Part shown: positions 1 through 41,642 of the stretch, piece after piece | How the letters are laid out: every line of letters begins with the position of its first letter | How positions within the stretch are numbered: position 1 is the stretch's first letter | Assembly (NCBI GenBank): GCA_014730235.1 | Contig: WJIO01000049.1 | Location: forward strand, 1 to 41,642 | Origin: Candidatus Poribacteria bacterium | Lineage (GTDB): Bacteria > Poribacteria > DTPJ01 > WJIO01 | Direction of reading: 5' to 3' | DNA length: 41,642 nt | The notes under the pieces: model-generated | Database searches by the model: none | Seen by the model: only the letters and a program-made list of their open reading frames with translations | Told to the model about the DNA's origin: nothing | Position numbers and translations under genes: made by a program

Positions 1-1303
1 CCATCGCAATTTTCTTAGCTTTAGCATAATTATCTTTTGAAAGAGAATCCCACTGGGTTTCATATTTAGCCTGAATTTCATTAGCTTCACCGGCGAAATT
101 CTGGTTTATACCGGGATCATTGGCATCCTTTTCGCTTATTGGAACTTTAGTGACCAAGGAACGGGCTTCTTTTAACAATGCTTCCTCTTTGCTGACATTT
201 TTACCTCTGGACTTACGTTTGGCGATCTGCTCTTCTGCCTCGTAGATGGCTTTCCATGCTTGCCTTAGGTCTTTAAGTCGGAAGGTTATCACCTGATCGA
301 ACAGGGAATTTATTAGACCATATCGTTCCTGAGAGATATTTATATCAAATTCCGATTCTTGCATTTCCATTTCAAAAGGATTTGGGAAGCCTTTTGGGGC
401 TTTGCTATATAGTTTGGGTATTACCGGCAGACGGCTAATGGCTGGATCAAACAGAAGCAACTGTCCCTCTTCGCTTAAAAGAAATTGGATAAACTTCCTG
501 GCGTTTTTCAGGTTAGGACCGTTTTTGACAAGTGCGATATTAGCCGGAACGATAGGTGTTACTGAGGGATAGACAAAATCCACTGGCTGTTCACTGGCAA
601 TGGCCGAAAGACCAAAGAAGTCAATAACTATACCAACGCCAAACTCACCGTTAATAACACCCTGGGGAACACCAAAGCTACGTTCTGTTATGGCTGCCAT
701 ATTGCCAGCCATATTCAATAATATTTCCCAGCCTTTTTCCCACCCATATCCCTGAAGTATGGCCTCCACAGTCAGATGTGTTGTTCCACTTCGAGAGGGT
801 GCACTCATGGACAGATGACTATAATATGAAGGATCAGTAAGATCAGTCCATTCTTTAGGTTCTTTCAACCTGTGGGCCTGCATATAGAGTTTATTCCACA
901 TTATGCCATATCCGCTTAACGCGAAGCCAAAGTATGTATTATCCGGATCATGGATAGGATAAGGCCCGATATTCTCCGGTATATTTTTCTCTATATCCTG
1001 AGGTAACTGATATTTTTCCAGCAAACCATATTCCTTCAATACTGCAAAAGCATCCACTGCGCTGGCCCATACTATGTCCGAATCAGGTTTTGAAGCAGTC
1101 TCGCGAATATAAGCCACAGCCGCTGAAGTTTTCTTGGATTTTATTACGACATTAACACTGGGATATTTGGCTTCAAAAGCTGCTTTGTAAGCTTCAAAAA
1201 GCTCTTTTGGAAAAGATGTTACTATTACAACTTCATCAGCATATATGTTTTGTAAGCTTAATACCAATGCCAGTATAATGACAAAAGCACTGATTTTATT
1301 CAT
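1..1303 (-). CDS. ABC transporter extracellular solute-binding protein, C-terminus off the window
   Basis: Open from an ATG at 1303 to base 1 (434 codons, no stop), so the C-terminus lies outside the window. The ATG follows an AAAGGA ribosome binding site. Residues 1-22 are a Sec signal peptide (MNKISAFVIILALVLSLQ, then NIYA before DE). The mature part begins EVVIVTSFP and contains SAPSRSGTTH, GYGWEKGWE and KFIQFLLSEEGQ, motifs typical of the Fe(III)/2-aminoethylphosphonate (FbpA/PhnS-like) branch of type 2 periplasmic binding proteins. Its role would be to capture a small ligand in the periplasm for an ABC importer, whose permease and ATPase are not in this window. The visible tail beyond about residue 345 is lysine- and glutamate-rich and longer than the usual fold, so an extra C-terminal helical region is likely. 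The ligand cannot be told from sequence. Confidence 0.85.
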   Translation of the reverse strand, partial: MNKISAFVIILALVLSLQNIYADEVVIVTSFPKELFEAYKAAFEAKYPSVNVVIKSKKTSAAVAYIRETASKPDSDIVWASAVDAFAVLKEYGLLEKYQLPQDIEKNIPENIGPYPIHDPDNTYFGFALSGYGIMWNKLYMQAHRLKEPKEWTDLTDPSYYSHLSMSAPSRSGTTHLTVEAILQGYGWEKGWEILLNMAGNMAAITERSFGVPQGVINGEFGVGIVIDFFGLSAIASEQPVDFVYPSVTPIVPANIALVKNGPNLKNARKFIQFLLSEEGQLLLFDPAISRLPVIPKLYSKAPKGFPNPFEMEMQESEFDINISQERYGLINSLFDQVITFRLKDLRQAWKAIYEAEEQIAKRKSRGKNVSKEEALLKEARSLVTKVPISEKDANDPGINQNFAGEANEIQAKYETQWDSLSKDNYAKAKKIAM

Positions 1304-1562
1304 TTTTTATCCTTTCTTCTTAAATCCATTTTTTTATGAGATTTTAAAAATTTGACCGGGCTTTTTGCCAATTCATCAAAATAAATTCCATATATTATAA
1401 CACAAAAAAGACTGCTACCAAACCAAAATTATTATTTCGGGGTAGGGATTTTATATTTTAATTTTTTGGGTTAGTTTGCATTGTGCGTATGTAACACGCT
1501 TTTACGGTAGGATTTATGGAATATGGTTTTTGTAAATGTTTTTTACTTCTCTATGTCTGATT

Positions 1563-3263
1563 TTATTCCAGGAAAAAATCTTTTCTTTCAGTAGTTACTC
1601 TTAAAACTTCATCCAGACTTGTAAGACCTCTAAGGGCTTTCTTTAATCCGTCAAACCTCATGGTTCTGTAACCTATTTCATGGGCTGCTCTAGCGATTTT
1701 GTTTCCGTCTGCTTCCTCGCTAATAAGATTTCGGATTTCGTCGTTTACTATTACAAGTTCGTGTATTGCTAACCTGCCAGAATAACCTGTTCCTGCACAT
1801 GCGGGGCATCCTTTACCTCTGAATAATTCTATTTCAGTGCCTTCGGCTTCAACACCAAAATGTTTTGCCTCTTCAGGATCGGCGATATATGATTCTTTGC
1901 ACTTCAAACATATGCGTCTAACAAGACGTTGAGACAATATTCCTAATAAGGTAGGTGCAACCATGAAGGAATCGACACCAATTTCTACCAACCTCATGAT
2001 AGCATCAACAGCGTTATTTGTATGAAGGGAAGCCAGAACAAGATGCCCGGTTAAAGCTGCTTCTGTTGCTATTCTTGCTGTCTCCAAATCCCGGATTTCG
2101 CCTATTAATATGATATCAGGATCCTGTCTTAATACAGAACGCAGAACTTTTGGGAAGTCCAATCCAATATCATAATTTACCTGTATCTGGTTAAGGAAAG
2201 GAAGTCGGTATTCCACGGGATCTTCGATTGTGACTATATTTTTTTCTATGCTGTTGATATGATTAATAACGGAATAAAGAGTTGTTGTTTTTCCACTGCC
2301 GGTAGGACCAGTAACAAAAAACATACCGTGAGATGAATTTGCGATACGCTGGATTTGCTCTTCAATTTGATTTGAAAAAAACATCTTCTTAATATCAAGG
2401 CTCATATCGGACTTGTCGAGGATTCTTAAGACTACTTTTTCGCTTTTAATAGTGGGAACTACTGAAACTCTTATGTCAATGCGTCTTTCACCGATTATAT
2501 ACTGTATACGACCATCCTGGGGTATGCGTCTTTCTGCTATATCCAATTCTGCCATTATCTTGTAGCGTGATATTAACAGGGGTGACATTTTGGATTCCAG
2601 CTTGTATTTTTCCTGCAACAGACCGTCAATTCTGTATCGGATTTGTAAATAATCCTCTCTTGGCTCGATATGAATATCGCTGGCTCTATATTTGAGGGCA
2701 TTTATGACTATGCCTTTGCTGATGTTTACGACAGGTCCTGTCTGGACTGCTTCGAGGCTTTGAATACTTTTATTATCATATTCATTTAGATCAATTTCTT
2801 CAGTGGCTTTTTCAATATCAATCGCGCCATATTGGACTTCAATTGTTTTCAGGATTTGTGACTTTATGGCGATATGAGGTAATATATCACATCGGGTTTG
2901 CCTTCTTAAACTATCTATTACATTCACATCGAGATAATCAAAGGCCACGGAGAGTTCACCGGGATAGATACCGAAGGGTATGAGGGCGTTTTGTCTTGCA
3001 AAATCAGAAGGAACGAGAGCCAGGGCTTCGGGATCAAATATGGTTGAGTTCAAGTCAATATAGGGGAGACTGAGGTATTCAGCCCAGGCTGAATAAATAT
3101 TTTCTTCTGAAGTAATATATTTCTTTAATAACGCATCCCGAACTTTTATGTCGGGCATTCGGTGCATTTCCTGATCTAACTCCAACATCTGATCTTTGGT
3201 AAGGAAATCCTTATGCTGCAGGAATTCCAGGAAATTTTTTCTGGATCGAGTTTCTGTATTCAT
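1563..3263 (-). CDS. PilB/GspE-family type IV pilus or type II secretion assembly ATPase
   Basis: 566 residues, normal length for the family. The N-terminal MshEN-like domain covers about 10-145 and the ATPase about 170-450. Visible motifs are Walker A GPTGSGKT (319-326), the Asp box TIEDPVEYR (345-353), Walker B DPDIILIGEIRD (381-392), the His box around TGHLVLASLHTNNA (H407, H414), and the C-terminal metal-binding motif CLKC...CPAC (C452, C455, C486, C489). It is a cytoplasmic hexameric ATPase that powers pilus or pseudopilus extension; sequence alone does not separate PilB from GspE. Its ATG overlaps the stop of the zinc-ribbon gene by 4 bases (ATGA), so translation is probably coupled. 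No other pilus gene is visible, so it is either an orphan or the rest lies elsewhere. Confidence 0.93.
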   Translation of the reverse strand: MNTETRSRKNFLEFLQHKDFLTKDQMLELDQEMHRMPDIKVRDALLKKYITSEENIYSAWAEYLSLPYIDLNSTIFDPEALALVPSDFARQNALIPFGIYPGELSVAFDYLDVNVIDSLRRQTRCDILPHIAIKSQILKTIEVQYGAIDIEKATEEIDLNEYDNKSIQSLEAVQTGPVVNISKGIVINALKYRASDIHIEPREDYLQIRYRIDGLLQEKYKLESKMSPLLISRYKIMAELDIAERRIPQDGRIQYIIGERRIDIRVSVVPTIKSEKVVLRILDKSDMSLDIKKMFFSNQIEEQIQRIANSSHGMFFVTGPTGSGKTTTLYSVINHINSIEKNIVTIEDPVEYRLPFLNQIQVNYDIGLDFPKVLRSVLRQDPDIILIGEIRDLETARIATEAALTGHLVLASLHTNNAVDAIMRLVEIGVDSFMVAPTLLGILSQRLVRRICLKCKESYIADPEEAKHFGVEAEGTEIELFRGKGCPACAGTGYSGRLAIHELVIVNDEIRNLISEEADGNKIARAAHEIGYRTMRFDGLKKALRGLTSLDEVLRVTTERKDFFLE

Positions 3264-3580
3264 TCTTTACCTTCAAATATAGAGTCAATATCATCTTGGG
3301 ATAATCGTTCTCCAAACCCACCTGTTTTTTCGTCTTCATTTACGCTTTTTATCAACTCATCATACATGTTGTTTGGTACGTTTTCAGTTTGCTGAATATT
3401 GTCCTTATAATTTCCTGATCTTTGCTCTTTGAGGTTAGACAAACATATACCGCAGTATAGATCATCCAGGAGGTTTATAAAACCACAGACATGACATCGT
3501 ATTCCCAAAGGCTCTTTGCATTTGCCACAAAAGAGACGTTCTGTGGGGTATTTTGCATTGCATTTGCTACACTCAATCAT
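3260..3580 (-). CDS. Double zinc-ribbon protein of unknown function
   Basis: I start it at the ATG at 3580 (MIECSKCN), 106 residues; an in-frame ATG 24 bases upstream would lie deeper inside the preceding gene. Four CxxC pairs, CSKC, CGKC, CHVC and CGIC, fall in the first 50 residues and make two adjacent zinc ribbons. The remainder is acidic and poorly conserved in appearance, ending DDIDSIFEGKE. It overlaps the response-regulator stop by 8 bases and the ATPase start by 4 bases, so the three genes form one tightly coupled operon. Small zinc-ribbon proteins between a CheY-like protein and a PilB-like ATPase suggest an adaptor or assembly factor; that role is inference. No membrane segment or signal peptide. 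Confidence 0.75.
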   Translation of the reverse strand: MIECSKCNAKYPTERLFCGKCKEPLGIRCHVCGFINLLDDLYCGICLSNLKEQRSGNYKDNIQQTENVPNNMYDELIKSVNEDEKTGGFGERLSQDDIDSIFEGKE

Positions 3581-3980
3581 TTTTAGTATTTTCCACTTCG
3601 GCAAGGTTTGCCTTTATTTTATTAATAGTCCTTTTAATTCTTTTCAGATCAAAGGGTTTGAGCAAATAGTCAGTTGCACCTTCATTTTTACTTTCTATTA
3701 CACTGTCCTTATCCGCTGCTGAGGTTAGGATAACTATAATTGCATCCGGATCCATCTGTTTAATTTTTTTCAGCACCTCTATTCCAGACATAGCAGGCAT
3801 CACTAAATCCAGAAAGACCAGATCCGGTTTGAATTTTTCGTATAATTCCAGGCCTTCAGTACCGTTAGCTGCTTCACCTACTACTTCCAAATCCAGGCTT
3901 TTTAACGCAGGGATAAGGAACTGTCTAACTCCTTTTGAATCATCAATAAGTAAAATTGTTTTTATATCATTTCTTTTCAC
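3573..3980 (-). CDS. CheY-like single-domain response regulator
   Basis: 135 residues, one receiver domain and no output domain. The acidic pocket is D13/D14, the phosphoacceptor is D57 in DLVFLDLVMP, and the conserved switch residues are T86 (VILTSA) and K108 (LLKPF). The start is a GTG at 3980, chosen because a strong AAGGAGGG site lies at 3988-3995. It is first in the operon with the zinc-ribbon and PilB-like ATPase genes, so it may relay a phosphorylation signal to pilus or secretion motor activity, as CheY-type proteins do in twitching systems (inference). The divergently transcribed hybrid kinase at 4170 is a plausible phosphodonor through its HPt domain. Confidence 0.92.
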   Translation of the reverse strand: MKRNDIKTILLIDDSKGVRQFLIPALKSLDLEVVGEAANGTEGLELYEKFKPDLVFLDLVMPAMSGIEVLKKIKQMDPDAIIVILTSAADKDSVIESKNEGATDYLLKPFDLKRIKRTINKIKANLAEVENTKND

Positions 3981-4011
3981 CTTTTAACCCTCCTTAAATT
4001 TTAATATAGGC

Positions 4012-4136
4012 TTAGTATACTAACAAATTATCGGCATAAAATGATAATAACTTTAAAAATTTGAATAATTTATTCTTTTAATACCCTCAAGTATTTAAGA
4101 ATAGTTGATGTTCTGCCGATATAGATTAAATATAAT
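4012..4136. promoter_or_regulatory. Divergent intergenic control region with palindrome and inverted repeats
   Basis: The 190 bases between the response regulator and the hybrid kinase contain a perfect 12-bp palindrome TTAGTATACTAA (4012-4023) and an 8-bp inverted pair, TATCGGCA at 4029-4036 and TGCCGATA at 4114-4121. A TATAAT hexamer at 4131-4136 lies 34 bases upstream of the kinase ATG, with TTGATG at 4105-4110 as a weak -35 (20-bp spacer). The right arm of the inverted pair falls between these hexamers, as an operator would. Sequence facts are direct; the promoter and operator roles are inferred. Confidence 0.4.
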
Positions 4137-4169
4137 AGAACCAAAAAAATCTCTAAAAAGGTGTGAAAA

Positions 4170-7100
4170 ATGAAGCAAATTAAAGGCCTGAGGGATTCAT
4201 TTATAACTATACTATGTTTATTGATTATTATTTTTGTTTTTGCATCAGAATGCCTGGCCCAGAAAGAAATTAAAATTGGTGTGCTAGCAAAACGAGGTAT
4301 TAAGAAATGCTATGAACAATGGTTCCCAACGGCTGAGTATCTAAGCCGGGAACTCCCCCAATATAAGTTTAGTATATTACCACTGTATTTTAATGAGATC
4401 AACAGTACAGTTGCTGACGGTAAAATAGATTTTATACTGTGTAATCCATCTATGTATGTTGAGCTGGAGAAATTATATGGTATAACCCGCATAGCGACAT
4501 TAATAAACCTTCACCAAAAAGGATCATACACGAAATTTGGTGGTGTTATTTTTTCTCTTAAATCCAGCAATATTAAAGAAATAAAAGATTTGAAAGGAAA
4601 GCGTTTTGCGGCTGTTGATAAGACATCTCTAGGGGGATGGCATGCAGCCTGGAGAGAATTAAAAAGAGGTGGAATTGATCCTTATAAACATTTTTCAAGG
4701 TTACGGTTCATGGGAACCCATGATGCTGTAGTATATGCAGTTCGTGATAATTTTGTGGATGTCGGAACTATAAGGACTGATACATTAGAGCGTATGAGTG
4801 AAGAAGGTAAAATAACTTTAGAGGATTACCAGATAATTCATACGTCCAAAAAGGTTGGCAATCCACCTTTTATTTATTCAACTAGATTATACCCGGAATG
4901 GCCTTTTGCCAAGTTATATCATATTTCCGATGATTTTGCCAAAACTGTAACAATAGCCCTGTTAAATATACATATTGATAGTGCAGCAGCAAAAGCAGCT
5001 AAATGTTCGGGGTGGACTGTACCTCTTAACTACCAAACGATTCATGAATGTTTAAAAGAATTAAGAGTCGGTATATATAGAGATTATGGGAAACTTACTT
5101 TAAGTCTTTTGTTAAGACATCAATGGCACTGGTTATTGATAACTACAGTTCTTTTAATATCTATGATTATTACAACTATATATGTTATGAGATTGAATCG
5201 AGGTTTAAAACGAACCCGGAAGAAACTTAAGAAGGAATTATCTGATCATAAACAAACGGAAGTAAAACTCAGGGAAAGCGAAAGTAAATATCGAGATTTA
5301 TTTGAAAATGCAAGTGATATAATTCAGAGCGTTTCCCCTGATGGAAAATTCCAATACGTTAATCGTGCCTGGATGGAGATTCTGGGTTATACCGAAGAAG
5401 AAGTTAAAGAATTGAATTTATCTGATATTATACATCCTGACTTTATAGAAAAATGTATGAAAGTATTTGAGAAAGTAATGAGTGGAGCAAATATAGATAA
5501 GGTGGAGGCGGTATTTATTTCCAAGGATGGAAGAGAAATTATAGTTGAGGGTAGTGTAAGTTGTAAAATGCAGAATGGTAAACCTTTATCAACTCGCGGT
5601 ATATTCCGTGATGTTACGTCCAGCAGGAAAGCTCAGGAAATAATAAAAGAAAGTGAAGAGCGATTAAGAATTATACTAAAGTCTATATTGACAGGAGTGG
5701 TATTGATTGACGCTGAAACCCACAAGATAGTTGATGCTAATCCAATAGCGACAGAAATGATAGGATTACCTGAAGAAGAGATAATAGGAAAAGTTTGCCA
5801 TAATTTTATCTGTCCTTCTGAACAGAGGGGATGTCCTATAACTGATCTAGGTCAGGAGGTGGATAGATCAGAAAGAATACTTATAAAGGCAGACGGTGCA
5901 AAAATACCAATCTTAAAGACCGTTACAACTGTATATATCAATGGTAAACAGCATTTAGTAGAAAGCTTTATAGATATAAGTGAACGTAAAAAAGCAGAAG
6001 AGAAGCTTATTCAAAGCGAAGAGAAATACCGAACTATATTTGAATTATCGCCGGAGGCCATTGTCTTGATAGACAAGAACGGTTGTATTCTTGATGTCAA
6101 TAAACGTCTTGATGATTGGTTGGGTTATCACTCAGAAGAGATTGTGGGCAAGGGTATAATTAAACTACCATTTCTTACCGATACAAGCAAATCAATTGTA
6201 ACTCAGAAATTTTCCCAAAGAATGACGGGTCAAGAGATAGAACCTTATGAGCTTGCTTTCATTACTAAAAGCGGAGATGAGAAAATCGGTAGAGTTTTTG
6301 GATCTCCTATCAGGGATGAAAATGGAGAGATAATTCTCGATTCGGTTATGATATCCGATATAACAGAATACAAAAAAGCAGAAAACGCTCTTAGAGAGAG
6401 CGAGGAGATGTTCCGAGCTGTTTTTGAGACGGCTAAAGACTGTATATTTATAAAAGATATAAATTTAAAGTATATCAGGGTTAATCCTGCTATGGAAGAG
6501 CTGTTGGGAATGACAGCAGAACAGATTATAAGAAAAACAGATGAAGAGATATTCGGTCAAAAAGATAAAGAAAGTTTAGATGTAGACATGAGAGTTCTAC
6601 AGGGAGAAGTAATTGTAGAAGAACCGAAAAAAGAGATCAATAACCAAAATTATACATTTCACAGCGTTAAAGTTCCACTTAGAGATACTGATGGAGATAT
6701 AGTAGGTTTATGTGGAATAGTTAGGGATATAACGGATCGAAAGAAATCAGAAGAGGCTATACAGAGAGAATCAGCAAAGCTATCTGCTATGATTTCAGGT
6801 ATGGAAGAAGGAATTGTGTTTGCTGATGCTCAAAATCGGATAGTAGAAGTCAATCCATATTTTACAAATTTTGTGGGATTAAGTAAAGAGAAAATTATCG
6901 GCAAGACTATATGGGATTTTCATCATGGTGAAGCACTGGATAATATGCGCGATTTTATAAAGAACTTTCAGGTTAATCCGGGTTCTATGCCTCTAATAAT
7001 ACAACGGGACATCAATGATGCTCATGTTATATTACGGATACAGCCGATATATCGCAATAATGTGTATGATGGGGTGCTTCTAAACGTTATTGATGTGACA

Positions 7101-9056
7101 GAATTGGTAAATGCACGTCATGAAGCAGAAGAAGCCAGCAAAGCAAAGAGCGAATTCCTGGCTAATATGTCCCATGAAATCAGAACCCCTATGAACGGCA
7201 TCATTGGAATGACAGAGCTAATGATGGATACAGAACTTACAAAAGAGCAAAAAGAATATATGGAAATGATCAGAAGTTCAGGAGACTCTCTGCTTAATGT
7301 AATAAACGATATTTTGGATTTTTCAAAGATAGAGTCGGGTAAGCTGGAACTGGAAATGGTGGAGTTTGATCTTCATGATAATTTATCGGAAGTTCTAAAA
7401 GCTTTAGCGATAAGGGCAGAAGAAAAGGGTTTAGAATTAATATATCATATATTACCTGATGTTCCTGGTAAGTTGATTGGTGATACTGGAAGGCTGCGGC
7501 AAGTGCTTGTCAACCTTGTTGGTAATGCCATAAAGTTTACAGAGGAGGGAGAAATAGTAATACAGGTTGAGAAAGATTCACAATCAAACGATGATGTTCT
7601 CCTTCATTTCAGCGTATCTGACACAGGAGTTGGAATATCTACCGAGAAACAGAAAGTTATATTTGAAGCATTTTCTCAGGCGGATAATTCCATTACCCGT
7701 AAATTTGGGGGAACAGGTTTAGGACTTACGATATCATCTCAACTAGTTCAGATGATGGGTGGACATATCTGGGTAAACAGTAAATTAAATTTTGGAAGTA
7801 TATTCCACTTTACAGCGCGTTTTGAATTACAAAAGTCATCACAGCACAGCTTGGAATCATCCATACCCAAAGACTTTAAGGATTTGAAAGTTCTTGTGGT
7901 AGATGATACCCCTGTGAATAGACGTATTCTGAATGATGTGTTAAATAACTGGAAAATGAAACCAAAAACGGTTTCCAGTGGAAAAGAAGCTCTGAAGATT
8001 ATGGAGGAAGAGAAGAATTCAGGAGAACCCTTTGATCTTTTGCTTGCTGATGTTCAGATGCCAATAATGGATGGTTATGAACTGGTAAAGAAAATAAGAG
8101 AAGACAGAAATCTTTCGGAAACTAAAATTATAATGTTGACATCCATAGGTCAAATAAATAATGATATTTATTATAGTTTAGATATTGACGCCTATCTTAC
8201 AAAACCTGTCAGACAATCTGAATTACTGAAGTCTATAGTTGATGTATTGAATAAAGAAGAACTTATTAAAAATAAACAAATTCGGCAAGATAAATCTAAG
8301 AATGACAAATTACAGTATGAAAATAAAATAAGAATACTTCTGGTTGAAGACAATCCTGTCAATCAAAAATTAGCTATTGCGATACTTAAGAAAAAGTATC
8401 TTGATGTTACTTTAGCCAATAATGGCAAACAGGCTGTTGATATTATGGAAAAAGAGAATTTTGATCTTGTTTTTATGGATGTGCAAATGCCGGAGATGGA
8501 TGGTTTTGAAGCTACTAGAATAATCCGAGAAAGAGAAAAAAGTACCGGAACCCATACACCGATCATTGCAATGACAGCATATGCAATTAAAGGCGATCGG
8601 GAGAAATGCCTAGAGGCAGGAATGGATGGTTATATATCCAAACCCTTTAAAGGAAAAGATGTTATGGATACTATTAAAGAATTTACAAAAGATGATTCTA
8701 ATAATACAAAACCAGATAAAGAGATATTTGATATATCAGAAGCTTTAGACAGAGCCGGTGATGATGAAGAACTCTTATTAACAGTAACAGAAATATTTCT
8801 TGAAGAAAAACCCAATATGCTTTCGGATATAAGGAAAGCTATAGATCAAAATGATGGTGAGGGTTTAAGACATGCAGCCCATACTTTAAAAGGCTCAGCA
8901 GGCAATATATCAGCTAAAGGGGTTTCGCAAGCAGCATTGGTTCTGGAAAATATGGGCAGGGAAAATGATTTTGGAGAAGCAGAAGACGCTTATGCTAAAC
9001 TGGAAAGTGAATTAAAAAAGCTGGAAGAAGTGCTTGTTATAATTAGTAATGGTTAA
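4170..9056 (+). CDS. Large hybrid sensor histidine kinase with PhnD-like sensor, PAS domains, two receivers and HPt
   Basis: 1628 residues. A signal peptide (about 10-30) precedes a periplasmic PhnD/TtrS-like binding domain (about 33-300: KIGVLAKRG, ILCNPSMYVELE, LKGKRFAAVD). A membrane helix follows at about 320-341, then five PAS-like repeats (about 365-490, 493-610, 615-740, 742-860, 866-980), each beginning with an ESE/RES..Y-type linker. The HisKA box is SHEIRTP with H1002; the HATPase has N1115/N1119, DTGVGIS (1151-1157) and GGTGLGL. Receiver 1 has D1294, receiver 2 has D1437, and the HPt has H1571 in HTLKGSAGN. All phosphorelay residues are intact. It should sense a periplasmic ligand, or a ligand-loaded partner, and pass phosphate His-Asp-His-Asp. 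AAAAAGGTG precedes the ATG. The divergent CheY-like gene is a candidate final acceptor (inference). Confidence 0.95.
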   Translation: MKQIKGLRDSFITILCLLIIIFVFASECLAQKEIKIGVLAKRGIKKCYEQWFPTAEYLSRELPQYKFSILPLYFNEINSTVADGKIDFILCNPSMYVELEKLYGITRIATLINLHQKGSYTKFGGVIFSLKSSNIKEIKDLKGKRFAAVDKTSLGGWHAAWRELKRGGIDPYKHFSRLRFMGTHDAVVYAVRDNFVDVGTIRTDTLERMSEEGKITLEDYQIIHTSKKVGNPPFIYSTRLYPEWPFAKLYHISDDFAKTVTIALLNIHIDSAAAKAAKCSGWTVPLNYQTIHECLKELRVGIYRDYGKLTLSLLLRHQWHWLLITTVLLISMIITTIYVMRLNRGLKRTRKKLKKELSDHKQTEVKLRESESKYRDLFENASDIIQSVSPDGKFQYVNRAWMEILGYTEEEVKELNLSDIIHPDFIEKCMKVFEKVMSGANIDKVEAVFISKDGREIIVEGSVSCKMQNGKPLSTRGIFRDVTSSRKAQEIIKESEERLRIILKSILTGVVLIDAETHKIVDANPIATEMIGLPEEEIIGKVCHNFICPSEQRGCPITDLGQEVDRSERILIKADGAKIPILKTVTTVYINGKQHLVESFIDISERKKAEEKLIQSEEKYRTIFELSPEAIVLIDKNGCILDVNKRLDDWLGYHSEEIVGKGIIKLPFLTDTSKSIVTQKFSQRMTGQEIEPYELAFITKSGDEKIGRVFGSPIRDENGEIILDSVMISDITEYKKAENALRESEEMFRAVFETAKDCIFIKDINLKYIRVNPAMEELLGMTAEQIIRKTDEEIFGQKDKESLDVDMRVLQGEVIVEEPKKEINNQNYTFHSVKVPLRDTDGDIVGLCGIVRDITDRKKSEEAIQRESAKLSAMISGMEEGIVFADAQNRIVEVNPYFTNFVGLSKEKIIGKTIWDFHHGEALDNMRDFIKNFQVNPGSMPLIIQRDINDAHVILRIQPIYRNNVYDGVLLNVIDVTELVNARHEAEEASKAKSEFLANMSHEIRTPMNGIIGMTELMMDTELTKEQKEYMEMIRSSGDSLLNVINDILDFSKIESGKLELEMVEFDLHDNLSEVLKALAIRAEEKGLELIYHILPDVPGKLIGDTGRLRQVLVNLVGNAIKFTEEGEIVIQVEKDSQSNDDVLLHFSVSDTGVGISTEKQKVIFEAFSQADNSITRKFGGTGLGLTISSQLVQMMGGHIWVNSKLNFGSIFHFTARFELQKSSQHSLESSIPKDFKDLKVLVVDDTPVNRRILNDVLNNWKMKPKTVSSGKEALKIMEEEKNSGEPFDLLLADVQMPIMDGYELVKKIREDRNLSETKIIMLTSIGQINNDIYYSLDIDAYLTKPVRQSELLKSIVDVLNKEELIKNKQIRQDKSKNDKLQYENKIRILLVEDNPVNQKLAIAILKKKYLDVTLANNGKQAVDIMEKENFDLVFMDVQMPEMDGFEATRIIREREKSTGTHTPIIAMTAYAIKGDREKCLEAGMDGYISKPFKGKDVMDTIKEFTKDDSNNTKPDKEIFDISEALDRAGDDEELLLTVTEIFLEEKPNMLSDIRKAIDQNDGEGLRHAAHTLKGSAGNISAKGVSQAALVLENMGRENDFGEAEDAYAKLESELKKLEEVLVIISNG

Positions 9057-9108
9057 ATTATAACATTTTCCGACAATTATTGTGCATGATTTATGGGCTT
9101 TTCTTGTA

Positions 9109-9161
9109 TTTAATTTGGTTCTTCCGATATGACAAGCTAAACCCGGAATAGCCTTTAATTT
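9109..9161. mobile_element. Internally deleted miniature inverted-repeat element with 8-bp direct repeats
   Basis: A 37-bp core (9117-9153) begins GGTTCTTCCG and ends AACCCGGAATAGCC, matching the two ends of the full element at 12935-13076. It keeps the internal ATGACAAGCT but lacks the centre. It is flanked by exact copies of TTTAATTT (9109-9116 and 9154-9161), which look like a target-site duplication. The GG..TCTT ends and 8-bp AT-rich duplication match what is known of ISL3-family transposition. No transposase is nearby. Confidence 0.7.
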
Positions 9162-9195
9162 TTAAAAAATGGAGTCTGAAGTTTTATGGAAGATA

Positions 9196-9216
9196 GGGCA
9201 CACATGGGGTGTGCCC
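9196..9216. terminator. Perfect 8-bp hairpin between convergent genes, possible terminator
   Basis: GGGCACAC (9196-9203) and GTGTGCCC (9209-9216) pair perfectly around a 5-base loop. The hairpin lies between the kinase stop and the stop of the convergent MtaA-like gene. Neither strand has a clear U-tract after it, so it is a weak intrinsic terminator at best and may be a transcript 3'-end stabiliser. Confidence 0.4.
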
Positions 9217-9267
9217 ACAAAATTGCATAAAGACTTATTTTATCTAAAAAGTTTGAGGTTATAGCTG

Positions 9268-10422
9268 TTATATTTTTCTGTTATTTTTAATTGTATCAAT
9301 TAGCGTCCATAGATTTTTTTCAGGAGTTCCGGGCATTATGTAATTTGATACACCAACAATTATACCGCCACTTCTTCTGGCTTCCTCAAGACATATCGTT
9401 GCTTCTCTGATAACGTCTTTTCTATTACCTTTATGAAGAGTATAGGAACTTATATTTCCTATAAGAACCAATTTAGGAAAGCGTTCCCTTAACATACGAA
9501 TATCCATCCCTGCCTTAGAGTCTATTTCATAATAACCATCCACACCTGAATGCTTGAATAGATCCTCAGCAACGGGCCAAAGGTTACCATCACTGGCAAA
9601 AAGATAGTATATGCCTAATTTATGACACTCATCGGTAATTATCTTCAAACATGGTAACATGAGTTCATGGAAGGCTTTAGGAGAATAAAAAGGTCCATGT
9701 TCTGCCGCAAAATCACCACCACCAAATATTATTTTTACCCCGGCTTCGGCCAAACTTTCCAGATTTAATATTGCTCTCCTAGTCTGGGCATTCAGATAAC
9801 GGGTTACAAGTGATGGGTTTGATACTATAGCCTCAAGCCATACGGGTGAACTGTATGGAATTCCCAAACTTCCACCGCCGATGCGAACTATCCATCTATC
9901 CCCATATTTATCAATCAGCCTTTTGGTTTCAGGATGTGGTTTTGCATCCGGAACTTGTTTTTCCATAGAACTTTCAAGGTTTTCAATGTATTTTTCAATA
10001 TTATTTATGTCTTCTTCTTTTTTGGGTGGATACTGCTGAGTAATCTGATATAGTTCTGTAGCTGGATCAAACTTCATTATACGCCAATTCTTATCAGGAT
10101 CTCCATATAAAAACGTATATTTATCCAAACGTTTTGTTGGTTTTACTGGCATCCGCCAATATTGTAGACGCAGTATATCATGCTCCAGAATGACAGAAAG
10201 GTCGAAAGCATCTTTTTCTGAGCGATCTAAAAACTTTTCATGAGCGGTTTCTCCTTGCCAAAGAGCACATGCTTCTCTCCACTGTTGTATTCCTCCACCA
10301 ACATAAGCTTCCCGTCCTAGAATTATGGAAGCAATACTGGAGGAGAAACCAATATTATGTATAGGTATTTTATCAATTGCTTTGAATTTGAATGTAGCCA
10401 ATACTCTATCTTTAGGAAGCAA
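9268..10422 (-). CDS. Uroporphyrinogen decarboxylase-like (MtaA/CmuA-type) protein
   Basis: 384 residues. The start is a TTG at 10422, chosen because AAAGGAGG lies 6 bases upstream. The N-terminus PKDRVLATFKFKAIDKIP is the opening helix common in the URO-D/MtaA superfamily. Later motifs GGGDFAAEHGPFYSP, the FHELMLPCLK helix and LIGNIS continue the TIM-barrel pattern. Heme-branch URO-D enzymes decarboxylate uroporphyrinogen, and MtaA-branch enzymes move methyl groups to corrinoid or thiol carriers. Neither activity can be assigned, and the usual MtaA zinc site HxC is replaced by FASDGN. It is the last host gene before the phage module and resembles in kind the gene at 27212-28270 on the module's other side, on the same strand. 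Confidence 0.82.
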   Translation of the reverse strand: MLPKDRVLATFKFKAIDKIPIHNIGFSSSIASIILGREAYVGGGIQQWREACALWQGETAHEKFLDRSEKDAFDLSVILEHDILRLQYWRMPVKPTKRLDKYTFLYGDPDKNWRIMKFDPATELYQITQQYPPKKEEDINNIEKYIENLESSMEKQVPDAKPHPETKRLIDKYGDRWIVRIGGGSLGIPYSSPVWLEAIVSNPSLVTRYLNAQTRRAILNLESLAEAGVKIIFGGGDFAAEHGPFYSPKAFHELMLPCLKIITDECHKLGIYYLFASDGNLWPVAEDLFKHSGVDGYYEIDSKAGMDIRMLRERFPKLVLIGNISSYTLHKGNRKDVIREATICLEEARRSGGIIVGVSNYIMPGTPEKNLWTLIDTIKNNRKI

Positions 10423-10559
10423 ATGGTTCCTCCTTTGTAGAGATTAATATTTAGAAATTTTAGAATGAGGATAGCAGATAATGATTTTCAGAGCAAGAAA
10501 AATCGGGAAGTTTTTAGACTGGTTTTAACCAAAGCATAAGCAAGTTTGCGAAAATAAAT

Positions 10560-10732
10560 GGTTCTTCCGGGTTCGGTGTGGTAAAGATAATAAACTTTTT
10601 CATGCTGTCATTCCTGCGAAAGCAGGAATCTAGTCTTTATGCGGATCTACTGGATTCCTGCTTCAAGCTTTTTGAAAAAACTTGAGCCAAAAGGAATAAG
10701 AGTTTCGCAGGAATGACAATCTGATAGAAAAT
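10560..10732. mobile_element. Right-truncated miniature inverted-repeat element with nested REP-like hairpin
   Basis: This occupies most of the 310-base gap 10423-10732, which otherwise holds only the leader of the upstream gene. The left end GGTTCTTCCGGGTTCGGTG matches the left end of the element at 12935. Inside is a small REP-like hairpin ATTCCTGC-GAAA-GCAGGAAT (10610-10629), a second GATTCCTGCTTCAAGC, and GCAGGAATGACAATCTGA, which aligns with the right half of the other copy. The right terminal repeat is missing: similarity stops at about 10730, directly against the TAA (10733-10735) of the small-terminase-like gene. Confidence 0.7.
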
Positions 10733-11410
10733 TTATGCTTTGTCATCTTTGATATCTGCACATTTTGCCAGAATGTTTCGATAGGGATCAGTGTTTTTTG
10801 AATTTTTGTTATCTTCACGATCTGAGATACGTTTATCAATGTCTATAAGGGCTTTTATGGCTTCTGATAATGTTTTAGGTTCTAAATTAAGATTAATCTG
10901 GGTTGAAGATCCGGAAGCTCTTTCTCCTGTTATTTTTTCAAACAACATTTTTCTTAAGGCTTTTAGTCTTAATATAGTATTATCAGTCTCTTCATCACTA
11001 TCTTCAGTAATAGGGTATTTTCTACCGTTGGAATTAGTTTCTTCGTCTAAATTTTCTTTACTGATTTCAAGAAGTTCCTGATGCCAATTTTCTGTTTTTG
11101 CATATCTTGATACAGTAGATTTGCTAAAACCAGACAATTTGGCAGTTTTAGTAATGGAACCATTGTTTTTTATGAAAATTTGATGTATTTTTTCTATTTC
11201 TTCATTGGTTAACGCCCCACTTCTTGGTCTTTTAATATTTATATTGGAATACCAGTTATTTTCTTTGGCTAACTTCATAACTGTGCTTCTTTTTTTATAG
11301 GGCATCTTACCATGTTTCATGGCTTTATCTATATCACCATTACAAGAAATGAAAATTTCCATGGCCATCTGCTGTCGCCATTGATGTTTATTCATATTTT
11401 CCTTTGTCAT
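10733..11410 (-). CDS. Phage small-terminase-like DNA-binding protein with two HTH segments
   Basis: 225 residues. Two similar helix-turn-helix units are visible: one at about 24-54 (NGDIDKAMKHG, ending KENNW) and one at about 79-110 (NNGSITKTAKLSGFSKSTVS, ending TENW). A middle charged region and a C-terminal helix LSEAIKALIDIDKRISDRE, of the kind seen at the end of many small terminases, follow. Such proteins recognise phage packaging sites and load the large subunit. It lies directly beside the large terminase but on the opposite strand, which is unusual; a transcription regulator of the module is the alternative. AAAAGGG precedes the ATG at 11410, and a second ATG 15 bases in also has a good AAAGGA site. 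The 3' end abuts a truncated mobile element. Confidence 0.6.
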   Translation of the reverse strand: MTKENMNKHQWRQQMAMEIFISCNGDIDKAMKHGKMPYKKRSTVMKLAKENNWYSNINIKRPRSGALTNEEIEKIHQIFIKNNGSITKTAKLSGFSKSTVSRYAKTENWHQELLEISKENLDEETNSNGRKYPITEDSDEETDNTILRLKALRKMLFEKITGERASGSSTQINLNLEPKTLSEAIKALIDIDKRISDREDNKNSKNTDPYRNILAKCADIKDDKA

Positions 11411-11634
11411 TTTAATTTTCCCTTTTAAGCAAAGTATAGAATCATGATTATAACTATTCCATTATATATTGCGAGTTTATATGTAAAAAATGGTATATAG
11501 ATAAAATCTATATTTGGTTGTTTTATGTCATTCTTAATTATCAAACTCGATGTATATTATGCGAGGAAAGTTGAAAAGATTTATTGAGAATCAGTCATAC
11601 TTATTTGTATTTTACAATTTTACTATAATAACTT
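11411..11634. promoter_or_regulatory. Divergent intergenic region of the phage module with near-repeats
   Basis: This 224-base AT-rich space separates the small-terminase-like gene from the large terminase. It holds two near-identical direct repeats, TATATATTGCGAG (11463-11475) and TATATTATGCGAG (11553-11565), about 90 bases apart. GAGTTT (11473-11478) and AAACTC (11543-11548) form an inverted pair. These are candidate binding sites for the module's own HTH protein or for packaging. No strong sigma-70 promoter could be picked. Confidence 0.3.
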
Positions 11635-12882
11635 ATGTCAAAAATTTCTATAAACAAAGAGAAATGGTTTAAGATTTCAGGATATAATCCACATGAGGGT
11701 CAGAGCCAACTTCATAAAAGCAATTCCAGATTTAGAGTTATAGTGGCAGGCCGACGTTGGGGTAAAACACTTTGCGCTGCTAAAGAAGCAGAAACAATGA
11801 TATTAAATCCTGGTACGCGGGGTTGGGTCGTTTCTAAAACATATGACTTAACCAAAAAAGTTATCAGAGAGATTTACAAAGATCTGGTAATTGAAAAAAG
11901 ATTGGTTCCTGTTAAGAAACAGATGGCAGGGCCTATTGTTTTAGAATTCCCCTGGGGATCATCAGTAGAAGGAAAGTCAGCAGAACATCCGGAAAGTTTA
12001 CTGGGAGAGGGTTTGGATTGGCTGATTTTTGATGAATGTGCAAAGTGTAAGTCACTAGTTTGGGAGCAGTTTTTAAGGCCAACCCTGACAGATAGAGAAG
12101 GTTGGGCTTTATTTATTACAACTCCCAATGGTTATAACTGGATATACGATCTCTGGAAACGAGGGAAAAATCCCGATTATTCGGAATGGGAGAGTTTTAA
12201 GTCTCCAAGCTGGGAGAATCCTCATCTTTCTATGAAAGATATAGAAGAGGCCAGACTTACACTAAGCGAATCAGTTTTTAAACAGGAGTATGAAGCTGAT
12301 TTTACATTATCTTCAGGACGAGTGTATAAAGAATTTGATGAAGCTATTCATGTAATAGCAGAAGAGGATTTGCAAATAGAGTCATCATGGCTTAAGTTTA
12401 GAAGTATAGATTTTGGATATGAAAATCCGTTTGTCTGTCTTTATATTGCAACCGATCCAGAAGATAGAGTGGTGATATACAATGAATATTGCCAAAGACA
12501 CAAAACAATAGGACAACATGCAAAGCATATTAATCAAGACAAGACCAAATATGAATACACTACGTGCGATCCTTCCGGAGCATCGGAAAGGGCAGGTTTA
12601 TTGGAAAATGGGATAACGACTTTATCCACACGCTCAAATCTTTTACAGGGTTTGGAATTGGTAAGACAACAGCTTATACTACGGGAAGATGGAACTCCTG
12701 GTCTTTATATAAGCAATCGCTGTGTTGAAACAATAAAGGAATTCAATCTTTACTCTTATCCTGATGATTCAAATCTTGAAGACCCAATAAAAGATTATGA
12801 TCATTGTATGGATGCTCTTAGGTATTTCATAGTAAATTGGCGAAGAGGGTATATAAAACAGAAATTGGGAGTATATGGTTGA
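11635..12882 (+). CDS. terL: Phage terminase large subunit
   Basis: 415 residues, complete. It is the packaging motor that pumps DNA into the prohead and cuts it. The ATPase domain has the Walker A-type AGRRWGKT (38-45), Walker B LIFDE (130-134) and the coupling motif ITTPNG (161-166). The RNase H-like nuclease domain begins SIDFGYENP with D259, followed by D312 in TTCDPSG and D389/D393 in DYDHCMDALRY. All catalytic acids expected for a Terminase_6-type nuclease are present, so the motor should be active. The ATG at 11635 has no recognisable ribosome binding site in the 20 bases upstream, but homology begins close to it. It opens the rightward structural operon. Confidence 0.94.
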   Translation: MSKISINKEKWFKISGYNPHEGQSQLHKSNSRFRVIVAGRRWGKTLCAAKEAETMILNPGTRGWVVSKTYDLTKKVIREIYKDLVIEKRLVPVKKQMAGPIVLEFPWGSSVEGKSAEHPESLLGEGLDWLIFDECAKCKSLVWEQFLRPTLTDREGWALFITTPNGYNWIYDLWKRGKNPDYSEWESFKSPSWENPHLSMKDIEEARLTLSESVFKQEYEADFTLSSGRVYKEFDEAIHVIAEEDLQIESSWLKFRSIDFGYENPFVCLYIATDPEDRVVIYNEYCQRHKTIGQHAKHINQDKTKYEYTTCDPSGASERAGLLENGITTLSTRSNLLQGLELVRQQLILREDGTPGLYISNRCVETIKEFNLYSYPDDSNLEDPIKDYDHCMDALRYFIVNWRRGYIKQKLGVYG

Positions 12883-12926
12883 TGTTTTATAAAAATTTTA
12901 AATATTTCAGAATTTTGTGAAATTTA

Positions 12927-13084
12927 AAAATTCCGGTTCTTCCGGGTTCAGTGTGTTAAAGATAAGAAACTTCTATATGCTGTCATTCCTGCTTCAAGCT
13001 TTTTGAAAAAGCTTGAAGCAGGAATGACAAGCTGAGAGAATTTTCAATTTATAACCACACTGAACCCGGCAGAGCCAAAATTCC
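12927..13084. mobile_element. Complete 142-bp palindromic miniature element with 8-bp target duplication
   Basis: Core 12935-13076. The left end GGTTCTTCCGGGTTC and the right end (reverse complement GGCTCTGCCGGGTTC) form 21-bp terminal inverted repeats with two mismatches. The centre is a perfect inverted repeat with 24-bp arms around one base (TGTCATTCCTGCTTC at its left edge; 12979-13027). Exact AAAATTCC copies flank it (12927-12934 and 13077-13084). No coding capacity, so it would move only with a transposase supplied in trans; ends and duplication length fit the ISL3 family. It sits between the large terminase and portal genes in the 347-base gap 12883-13229 and could also act as a strong hairpin in the transcript. 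Confidence 0.85.
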
Positions 13085-13098
13085 CTTAAGTCAATGAT

Positions 13099-13133
13099 AT
13101 TTACCTTAATTTCTCTTTGGGAAAGGGGTAAAT
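13099..13133 (+). other. Hairpin in the leader of the portal gene
   Basis: ATTTACC (13099-13105) and GGTAAAT (13127-13133) pair, with an inner TTTC/GAAA pair. It lies about 100 bases before the portal start, in the rest of the gap after the mobile element. The remaining sequence to 13229 is AT-rich and shows nothing else I can name. Confidence 0.3.
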
Positions 13134-13229
13134 GAGATTTACTTACCATTTTGATATTAGTAAATCGATAAGTATTATGCAAATTGAGTTTAGCTATAGT
13201 TTATAAATAACATAAGAACTGGGTGTTCG

Positions 13230-14612
13230 ATGTTTGATAGTAATATAGGTGGTAGTGGAATGAATATGGTAAAGGAATCATTTCTACGTTGGTTGCATTA
13301 TCAACAAAATCATGAACGACTTACTAATTACGCAATATATGATGCGTATTATAATGGAGACCATGAAGTAAATATTCCTCCAAAAGTTAAATCAGCATTA
13401 GAATCTGAGCTTGGTACAGTGAACAACTATTGTCGCCTGGTAGTTGACAGCTCAGTGGATTATATATGTGGAGATGAAATAGGAATAGAAATAAAACCAA
13501 GAAATATAGTTTTACCAGAAGAAGATCGGGAATTATCCTCTAAAGCAGAATCTTTGCTTTATCATATTTATGATGAGAATCAGCTTCTTTACGAGGAGAT
13601 GCTGAAAACAGTAACAATTATGGGAAAGAAAGGGGATGTATTCCTTAAGCTTTATATAGAAAACAATAAGATAAAAGTTCGGGTGTTAAGACCTGATATA
13701 TGTTTCCCCAAATACAGATCGGATGACTATAAGGAAATGCTTTACTGTGCTGTTAAGTGGTTTGATGAAGAAGAGAACCGCGAAAATGGTATGCCATTAA
13801 TGTCAAGTAAGAAATGGAAAGCTCAGGTTTTCAGAGCAGACACAGTAGAATATTATGAACTGGGGGAATCTTCAGAGACTGAATATAGCGAATGGAAACT
13901 GATTGATGTTCAGGATAATATCTTCGGTTTTATTCCCATAATCCATATAAAAAATACTGTTGACGATCTGGATTTTGGAGTGAGTGATCTACAGGTTATG
14001 ACAGATCTCCAAGATGCCTTAAACAAAACTATAACAGATATGCTTCTGGCTATGGATAATCAAGCTTTTCAAAGGATGTTTATATTTGGTGGTCAATCTC
14101 CAAAAGGTCAGGAAATAAGCATGGAACCTGGTATGATAACAGAAGTTCCTAATGAATCAGGCAGGCTTGAAGTTGTTCCATCAGCAGATATGGCACCATT
14201 TATTGAGGTGATGCGCGAGATAGTAGGCCAGATATGTTCTGTTACCAGCATACCAAGAGTTGCATTTTCCAAAGGTTCTGGAGTTCCAATTAGTGGATAC
14301 GCATTAAGACTTCATTATATTCCATTGGAACGCAAGTGTATGAAGAAAAAAATTATACTCAAGAATAGATTTTCAGAACTAAACAAAATGATATTTTATG
14401 CAGCTAAACTTCTTGATATGGGGGATTATACGGGTTTTAACTCAAAGATAAGATTTACAGGAGGTTTACCTGTGGATGAAGAAGCTCGTATAAAGGTACA
14501 GGAGATGGAGATAAGAAATAAACTGAAATCCCGTCGTACGGTGATGCAGGAAAGAGGGATTGAAGATATAGATGCTGAATTGGATCAGATAAGGATTGAG
14601 GAAATATATTAA
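13230..14612 (+). CDS. Phage portal protein, SPP1 gp6-like
   Basis: 460 residues, usual length for SPP1 gp6-type portals. It forms the dodecameric ring through which DNA enters the capsid and to which the neck attaches. Seen: VNNYCRLVVDSSVDYICGDEI (typical N-terminal wing motif), IMGKKGDVFLKLY, a stem helix pair around DLQVMTDLQDALNKTITDML (about 250-270), the crown side GSGVPISGYALRLHYIPLERK, and VDEEARIKVQEMEIRNKLKSRRT at the C-terminus. The ATG at 13230 has a poor ribosome binding site. An ATG at 13260, behind AGGTGGTAGTGGA, is an equally good start and would remove ten residues. It lies downstream of terL as in most tailed phages, though a mobile element separates them. Confidence 0.88.
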   Translation: MFDSNIGGSGMNMVKESFLRWLHYQQNHERLTNYAIYDAYYNGDHEVNIPPKVKSALESELGTVNNYCRLVVDSSVDYICGDEIGIEIKPRNIVLPEEDRELSSKAESLLYHIYDENQLLYEEMLKTVTIMGKKGDVFLKLYIENNKIKVRVLRPDICFPKYRSDDYKEMLYCAVKWFDEEENRENGMPLMSSKKWKAQVFRADTVEYYELGESSETEYSEWKLIDVQDNIFGFIPIIHIKNTVDDLDFGVSDLQVMTDLQDALNKTITDMLLAMDNQAFQRMFIFGGQSPKGQEISMEPGMITEVPNESGRLEVVPSADMAPFIEVMREIVGQICSVTSIPRVAFSKGSGVPISGYALRLHYIPLERKCMKKKIILKNRFSELNKMIFYAAKLLDMGDYTGFNSKIRFTGGLPVDEEARIKVQEMEIRNKLKSRRTVMQERGIEDIDAELDQIRIEEIY

Positions 14613-14652
14613 TGTAGAATTTGCAACAGAGGTTGCATCGTAGGAGGTCAAG

Positions 14653-15405
14653 ATGACCGATAGTATCAAAGAGCCAGATGCTCAGAAAAAGGAAGTAAAA
14701 ACTGTAAAAAGCCAGGATGAATTAAAGAAAAGTTTTATTGCTTCTTTTTCTAAAAATGAATCCAAATCTTCTGATGAAGAAACGGTTACAGATGAGAATA
14801 ACGAAGAGTTAGAAGAGAACAGAGTTCCGATATCTGAATTACGTAAAGTGAGGGCAGAAGCAGCAAAATATCGTAAGCTTTTGAGGAAGCTGGAAAAAGA
14901 TATTGAGGAAGAGCGTAAAACATCAGAGTTGGAAAAGGTTGAGGAGACAGACAAATTAAGAGCAATAGCCTCATATGCAGAAGCTAATGCAGAATATATG
15001 AAGAATAGGGCGGATCTAATAGCAAAACAGGCAGCAATAATTAATATTGCCAGTTCAATGAATTTTCATAATCCGAAGGATGCTGTTGCTTTGTTAGATG
15101 ATACTCAAATCGAAGTTGACGAAGACGGAAACGTTGAAGATGAAAATCTCAGGGAAATAATAAGTTCCTTTGCAGAAGAAAAACCATATCTGATTAAGGG
15201 TAACTATGATATTCATGACAAAGCTGATTACGGTCCTACCAATCCAGCACCGAAGAACTGGCCAAAACCAAAATTTCGCAGACAAGATAAAGTTACCCGA
15301 TTAAAACAGGAAGCTGTAGAAGCTATGAAAAATGGCAAAACAGCGGCTTCAATAAAGTTATATAATCAGGCTTGGGAAATGGAAAGAAAAGATAGAAAGA
15401 AATAG
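14653..15405 (+). CDS. Phage capsid scaffolding protein
   Basis: 250 residues, very rich in Lys, Glu and Asp, with no Cys or Trp until the C-terminal tail. A disordered N-terminus (1-55) is followed by a coiled-coil stretch (about 60-135), then a segment NPKDAVALLDDTQIEVDEDG and AEEKPYLIK that is characteristic of scaffold proteins placed just before the capsid gene. The C-terminus (about 215-250) is a basic helix pair ending MERKDRKK. It would guide coat assembly and leave before or during packaging. The start has a strong TAGGAGGTC site. The position between portal and capsid supports the call. No protease domain is fused to it. Confidence 0.75.
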   Translation: MTDSIKEPDAQKKEVKTVKSQDELKKSFIASFSKNESKSSDEETVTDENNEELEENRVPISELRKVRAEAAKYRKLLRKLEKDIEEERKTSELEKVEETDKLRAIASYAEANAEYMKNRADLIAKQAAIINIASSMNFHNPKDAVALLDDTQIEVDEDGNVEDENLREIISSFAEEKPYLIKGNYDIHDKADYGPTNPAPKNWPKPKFRRQDKVTRLKQEAVEAMKNGKTAASIKLYNQAWEMERKDRKK

Positions 15406-15420
15406 GAGGTTAATTAATAA

Positions 15421-16545
15421 ATGGCAATTATTACAGACCTTATGCAAACTTATGATCAAGCGGACACAAACGATTACACAATTGCAGAAGGCATACATAT
15501 GCTTAGTCCAACAGATACACCACTTCAACTTTTGCTACCTAAAATCCAGGTGGGTTCAGTAAAGGCTGAGTGGATTGAAGATGAACTTACTGGTTATAAA
15601 AGTAATCTTGCATCAACTCTAGCGAATACAACTTCAACACAGATTTTAATTAATACTGGTGATGGAGCTGATAAATTTCCAGAAGATGTTGACACTTATA
15701 ATGTAGTAATCAGAATTGATCAAGAGTATATGCTGGTTACAGGAAAATCCGGTGATGATCTTACAGTAACAAGAGGATATGGCGATACTCAGAAATCTAC
15801 ACATGCTTCCGGTTCAATTGTACATATAGTTTCTCAGATGGAAGTTGAAGGTGCTGAAGCAAAGCGCAGTATGGCAAGAGAAAGAACCAGACCAGGAAAT
15901 TATGTACAGACTTTCAGTCGTACATTAGAAGTATCAGGTGTTCAGGAAGCAGTGAAAAAGCTTGGTGGTATTACCAGCGAAATAGATTATCAGATTATGC
16001 AGGTAATGAGACAGCTTGCACTGGAATTGGAAAAGACTATAATCATGGGTGTTAAGGCCCAAGCTGGCAATTCTTCAAGCTTTAGAACTATGTCAGGACT
16101 TTGGTCGATGATAGTTACTAACAGAACTGTCGATTCTGGTTCGATTGACACTGAAGCTATAGAGACTGATATTAAAGCCATCTGGGATGCAGGTGGAGTT
16201 CCAAGAGCTATTATTACAAGCGGCAGTCTTGCTCAGGATATATCCAATATTTATTCTGATAGAATCAGGACTGATGTCCAGACAGCTATTGGTGGTGTAA
16301 ATATTAACAGCATAGTTAATCCGCTAGGTGAAGGTCCAATTGCTATTATTCCGCATAGAATGGTAGCTGACAATGAATATTATATGCTGGACACTGCAAG
16401 AATATCTCTTGGTTATTTGCGCCCATTCCATATGCGGGAGCTATCCAGTGATGGTGATGCAGATAAGCGCTGGATTGGTGGAGATTATACTGTTGAGCTT
16501 ATGAATGAAAAAGCTCATGCTTATAGATATGGTTTTGATGTTTAA
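15421..16545 (+). CDS. Major capsid protein, DUF5309/SU10 type (HK97 fold)
   Basis: 374 residues. It begins MAIITDLMQTYDQ and has TPLQLLLPKIQVGSVKAEWIEDEL and later QLALELEKTIIMG, DISNIYSDRIRTD and YMLDTARISLGYLRPF, which fit the DUF5309 coat family with an HK97-like fold. Between about residues 67 and 135 is an inserted beta-rich module (NTGDGADKFP, EYMLVTGKSGDDLTVTRGYG, HASGSIV) of a type also found in other virion proteins; it probably decorates the outer surface. AGGAGG lies 11 bases before the ATG. A perfect palindrome follows the gene. No head protease is encoded, consistent with coat proteins that assemble without a cleaved delta domain. Confidence 0.85.
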   Translation: MAIITDLMQTYDQADTNDYTIAEGIHMLSPTDTPLQLLLPKIQVGSVKAEWIEDELTGYKSNLASTLANTTSTQILINTGDGADKFPEDVDTYNVVIRIDQEYMLVTGKSGDDLTVTRGYGDTQKSTHASGSIVHIVSQMEVEGAEAKRSMARERTRPGNYVQTFSRTLEVSGVQEAVKKLGGITSEIDYQIMQVMRQLALELEKTIIMGVKAQAGNSSSFRTMSGLWSMIVTNRTVDSGSIDTEAIETDIKAIWDAGGVPRAIITSGSLAQDISNIYSDRIRTDVQTAIGGVNINSIVNPLGEGPIAIIPHRMVADNEYYMLDTARISLGYLRPFHMRELSSDGDADKRWIGGDYTVELMNEKAHAYRYGFDV

Positions 16546-16607
16546 TAGCAAATGAAAACACTGGCAAAATCCGAGTCTGAATCGCAGACATTCTATCGGT
16601 AGCCAGA

Positions 16608-16637
16608 AGGGATGGTAATTATATAATTACCATCCCT
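16608..16637 (+). terminator. Perfect 30-bp palindrome after the capsid gene
   Basis: AGGGATGGTAATTAT followed at once by its reverse complement ATAATTACCATCCCT. The RNA would form a long stem with a minimal loop 63 bases after the capsid stop. It is not followed by a U-run, so it may protect the capsid mRNA 3' end or partly attenuate readthrough rather than terminate. Confidence 0.5.
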
Positions 16638-16663
16638 ATAATCACCAGAATAGAGAGATTACG

Positions 16664-17014
16664 ATGGCAAGGTTCAGAATTGGCGGCTCAGGTCCAGATA
16701 ACAGAGGACTTGGCAAAATTGAGGGTATTGATACACGCAGATTTGATGTCGCCGGAGAAATATATGAAACAAATAAATACAATGAGATCATAATTCTTCG
16801 TAAATGTTTGTATGTCAATGAACTGACAGATGAAGATACATGCGGTGAAAAGCCTTCTGAAGAAGACTTGCAGAAAGATGTATATACTGGATATTCAAAG
16901 CAAGAATTAGAAAATATGAAGATGAAGGATATAATAAAGCTAAAAAGAGGACTTTATCGAGTGGGCATGACTAAGGCCAAATTAATTAATGCTCTGATAG
17001 AATCAGGATACTAA
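16664..17014 (+). CDS. Small phage protein with C-terminal SAP/HeH-like motif
   Basis: 116 residues, between capsid and glycosyltransferase genes. The N-terminal part (1-55: MARFRIGGSGPDN, DVAGEIYETNKYNEIIIL) has no recognisable domain. A short acidic linker is followed at about 78-116 by YSKQELENMKMKDIIKLK and KAKLINALIESGY, which resembles the helix-extended-helix/SAP-type fold used to bind DNA or the phage mRNA machinery; similar short proteins occur in the head genes of many phages. Function is not known; head completion or decoration is the guess from position. The ATG follows AGAGAGATTACG, a weak site. Confidence 0.55.
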   Translation: MARFRIGGSGPDNRGLGKIEGIDTRRFDVAGEIYETNKYNEIIILRKCLYVNELTDEDTCGEKPSEEDLQKDVYTGYSKQELENMKMKDIIKLKRGLYRVGMTKAKLINALIESGY

Positions 17015-17041
17015 TCAATCTGATTTATTTTAAGGAAATGT

Positions 17042-18043
17042 ATGGTTAATCTAATGGTATCACATGGAGGTGCGCTTGGGGATAATGGTTTTACTATTCC
17101 AACCCTGACAAATCTCCGGAAAAAATATGAAGAAATCTATTTATTTTGTAAATCATCAGGTTTTAAAGCGCTTAAAGATACTGGTTTAATAGAGCGATTT
17201 ATTATACAGAAACCAGATATGGAAAACCTGACCAATGATGAACGGCGAAAATGGCTTTTTAGTGCTACACGTGGCCTTGATTTCCATGCAAAACTAAATT
17301 TTAATGGTGTAATACCCAGTCGCTATATGTTCCATAAAGGTGATCCTAAATTTGAGTTTTCTTCTGAATGGAAAAGACAAAATGCGGAAGATGTAAGTTT
17401 TTTTGATGCTTTTGCAAAAAAGGCAGAAGCAGAAGAGGCAATAGGCAAAAGGCCCTTTTTATTTTTATCTTCTCAGGAAAAGGAATGGCTTAAAAACTTC
17501 AGGTATGAGTATGGAATACCCGACAAAGCTTTTCTTTTAGGTTGGCAATTTACCGGCAGTTCAAGAATTAAGTGGTATCCATTTTTTGATATTGTAATTC
17601 AAAGGAATATAATGAGAAAGCATCCCCAGGTTTATGTATTAGGTCTTGGGGATCTAATGAATAAAATCAAATGGAATAGACGTTTTCACGGTGGTAGATT
17701 TATAAATTTAGGCAACTCAATATCTTTTCGACAAGCCTATATTTTAACAAGCATATTAGACTGTCTTGTAGCACCAGAAACAGGAATTATGGTATTTGCT
17801 CAAGCCTGGGAACACGTTCCAAAGATTCTTCTGGCTACACATACATATGGTTATCACATAACTTTTGGCTATAGGAAGAGCAATTCAGATACTAAAATAA
17901 TTCAATCAGAGGCAAAATGTTCGCCTTGTTACAATATTTTGGCAGACTGTTACCGAGATGGAGATAAGCCCTGGTGTTTATGTATGGGCAAAATATCACC
18001 GGAAAAAGTTATTGATGCTATTGAAAAAGTGATAAAGAGGTGA
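17042..18043 (+). CDS. Glycosyltransferase family 9 (heptosyltransferase)-like protein in the phage operon
   Basis: 333 residues. GGALGDNGFTIPTLTNLRKKY at the N-terminus matches the GxxGD..l..P.l..L...y opening of GT9, and LDCLVAPETGIMVFAQA (249-265) matches the conserved sugar-nucleotide site. Bacterial GT9 enzymes transfer ADP-heptose to lipopolysaccharide core. In this protein a cysteine-rich C-terminus, CSPC (293-296) then C303, C312 and C314, may bind metal. It lies on the same strand between head genes with an AAGGA site and short spacers (27 and 6 bases), so it belongs to the phage operon. It could glycosylate virions or alter host lipopolysaccharide; which one is not shown. Confidence 0.75.
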   Translation: MVNLMVSHGGALGDNGFTIPTLTNLRKKYEEIYLFCKSSGFKALKDTGLIERFIIQKPDMENLTNDERRKWLFSATRGLDFHAKLNFNGVIPSRYMFHKGDPKFEFSSEWKRQNAEDVSFFDAFAKKAEAEEAIGKRPFLFLSSQEKEWLKNFRYEYGIPDKAFLLGWQFTGSSRIKWYPFFDIVIQRNIMRKHPQVYVLGLGDLMNKIKWNRRFHGGRFINLGNSISFRQAYILTSILDCLVAPETGIMVFAQAWEHVPKILLATHTYGYHITFGYRKSNSDTKIIQSEAKCSPCYNILADCYRDGDKPWCLCMGKISPEKVIDAIEKVIKR

Positions 18044-18049
18044 AAAGAA

Positions 18050-18448
18050 TTGGCAAAAACTTTAGTTTCTCAATCAAATTTAAAGACTATAGTAGTAAGA
18101 GAGATAAGTGCATTAACAACATCCTATGAACCATCAGAAGCAATTAACGTACAAGGAGCTAATCAGCTTCAGCTATTGGCGTCCTTCACGAAGGGTTCAT
18201 CCAATGGATGCAAGATAAAGGTTGAGTTTTCAGAAGATATGGTAAATTGGTATCAGGAGAGCTCTTATGCTTTGTCAGAGGGAGGATTATCTGCGATCCA
18301 TTACGCAATAGAGCGAGAGATAGAAAACAGTTGCGATATAGTGATACCAATACCATTATCATCATCATTCATGCGCGTGAGTGCAATGGCAATAGACATA
18401 TACACAGGAACATCATTATCCATCACAGCCACAATATCCAACATATAG
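18050..18448 (+). CDS. Small phage structural protein, beta-rich
   Basis: 132 residues from a TTG at 18050, placed 6 bases after the glycosyltransferase stop and behind AGAGGTG. The sequence alternates polar and hydrophobic residues (ANQLQLLASFTKGSS, GCKIKVEFSEDMVNWYQES, SSFMRVSAMAIDIYTGTSLS) as in a small beta-sandwich such as head-decoration or neck proteins. No family recognised. It ends 18 bases before the next gene. The DNA switches to a higher-GC texture within this gene. Confidence 0.55.
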   Translation: MAKTLVSQSNLKTIVVREISALTTSYEPSEAINVQGANQLQLLASFTKGSSNGCKIKVEFSEDMVNWYQESSYALSEGGLSAIHYAIEREIENSCDIVIPIPLSSSFMRVSAMAIDIYTGTSLSITATISNI

Positions 18449-18466
18449 CGAGGGGATAGGAGAGCA

Positions 18467-19276
18467 ATGGCGACTAGACAATCAATGGCATGGCTAATAA
18501 AGCATCTGCGAGGTAAGGTACATGATGACAATCCAATGGCATTGACTGACGGACAACACTATATGGGTGACACCATACGTCTTACATGCACATACACAGA
18601 TTTATCTGGCAATGCGGATAATCCTTATATGCCGGAGGTTACGGTATGGGATACACACGGTAGTAAGCGTATGGATTCTGCTATTCCCATATATACAGGG
18701 GAAGTGGGAGAATATCATTACAATTATCGTATTCCACCTGAAGGCCCGGAAGGAGTATGGAGAGCGGAGTTTACCGGCACAGTATCCGGCAGTATCCGGC
18801 AGTATCCCGTTGAGTTTACCGTCATTGAGAGTAATCGGGTATGGTCAGATGCAGAATTACAGAACATACTTGATATGCACCGCATCCATATAATCCGGGA
18901 GAGGTTGAATCATGGCGCAGACGGAGAGACATATTACAGCAGATATAGTATGCTGGAAGATAATGTAAAGATATGGGATGGCAGACATACCAGCTCTACG
19001 GAGATATCATCGGACAAATATACAGTGAACCTTATAGATGGAGCGTTTACGTTACCCAATACATCATGGGAAGAATACTATCTGGATGCAGTATCATACA
19101 ACATACATGGCGCAGTAGCCGAATGTATGGAACAACTGGCAATGGATCCCAACAAAGCTAAGTCATGGGATCGGGGGAGCGTTAAGTATACCCATTATGA
19201 TTACCTGGAGATGGCACGACATCATCGCGGCTTATCAGGAATAAGAAGCACAGCTATCAGAAGGACATATAGTTGA
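18467..19276 (+). CDS. Probable head-tail connector protein with Ig-like N-terminal domain
   Basis: 269 residues. About 25-120 looks like an Ig-like/macroglobulin-type beta domain (DTIRLTCTYTDLSGNA, YTGEVGEYHYNYRIPPEGPEGVWRAEFTG, QYPVEFTVIE). About 122-269 is helical and carries WEEYYLDAVSYNIHGAVAECME, MDPNKAKSWDRGSVKYTHYD and YLEMARHHRGL, a pattern I associate with gp15-type adaptor proteins that dock on the portal. Position between capsid and head-closure genes supports this. The ATG at 18467 follows AGGGGATAGGAG. A 10-bp tandem repeat lies inside the Ig-like part. Domain names are by pattern, not a database search. Confidence 0.55.
   Translation: MATRQSMAWLIKHLRGKVHDDNPMALTDGQHYMGDTIRLTCTYTDLSGNADNPYMPEVTVWDTHGSKRMDSAIPIYTGEVGEYHYNYRIPPEGPEGVWRAEFTGTVSGSIRQYPVEFTVIESNRVWSDAELQNILDMHRIHIIRERLNHGADGETYYSRYSMLEDNVKIWDGRHTSSTEISSDKYTVNLIDGAFTLPNTSWEEYYLDAVSYNIHGAVAECMEQLAMDPNKAKSWDRGSVKYTHYDYLEMARHHRGLSGIRSTAIRRTYS
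18781..18808 (+). repeat. 10-bp tandem repeat inside the connector gene
   Basis: AGTATCCGGC occurs twice in tandem and is followed by the partial copy AGTATCCC, encoding VSGSIRQYP. Because the unit is not a multiple of three, gain or loss of one copy would shift the reading frame. Confidence 0.8.
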
Positions 19277-19295
19277 ACTCAAAGGATGGATAACA

Positions 19296-19655
19296 ATGAA
19301 CATGCCAGAAGCCTTAGATATACTGCAGTTGGAATATGAGTATTGCAGTATAAGCCAGAGGATAGAGGAATCCCGGAATGCATTAGGAGAGCCAGTATAT
19401 ACTTTATCCCCCATATCTTCTACTGTAAAGTGCTCCATATCCCCGATACATCGTATGCCCTCGTATGCCCTCAGAGTTACCGGAAGGATTAAGCCGGGGA
19501 TATCGTACCAAAGATTATATATGTTGATAGTATCATCGTGTCAGCATTTAGAACCGGGAAATATCATAACTGACAGCAATGGTGTAGAGTATGAGGTTAT
19601 ATACACAGTAAATTGGCACACTCACAAGGAAGCCATAATCAGCAAAAGGAATTAG
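19296..19655 (+). CDS. Head-closure / head-tail joining protein
   Basis: 119 residues. The size, position between connector and tail-terminator genes, and content (NALGEPVYTLSPISSTVKCSI near residue 30-50; RLYMLIVSSCQHLEPGNIITD and GVEYEVIYTVNWHTHKEAI at the end) fit SPP1 gp16/HK97 gp10-type closure proteins that seal the portal after packaging. The pattern of a strand ending in an EV..V..H segment is typical. The ATG at 19296 is preceded by AAGGATGGATAACA. It ends 1 base before the next gene. Confidence 0.6.
   Translation: MNMPEALDILQLEYEYCSISQRIEESRNALGEPVYTLSPISSTVKCSISPIHRMPSYALRVTGRIKPGISYQRLYMLIVSSCQHLEPGNIITDSNGVEYEVIYTVNWHTHKEAIISKRN
19451..19472 (+). repeat. 10-bp tandem duplication in the head-closure gene
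   Basis: TCGTATGCCC is present twice followed by TC, encoding RMPSYALR. Like the repeat at 18781, the unit length is 10, so a copy change would break the frame. Confidence 0.8.
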
Positions 19656-19656
19656 C

Positions 19657-20571
19657 ATGCAGAGAATCCTTGAAGCCATCAGAAATAGATTAATATCGGA
19701 TACGGGCATAACATCCATTGTCGGTGAAAGTGACATAAGTTGCGGTTACGTCAAGGAGGAAACCCATTATCCCTGCATAACCATTGAAGCAAAGAGCATC
19801 AGTTCAGTTAAGGGTGTATCCGGTACAATGAGCGGGATAATAGGCGTTGATATATATTCCGATAACAGCAAAGAGGAATTATGGTCAATATATTCCATGT
19901 CAAAATCCCTGTTGCATAACACTGAACAGGAGTTAAGTTTACACAGTTGCTCAATACATCTGATAAGAGAGATAAAGGTAACGGATGCTCAATATGATTC
20001 ATCAGGGACGGCGTGGCAATTGACATCTATCTATGAAGTTATCTACAGCGTAACAGATATATCCCTGACAACGTCAGTAAGTGGAATAGTATATGGTGGT
20101 AGAGATTTAGTGGAAGCGGAAGCGTCAATGGAGATAGGTGAGTTTCGGGGAGCAATGAGTCTTGATGTAAGGTTTGAGGGTGAGTTTCACAGTGGTCGTG
20201 AACGATTCAGCAATTCTGTATATCATCCCAAAGGTTATGCCCGTGTATTATTCCAAGAGATGTATTTCCATGTTTCGGTATTGGAATTGTTGTGGAAGAT
20301 AGACATGGATTCAAATGGAAGTTTACGGGACGGAATAACCCCAGCCATAACTTACAATGTAAACCAGAATACTCATCCGGCTTATGTTAAGGTGTTGTTC
20401 CAGATGTTACGGACAGATAACGGCAAGCGTATGGAAGTGGAAGCACCAAGAGCAATATGCCAGCAGTTACAGATACCGTTTAATAAAGATGATTTCATCA
20501 TATATGATTGTGAATGGATATTGTTAAGCGATGTATCGGGAGAAGTTGTGAAGGTATCAGTAGAGGATTGA
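19657..20571 (+). CDS. Probable fused tail-terminator and tail-tube protein
   Basis: 304 residues. About 1-135 (LEAIRNRLISDTGITSIVG, KEETHYPCITIEAKS, GIIGVDIYSDNSKEELWSIYS, WQLTSIYEVIYSV) matches the DUF3168-like tail-completion pattern, which caps the tail beneath the neck. The remaining 160 residues (SMEIGEFRGAMSLDVRFEGEF, VLELLWKIDMDSNGS, DFIIYDCEWILLSDVSGEVV) are beta-rich and end with the kind of strand that closes tail-tube folds. If right, a terminator and a tube protein are joined in one chain, which is uncommon. Alternatively the second part is a terminator extension. It starts 1 base after the head-closure stop. Confidence 0.5.
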   Translation: MQRILEAIRNRLISDTGITSIVGESDISCGYVKEETHYPCITIEAKSISSVKGVSGTMSGIIGVDIYSDNSKEELWSIYSMSKSLLHNTEQELSLHSCSIHLIREIKVTDAQYDSSGTAWQLTSIYEVIYSVTDISLTTSVSGIVYGGRDLVEAEASMEIGEFRGAMSLDVRFEGEFHSGRERFSNSVYHPKGYARVLFQEMYFHVSVLELLWKIDMDSNGSLRDGITPAITYNVNQNTHPAYVKVLFQMLRTDNGKRMEVEAPRAICQQLQIPFNKDDFIIYDCEWILLSDVSGEVVKVSVED

Positions 20572-20645
20572 TAGAGTTTAGTTTATATATGGGCTTATAT
20601 AGAAGCTCTAGTCGAATCAGGACAGCGGAGATAGAGAGGATAGCA

Positions 20646-22229
20646 ATGATTGTATTTGCCCTTACGCCATCAGCACCAAGAGAATATCAAGTTGAGACGT
20701 TTAATTCAAGTGAGTCAATATGGATGGTAACAGATGATTTGCAGGTAGAGGCGTTTCGATATACTTCGGACCGTATACGTGATTCTGTTATGCAGTTTAC
20801 AGGTTTACCATGGACTTTTGGTGATTCAAAAACACTGGGTGATTCTCTTAATTTAGACGATTCACCTGGCGGTTGTGGTGAAGGTGTTTACAGGGATTAT
20901 GAGGTTACAGCGGGACTTAGTTACACTTTCTCATGTTTATACAAAATAGATTCTGGAAAATTGGTCATACAGATTCATGATCTAACTAATGAAGAAGCAA
21001 TAGTAACGGTAAGTAAAGATGAGATGTCCTGGTCTGCTTATGAGGTCAGCATTAAGATTACAGATGGATGCGATACAATAAGGGTTAAATTTCTACAGGA
21101 TTTTACCGATCCATCACCTGGGCCGTTTTACATTGATGATGTTAGCCTAAGGGGGAGCGTCATTATGAGCGATCCGGATAGATATTCCATATTACCTGAG
21201 AAGATAGGAAGTATCTATGAAACAATAATCGGAAGACGGGTTTATGATCTGCAATCAATACACTATTCGTTTTATCTATGTTGGGAATTTCTCAGCGAAG
21301 AACATTACAATCGTTTGAGAGAATGTTATAAAAACACTGATATACTTTATTTTGATGATGGTCGTGTTCCACCGTTGACAGAGAAAAGCCGGTGTTATGA
21401 TAATGCTCTCTTTACTTATGAAGGCATAACAAATCCTTCAAATACTAATAAGGCATACTCAGATAGTTCTAACCTTTTGCCTTATGGGCGGGATGATTTT
21501 GAGGCTGCGGAATTTTCAACTCAAGAATATGGTACAATTGACGATGATGACGGAGATTATAAAGAAACTAATAATCCACCCACAGACCATTATATTTACC
21601 ATAAATTCCTTATACAATCATCAATAAGCAGAGATAATGTTGAACGTATAAGGTTTAGAGTAGTCAACGCTAGTAGTGATATGTCAAACCATAATCTTGA
21701 TGGGTCAGTTCTGTATGCGTGGAACGGTATTAAATGGGTAGAATTATCAGGCAATACCAACAATAGTATTACTTCATTATCATTCAACACATCATCGGCA
21801 GAAATAGCAAAACAATTCGTGGCTTCCGATGACGGATATATACGTTTGCTTTTGCGTTCACGCAATTCTTATAACGGATACGATGGTCTTATAATGAGAA
21901 CATATTTTGTAGGATGTGAGATAAACCAAGGTTTGAATCTTACAGTACCCCTTTCAAATAAAGCTATATTGGATGATAATGACGATATAATCTGGGTGAA
22001 GAATTTGACACAAGGTACAACACTAAGCATTGGAACAGATTACACAATTTCATGTGATAGGTATTCTGTTGAAGTATTTGACCAAGTATCAGGTGATGAA
22101 ATAGAAGTTAAATACAATCGGTATTATGAAGTTATGTTTGCCAGTATGCCAGAAAGTTGGTTAAATGGAGTTTCTGACAATGGCAACAGGATGAGGGATA
22201 CGGAAATAATACTAAAGACCATTAAATAG
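20646..22229 (+). CDS. Distal-tail-like protein with carbohydrate-binding-type module
   Basis: I start it at the ATG at 20646, behind AGAGAGGAT; the open frame extends upstream into the previous gene but has no good start there. 527 residues. About 25-180 resembles a CBM4/9-type jelly roll (EGVYRDYEVTAGLSYTFSCLY, GKLVIQIHDL, DTIRVKFLQDF, GPFYIDDVSLRG). About 185-265 (IGRRVYDLQSIHYSFYLCWEFL, YNRLRECYKNTDILYFDDGR) resembles the core of distal-tail (Dit) proteins. The rest is beta-rich and contains a second putative receptor-facing domain. It probably forms part of the tail tip and contacts the cell envelope. Domain calls are by pattern only. Confidence 0.5.
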   Translation: MIVFALTPSAPREYQVETFNSSESIWMVTDDLQVEAFRYTSDRIRDSVMQFTGLPWTFGDSKTLGDSLNLDDSPGGCGEGVYRDYEVTAGLSYTFSCLYKIDSGKLVIQIHDLTNEEAIVTVSKDEMSWSAYEVSIKITDGCDTIRVKFLQDFTDPSPGPFYIDDVSLRGSVIMSDPDRYSILPEKIGSIYETIIGRRVYDLQSIHYSFYLCWEFLSEEHYNRLRECYKNTDILYFDDGRVPPLTEKSRCYDNALFTYEGITNPSNTNKAYSDSSNLLPYGRDDFEAAEFSTQEYGTIDDDDGDYKETNNPPTDHYIYHKFLIQSSISRDNVERIRFRVVNASSDMSNHNLDGSVLYAWNGIKWVELSGNTNNSITSLSFNTSSAEIAKQFVASDDGYIRLLLRSRNSYNGYDGLIMRTYFVGCEINQGLNLTVPLSNKAILDDNDDIIWVKNLTQGTTLSIGTDYTISCDRYSVEVFDQVSGDEIEVKYNRYYEVMFASMPESWLNGVSDNGNRMRDTEIILKTIK

Positions 22230-22287
22230 ATAATTGAAATGTAGGCTGGACTGCTTCTGGAAAACTCAGCAAAAAAAAGGTAATGAT

Positions 22288-22653
22288 ATGAGAATCACAA
22301 AAAATTTCAGAGTAGAAGAATTTGAATGTCCATGTTGTGGTGGTATTCTTGATACTTTAGCTTTTAGGAATTTCGTGGTAAAACTCCAGGATGCTAGAGA
22401 TACATCAGGTATTCCTTTTGTTATAACCAGTGGGTACCGTTGTTTCCGGCATAATAAAAGAATTGGTGGCAACTCTGACAGCAGTCATTTGAAAGGTATA
22501 GCAGCAGATATTCTTACGCGTACCTCCTCTGAAAGATACTTTATTCTTAAAAGTCTTATTAAAGCTGGATTTAACAGAATAGGTATTGGCAAAAACTATA
22601 TACATGCTGACCTTGATACAGATAAACCACAATTTCTTATATGGACTTATTAG
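22288..22653 (+). CDS. M15-family D,D-peptidase, phage lysin
   Basis: 121 residues from the ATG at 22288 (AAAAGGTAATGAT upstream; the longer frame start at 22234 has no good site). It contains SGYRC (48-52), HNKRIGG, SSHLKGIAADI with H67 and D74, and IHADL with H106; these are the three zinc ligands of the peptidase M15_3/LAS fold. It would cut peptide bonds in peptidoglycan. The N-terminus FECPCCGG has an extra CxxC pair. There is no signal peptide, so release needs a holin or delivery with the particle. Its place inside the tail genes rather than at the operon end suggests it may also be tail-associated. Confidence 0.85.
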   Translation: MRITKNFRVEEFECPCCGGILDTLAFRNFVVKLQDARDTSGIPFVITSGYRCFRHNKRIGGNSDSSHLKGIAADILTRTSSERYFILKSLIKAGFNRIGIGKNYIHADLDTDKPQFLIWTY

Positions 22654-22663
22654 GAGAAGAAAA

Positions 22664-22825
22664 TTGCTTAAATGGATTAAATGGATAGCAGAGAGAAGAT
22701 ATATTATAACATTCATTTTAGAGATTATCGAATGTCTGGAAGATGAAGAAATATCCAGGGAAGAGCTTGACAGACTACTTATGAAAGCCCGGAATTTGCT
22801 GATAGCCCTTAGAGTAGTTATATAG
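22664..22825 (+). CDS. Small helical phage protein
   Basis: 53 residues starting at TTG 22664, chosen because AGGAGA lies 6 bases upstream and directly overlaps the stop of the lysin gene. The sequence (KWIKWIAERRYIITFILEII, then ECLEDEEISREELDRLLMKA) predicts one amphipathic basic helix followed by an acidic helix. No family recognised. Being next to the lysin, a regulator or partner of lysis is possible, but this is a guess from position. Confidence 0.5.
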   Translation: MLKWIKWIAERRYIITFILEIIECLEDEEISREELDRLLMKARNLLIALRVVI

Positions 22826-22840
22826 ACTGGAAAATAAAAA

Positions 22841-24331
22841 ATGCAGTATGGTAATCTAAACAGTTTGGAGATAGCTGAGTTTAACGCATACCGGAGTTCT
22901 TCATTACGAAAGCCGACATACACATTATGGATAGCGGGATATGGAGATCTAACGGAAGAAGTGATAAGTATAGAGCAAGAGATTACATTAGCGGATACAG
23001 ATATTATTAATAGTATATATATTGGCAAGGCAGTTGTGTGCATTAGCAATAAAGGATTAATGGACAATGGTATAATCACATTGAAGCCTAATGCAGAGAT
23101 AAGGATATGGGGTGGCTTTAATGGGGTTAACGTGCCGATATATACAGGGATAATAGATTATATTAAATCATCATCAACAGACGGTATTATATTTTTGCAC
23201 AGTACAGACTACATGAGTTTATTTAAGCAAGAGACAATTGGTAGAGATATTTTTTCATACAATACTCCTGAGCTTATAGCAGAATATTTTTGTAAGTTTG
23301 TAAATATCCCTGAGCCATTAATAACAAATTCCAAAAAGACCGATACAGTATACCGGAATAAAGCATTTTTAGACCAGAGCATGTATCAATGTCTGGAATC
23401 AATATGTCAGAGCATATTCTATGTGGGATATTTCAACGAAAACGGTATACTGAATCTTACAGAGCATAACCATTATAATTATACGGACTTTGTATTCAAT
23501 GACAGTAATGTAATTGACTGTGGTAAGATAACAGATACCAATATAATCAATCATGTAGAGCTTGAGTATGCTCATGGAGCATCGTCAGATTTAACAGACC
23601 AAATCAGTGTGGACACTTACGGTACGGGAGTATTAAATCGGGATATTTCCATGATTGACTATACCATAGTATCCAATGAGGTAACAGAATCGGGTATTAG
23701 GGAATTGGAGAATGACCTGGAGGCATTTAGATTTACTTCATCCCCTAACTCATCATTTATAGATTGCATTAAAGTAAGGATTGGCACAGAAACATCACAT
23801 GGAAATATATCTGTTGGAATATATGAAGATGCGGGTGGAATTCCGGGCAACTTGATAGCAGAAAGCTTGGAAATAGACGTCCTGGAATTAAGTTCAGAAT
23901 TTGCATGGGTGGCGTTCAGATTTGTTAAGCCGGTTAAGATTCAACCTGATGTTGATTACTGGGTTGTTATAGATATAAGTTTAATCACCGCAGGCAGTGT
24001 ATATGTTCGTATAAACGATTTATCCGTAACGTCTGATTATGCTTATTATTCGGGAACATGGCAAATAATTAATGATATTAAAGCTCTTCACATAATTATC
24101 GGCAGTTATCAAGGCTACAGGATGGCAACAGACATATTGAATTTCCATTCTGATAATAAGGATTCTATATTTATAAAAACTCCATTCTTACCTCATTTAC
24201 AGTTAATGGATAAAGTATTTGTAGATATACAGGATAGAGGTATAACTGGTCAATATAAAATAACAGGTTGCAAACATGAGATAAGTTCCGGCAAATATAT
24301 AACATGGGATTTTCTCAGAAAGATAAAATAG
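22841..24331 (+). CDS. Tail-hub/baseplate-like protein with inserted beta domain
   Basis: 496 residues. The first 275 (TYTLWIAGYGDLTEEVISIEQ, AEIRIWGGFNGVNVPIYTGIID, TPELIAEYFC, LESICQSIFYVGYFNENGIL) follow the pattern of gp27/GpD-type hub proteins. About 292-418 is an inserted domain (AFRFTSSPNSSFIDCIKVRIG, ISVGIYEDAGGIPG, ADVDYWVVIDIS-like segment) resembling the choice-of-anchor type beta sandwiches of surface proteins. The hub fold resumes at about 420-496 (MDKVFVDIQDRGITGQYKITG, then SSGKYITWDFL). It probably sits at the tail tip; the insert may bind cell-surface glycan. The ATG has only a weak upstream site, GGAAAATAAAAA. Confidence 0.55.
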   Translation: MQYGNLNSLEIAEFNAYRSSSLRKPTYTLWIAGYGDLTEEVISIEQEITLADTDIINSIYIGKAVVCISNKGLMDNGIITLKPNAEIRIWGGFNGVNVPIYTGIIDYIKSSSTDGIIFLHSTDYMSLFKQETIGRDIFSYNTPELIAEYFCKFVNIPEPLITNSKKTDTVYRNKAFLDQSMYQCLESICQSIFYVGYFNENGILNLTEHNHYNYTDFVFNDSNVIDCGKITDTNIINHVELEYAHGASSDLTDQISVDTYGTGVLNRDISMIDYTIVSNEVTESGIRELENDLEAFRFTSSPNSSFIDCIKVRIGTETSHGNISVGIYEDAGGIPGNLIAESLEIDVLELSSEFAWVAFRFVKPVKIQPDVDYWVVIDISLITAGSVYVRINDLSVTSDYAYYSGTWQIINDIKALHIIIGSYQGYRMATDILNFHSDNKDSIFIKTPFLPHLQLMDKVFVDIQDRGITGQYKITGCKHEISSGKYITWDFLRKIK

Positions 24332-24348
24332 ATTATGGAGGAATAGAA

Positions 24349-25173
24349 TTGTCATTATATCCAGAGAGCCCCAATTTACCTCAGGGAACAAATTCAACAG
24401 AAGTCAACACAACTAATTGGAATAAGTTAATAGATAACATAAATGCCATAGGTTCGGATTTGGTCAATGCCCGAGGAGATGGACAGGAATTTCCGGGTAT
24501 AGATCATTCATCAGGTCAATGTGGAAATATAGACGATATACTGCAAGGCATAAAGCATATGATAAGTGATATATCGGGTGAAGATAAGTGGTATGATTCA
24601 CCAATTGCCAGTCTCAGAAGCCATGATCATTCCCATGATAAGGGTGGAAATATACCCTGGAGTAGCATTGGCAGTGGTAACAGACGAATAGTATACCATC
24701 CAGAATATCCCGGGGCATTATGGACAGCATCTCTTCATGGTGATCCAGCAAGTGGTAATAATACATTGATCCGTAGTTGCGGTCAGGAAGTGGAGTTAAA
24801 TGTAGCTCATAATTATTATGGGGTAACGACATCCGAGGACATGCTACAGGAATACTACTTATCGCTTTGTTTAACGCTACCGGAAGATTTTAGCAATTGG
24901 TCTGAGAGCGATTCAATCAAAATGGAATACAAGACATATAGCGATTCCATAAGTGATAATGGTGTGGGCGTATATGTTTATAAGTCGGGAACTGCAGAAT
25001 CGATAGTCACAAAAGAATTTTATGCAAGTAATATCTGGTCTAATATATCTTTAGATAGGACTAATTTGGGTTCCTGGTCATCAGGTGATACAGTTGAAAT
25101 ATATGTTTGGTTTACAGTTAGAGATGGGCATTTTGCACGATTAGGAAAAATAGAATTTAATTATGAATCGTAA
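24349..25173 (+). CDS. Putative tail-fibre or tail-tip protein
   Basis: I start it at TTG 24349 because GGAGG lies 7 bases upstream (24336-24340); an ATG at 24304 would overlap the hub gene and has no site. 274 residues: an N-terminal helical region with STEVNTTNWNKLIDNINAIGSDL, a His/Asp-rich middle (SLRSHDHSHDKGG), then a beta-rich C-terminal domain (about 140-274) with YYLSLCLTLPEDF, WSSGDTVEIYVWFTVRDG and a final LGKIEFNYES, as in fibre head or carbohydrate-binding modules. No family recognised. It precedes the XhlA-like gene. Confidence 0.5.
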   Translation: MSLYPESPNLPQGTNSTEVNTTNWNKLIDNINAIGSDLVNARGDGQEFPGIDHSSGQCGNIDDILQGIKHMISDISGEDKWYDSPIASLRSHDHSHDKGGNIPWSSIGSGNRRIVYHPEYPGALWTASLHGDPASGNNTLIRSCGQEVELNVAHNYYGVTTSEDMLQEYYLSLCLTLPEDFSNWSESDSIKMEYKTYSDSISDNGVGVYVYKSGTAESIVTKEFYASNIWSNISLDRTNLGSWSSGDTVEIYVWFTVRDGHFARLGKIEFNYES

Positions 25174-25225
25174 TGGTTCTGAAAATGATATATTTTAAGA
25201 AGATATGGAATAATGGAATAAGGTG

Positions 25226-25516
25226 ATGGTGGTGGCAGATCAAGACATAGTTAGATTTCTCTCGAATAGAATAGACTGTCTGGAAACACGCTTTGAAACG
25301 AGATTTGACAGGCTTGAAAGACGTTTAGACCATTGGATGGGCAAGAATGGTCAGCAAAATGTAAGTATACAAAAGAACTCGGATCAGATTGATGCAATTA
25401 ATAAAATGATAGATCATAAAAGCAAGAAATCTCTAACTATAAGCGTTGCAGTTGCTAGTTGTATAGCAACGTTATTAAGTGCATTAATTCAGTTACTTAC
25501 TAAATGTATATTTTGA
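25226..25516 (+). CDS. XhlA-like holin, coiled coil plus one membrane helix
   Basis: 96 residues. An N-terminal coiled coil (RFLSNRIDCLETRFETRFDR, about 10-38) leads through a polar linker (SDQIDAINKMIDHKSKK) to one membrane helix (about 70-93, ISVAVASCIATLLSALIQLL). That architecture matches the hemolysin XhlA family, which acts with a holin or as one to let the lysin out. Starts are ambiguous: GTG 25223, ATG 25226, or GTG 25229/25232, all close behind AAGG. It is the last gene of the rightward operon. Confidence 0.65.
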   Translation: MVVADQDIVRFLSNRIDCLETRFETRFDRLERRLDHWMGKNGQQNVSIQKNSDQIDAINKMIDHKSKKSLTISVAVASCIATLLSALIQLLTKCIF

Positions 25517-25537
25517 TTTATTGGGGATTATAATTTT

Positions 25538-25610
25538 GTTGGCGAATTCATTTCCAAAAAATTATACATGGAATCGCCAACATATAATTTTTATTTTGAT
25601 TTTTTAATTA
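25538..25610 (+). terminator. Intrinsic terminator closing the phage operon
   Basis: GTTGGCG (25538-25544) pairs with CGCCAAC (25575-25581) and ATTC (25546-25549) with GAAT (25571-25574), around one bulged A. A T-rich run (ATTTTTATTTTGATTTTTT) follows on the plus strand. The opposite gene's stop lies in the T-run, so the hairpin may also slow transcription from that side. Confidence 0.65.
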
Positions 25611-27183
25611 CCAGAATACACGGATTTGATTTATCAGACAATGGATTTTCAATTAATGTTGACCACCCTTTTGGTTTAATATACATATCATGTTTTTCAC
25701 CAGTATATATATCCATCCAAATGGTTTTAACTTTTTTATCTTCTGTTAGCAACTGGCCGCGCTCTCCTTTTTTATTTAAAATATCGGTAAGATCAATTAC
25801 TGCATTTCCACCTTCATTAAGAAAGACCATATATTCTTTACCAAGATTAGCTAAACAATACCCCTCTTCTACCAATATATTCATTGATTCCATTTGATTA
25901 AAGGAAATACTATCCAGGATATCCCTGAGATATTTATATCTTATCCAGCTCTCAGGTTCTGGTTCAAATTTTATTAAATCCCACGAGGTGTTTGAATAAT
26001 AGTAACCAGGATAAGCTCCGGCCATATAAATTGCGTATGTCCACTTGAGAACATCCTGCCATGAGGCTGTTGTTCTGCTCTTGTATGTTTTAAGATCTTC
26101 CACCCCTAACTCATAACCATATTCAATATTAATATATGGCTTTGGAAATAACCTGAGTTTTTTTAAAGCTTCTCTATTATATCGTTCTACATCTTTCAGG
26201 TGAACCTGATCAGAACAGAAATCAACTATTTCATCTATTTCTGAATATCTTCCTTGGCTTCCAGCTTCTGGATCATGAACTGTAACCAGATGTTTATAGG
26301 CATCGATTTTTCTTATTAAATCAATACGGCTGATTGTATATTCATGACTTTCTGTTGAGCGAAACAGATTGTAACTTTCTTTGCCCACATCCCAAACAAT
26401 ATTCCTAAAAGCCTGGTATCTTGCCACAACGTATTTCCAATATATATCATCTTCTACAGATAGACGTTCTGGCCATTTAACATGCTTGTTTTGTACCTGT
26501 ATCATAATATGGGCTACGATACCATTTTGCTGTAGAATATTCATCAGCTTATCGTAGTCTTTAAAGAAATCTATATTTAATTTTGCGTGGTTTGGATTTT
26601 CATTGTTTCCACCAAAAACATACATATCCGGAGGGCCATATACAGTATCAGGAATTGTTTTACCTTCAAAGCGCGATTCCGGTTGAGAGAATCCAGTATG
26701 TGCATAGATATTCATTATAACATAATTGAATCCCCTGTCTTTTATAAGCTTAATTTGCTTGTGACAAAGAGCAGGATTTCTCTGGTGATAGCTAAAAAGC
26801 CAATCACATTCAAAGCCCATTATTACAAATGGGGTATTATCTTCGCACAAGAATTTTTGGGTATTTTGGGGGTCTATAATTAATTTTCCATGTATGTTAT
26901 GGTTTTCATTATCAATACATTCAATTTCCTCTAGTTTAATTCCCGACAGAGAAGGTTCTTTAGATTTTGTCCAACCTTTCCATCGACCTTTTTTATCAGG
27001 GCTAAATCGGACTATCCAATCTCCATTATCATTATAAAAAGCAGGGATTCCCTCAATTCTTTCTCCTGAATCATGTTCCATAACTGCACAAACTTCCACT
27101 AAAAATGGATTGTCAAATTCTGAATCAGTATGAATGATAAAATCATAAATGCCATATAAAGTAACAGTTGCTAATAAAGCCAT
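25591..27183 (-). CDS. DUF5060/DUF4038 glycoside-hydrolase-like protein
   Basis: 530 residues. About 5-75 is a DUF5060-type beta domain (NPFLVEVCAVMEH, DWIVRFSPDKKGRWKGW). About 100-430 is a TIM-barrel apiosidase-like DUF4038 domain (TPFVIMGFECDWLF, RGFNYVIMNIYAHT, NIVWDVGKESYN with a candidate catalytic E, PYINIEYGYE with another). About 445-530 is a C-terminal beta domain. Members act on plant or algal polysaccharides; the substrate here is unknown. No signal peptide, so the protein would be cytoplasmic. AAGGAAA precedes the ATG. It is 28 bases after the stop of the next MtaA-like gene and probably in one operon with it. Confidence 0.8.
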   Translation of the reverse strand: MALLATVTLYGIYDFIIHTDSEFDNPFLVEVCAVMEHDSGERIEGIPAFYNDNGDWIVRFSPDKKGRWKGWTKSKEPSLSGIKLEEIECIDNENHNIHGKLIIDPQNTQKFLCEDNTPFVIMGFECDWLFSYHQRNPALCHKQIKLIKDRGFNYVIMNIYAHTGFSQPESRFEGKTIPDTVYGPPDMYVFGGNNENPNHAKLNIDFFKDYDKLMNILQQNGIVAHIMIQVQNKHVKWPERLSVEDDIYWKYVVARYQAFRNIVWDVGKESYNLFRSTESHEYTISRIDLIRKIDAYKHLVTVHDPEAGSQGRYSEIDEIVDFCSDQVHLKDVERYNREALKKLRLFPKPYINIEYGYELGVEDLKTYKSRTTASWQDVLKWTYAIYMAGAYPGYYYSNTSWDLIKFEPEPESWIRYKYLRDILDSISFNQMESMNILVEEGYCLANLGKEYMVFLNEGGNAVIDLTDILNKKGERGQLLTEDKKVKTIWMDIYTGEKHDMYIKPKGWSTLIENPLSDKSNPCILVIKKSK

Positions 27184-27211
27184 TTTTATTTTCCTTTCCG
27201 ATAAATTCTAT

Positions 27212-28270
27212 TCAATATTTACCATATTCAGCCACTAATTCCATAACCCGACAATATTGTTGGAAACTGACATTATCGGGAACAGAGTGATCCGAATGGT
27301 ATATATATCCACCGCCTTTTTTCATAAATGGTAATTTTGTCGATATTTCTTTCATTATATCATCGGAATTTGGAGATGACATATTGCGCACATCAATTCC
27401 GCCCATGAAGGCTATATAATTACCATAATCTTTTTTTAGTTTTAGCATATCGTTACCGGCTTTTACTTCAAGGGGTTGGATGCAGTCAAAACCAGCCTCT
27501 ATTATCAAAGGTATAAGTTCCATTGTATATCCACAGCTATGAAGAATCATGGGTATCCCACGACTTTTAAATGGTTCGCATATTAGCATGTGGGCAGGCA
27601 TAAGCAACTCTTTGTAGGTTTCTGGCGGAAAAAAAGAGTGGTCTCTAAAACCAAGATCGTCAAATATCCATCCGGCATCAAACTTCATTCCCCTGCCCAT
27701 CATCTCTTCAGCCATATCTGCACAGAGTTGAGCATCTGTCATAAACATATCTTTTACCCAGTCCGGCTCGGTCATCATATTGATAAGGGTATTTTCAGGA
27801 CCCACCATATCGCAGATTTTTGTAAATCCAGGACCGAAATTGAGAGTGCAGAAATAATCATCTTGATATGCTTTTTTATTCGAATTAATCTGGGATTCCC
27901 AGTTAACCCTACTTTCATTCATTACCATTCTGGGTTTATTTTCTTCCCATGCCTCTTTGGTCTTTATGGTAAAGCCAATAAGTTCCGGTGTTGAAGTCAT
28001 ATGTTTCCAGTTTTTCATCTTAGCGCCATCGGAATTAGTAGCAATGACATATTCATCCGTTTCTTCCAAAACTTGCCTTGGGAGTTGCAAAGAGTTATCC
28101 CCACCAAAACCACGAAATTCATATCCAAAATATTCTGTGGGTGATTTATCTTGTGGTAAACCCTCTTTATGCCAACGCTGTATAGTAGTTCCCCAAGGGC
28201 TGTCGTGTATAGCGATTCTATCTGCTTCTTTTAATTCTAATGCAAGTTTAACTCTTTCTCTGGAATTCAT
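27212..28270 (-). CDS. Uroporphyrinogen decarboxylase-like (MtaA/CmuA-type) protein with HxC site
   Basis: 352 residues, start at ATG 28270 behind GGAG; an ATG 12 bases earlier lacks a good site. Opens MNSRERVKLALELKEADRIA, with NFGPGFTKICDMVG, AGWIFDDLGFRDHSFFPPE and the motif MILHSCGYT, which carries the His and Cys of the MtaA-type zinc site, followed by EAGFDCIQPLEVKAG and FMGGID. MtaA enzymes move methyl groups between corrinoid proteins and thiols; many uncharacterised relatives lie in sugar-catabolic regions of environmental bacteria. The gene lies 28 bases upstream of the DUF4038 gene on the same strand. The related gene at 9268-10422 lacks the zinc motif, so the two are probably not interchangeable. 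Confidence 0.85.
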   Translation of the reverse strand: MNSRERVKLALELKEADRIAIHDSPWGTTIQRWHKEGLPQDKSPTEYFGYEFRGFGGDNSLQLPRQVLEETDEYVIATNSDGAKMKNWKHMTSTPELIGFTIKTKEAWEENKPRMVMNESRVNWESQINSNKKAYQDDYFCTLNFGPGFTKICDMVGPENTLINMMTEPDWVKDMFMTDAQLCADMAEEMMGRGMKFDAGWIFDDLGFRDHSFFPPETYKELLMPAHMLICEPFKSRGIPMILHSCGYTMELIPLIIEAGFDCIQPLEVKAGNDMLKLKKDYGNYIAFMGGIDVRNMSSPNSDDIMKEISTKLPFMKKGGGYIYHSDHSVPDNVSFQQYCRVMELVAEYGKY

Positions 28271-28292
28271 ATAGATCTCCATTTTATATATT

Positions 28293-29372
28293 TTACAGCC
28301 ACCAATTCTCTTTAATTAAACCTCTAGATTTCATTTCTTTATTTAAATATAAAGCTCCTGATAAAGCGATTGCTAGCATAATAATAGGTAATATAACAGC
28401 TATGAGATCACTATTTATAGAGGCTATAAATATACCTGATGTTGCACTTAAAATGTTGACAGAATACAAAATGAAAGCAGATTTTGGCTGAGAAAACCCC
28501 AAATACATTAGTTTATTATGGGTATGTAAATTGTCAGGATGGAACGGGGACAAACGTCTTCTAACTCTACGAATTATAGCCCATGTTGTGTCAAATACCG
28601 GCAAACCAAATATTAATACAGAAACGACTGAACTCGCGTTTATTGGAGAAGGATTCTGAAAAAGAAGAGATATGGAGACTACAGATAATACTAAGCCCAA
28701 GAACATAGCACCGCAATCACCCATAAATATACTGGCAGGATGAAAATTGTATCTAAGAAAGCCTAATACACTGCCGGTAACAGCAATGCAAACTACAGCC
28801 ATATAATAATTGCCAACAAATATTGCTATTAGAAAAAATGAAATAGCAATAATAACAGAAATACCACCGGCAAGTCCATCCATGCCATCAATAAAATTGA
28901 TAGTATTTATAATTCCGGTTATCCAGAAAGCGGTAAAGATAGCTCCACCTAACCACCCTAAATTAACAATATCTAAATATGGCAATTTAAGTTCTCGAAC
29001 TAAAAAGCCAGACGATATAATTATAACAACAGCTACAGTTTGTCCTGAAAATTTTCTCGGTGCATTCATGCTGCGTAAATCATCCCATACACCAAGAAGA
29101 CATATGGTAACAGCACCAATGATTAAGCCGATGAACCTCTGTGTGGGTTCGTTTATTTGGGAATGAAAGATAAAGTAAGATATGGTTATTGATAAAAGAC
29201 AGGCAAAAGCAACACCAATTCCTCCAATAGCAGGTACGGCTTTTTTATGTAGTTTACGCTCGCTAGGTTTATCAAGAAGATTATATCTGATAGATATCCA
29301 ACGGATGATAGGCACAGTAATCAGCGCAAGGATTAGAGAGGTAAAGAATACAATTGAATATATTTTTATCAT
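28293..29372 (-). CDS. WecA/TagO-type polyprenyl-phosphate sugar-1-phosphate transferase
   Basis: 359 residues with about 10-11 membrane helices. It transfers a sugar-1-phosphate from a UDP-sugar to undecaprenyl phosphate, the first step of O-antigen or capsule repeat assembly at the inner membrane. Visible motifs are the Mg-binding WDDLRS (D97, D98), INFIDGMDGLAGG (D162, D165), FMGDCGA (D219) and a cytoplasmic HPDNLHTHNKL near 278-287 that corresponds to the HxxH-type loop. Start ATG 29372 overlaps the stop of the reductase gene by one base (TAATG), so translation is coupled. It is the last gene of the minus-strand cluster, as WbpL-type enzymes often are in FucNAc O-antigen loci. Confidence 0.88.
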   Translation of the reverse strand: MIKIYSIVFFTSLILALITVPIIRWISIRYNLLDKPSERKLHKKAVPAIGGIGVAFACLLSITISYFIFHSQINEPTQRFIGLIIGAVTICLLGVWDDLRSMNAPRKFSGQTVAVVIIISSGFLVRELKLPYLDIVNLGWLGGAIFTAFWITGIINTINFIDGMDGLAGGISVIIAISFFLIAIFVGNYYMAVVCIAVTGSVLGFLRYNFHPASIFMGDCGAMFLGLVLSVVSISLLFQNPSPINASSVVSVLIFGLPVFDTTWAIIRRVRRRLSPFHPDNLHTHNKLMYLGFSQPKSAFILYSVNILSATSGIFIASINSDLIAVILPIIMLAIALSGALYLNKEMKSRGLIKENWWL

Positions 29373-30199
29373 TACTGTGATGGTGCTCTTATATTATCAA
29401 AGAAAAGCTTCATCTCTCTAATTTGATCAACAAGACTTTTACTCACTACTTTAGCACAGAGATCTTTTTCAGAAGCTAAACTTCGATTGCATGATTTAGG
29501 GGTTTCATATTGATTAATATTAACATCAAGTTTATAAACTTCGTTAATCATGCCTAATAATTTATATTTACTTACGACTTCATCTGAGAAAATATGAAAT
29601 ATACCTATTTCGTATAAACCTTTTTCGTATATACTCTCAATAATTTGGGCTAAATATACTGTAGTGACACCGTTCCATAGATGATTTGTATAGCCATTGA
29701 CTGTATTTCCCCTCTCGCTTATTAACCATTCCAGCAATGACCGGAGATTTTTCTTTTCCTGTCCGATTATAGAAGTTCTTAAGACCATACATTCTGCATT
29801 ATCCCCACCAATCTTACTTAACCCATATAAATCATCAGCATCAAAATAGTCGGATTCAGTATACATTCCTCGCTTACCAGAATAAACACAATCTGTAGTT
29901 ATATGAAAGCAGAATTTATCATGTTTTTTGCATAATTTAGCGAGATTTTTTGGAAAAACAGAATTGACTTTTAATACATCCTCAGCAGAGAAATCCTGAA
30001 TTCTTTTATTAATTATACCAGCGCAGTTTATTACTAAATCTATTTCACCAATAATATTATCCAGAAATTCAATGTTTGTTTTGGCAATATCAAAATCAGC
30101 CCGATTTAAGGTTTCAACATTATATTTTCTGGATTTGAAATATTCATGTACGGCATATCCTAACATGCCATTTTCACCAATTACCAATATTTTTTTCAT
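29372..30199 (-). CDS. RmlD-like NAD(P)-dependent sugar nucleotide reductase
   Basis: 275 residues, an extended short-chain dehydrogenase with GENGMLG (8-14), the NCAGI strand, TTDCVYSGKRG and the catalytic Y125/K129 (LYGLSK). It is the family of dTDP-4-dehydrorhamnose reductase and of the WbjC/FnlB/CapF reductase. In the UDP-L-FucNAc pathway the reductase acts on the 4-keto-6-deoxy intermediate; WbjC normally carries an extra C-terminal cupin that is absent here. It stands between the epimerase and WecA-like genes. Whether it is RmlD or a cupin-less WbjC cannot be settled by eye, though no RmlA, RmlB or RmlC genes are present. Confidence 0.8.
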   Translation of the reverse strand: MKKILVIGENGMLGYAVHEYFKSRKYNVETLNRADFDIAKTNIEFLDNIIGEIDLVINCAGIINKRIQDFSAEDVLKVNSVFPKNLAKLCKKHDKFCFHITTDCVYSGKRGMYTESDYFDADDLYGLSKIGGDNAECMVLRTSIIGQEKKNLRSLLEWLISERGNTVNGYTNHLWNGVTTVYLAQIIESIYEKGLYEIGIFHIFSDEVVSKYKLLGMINEVYKLDVNINQYETPKSCNRSLASEKDLCAKVVSKSLVDQIREMKLFFDNIRAPSQ

Positions 30200-30235
30200 A
30201 ACCGAAGAACCTCTATGGATGAATTAAGTTTTGCT

Positions 30236-31324
30236 CTACCTATTTCTATTATATCCAAGTATTATTTTAATTACTTTTGAAGAGACATTTTTTTCAACAT
30301 ACTCAATTGGTGGAGACCAATTATTTTCTTCATCTGTTATAATATTAACTGAATTCACAATAAATTGAGTAGATATTCCTACCAGCATATTGCTTCCGCT
30401 TTCTATGGTTTCAGGTCTTTCCGTTACATCCCTTATTGTTATATTTGGAATACCAAAAATACAACATTCTTCCTGAACTGTACCGCTATCTGTAATTACA
30501 CAACGAGCGTTCTTTTCAAGAGTTATAAAATCTATAAAGCCTAACGGCTCTAAATACATAACTTTATCATCTTTCTGAGATAAACCGAATTTTTGCATTT
30601 TATTTTTGGTTCTGGGATGCAGACTACAGCATACTGGAATCTTATATTTTTCATTCAATTTATTAAGAGCCAAAACAATACTTCTTAAACGATCCTCTAT
30701 ATCAACATTTTCGGCGCGGTGCATTGTTACGAGGAAATATTCTCTGGGTTTCAGATTCATTCTGTTTAAAACATCACATTTTTCAATCTTATCAGAAAAA
30801 CTCTCAATAACTTCCAGTATTGGATTACCTATGATATATATACCTTCGGTATTTATACCTTCGTTTAATAAATTCTCCTTGCTTCTATTCGTATAAGGAA
30901 GATGTATAGTGCTGGAATGATCGATAATCTTTCGATTAACTTCTTCAGGTACTCTGTCATCAAAACATCTATTGCCGGCTTCCATATGGAAAACTGGTAT
31001 TCCCATTCTTTTGGCAATAATGCTTACTAAACCGCTGTTTGTATCCCCTAAAATAAGTATTCTATCAGGCTTCTCTTTTATAATTACCTCTTCCACACTG
31101 GAAAGTATTTTACCAATTTGTTTGCCAAAAGTGTCTTCTTTTACACCAAGATAGTAATCAGGCTGTCTGAGTTCCAGATCATGAAAAAAAATATCGCTTA
31201 ACCTTTCATCATAATTTTGACCTGTGTGAACTAAAATATGATGGCAATACTTATCCAGCTTTTTAATAACTGCACATAAGCGTATAATTTCAGGACGCGT
31301 ACCTAAAACAGTCATAATTTTCAT
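30236..31324 (-). CDS. wbjD: UDP-N-acetylglucosamine 2-epimerase family, WbjD/CapG/FnlC-like
   Basis: 362 residues. MTVLGTRPEIIRL, HTGQNYDERL, ILGDTNSGLVS, FHMEAGNRCFDDRVPEEVNR and ITDSGTVQEECC are the conserved blocks of the nonhydrolysing UDP-GlcNAc 2-epimerase fold; the EAGNRCFD..VPEE block is what I associate with the WbjD/CapG branch, which inverts C2 to give UDP-L-FucNAc. Start ATG 31324, with a GTG three bases earlier that overlaps the upstream stop; GGAG precedes both. Its adjacency to a 4,6-dehydratase and a reductase supports a complete FucNAc pathway. Confidence 0.85.
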   Translation of the reverse strand: MKIMTVLGTRPEIIRLCAVIKKLDKYCHHILVHTGQNYDERLSDIFFHDLELRQPDYYLGVKEDTFGKQIGKILSSVEEVIIKEKPDRILILGDTNSGLVSIIAKRMGIPVFHMEAGNRCFDDRVPEEVNRKIIDHSSTIHLPYTNRSKENLLNEGINTEGIYIIGNPILEVIESFSDKIEKCDVLNRMNLKPREYFLVTMHRAENVDIEDRLRSIVLALNKLNEKYKIPVCCSLHPRTKNKMQKFGLSQKDDKVMYLEPLGFIDFITLEKNARCVITDSGTVQEECCIFGIPNITIRDVTERPETIESGSNMLVGISTQFIVNSVNIITDEENNWSPPIEYVEKNVSSKVIKIILGYNRNR

Positions 31325-31326
31325 CA

Positions 31327-32355
31327 CTAAAACTCCAAATGTCCTTGCTCTTTTAATATATTTTCCAGTTCTTGCTTATTCATAAGTCTATCCGCTGAAG
31401 AATATTCATCTTTTAAGACTGTTTCGGTAATTGGTATCTGGGATATCTCGGGGAGAATAGAACAGATTACATAATAATTATTGCGTCTTATAGTTCTTTT
31501 AGATTCTTCTTCAGAAACTAATATTTCGTGTATTTTCTCGCCGGGTCTTATACCGATAATACTAATTTCTATATCTCTTTTCCCAATCATTATTTCCGCC
31601 AGATCAGTTATTTTAGCAGATGGAACTATGGGTATATATGTTTCGCCAGATTTACCGCTTTTAAAGGCTTCAAAAATCGTATCTACGGCCTGATCTAAGT
31701 TGAGGAAAAAACGAGTCATATCTCTCGTAGTTATAGTGAGCGGACCACCATTCTTTATCTGTTGTTTGAATAATGGTATAACTGAGCCTGTTGAAGCAAT
31801 AACGTTACCATAGCGAACACAGATAAACCTTGTTTTGCTACAACTTAGGTTTGCAGTAAGTATTATTCTTTCCTGAATTGCTTTGCACATTCCGTAAGTA
31901 TTGATTGGTTTACACGCTTTGTCTGTAGATATGGCTAATACTGTTTCTATTTTACCATCTAATTCTATCGTTGCTCTCGATATATTCTGGGCACCAAGAA
32001 TGTTTGTCTTTACTGCTTCGTATGGGAAATATTCACATACTGGAACCTGCTTTAGTGCTGCAGCATGGATAATTATATCAGAATCCCTGGCAGCGCTGAG
32101 AACTGATTCATAATCCCGGACATCGCCAATTCTAAAATCCAATATTTCCTCGAAATTTCGATAGAATATGTCATCGGTTGCGTATTTAATATTTTTCCAG
32201 TCAAGCTTCATCCGGTGATGTTTGGCTTCATCCCTGGAAAATATTATTATCCTTTTGGGTCTTCCCAATACGCCATCCATAATTCTCTTTACCAGAGTTC
32301 TGCCAAGAGAACCAGTACCGCCTGTTATTAGTATATTTTTCTTGTCAAATAACAA
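31327..32355 (-). CDS. wbjB: CapD/FlaA1-type UDP-GlcNAc 4,6-dehydratase, WbjB/FnlA-like
   Basis: 342 residues from TTG 32355, chosen because GGGAGAGG lies just upstream and the length then matches FnlA; the open frame runs 81 bases further into the preceding gene. TGGTGSLGRT (11-20), ALKQVPVCEYFP and STDKACKPINTYGMCKA (Y144, K148) are those of the polysaccharide-biosynthesis SDRs. The enzyme would dehydrate UDP-GlcNAc at C4/C6, with further epimerisation, as the first committed step to UDP-L-FucNAc. The catalytic tyrosine is present where I recall FnlA enzymes having Met, so a PseB-like specificity remains possible. Start codon lies 1 base after the upstream stop. Confidence 0.82.
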   Translation of the reverse strand: MLFDKKNILITGGTGSLGRTLVKRIMDGVLGRPKRIIIFSRDEAKHHRMKLDWKNIKYATDDIFYRNFEEILDFRIGDVRDYESVLSAARDSDIIIHAAALKQVPVCEYFPYEAVKTNILGAQNISRATIELDGKIETVLAISTDKACKPINTYGMCKAIQERIILTANLSCSKTRFICVRYGNVIASTGSVIPLFKQQIKNGGPLTITTRDMTRFFLNLDQAVDTIFEAFKSGKSGETYIPIVPSAKITDLAEIMIGKRDIEISIIGIRPGEKIHEILVSEEESKRTIRRNNYYVICSILPEISQIPITETVLKDEYSSADRLMNKQELENILKEQGHLEF

Positions 32356-32356
32356 T

Positions 32357-33286
32357 TTACCTCTCCCAACACTCTTTAAGCCAGTGAATATATTCCAGTA
32401 AATTTTCATATACATTATCAGAAGGATTAAAACCAAAAGAATCTCTAGCCAGAGAAATATCAGCTTTACTGTGTCTTATTTCACCTTTACGAGGTGGTGA
32501 ATAGATAATCTCTGCGTCTTTATTGATAATGTTCTTCATCATATTTGCGAGGGAATTAATGGTGATTGATTTTCCACTGCCGATATTAAAAACTCCTGAA
32601 AGTTCTTGTTTTTCTGCCGCCATAAGATTTGCTTTTGCAATATCTTTAACGTTGACAAAATCCCTGGTCTGCTCTCCATCATCGTATATTTTTATGGGTT
32701 TATCCTGCAATAATAAAGTGGCAAATATAGGTATTACATTTCCATAGGCATCATAGCGTTGATTTACTCCATATACGTTGAAATATCTAAGACAGACTAT
32801 ATCAATATCATAAATTCGGTTGTAACACATGCAGTGTTTTTCTGCGGCTAATTTACTTACGCCGTAAGGTGAATCGGGATTTTGTGGATGTTTTTCATCA
32901 ATAGGTTGATAATGAGGTTCTCCAAATATGGCAGCAGAAGACGAATACACAATTTTCTTCACTTTATTAATTCTTGAACATTCCAAGACATTAAGAGTTC
33001 CTAAAACGTTTATTTCTGAATCTTCAACAGGATTTTCCAGTGATTTTACGTTACCAATATGAGCTGCCAGGTGGAAAACAAATTCACAACCTTTAATGGC
33101 TGATTCTAGAGATTCCTTATCCCTTATATCACCCTTTATTATTTTTAATCCATTTAATGAATTTAAATTGTTTATATAACCTGTAGAAAAATTATCATAA
33201 ACATATATTTCATAACCTTTGTTATAAAGTAATTTTGTGACATTAGAGCCGATAAATCCGGCTCCACCTGTAACTAGAACTCTCAT
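32357..33286 (-). CDS. UDP-sugar 4-epimerase (GalE/WbpP-like)
   Basis: 309 residues, NAD-dependent extended SDR: VTGGAGFIGS (5-14), FHLAAHIGNV, YSSSAAIFGEP and catalytic Y141/K145 (PYGVSK). It interconverts UDP-glucose/galactose or their N-acetyl forms, supplying a precursor for the repeat unit. SSSAAIFG and the cluster context favour the WbpP/Gne type, but substrate cannot be read directly. The following gene starts one base after its stop, so they are co-translated. Confidence 0.85.
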   Translation of the reverse strand: MRVLVTGGAGFIGSNVTKLLYNKGYEIYVYDNFSTGYINNLNSLNGLKIIKGDIRDKESLESAIKGCEFVFHLAAHIGNVKSLENPVEDSEINVLGTLNVLECSRINKVKKIVYSSSAAIFGEPHYQPIDEKHPQNPDSPYGVSKLAAEKHCMCYNRIYDIDIVCLRYFNVYGVNQRYDAYGNVIPIFATLLLQDKPIKIYDDGEQTRDFVNVKDIAKANLMAAEKQELSGVFNIGSGKSITINSLANMMKNIINKDAEIIYSPPRKGEIRHSKADISLARDSFGFNPSDNVYENLLEYIHWLKECWER

Positions 33287-33312
33287 GTTTTTTCCTTAAA
33301 TTAATTGAATTA

Positions 33313-34539
33313 TCAGAATTCTTTTACTGCTTTGAAGAATGCCTGATCATACTTAGATATACATACATTTCTGGAAAAATGTTTTTCAGCAAAACTTCTG
33401 GCATTTTTACCGAATTTTTCTCTCAAATTTGTTTTTTCATATAAATTAATTATTGCTTTAGCAAGTTCTTCCGGATTGTCAGATTCAACACAATATCCAC
33501 ATTTTGCAGCTTTAATAACCTTTGGCACCTCTCCTGACAGATCAACACTGGCTAATACAGGTCTTCCGCTTGCCATTATACTTTGAAGCTTGCCAGGGAT
33601 TGCTGTTTTCAATTCACCTTTTAAAGTTACAAGACATACATCAGATGCTGCTAAGACCTGTGGATATATATGTTTTGGCTGCATAGGGAGAAATTTGACA
33701 TTTTGCAAATCCATTTCCTGAACCATATTTTCTAGTTTTGGCTTCTCTACACCATCTCCAACGAGAAGGAAAAGTATGTTTTTATATTCTTCAATTATTT
33801 TAGCACTGTGGATTACAGCATCAAGACCCTGGGCATATCCCATCACGCCTGCAAATGAGACAATAAAACTAGTACCTAGATCGTTATTGCGACGAAAATT
33901 ATTCAGCCTCTCTGATGGTTTTATTGTATCTGTATCAACCCAATTGGGTATAATAATTATATTTTCATCTGGAACATTATTTTTTAAAAGGTGTTGTTTA
34001 TTTCCATCTGAATATACGGTGAAATAATCTACTCTTTTATACACCCATTTTTCAAGTAAGCGAGAAATTGCTATTATTACCGGATTTTTTAATATACCAA
34101 TATCAATTAGACACTGTGGATATACGTCCTGCATATTAAAAAAAAAGGGTATTTTCTTTAATCTTTTAAGGAAATAGCCAGAAATTCCTAAAGTTAATGG
34201 AGGGGAATAAATCAAAACAACATCTTGCTTTCTGGATAAAAGTCCACCTATGAAGAAAGAAATAGCTTCAAAAAAATGAGAAAAAGTTCTTACCATTGGT
34301 ATTGTTCTCGGCAGTGGAATAGTAGCCAACCTAATAACATTTACATTATTCATTTTTTCTCTAAGAAATAACTTATGTCTGTATTTTTTATCCACTTCAC
34401 GAATTGCATAACTGGGAAAACCAGTAACCACAGTTACCTGATGTCCTAGATTAACCAGGCTTTCAGCAAGCTCATAAAAGAGGTGAGCTACAGATCTTAT
34501 TTCTGGTGGAAAACCATTCACCAATATTAAAATCTTCAT
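33313..34539 (-). CDS. Glycosyltransferase family 4, WbuB/WcaI-like
   Basis: 408 residues with a GT-B fold: N-terminal MKILILVNGFPPEIRSVAHL, then LIYSPPLTLGISGYFLKR, NMQDVYPQCLIDIGILKNP, the linker IIPNWVDTDTIKPS and the donor site SFAGVMGYAQGLDAVIHSA with IPGKLQSIMASGRPVLA and SGEVPKVI. MQDVYPQ and the overall pattern place it near WbuB, the L-fucosaminyltransferase that accompanies fnlABC in E. coli. It would add an amino-deoxy sugar to the lipid-linked repeat on the cytoplasmic face. The donor is inferred from the neighbouring pathway. Confidence 0.82.
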   Translation of the reverse strand: MKILILVNGFPPEIRSVAHLFYELAESLVNLGHQVTVVTGFPSYAIREVDKKYRHKLFLREKMNNVNVIRLATIPLPRTIPMVRTFSHFFEAISFFIGGLLSRKQDVVLIYSPPLTLGISGYFLKRLKKIPFFFNMQDVYPQCLIDIGILKNPVIIAISRLLEKWVYKRVDYFTVYSDGNKQHLLKNNVPDENIIIIPNWVDTDTIKPSERLNNFRRNNDLGTSFIVSFAGVMGYAQGLDAVIHSAKIIEEYKNILFLLVGDGVEKPKLENMVQEMDLQNVKFLPMQPKHIYPQVLAASDVCLVTLKGELKTAIPGKLQSIMASGRPVLASVDLSGEVPKVIKAAKCGYCVESDNPEELAKAIINLYEKTNLREKFGKNARSFAEKHFSRNVCISKYDQAFFKAVKEF

Positions 34540-34652
34540 TAGACAACCTCTTATAGTTTTTATCCTATTATGGCTAAGTATTCAGTGTGACATATTTTTG
34601 GAGGGGAAATATCTATTAGCGGGAGTGAACTAAATAATTTCAAACATAAAAT

Positions 34653-36830
34653 TTATTCCATAGAAATATTAATATTTTCAGGAAGTCCGCTTTTTGCTGA
34701 TTCTATAATTTTGAAAGTTGTTATAGTTACGGCAATTGCTTCTCGGAAATCTTCCGGAACATGAGTGTTATTTTTTACCGCTGCAACAAATTCAGTCAGT
34801 TCAGTTTTATGACCTTTATCTTGGTGTCCACTAAATTTCTTTCGCTTACCATTAGTAACAATCTCAGCAGAAATAAAGTCATCTATAGCATAAACTGAAC
34901 CACCGCCAAATATTTCTATTCTTTCTTTTGGATATCGTTGATCTCCATTAGACAAATAATTAATAGTTCCTATAGAACCATCAGGAAAAGTAAGAATTGA
35001 AGATATATTATCCATATTTTCCAGAGTTTTACCATTTCGTCTCAACATATCGGTATAAACCTGATTAGGATAGAGTCCTATCATATATTGGATAAAATCA
35101 ACGAAGTGACATACTTCCCCCAGTATTCTACCTCCACCTTCCTCCATATCATGTACCCAACTATCCTTAGAAGTAGGTCCTGCATTAACGCGATAATTAA
35201 TAAACAAAGGGAATTTTCTGTTATGAAAGAATTTTTTAATTCTTCTGGCAAAAGGAGAGAATCTTCTGTTAAAGCCTACCATAATATTACCATTAAAAGA
35301 TTCCCATATGTTCATTACCTCTTCAAGCTGTTCCATAGATATAGCTAAAGGCTTTTCAACAAAAACATATTTACCTTTTTTTATTGCCTCGATAGCTATT
35401 ACCGGATGTAAATTATGTCTTGTAGCAACGAATATAGCATCTAATTCATCATCATTAAGCATTTCTTTATAATCTGATGTTACATAATTACATCCAAATT
35501 TTTTTCCGGCATCGGCAGCAGTTAATCCTGTCGCTGTTGCTATACATTTTATATCAACTGATTTTTGCTTTTTAAGAATAGGTAATAAAATACCTCTAGC
35601 AAAATTACCCGCACCTATTACACCTATATTAACTCGATCAGAAGTAACTTTTTTTGGTGTTTTTACTGAATCAGGTGATCTTATAACTATACTACTATTT
35701 AATTCTTCATTTATCTTGTATTTAAGTAAAATTGCCAGATATTTCTCCTGAGTTTTACCTGTTATTATATCATAAGCTTTTTGGGCTTCCTCAAAATCAA
35801 ATATATGTGTAATTAATTCCTTTGGTTTAACTTTATCTTCTGAAACCAAACGAAGAAATTCTTCCATGTTGCGTTTTTCAGTCCATCTGATATAACCAAT
35901 TGGATAATCTATACCTTTTTTTTCATAGTTTGTATCATGCCTACCTGGGCCATAAGACCTGGATAACCTGAGGTCTAACTCTTTTTTATAATATAAACCA
36001 CGAGGAACATCCATGCCAATTGCACCTACAACTACTATTCTTCCCTTATCTCTTGAGATCTGGCCAGCAAGCTCTATAGGGGAATTGTCAGTTGTAGCAG
36101 CGCTTATAATAACTGAATCAACACCCATTTCTCCGGAAAAATCATTACAAAAGTCAACAGCCTCTTCGGTATTGATAACGTTTTCATTTCCAAGCTGTCG
36201 GGCAATCTCTATTTTTTCTGAATTTATATCAATTCCTATCGTTCTACAACCATTAGCCTGTAGTAACTGAACAGTTATCTGACCAATTAGACCAAGACCT
36301 ATAACAGCGACAATGTCACCTAAATGTGGTTCTGCTCTTCTAATTCCCTGCAATGCTATAGAACCTAATGTTGTAAAGGCTGCATCCTGAAGGCTAACTC
36401 CCTCAGGTAATCTTACACATAGATTTTTGGGTACATATACTAATTCAGCATGATTCGCATAACCTGCCCCGGCACAAGCAACTTTTTCACCAACCTTAAA
36501 GCCGTTTACCTCTTCGCCTACTAATTCTACAACTCCCGATGAACTATAACCCAGCGGTATAGGCATATTCATTTGATCCATAACTCTACGAAAGGTATTT
36601 AAAACACCATCTCGTTTAACCTGTTCTAAAACTTGTTTAACTAAATCAGGTCTTTCCCTTGCCTTATCTAAAATACTTTTCTGTCCTAGGTCTAAAGTCA
36701 TTCGTTCAGTACCAGCACTTATTAAAGAATAACGGTTTCGCACCAATACACCACCGCTCTTTAATACTGGTACCGGAATATCTTCTACTGTTAATTCGCC
36801 GTTCTTTAAATTTTGAGTTAGTTGCTTCAT
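34653..36830 (-). CDS. Bi-domain oxidoreductase: alcohol-dehydrogenase-like plus Gfo/Idh/MocA
   Basis: 725 residues. About 1-375 is a medium-chain dehydrogenase with the nucleotide motif VIGLGLIGQ (177-185); the usual catalytic-zinc GHE segment is not visible. About 398-725 is a Gfo/Idh/MocA domain with VIGAGNFARG (404-413) and the catalytic-lysine motif VEKPLAI (491-497). This two-domain chain is a known protein type found in lipopolysaccharide and capsule clusters, often beside heparinase-like genes; the reaction is not known to me. It is the first gene of the minus-strand polysaccharide operon. It is followed by 113 bases and then the glycosyltransferase. Confidence 0.9.
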   Translation of the reverse strand: MKQLTQNLKNGELTVEDIPVPVLKSGGVLVRNRYSLISAGTERMTLDLGQKSILDKARERPDLVKQVLEQVKRDGVLNTFRRVMDQMNMPIPLGYSSSGVVELVGEEVNGFKVGEKVACAGAGYANHAELVYVPKNLCVRLPEGVSLQDAAFTTLGSIALQGIRRAEPHLGDIVAVIGLGLIGQITVQLLQANGCRTIGIDINSEKIEIARQLGNENVINTEEAVDFCNDFSGEMGVDSVIISAATTDNSPIELAGQISRDKGRIVVVGAIGMDVPRGLYYKKELDLRLSRSYGPGRHDTNYEKKGIDYPIGYIRWTEKRNMEEFLRLVSEDKVKPKELITHIFDFEEAQKAYDIITGKTQEKYLAILLKYKINEELNSSIVIRSPDSVKTPKKVTSDRVNIGVIGAGNFARGILLPILKKQKSVDIKCIATATGLTAADAGKKFGCNYVTSDYKEMLNDDELDAIFVATRHNLHPVIAIEAIKKGKYVFVEKPLAISMEQLEEVMNIWESFNGNIMVGFNRRFSPFARRIKKFFHNRKFPLFINYRVNAGPTSKDSWVHDMEEGGGRILGEVCHFVDFIQYMIGLYPNQVYTDMLRRNGKTLENMDNISSILTFPDGSIGTINYLSNGDQRYPKERIEIFGGGSVYAIDDFISAEIVTNGKRKKFSGHQDKGHKTELTEFVAAVKNNTHVPEDFREAIAVTITTFKIIESAKSGLPENINISME

Positions 36831-37665
36831 CCCACCATTTCCAAATTATATATAAAATTAAAATCTACAATTTAATAATAAATTTAAAGACTTAGCCTTA
36901 TTTTCATATACTATAAACATATCAAAGATATATCAAAAACCCCAACAATGGAACTATTTTTTTGAAATCGTTAAATCATTATTCAGTTTATTTATTATTT
37001 AAAGCTTTTCTTCTAATATATTAATAATCGGGGAAGCAAACAGGTAGAATAATGGTTAGCAAATACAATTCTTTGCGGAGATTATAGATAATAAAGCGGC
37101 ATATCCTTATTACATTTAATTATTAATACCATCATTACTATTCCTGATATAGTCTCGCAGGTTTATGAAATCCAGTTAAACTTTGTTATGAATATATAAA
37201 GCTTTAATTTCTCTGGTTTTTTTTAAAAATGAAAAATTTTAAACTCCTAGGATTCTCTAAATATATGTCAAAATTAACCTATATGAATAATTTTCAATAA
37301 ATACCTTATATTAGGGAATTAACAAGAAATGCCACAAATCCTTTCGTTGGCATAGTATACCTCATTTAAATAAGTATTGTCAACATAAATAAAAAGGCGC
37401 ATCAACAGCTATATTAGCTTTCACTCAAATGCATTTTTGACTCGATATGTATTTATGATATGGCAGAAGAAAAGACCTTTTAAATTTTTATTAATGCGCA
37501 TCTTTCTGTTAAAATGTTATTTTTCCGTAATAGATCAACATTACATAAAAAATAAAGTATAATATTGGAAGATAGTAATTGCTGAAAAATGCTGGTATAA
37601 TCTATATGCTTTTAAATTTATCTTAGAATTATATCAGAATCAATCATCAATATGAGGATAGAGAG
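36831..37665. other. 835-base AT-rich non-coding gap between divergent genes
   Basis: No convincing open frame and no RNA fold that I could name. The start of the minus-strand polysaccharide operon and the plus-strand beta-helix gene flank it. It is rich in A and T with scattered short palindromes such as ATGCGCAT (37494-37501). I saw no JUMPstart or ops sequence. An extended -10 promoter for the plus-strand gene is listed separately. Confidence 0.6.
37593..37601 (+). promoter_or_regulatory. Extended -10 promoter for the beta-helix gene
   Basis: TGGTATAAT (37593-37601) is a perfect TATAAT with the extended TGn motif, 64 bases upstream of the ATG at 37666. No good -35 at the usual distance, consistent with an extended -10 promoter. 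Confidence 0.5.
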
Positions 37666-39756
37666 ATGCGAATTTCAACGTTTATAGCAGCTTTAACATT
37701 AGTTTTTGTTACAATCATTTTAATATCAGGAGAGAATATTATGCCATTTGGTGCTTTAACAGCAGGAGGATTACCAGGACCTCCGGGTGAACCCGGAGAT
37801 TCAGTATATATCGAATATTCCGTTGATGGTACGTCTAATTGGCATACCATGTATGTCGCTGGTGATAAATACATGAGAGTAAGGATCGGTACGGATGGAG
37901 ATTGGTCGCCAGCTATGAAATTTATAGGGGATCAAGGCACTCCAGGATCAGGTAGTCTTACCGAAGAAACGGGTATTTATGTTGCCACTAATTATTCTGA
38001 TATTGCCACTGCTATTGCAGATATGCCAGAAGGAACTACTTTAATTATTCCACCAGGTCTGTATACGGTCAACAGCAAAATTACCGTTAATAAACGCATA
38101 CAGATATTCGGTACCAGTAATTACGGCACAAAGATATTTTGCAATGGAGATTTTACATTATTTGAAGTTACAGTTAATAATGTATACTTCAAAGACCTGG
38201 TAATAGGCTCGGACTCAATAGCAGCCAATACTGCTAACATACATTTCAAAAACACACATTACCATAAAGTAGAGAACGTAACTATGTATGGTGGCTATAT
38301 AGGTATATGGATGGAAGGTTCACTGCAATGTACTATTGAAGATTTTCGTACCGGTTTGTCAGGTCCCTTTGGTTCTACACCGGCTTTTGAATATGGTATA
38401 TATGGTAACAGAGATAATAGTGTCAGTATCAATGGATTATCAATAAAAAACCCACAGATGAACGGTGGAGGAAAATACGGTATATATATTAGTGATTCAG
38501 GAGAAGGCGACGGGCATATTATCGGTGGAGTTATTCAGGGATACTCTCATGGAGGTATTAACCTGACAAACGTAAAACAGGGATTTGAGATCAGATCCGT
38601 TCACTTGGAATCAGGGGTAAGCAAAATAACTCTGTCCGGATGTAATAACGTCAGAATATCAGGTTGTTTTATCGCCTCTAATGGTGGTATTATAGGAACG
38701 GGTTGCAAAGATATAACCGTTGATAACACATATGCGGCAAGCGGTATAATCTTCAATAACACTAATGACTCTGTAAGAATATCGAATTGTTCTACTAATA
38801 CCAAACCTATTGAAGTCGAAGCAACCAACAGCGAGATTTCCAACATCATAGATTACGGCAATTCAGAGTTTCATTGTTACGACACACAGGGCTTTCATCC
38901 AAATAAATCCTATCGGAACATGGTTGACGGTATGATGGAATCGTGGATAAATGGCATACCCTTAGGTTTTTCTGCATATCCATCCAGCGTATGTTTATCC
39001 AAATCTACCAATGCCAAATTCGGTAATTATTCATGCAAAGTTGAAAGAATAGCCGGCTATAATACTGTTTCTCTGGTCTATGAGTTGGATTATAACCGCT
39101 TCTGTAATCCTTTTGAAGATGGGCGCAGTAACGGATTGATGCTAACTGTCAGGGTGTGGGTATATGTGCCAGCCGTTAATTCCTATAGTCCACAAATAAC
39201 TTTACACTATCCACCTTATGATGGTTCTATTGCAACCCATTCCAGAACTTTTAGTGAACTTCCCACTGAACAATGGACGCCCATATCCGCTACATTTAGA
39301 ATGAAGAACAATACTACTTCATGCCGGATTCAAATCGGAGCGTGGGCAACGGGAGATATTGGGGATTACTGCCTCTTTGACGGTGTAGAAGTCGTCGAAG
39401 GTACTACATGTACTCCGATATATGACGACAGCAGGGGGGTTGTTGGTGACCTCCGGGTTGGTGGACGGTTTATCACCAGCAACATTATTACGACATCCGG
39501 TACTTCAACACCGTCTGTTGAATACGGTAACATATTGAAAACCAATAATTCCAGTCCTGTTACCATTACCAACTTTACCGACGGCGTTGAAGGGCAGGAG
39601 ATAAAAGTTATATTTGGGGATGGTAATACCAGTGTCAACTTTGGTAACGCTTATTTAAAAGGTAATAGCAGTAACCCTTTTACCGGAACGATAGGTGACC
39701 ATATGACTTGTATACTGGTTGATAATGTCTGGTATTGTGATGTAAGCAATAACTGA
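37666..39756 (+). CDS. Right-handed beta-helix protein resembling a phage tailspike
   Basis: 696 residues. An N-terminal hydrophobic segment (3-22, FIAALTLVFVTIILI) may be a signal peptide or anchor. A short collagen-like run of four G-X-Y triplets (GLPGPPGEPGDS) is followed by a small fibre-type module (YSVDGTSNWHTMYVAGDKYM, WSPAMKFIGDQG). About 105-400 is a parallel beta-helix of the pectate-lyase type (IIPPGLYTVNSKITVNKRIQI, NNVRISGCFI). About 420-590 is a CBM-like jelly roll. The C-terminus (EGQEIKVIFGDGNTSVNFGN, then HMTCILVDNVWYC) matches tailspike ends. A second start at 37741 has a better CAGGAGAG site and would delete the hydrophobic segment. Host adhesin or depolymerase are the alternatives; no catalytic residues can be assigned. 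Confidence 0.75.
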   Translation: MRISTFIAALTLVFVTIILISGENIMPFGALTAGGLPGPPGEPGDSVYIEYSVDGTSNWHTMYVAGDKYMRVRIGTDGDWSPAMKFIGDQGTPGSGSLTEETGIYVATNYSDIATAIADMPEGTTLIIPPGLYTVNSKITVNKRIQIFGTSNYGTKIFCNGDFTLFEVTVNNVYFKDLVIGSDSIAANTANIHFKNTHYHKVENVTMYGGYIGIWMEGSLQCTIEDFRTGLSGPFGSTPAFEYGIYGNRDNSVSINGLSIKNPQMNGGGKYGIYISDSGEGDGHIIGGVIQGYSHGGINLTNVKQGFEIRSVHLESGVSKITLSGCNNVRISGCFIASNGGIIGTGCKDITVDNTYAASGIIFNNTNDSVRISNCSTNTKPIEVEATNSEISNIIDYGNSEFHCYDTQGFHPNKSYRNMVDGMMESWINGIPLGFSAYPSSVCLSKSTNAKFGNYSCKVERIAGYNTVSLVYELDYNRFCNPFEDGRSNGLMLTVRVWVYVPAVNSYSPQITLHYPPYDGSIATHSRTFSELPTEQWTPISATFRMKNNTTSCRIQIGAWATGDIGDYCLFDGVEVVEGTTCTPIYDDSRGVVGDLRVGGRFITSNIITTSGTSTPSVEYGNILKTNNSSPVTITNFTDGVEGQEIKVIFGDGNTSVNFGNAYLKGNSSNPFTGTIGDHMTCILVDNVWYCDVSNN

Positions 39757-39773
39757 TGTTTATAGACGCTTGG

Positions 39774-39806
39774 GGGTATGGATATTAGCGTTAACTGTCC
39801 ATATCC
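39774..39806. terminator. Hairpin between convergent genes
   Basis: GGGTATGGA (39774-39782) pairs with TCCATATCC (39798-39806), nine base pairs with one G-U wobble and a 15-base loop. It covers the end of the minus-strand membrane protein gene and lies 18 bases after the beta-helix stop. No clear U-tract follows, so it is a weak terminator candidate. Confidence 0.4.
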
Positions 39807-41635
39807 TCAATCTTTAACAGTAAAACTCTGGTCTTTATATATCTTCTTAATACCCTCAGAGTTATGAGTTTTACGTCTTCCTGCATCATGACTGATACTC
39901 CTTCAGAATCTTTCAAAGCATGAATTAATCCTGCCATATTTTCCCCACCCGGCAAATGCTTCCAATTCCTGTCATCGTAAAAAATGTAATCAACCTGGAG
40001 ATTATGCAGTATAAATTTTAGCTCTTCTACACTATTAACTGAATTCCAATCAATCAATCCCGATAATTCCGGATCTGCTCTTAGATATGGTAAGTCTAAA
40101 TAGTATGTATGAGCGCTTCCAACAATCACCAGGATTTTCTTATTGTCACGAATATTCCGGTTAATCCATTTATATTGAGGATAGAGCCAGGTCGCCTGAT
40201 GATATTTGTCTATATCTCTATTGATATGGTATTCAAGAAAATCCAGAGAATAAATTATTGCGAATCCTAATCCAGCCAAAATACATAAACCAAGTAAAAT
40301 GTATGAAACCCTCCCTGCAATTGAATTCTTAATCCAGCTCCATTCACAAAAACTCACTACCATAATAGCGACTATAGGGAATATATAAAGGGCAAAACGT
40401 GGGTATAACTTGGGTTGTAATATATACCAGAATACAAGATATACAATGGTAATGGCTCGGTATGGAAATGCTAATGAACGACGAATGAATAGATATAACA
40501 GCCATAATAACCATGTCAAGGGTATTATGTGCCAGTATTTTGCCATGCTAATTATTGATTCGCCAATAGATGTTATGCTAATTTTCCCCTGCATACGGGA
40601 TGTAGCTGAATGTGTTACCTCATACAAGTAATCCTGCTCAACCCTAAATATATCCTGCATAAGAGGCCAGAAAGGATCTCCGGTATAATATGTATTGCGG
40701 ATAAGGAATGGGGAAGCTATAACTAAGGCAATGATAACCAGTGGGATTATTATCATATATTCCTTAAACGAATACTCTTTATCACGCATAGCCCAGTATG
40801 TAACTAGCATGTATATTGGGAAATATAATATTGCCTGATATTTTATACCTAATGCAAAACCTAATGATATATATGACAATACCAGATAAATCTTGTTAGA
40901 GTCTGTTTTATAATTTATGATTAGCAGTATACCCAGCAATACATAGAATATCATGGGAAAATCATTGGTAACTATTGTGGCTTCCTGAAAACATAACGGC
41001 GTGTATACTATAAACAACGCCAATAATGATAAATTTTTAATCTTCTCTGTACTGTATGATATATGTATTGTTATGAATAATACCAAAACAAAGTATATAT
41101 ATACTGCTAACTTGATCCCTGTTCCACCTACCAACATATATACAGGGATGAAGATGTAATGGAAATACTGGGGGAAATTGTAATGATAGTATGGACGAAA
41201 CACAAATCCCGAATGATTAACTGTATCTTTTACCTGCGCTAAATGGTATCTCATGGCATCAGCACTTCTTGGCGGAGTATAAGCGCAGGCCAATTGAAGT
41301 AATAATCCTAATATGAGAAGAAGCAAGAGAATAAGTTTATATCTACCTTTATATAGATCTTTTCGTAAAAACTTAACGTTTTCCCTGCCTGAATAGAGTA
41401 AATATCGCAAACCAAATATTCCCACTAAAGAGATAGCGATAAGTAATAATATCACAGGAATCCATGATACCAGTTTTACACTAACCAAGATAAACATAAT
41501 AATACCAACAAAAACCGATCCAGCTAAAAATCCCACAGGCAAAGCAATTAGTGGATTCAGTTTAAACCTTTTGATAAGAAAACAACCACAAGCAGTAAGA
41601 AAAAACATATATGTAAAAGTCACTAAAAAAGTCAT
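39791..41635 (-). CDS. Multi-pass membrane glycosyltransferase, GT-C/PMT-like; start near window edge
   Basis: 614 residues with about 12 membrane helices and a soluble C-terminal domain (about 490-614, with ILVIVGSAHTYYLDLPYLRA). The first extracytoplasmic loop carries PRSADAMRYHLAQVKDTVNH, the acidic loop-1 position where GT-C enzymes place their catalytic Asp, and HYNFPQYFHYIFIP. GT-C proteins use polyprenyl-linked sugars to glycosylate lipids or proteins in the periplasm. The ATG at 41635 lies 7 bases from the window end with no ribosome site visible, and the frame stays open to 41642, so the true start may lie outside. The substrate is unknown, but the nearby polysaccharide genes suggest surface glycan modification. 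Confidence 0.75.
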   Translation of the reverse strand: MTFLVTFTYMFFLTACGCFLIKRFKLNPLIALPVGFLAGSVFVGIIMFILVSVKLVSWIPVILLLIAISLVGIFGLRYLLYSGRENVKFLRKDLYKGRYKLILLLLLILGLLLQLACAYTPPRSADAMRYHLAQVKDTVNHSGFVFRPYYHYNFPQYFHYIFIPVYMLVGGTGIKLAVYIYFVLVLFITIHISYSTEKIKNLSLLALFIVYTPLCFQEATIVTNDFPMIFYVLLGILLIINYKTDSNKIYLVLSYISLGFALGIKYQAILYFPIYMLVTYWAMRDKEYSFKEYMIIIPLVIIALVIASPFLIRNTYYTGDPFWPLMQDIFRVEQDYLYEVTHSATSRMQGKISITSIGESIISMAKYWHIIPLTWLLWLLYLFIRRSLAFPYRAITIVYLVFWYILQPKLYPRFALYIFPIVAIMVVSFCEWSWIKNSIAGRVSYILLGLCILAGLGFAIIYSLDFLEYHINRDIDKYHQATWLYPQYKWINRNIRDNKKILVIVGSAHTYYLDLPYLRADPELSGLIDWNSVNSVEELKFILHNLQVDYIFYDDRNWKHLPGGENMAGLIHALKDSEGVSVMMQEDVKLITLRVLRRYIKTRVLLLKIEDMDS

Positions 41636-41642
41636 TAATTTC

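Follow-up and report, generated by a model that had tools for sequence, protein, structure and literature searches.

A phage module of about 15 kb, carrying packaging, head, neck, tail and lysis genes, lies in a Poribacteria chromosome, at positions 10733–25516 of the window. The question raised by this locus is whether the module is a particle system kept by the host or the remainder of a prophage. The window, 41,642 nucleotides in length, is one entire contig (C413) of a 5.53-Mb MAG that comprises 451 contigs and is 91.6% complete. An earlier sequence-only reading favored a gene transfer agent (GTA) or other domesticated particle and named prophage decay as an alternative. After comparison with its nearest viral relative, that alternative becomes the best reading. 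The module is, with a probability of roughly 0.6, a prophage that has been reduced and is probably defective; its temperate siphophage lineage lies close to IMG/VR 3300035698_013211.

Gene content and borders of the module

The module consists of a minus-strand TerS gene followed by a rightward operon that extends from TerL to a holin-like gene. The following features were identified in the module and at its borders.

9268–10422, minus strand: URO-D gene, host gene of the left flank (family match)
10733–11410, minus strand: TerS-like small terminase with an N-terminal HTH, divergent from terL
11635–12882, plus strand: TerL (phrog_2, 7e-52)
12927–13084, unstranded: host MITE (12935–13076) with its duplications, in the terL-portal spacer
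13230–14612, plus strand: portal, SPP1 gp6-like (SPP1_portal, 1.4e-32)
14653–15405, plus strand: capsid scaffolding protein (Phage_scaffold PF06810, 4.4e-14)
15421–16545, plus strand: major capsid protein (MCP), SU10_MCP family (PF17236, 1e-60)
16664–17014, plus strand: small protein, SAP-like by eye
17042–18043, plus strand: candidate heptosyltransferase (GT9)-like protein, by eye only
18050–18448, plus strand: open reading frame, module protein without a family
18467–19276, plus strand: neck/head-completion protein (homologue in the nearest phage relative, 39.5% identity, 9e-34)
19296–19655, plus strand: head-closure protein (Z about 15 to the homologue in the same relative)
19657–20571, plus strand: tail terminator (N half, gp17-like) fused to tail tube (C half) (PF11367, 4.6e-5)
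20646–22229, plus strand: minor tail protein (homologue in the same relative, 30.6% identity, 7e-54)
22234–22653, plus strand: M15 peptidase endolysin (phrog_894, 1.2e-28)
22586–22825, plus strand: small gene after the lysin
22841–24331, plus strand: baseplate hub/tail-fibre-like protein with a choice-of-anchor R-like insertion (weak matches, 3.6e-5 and 1.5e-3)
24304–25173, plus strand: tail-fibre-like protein, by position and an HDHSHDKGG motif, with no library match
25223–25516, plus strand: holin-like candidate with a coiled coil and a C-terminal membrane segment (phrog_2990, unknown function)
25591–27183, minus strand: apiosidase gene, host gene of the right flank (Apiosidase family match)

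All 15 or more module ORFs are open: across roughly 12.9 kb of coding DNA there is no stop, frameshift or pseudogene. The host genes abut the module at 74 bp on the right and about 310 bp on the left. An intact head-tail-lysis module between host genes, as first described, is thus borne out by the open frames and the family matches. The description of a nearly uninterrupted rightward set holds from 11635 onward, where the run begins because TerS lies on the minus strand; a host MITE also interrupts the terL-portal spacer.

TerS aligns with the TerS of a same-order contig, L085, at a Z of about 21–24, and has weak matches to the small terminase subunit families phrog_1206 and phrog_4044. Its orientation is inverted relative to that homologue (L085:912–1385), which is co-directional with terL. 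In TerL, the Walker A motif GRRWGK, the Walker B motif LIFDE and the nuclease aspartates D259, D312 and D393 are conserved, without variation among four homologues in either the ATPase motifs or the aspartates. The claim of good ribosome sites throughout is only partly correct. The TerL start has no visible Shine-Dalgarno sequence, with TATAAT just upstream, and the listed TTG start of the lysin also lacks one, but an in-frame ATG at about 22288 has it. The ORF of the minor tail gene is listed from 20514, but the ribosome site belongs to the ATG at 20646.

No integrase, repressor, replication or tape-measure family was matched among the module proteins scanned, in agreement with the sequence-only reading. 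Att repeats, which that reading had listed as evidence against itself, were not seen either (no direct repeat of at least 12 bp). Searches for tRNA genes and Rfam families returned none. For an empty site recognized by flank synteny, there was no informative relative among the genomes compared, and the neighborhood of the apiosidase flank is not conserved in six other Poribacteria. Adjoining the module is a surface-polysaccharide-type operon (27212–36830) with epimerase, dehydratase and glycosyltransferase-like genes, and the host protein encoded at 37666–39756 contains a GPPGEPGD stretch resembling collagen.

Comparison with the nearest phage relative

A TerL search retrieved three viral contigs at 64–65% identity (G097, G098/L006 and L005). 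G097 is the 33.7-kb IMG/VR UViG 3300035698_013211, represented by the pieces L007, L102, L151 and L152. It shares with the module the order TerL, portal, scaffold, SU10-type MCP, neck, (glycosyltransferase), head closure, terminator, tube and minor tail. The main genes share 40–65% identity with those of G097; TerL shares 65%, the MCP 62%, the portal 56% (best segment 53%) and the scaffold 33%. The small protein at 16664–17014 has a G097 protein at the same map position, with which it is not alignable (Z 0.3, not significant). The glycosyltransferase identity of 17042–18043 found no support in Pfam, PHROGs, PDB sequences or phage records. Within its own head-tail region (L102:13402–16180), G097 encodes a glycosyltransferase-like protein of 744 aa as well as a methyltransferase-like one, much as the module carries the GT9-like candidate.

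The left arm of G097, which contains XRE-repressor-like and replication-type genes (by eye), an ERF recombinase and a DNA methylase, is absent from the module, and ERF was not found in the host MAG. The MuF gene of G097 (L007:14461–15468, phrog_1657) has no counterpart. The TerS gene of G097 is co-directional, whereas that of the module is divergent. The absence of a capsid protease from the module, noted earlier, is correct; it is uninformative, since G097, with the gene order portal-MuF-scaffold-capsid, likewise has no recognisable separate protease.

The tail region is more complete than the sequence-only reading stated, although its statement that a tape measure is missing stands. The ORF at 19657–20571 is a single 304-aa frame whose halves match two adjacent genes that are separate in G097, the N half with a Z of about 16–18 and the C half with a Z of about 10. 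A single-sequence AlphaFold model of the fusion had a pLDDT of 35 and is unusable. In G097 the tube gene is followed by an HK97-gp10-like gene (phrog_5, 1.5e-12), genes for proteins of 129 and 86 aa, a tape measure of 1334 aa (PF10145, 7e-28) and a gene for an 868-aa protein. The module protein at 20646–22229 is a homologue of this 868-aa protein minus its N-terminal region, and a spacer of about 75 bp with a ribosome site separates its gene from the end of the fusion at 20571. Since the fusion directly precedes the 868-aa homologue, the gp10-like gene, the two small genes and the tape measure are gone as a block, and cleanly. Neither PF10145 nor phrog_28 nor the G097 tape measure as query matched anything in the host MAG, a genome of which 8% may be unseen. 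Scans of viral contigs found no relative when the fusion protein, 20646–22229, the hub or the capsid was the single query.

The module therefore combines homology to the structural module of a temperate phage, one with XRE-repressor-like and replication genes, with loss of the left arm, MuF and the tape-measure block, and it lies between host genes on a contig carrying a host MITE family. On this basis, a resident prophage would have shed the arm for integration, control and replication as well as the MuF gene. It would also have lost the block of gp10-like, chaperone-position and tape-measure genes, with terminator and tube becoming one frame, and would have remained in the chromosome long enough for a host MITE to insert. 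We infer that the module can neither excise nor replicate alone. If it is transcribed, portal, scaffold and capsid would assemble heads that TerS and TerL could fill. Lacking a tape measure, the products would be at most heads with a stub tail, and lysis of the cell by way of the lysin and holin-like genes would still be possible. Three observations count against a reduced prophage: the ORFs are open, the tape-measure block was taken out along gene boundaries, and att repeats of at least 12 bp are missing.

Residence in the host and distribution in the phylum

The MITE at 12935–13076 is a 142-bp palindromic element with a perfect 8-bp target duplication, AAAATTCC, at both sides. It belongs to a family of about 40 copies in the MAG with GGTTCTTCCGGG/CCCGGAAGAACC ends. 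Of the 35 copies scored, 27 have a target duplication that is 6 bp or longer, in most cases exactly 8 bp. The left edge of the module, next to TerS, holds another copy (10560–10730), which has decayed and is itself interrupted by a different palindromic repeat, ATTCCTGC. The insertion between terL and portal indicates that the module was already resident in the host when the MITE jumped. Codon usage and GC content of most module genes are also host-like, with 32–44% GC in the module versus 48–51% in the G097 homologues (G097 overall, about 50%). The neck-to-tube block (18050–20571) has higher GC and GC3 and a poorer host codon fit than the remaining module.

The inserted copy carries one private substitution in 163 bases, a point estimate of age that may include divergence from before insertion. 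Taken as the age of residence, this estimate would predict about four nonsense changes if the 12.9 kb of coding sequence evolved neutrally, with a probability of 0.017 for none. As the interval on a single mutation is wide, ORF integrity after the MITE insertion can at most hint at constraint or at a recent arrival. The 12.9 kb free of stops and frameshifts despite the insertion is weak evidence against simple decay. The catalytic residues, which the sequence-only reading took as an argument against decay, leave the matter unsettled, because decay by large deletion also spares ORFs. Fourfold sites differ by 59–91% from G097 and G001, the only same-order genome, and dN/dS is not readable because these sites are saturated against every homologue.

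The other relatives share fewer genes with the module. G098 (IMG/VR UViG 3300009504_000328), a prophage contig, has in common with it TerL (64%), the lysin (49.6%) and the small gene after the lysin, found at the same place (3e-4), whereas its portal, capsid and tail are different and an integrase lies left of its lysin-TerS-TerL genes. In the viral contig L005, TerL and the lysin are common to the module and the head and tail differ. Within the phylum, the one strong TerL relative is in G001 (Candidatus Poribacteria SpSt-970), on contig DTPJ01000671 (G001:C533, L085). There, as in the module, TerS (31%) and TerL (61%, 8e-206) are adjacent, and they lie just downstream of a host-like LamG gene. 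Unlike the module, L085 is a 3.35-kb fragment with a sigma-70-region-2-like gene upstream. Such a small gene precedes TerS in L085:517–873 and in G097 (L007:7995–8264) and is absent from the window; it is a possible late-gene regulator.

Portal and capsid were searched for in G001 and neither was found. The capsid has a match in 1 of 83 other same-phylum genomes (27% identity), the portal has none in 28, and the flanks are not syntenic in the six Poribacteria compared. Inheritance of the whole module at the same locus, proposed earlier as support for domestication, did not emerge. Instead, presence among relatives is patchy, which the sequence-only reading had itself set against a GTA. Vertical inheritance is thus unsupported by these searches, a shallow test with only one same-order genome, and the patchy presence suggests a reduced prophage.

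Competing readings and biological meaning

The strongest competitor, though an improbable one, is a domesticated particle under selection. In this case, GTA-like heads would be filled with host DNA by TerS and TerL and released by the lysin, with the fused terminator-tube ring set as the tail. The hub and fibre would dock directly on this ring set, making a tape measure unneeded. Each remaining ORF is intact despite the MITE insertion, the losses lie at gene boundaries, the terminator-tube fusion is in frame and the TerL catalytic residues are conserved, all of which this reading would explain. The position of TerS-TerL beside a host-like gene in the same-order MAG too is in its favor. However, portal and capsid are missing from that genome, the flanks are not syntenic and no host regulator is linked to the module. 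In addition, several tape-measure deletion mutants of phage TP901-1 form no tails (PMC5099701). A specific form, in which the fusion is a fixed one-step stub tail on a tape-measure-free particle that the host keeps for DNA transfer or killing, is rather less probable still.

The GTA label originally preferred fails on two features. Vertical inheritance in the host clade, which was only shallowly testable, is unsupported, and so is the GTA reading. A complete infectious-particle set is also lacking, as no tape measure was found in the module, or in the MAG with two families; this argues against a working long-tailed GTA. The Rhodobacter capsulatus GTA (RcGTA) resembles the module in gene content, being a compact chromosomal head-tail cluster without lysogeny genes. 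Unlike the module, RcGTA has host regulators and a tape measure (PMC7947584).

It is unlikely that the block is a recent phage-fragment insertion or an assembly join, with the tape-measure block or left arm missing only from the MAG contig. The fragmented, incomplete MAG would allow this, and the lower host codon fit of the neck-to-tube block could mark a seam. However, the MITE copies on the contig have about 40 matching copies elsewhere in the MAG, which marks the contig as host DNA, and the coding context is continuous on either side of 20571–20646. More doubtful again is a satellite that packages into heads of its own but depends on a helper phage for tail length, replication and integration. 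The presence of packaging and capsid genes in the module, without replication or integration genes, would suit such an element. Known capsid-forming satellites show the reverse pattern, keeping integration and replication control and dropping tail genes. The module departs from this capsid-forming phage satellite (cfPICI) pattern in having no integrase or primase and in retaining lysis, hub, fibre and other distal tail genes. No such helper was seen in the MAG, which has a single matching TerL and no tape measure from either family tried. Finally, a complete compact temperate phage with unrecognised integration and control genes, to which the five to six un-annotated ORFs might lend room, is very improbable, since these ORFs all lie within the structural operon and about 15 kb hemmed in by host genes leaves no space for a replication/integration arm.

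A reduced prophage is therefore the parsimonious reading, and particle production by the module is a candidate property only. Reduced prophages are common, and the likely reading is in this sense an ordinary one. Removal of the tape-measure block together with the in-frame terminator-tube fusion predicts that the module, if expressed, would yield heads with a stub tail or with none. Should stub-tailed particles exist, they would make tail length in the absence of a tape measure directly testable.

Follow-up and report, generated by a model that had tools for sequence, protein, structure and literature searches.

In the EPS cluster of Pantoea stewartii a tailspike-like protein, WceF (6tgf), has been described. 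Among characterised enzymes of tailspike type, it is the only one we found that a bacterium retains to act on polysaccharide of its own making. WceF is a stewartan hydrolase of 736 aa (PMC7949094), a tailspike-like trimer encoded in an EPS cluster and carrying a Tat export signal, which cuts the EPS of the cell itself and whose mutants have longer EPS. WceF shows that a tailspike kept and exported by its host is biologically possible.

The gene studied here lies in a genome of 5.5 Mb in 451 contigs, assigned to a Candidatus Poribacteria bacterium. The window, which means the whole stretch of DNA that was analysed, is a complete contig (C413, 41,642 bases), and the gene is an ORF of 696 aa at 37666-39756 on the + strand, in one uninterrupted frame. 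Both WceF (PMC7949094) and the protein here have a tailspike-like beta-helix, phage-type parts, surface-polysaccharide genes beside them and an export-type N-terminus. However, the Tat signal, P22-type head domain and neck of WceF have as their counterparts here a Sec-type segment, a T5-type fibre module and another C-terminal domain. In sequence it is not a detectable WceF homologue: phmmer of the whole protein against PDB sequences gave no match at E 1, and that of the helix at E 10 gave only four ribosomal S5 chains (E 0.9-1).

Other described proteins resemble parts of the spike. Its collagen-flanked NWHxxYxAGDKYMR module is that of the central straight fibre of T5-like phages (pb4 of Pectobacterium phage My1, Klebsiella sugarlandviruses), with 45% identity over 71 aa in My1 and around 33-53% in the other copies compared. 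Nevertheless, the T5-like fibres have one to five copies per record among the matches listed, and in My1 and pKMKP103 the module lies within fibres of around 1400-3200 aa, whereas the spike here, at 696 aa, has one copy close to its N-terminus. The protein of KpLz-2_45 (UKS71963.1) shares the end domain, with 41% identity over 85 query residues, behind a body that by inspection is of helix type, but its N-terminus is unrelated, and the fibre module, the CBM-like insert and the hydrophobic extension are found in the spike here. Finally, a protein of a distant bacterium (G384) has the same order of beta-helix, CBM-like part and C-terminal domain among host-type neighbours, although a LamG-like N-terminal part (by inspection) replaces the fibre module. 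The features of the gene are as follows.

37535..37563, + strand: sigma-70-like promoter, TCAACA-17-TATAAT, matching the consensus at 10/12 positions, 5' of both starts
37654..37657, + strand: GAGG, ribosome site serving the 37666 start, duplex -5.6 kcal/mol
37666..37740, + strand: N-terminal extension of 25 aa, with Arg2 and a hydrophobic core of about 17 residues; signal peptide or anchor
37728..37732, + strand: AGGAG, ribosome site serving the internal 37741 start, duplex -7.4 kcal/mol
37741..37800, + strand: N-terminus of the short form (aa 26-45), MPFGALTAGG and then collagen-like LPGPPGEPGD
37801..37929, + strand: phage tail-fibre module YSxDGxSNWHxxYxAGDKYMR..WSPAxxxxG (aa 46-88)
37957..38898, + strand: right-handed parallel beta-helix, pectate-lyase-like (aa 98-411)
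38899..39420, + strand: tentative CBM_4_9-like beta-sandwich (aa 412-585), PF02018 at E 0.0021, below the cut-off
39478..39753, + strand: tailspike C-terminal domain (aa 605-696), phrog_21413 at 1e-7

Regarding the N-terminal module, residues 26-105 matched phrog_38396 (1.4e-12) and phrog_3890 (2.8e-11), and tblastn at E 1 or better found the module in 74 phage records, of which 66 bear Klebsiella phage names; the aligned copies have a common WH...GD.YMR...W....G core with single departures. The collagen-like run proposed from the sequence alone is present as collagen-like triplets, not as a long run but as two short stretches flanking the module, GLPGPPGEPGD and GDQGTPGSG. A profile of the module found 7 genome-contig loci and 18 viral-contig loci. 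All seven genome-contig ORFs matched phage-protein profiles, six with tail families in the top three; in the seventh (L017) a tail family ranks below unnamed phage families. The viral ORFs were assessed via their collection and by eye, with the exception of L036, which had a tail-protein match. Like the form starting at 37741, two of them open with a short N-terminus that leads through collagen-like triplets into the module: L036, and L032, whose ORF is cut at 123 aa. The viral fibre with this module at 7932-9458 of L036 is 508 aa long, and its C-terminus is, as we take it by eye, similar to a variable lectin domain of the DGR type.

At the other end, the phage-type C-terminal module of the sequence-only reading was confirmed by the match to phrog_21413 and by identities of 40-46% over 81-94 aa to the ends of 5 of 15 viral spike/fibre ORFs, the other ten being shorter or weaker. 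Against PF25692 (Phage_depo_C) it reached E 0.012 and 16.5 bits, below the cut-off of 25, which places it outside this Pfam family. The profile of the domain found 15 and 19 viral loci in two overlapping sets and three of 385 other relatives at 1e-5 (G139, G377, G384). By inspection, the first of these is a T7-type tailspike that shares its stretch with an integrase-like ORF; the second belongs to a phage module with head and portal proteins. The third is the 790 aa protein introduced above (L061, 1545-3917, minus strand), 25% identical to the spike over query residues 71-690 (E 1e-11), and its neighbours, by inspection, are one prepilin-like gene and another whose product has a signal-type N-terminus. 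A second fragment of the domain in the G384 genome adjoins a lipoprotein-like gene of solute-binding type (by inspection). Phage relatives, whose absence had been named among the things that would refute the sequence-only reading, thus exist at the level of modules, since both the N-terminal module and the C-terminal domain occur in viral loci.

No orthologue of the spike was found in the 83 other genomes of the phylum (E 0.01), and the single match among 192 other relatives (E 0.001) was set aside as a NosD-like protein by inspection. Peptide-pattern scans, which depend on exact short peptides and so detect nothing but close relatives, found no relative of the whole protein in viral or genome contigs and none of either end alone in viral contigs; a two-row full-length alignment scan of the viral contigs and a search of plasmids at E 0.001 gave none either.

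The central helix was recognised by profiles under their cut-offs. PF12708 matched at E 0.0015, and the NosD profile (TIGR04247) at 9e-12 with 44.2 bits against a curated cut-off of 300; on these scores the NosD match is one of shared helix repeats only. The model of aa 98-426 alone had a pTM of 0.61 and a mean pLDDT of 53.5 (low confidence), with a core of 70-82, and the model of the whole protein had a mean pLDDT of 41. Compared by Foldseek with viral structures, the helix model had a best E of 2.5e-5 and nine matches at E 0.001 or better, mostly of pectate-lyase/tail-spike type where named; against the PDB there were none at E 0.001, and the best was WceF itself (6tgf, 2.9e-3, TM 0.19). The best 50 VIA matches listed had Z of 21.4-24.5 and included PfbA, the Pam1 tailspike, RbmB, AlgE4 and the Sf6 tailspike; WceF is absent among these 50, which is uninformative either way. 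Thus, the beta-helix of the sequence-only reading has the support of Z of 21-24 to beta-helix proteins, whereas its profiles stay below the cut-offs and its model is partial and of low confidence.

The top VIA match was the pneumococcal surface adhesin PfbA (Z 24.5, rmsd 3.4, 309 aligned), which would suit a cell-surface adhesin or lectin with phage-derived parts that binds sugars without cutting them. The CBM-like match, with its best stretch at aa 494-558, would suit it too, though it is below the cut-off. We consider this very unlikely; PfbA is tied with tailspikes and lyases, and the fold alone does not discriminate within such a narrow span of Z among the best 50 matches listed.

The gene had been described as having two possible starts, and indeed 37666 and 37741 are in-frame ATGs, each with a ribosome site. 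The duplex energies, in which spacing is unscored, were computed against an assumed anti-SD tail. Of the 25 window genes scored, 10 have a start that reaches -5.6 kcal/mol and 5 one that reaches -7.4, the 37741 start of the spike being one of these five; of their 264 internal in-frame ATGs, 21 and 4 do so, respectively. The ribosome site of 37666 is ordinary and that of 37741 is better, as had been claimed.

The upstream start would, as claimed, give a signal or anchor segment. Over 15 residues the extension, MRISTFIAALTLVFVTIILISGENI, reaches a Kyte-Doolittle mean of 3.04, and by eye it resembles the N-terminus of the solute-binding protein of the window, MNKISAFVIILALVLSLQNIYADE. We drew 400,000 random extensions of ATG plus 24 codons, matched in dinucleotide composition to the gap 5' of the gene; 49,678 (12.4%) were open and 73 of the open ones (0.15%) were equally hydrophobic, so that the extension is more hydrophobic than 99.85% of them, in a test picked after the segment had been seen. 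There is no twin Arg in the extension, hence no Tat signal, and no clear AxA directly past the hydrophobic core. Cysteine content was dropped as a sign of export (2.16% in the spike, inside the 0-3.2% range of the window proteins).

Neither start is easily explained by chance, because the hydrophobicity of the extension is matched by only 0.15% of open random extensions and the ribosome site of 37741 by only 4 of 264 internal ATGs. One working start with one relic fits, and so do two products. In the latter case an exported form from 37666 would serve the surface and a cytosolic, virion-type form from 37741 a particle; each start beats chance on a different measure and a single promoter-like site lies 5' of both. 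We hold this to be improbable, since the functional particle is as yet only hypothetical and the relic fits equally well.

Another reading is a virion spike, a moron or displaced tail gene translated from 37741, remaining cytosolic and loaded onto particles of the resident or another phage. The best ribosome site is that of 37741, the module and the C-terminal domain are those of virion fibres and spikes, and L032 and L036 share the short N-terminus, the collagen-like stretch and the module. Nevertheless, this reading leaves the hydrophobic extension without a role, and the surroundings of the gene, in which two groups of genes matter, also bear on it.

11635-25516: phage module with TerL, portal, scaffold, SU10-type MCP and M15 peptidase
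28293-36830, - strand: glycan genes of WecA/WbpL, RmlD, WecB and PseB/FnlA type, an epimerase, a GT1 and a dehydrogenase/GFO fusion

The phage module also has a gp17-like protein just below the Pfam cut-off and, by inspection of the translations, a GT9-like gene and a small coiled-coil/TM protein. The GT9-like ORF (17042-18043) lies within the head operon, past the major capsid gene, and has no Pfam, PHROGs or NCBIfam match. Integrase, replication and tape-measure genes were not recognised among the phage-module ORFs scanned. Two genes of the URO-D family (9268-10422 and 27212-28282), mutually dissimilar by blastp at E 0.001, flank the module.

The last ORF of the module ends at 25516, around 12 kb from the spike gene as had been noted, and the family-matched genes in between (25591-36830) are all on the opposite strand. 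This stretch of host-type genes puts the spike outside the tail operon and argues against a virion spike. The spike also has no above-chance similarity to any module protein (blastp within the window gave weak matches to the local tail proteins, best E 0.08).

Furthermore, between TerL and portal the module holds, at 12935-13040, both arms of a dispersed palindrome. Across the genome the arm matches 144 times forward and 145 times in reverse (289, with at most 2 mismatches), and never in a reversed control; there are at most around 145 two-armed genome copies, and in the window only 12981-13029 matches the pattern. As this host repeat sits inside it, the module belongs to this genome, where its residence is probably not recent, which also speaks against a virion spike. 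The proposal that a moron arms particles of the nearby module therefore finds no direct support, since no module protein resembles the spike and a host repeat lies within the module. A GTA or domesticated particle was rejected for lack of vertical spread; the portal was found in 0/83 other genomes of the phylum (1e-6) and the MCP in 1/83 (1e-5, 27% identity), and an MCP scan of the viral contigs found no relative. No convincing att-type direct repeats were found around a larger prophage; the candidate repeats, 10560-10729 and 12935-13040, pair with each other, and one is the dispersed palindrome.

Composition is divided. The spike gene, at a GC of 0.404, lies closer to the phage tail genes (0.349-0.444) than it does to those of the glycan cluster (0.310-0.359), yet values of 0.393 and 0.411 also occur in two host genes of the window. 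Codon use fits the host and phage tables about equally (-1.103 and -1.120), so it is not on the side of the phage genes. The strand of the spike is the one common to the phage late genes. On all of this, we regard a virion spike as unlikely, though as an alternative to be taken seriously.

Sugar genes had been placed next door to the spike, and the cluster at 28293-36830 does adjoin it. The gene is adjacent to and divergent from this surface-sugar cluster, outside its operon, and between it and the glycan genes, which read leftward, are 835 bases of 25% GC without an ORF of at least 90 aa. On its 3' side, 39791 is the end of a convergent gene that matches PMT_2. The glycan genes presumably fit a route of UDP-L-FucNAc type; of the four genes of this route scanned with NCBIfam, WecB alone passes the cut-off. 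No terminator-like sites were found around the spike gene, and the tRNA search found none. Promoter-like sites in 36700-40100 number 21, against 16.8 (sd 4.2) in shuffles, and such a site is weak evidence when taken alone.

An isolated gene without orthologues in the 83 other genomes of the phylum could also be an unused leftover of a second, otherwise lost prophage. However, the 696-codon frame is intact and has ribosome sites and a promoter-like site, and we give this the least credence.

The reading that we favour, tentatively and at somewhat less than an even chance, is that a tailspike-type protein assembled by phages has been kept as an accessory gene of the bacterium, is exported and acts on polysaccharide. 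Translation would start mainly at 37666, and the extension would take the protein across the inner membrane via Sec, being then cleaved or kept as an anchor. The protein would fold outside the cell as a beta-helix trimer, and bind and probably trim the polysaccharide of its own envelope or of close neighbours, with possible effects on the length of the chains, the tightness of the coat or the presence of phage receptors, which it might strip off. The original phage start would survive as a relic in the well-formed ribosome site and ATG at 37741, set in frame behind the export segment.

Several observations point to a host-kept spike of this kind: phage modules at both ends of the protein, an extension far more hydrophobic than chance, a promoter-like site 5' of both starts, viral fold matches that are mostly of pectate-lyase/tail-spike type where named, and genes of WecA/WbpL, RmlD, WecB and PseB/FnlA type next door, along with a GT1, epimerase and oxidoreductase genes. 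The closest full-length relative lies among host-type genes in G384, and WceF is a precedent for an exported tailspike-like trimer acting on the EPS of its own cell (PMC7949094). The captured surface spike of the sequence-only reading is thus the preferred of its two proposals, in view of the hydrophobic start, the stand-alone gene with a promoter-like site and the full-length relative.

Against it, 37741 has the stronger ribosome site, there is no clean signal-peptidase site past the hydrophobic core, and the GC of the extension (0.267) is like that of the gap (0.250) and unlike that of the gene. The relative in G384 is cut at its 5' end on contigs of 3.5-3.9 kb, where a signal peptide is not visible and a neighbouring phage is possible. 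Besides, the glycan cluster is encoded on the other strand and the rest of the phylum lacks the gene, so that a joint function with the cluster is suggested by position only. If the favoured reading is true, this would be a second case, built from unrelated phage modules, so that such capture would have happened independently, and the capture step itself would be visible in the phage start set in frame behind a signal.

Signal-type N-termini were also looked for on other phage spike genes, with a rule of a net positive start followed by a 10-residue hydrophobic run. By this rule 2/21 viral loci with the C-terminal domain score (L052, L070), as does 1/25 loci with the N-terminal module (L018, a tail-tip-type protein). 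The 21 are the 15 of the first set and 6/19 of the second, the other 13 being the same contigs, and several are near-identical. The remaining 19/21 and 24/25 are virion-type relatives without a signal-type start, which is a further point against an exported host spike. The genes concerned, with those of the G377 phage module, are these.

L052, 4814-8756: two adjacent genes, starting MKRWLILFALLFSGTAYAQ and MKRWLLFFAVIASLGA
L070, 4247-11497: three adjacent genes, starting MKRLLLIFMVCLMVPLGLRAQ, MKRLAQACFILMACAFVREPALAQ and MRKLLILSLFLFFTTSLAAQ
L063 (G377 phage module in a genome), 7785-9667: two adjacent genes, starting MRFCKIICALGAVLFDLSFAQ and MKGSRLKAQRMLLAFLAIGLLTAS

The middle start of L070 and both G377 starts are ATGs within longer listed ORFs, chosen by eye. 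Since signal-type N-termini occur on seven spike- or fibre-region genes in all, from three phage records or modules, phages may repeatedly have come to export proteins of spike type; such export looks real but uncommon. Among the titles listed in a narrow literature search, none was about signal peptides on phage spikes, and these N-termini open a wider question to infected-cell proteomics. It is conceivable, though we think it quite unlikely, that spike and fibre export is a recurring phage strategy, in which Sec-type signals on successive genes would allow periplasmic maturation or coating of the infected or lysogenic cell, perhaps with pick-up by particles at lysis or removal of receptors; the gene studied here would then be a stand-alone, dual-start descendant encoding both forms.

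Regarding the records themselves, the first gene of L052 matches tail-spike profiles (phrog_2234), in a record that also has portal and tail-fibre connector matches. In L070 the second gene carries the C-terminal domain and the first and third are without a named tail match; its record holds a head protein of phrog_1328, which is the PHROG of the MCP of the window itself.
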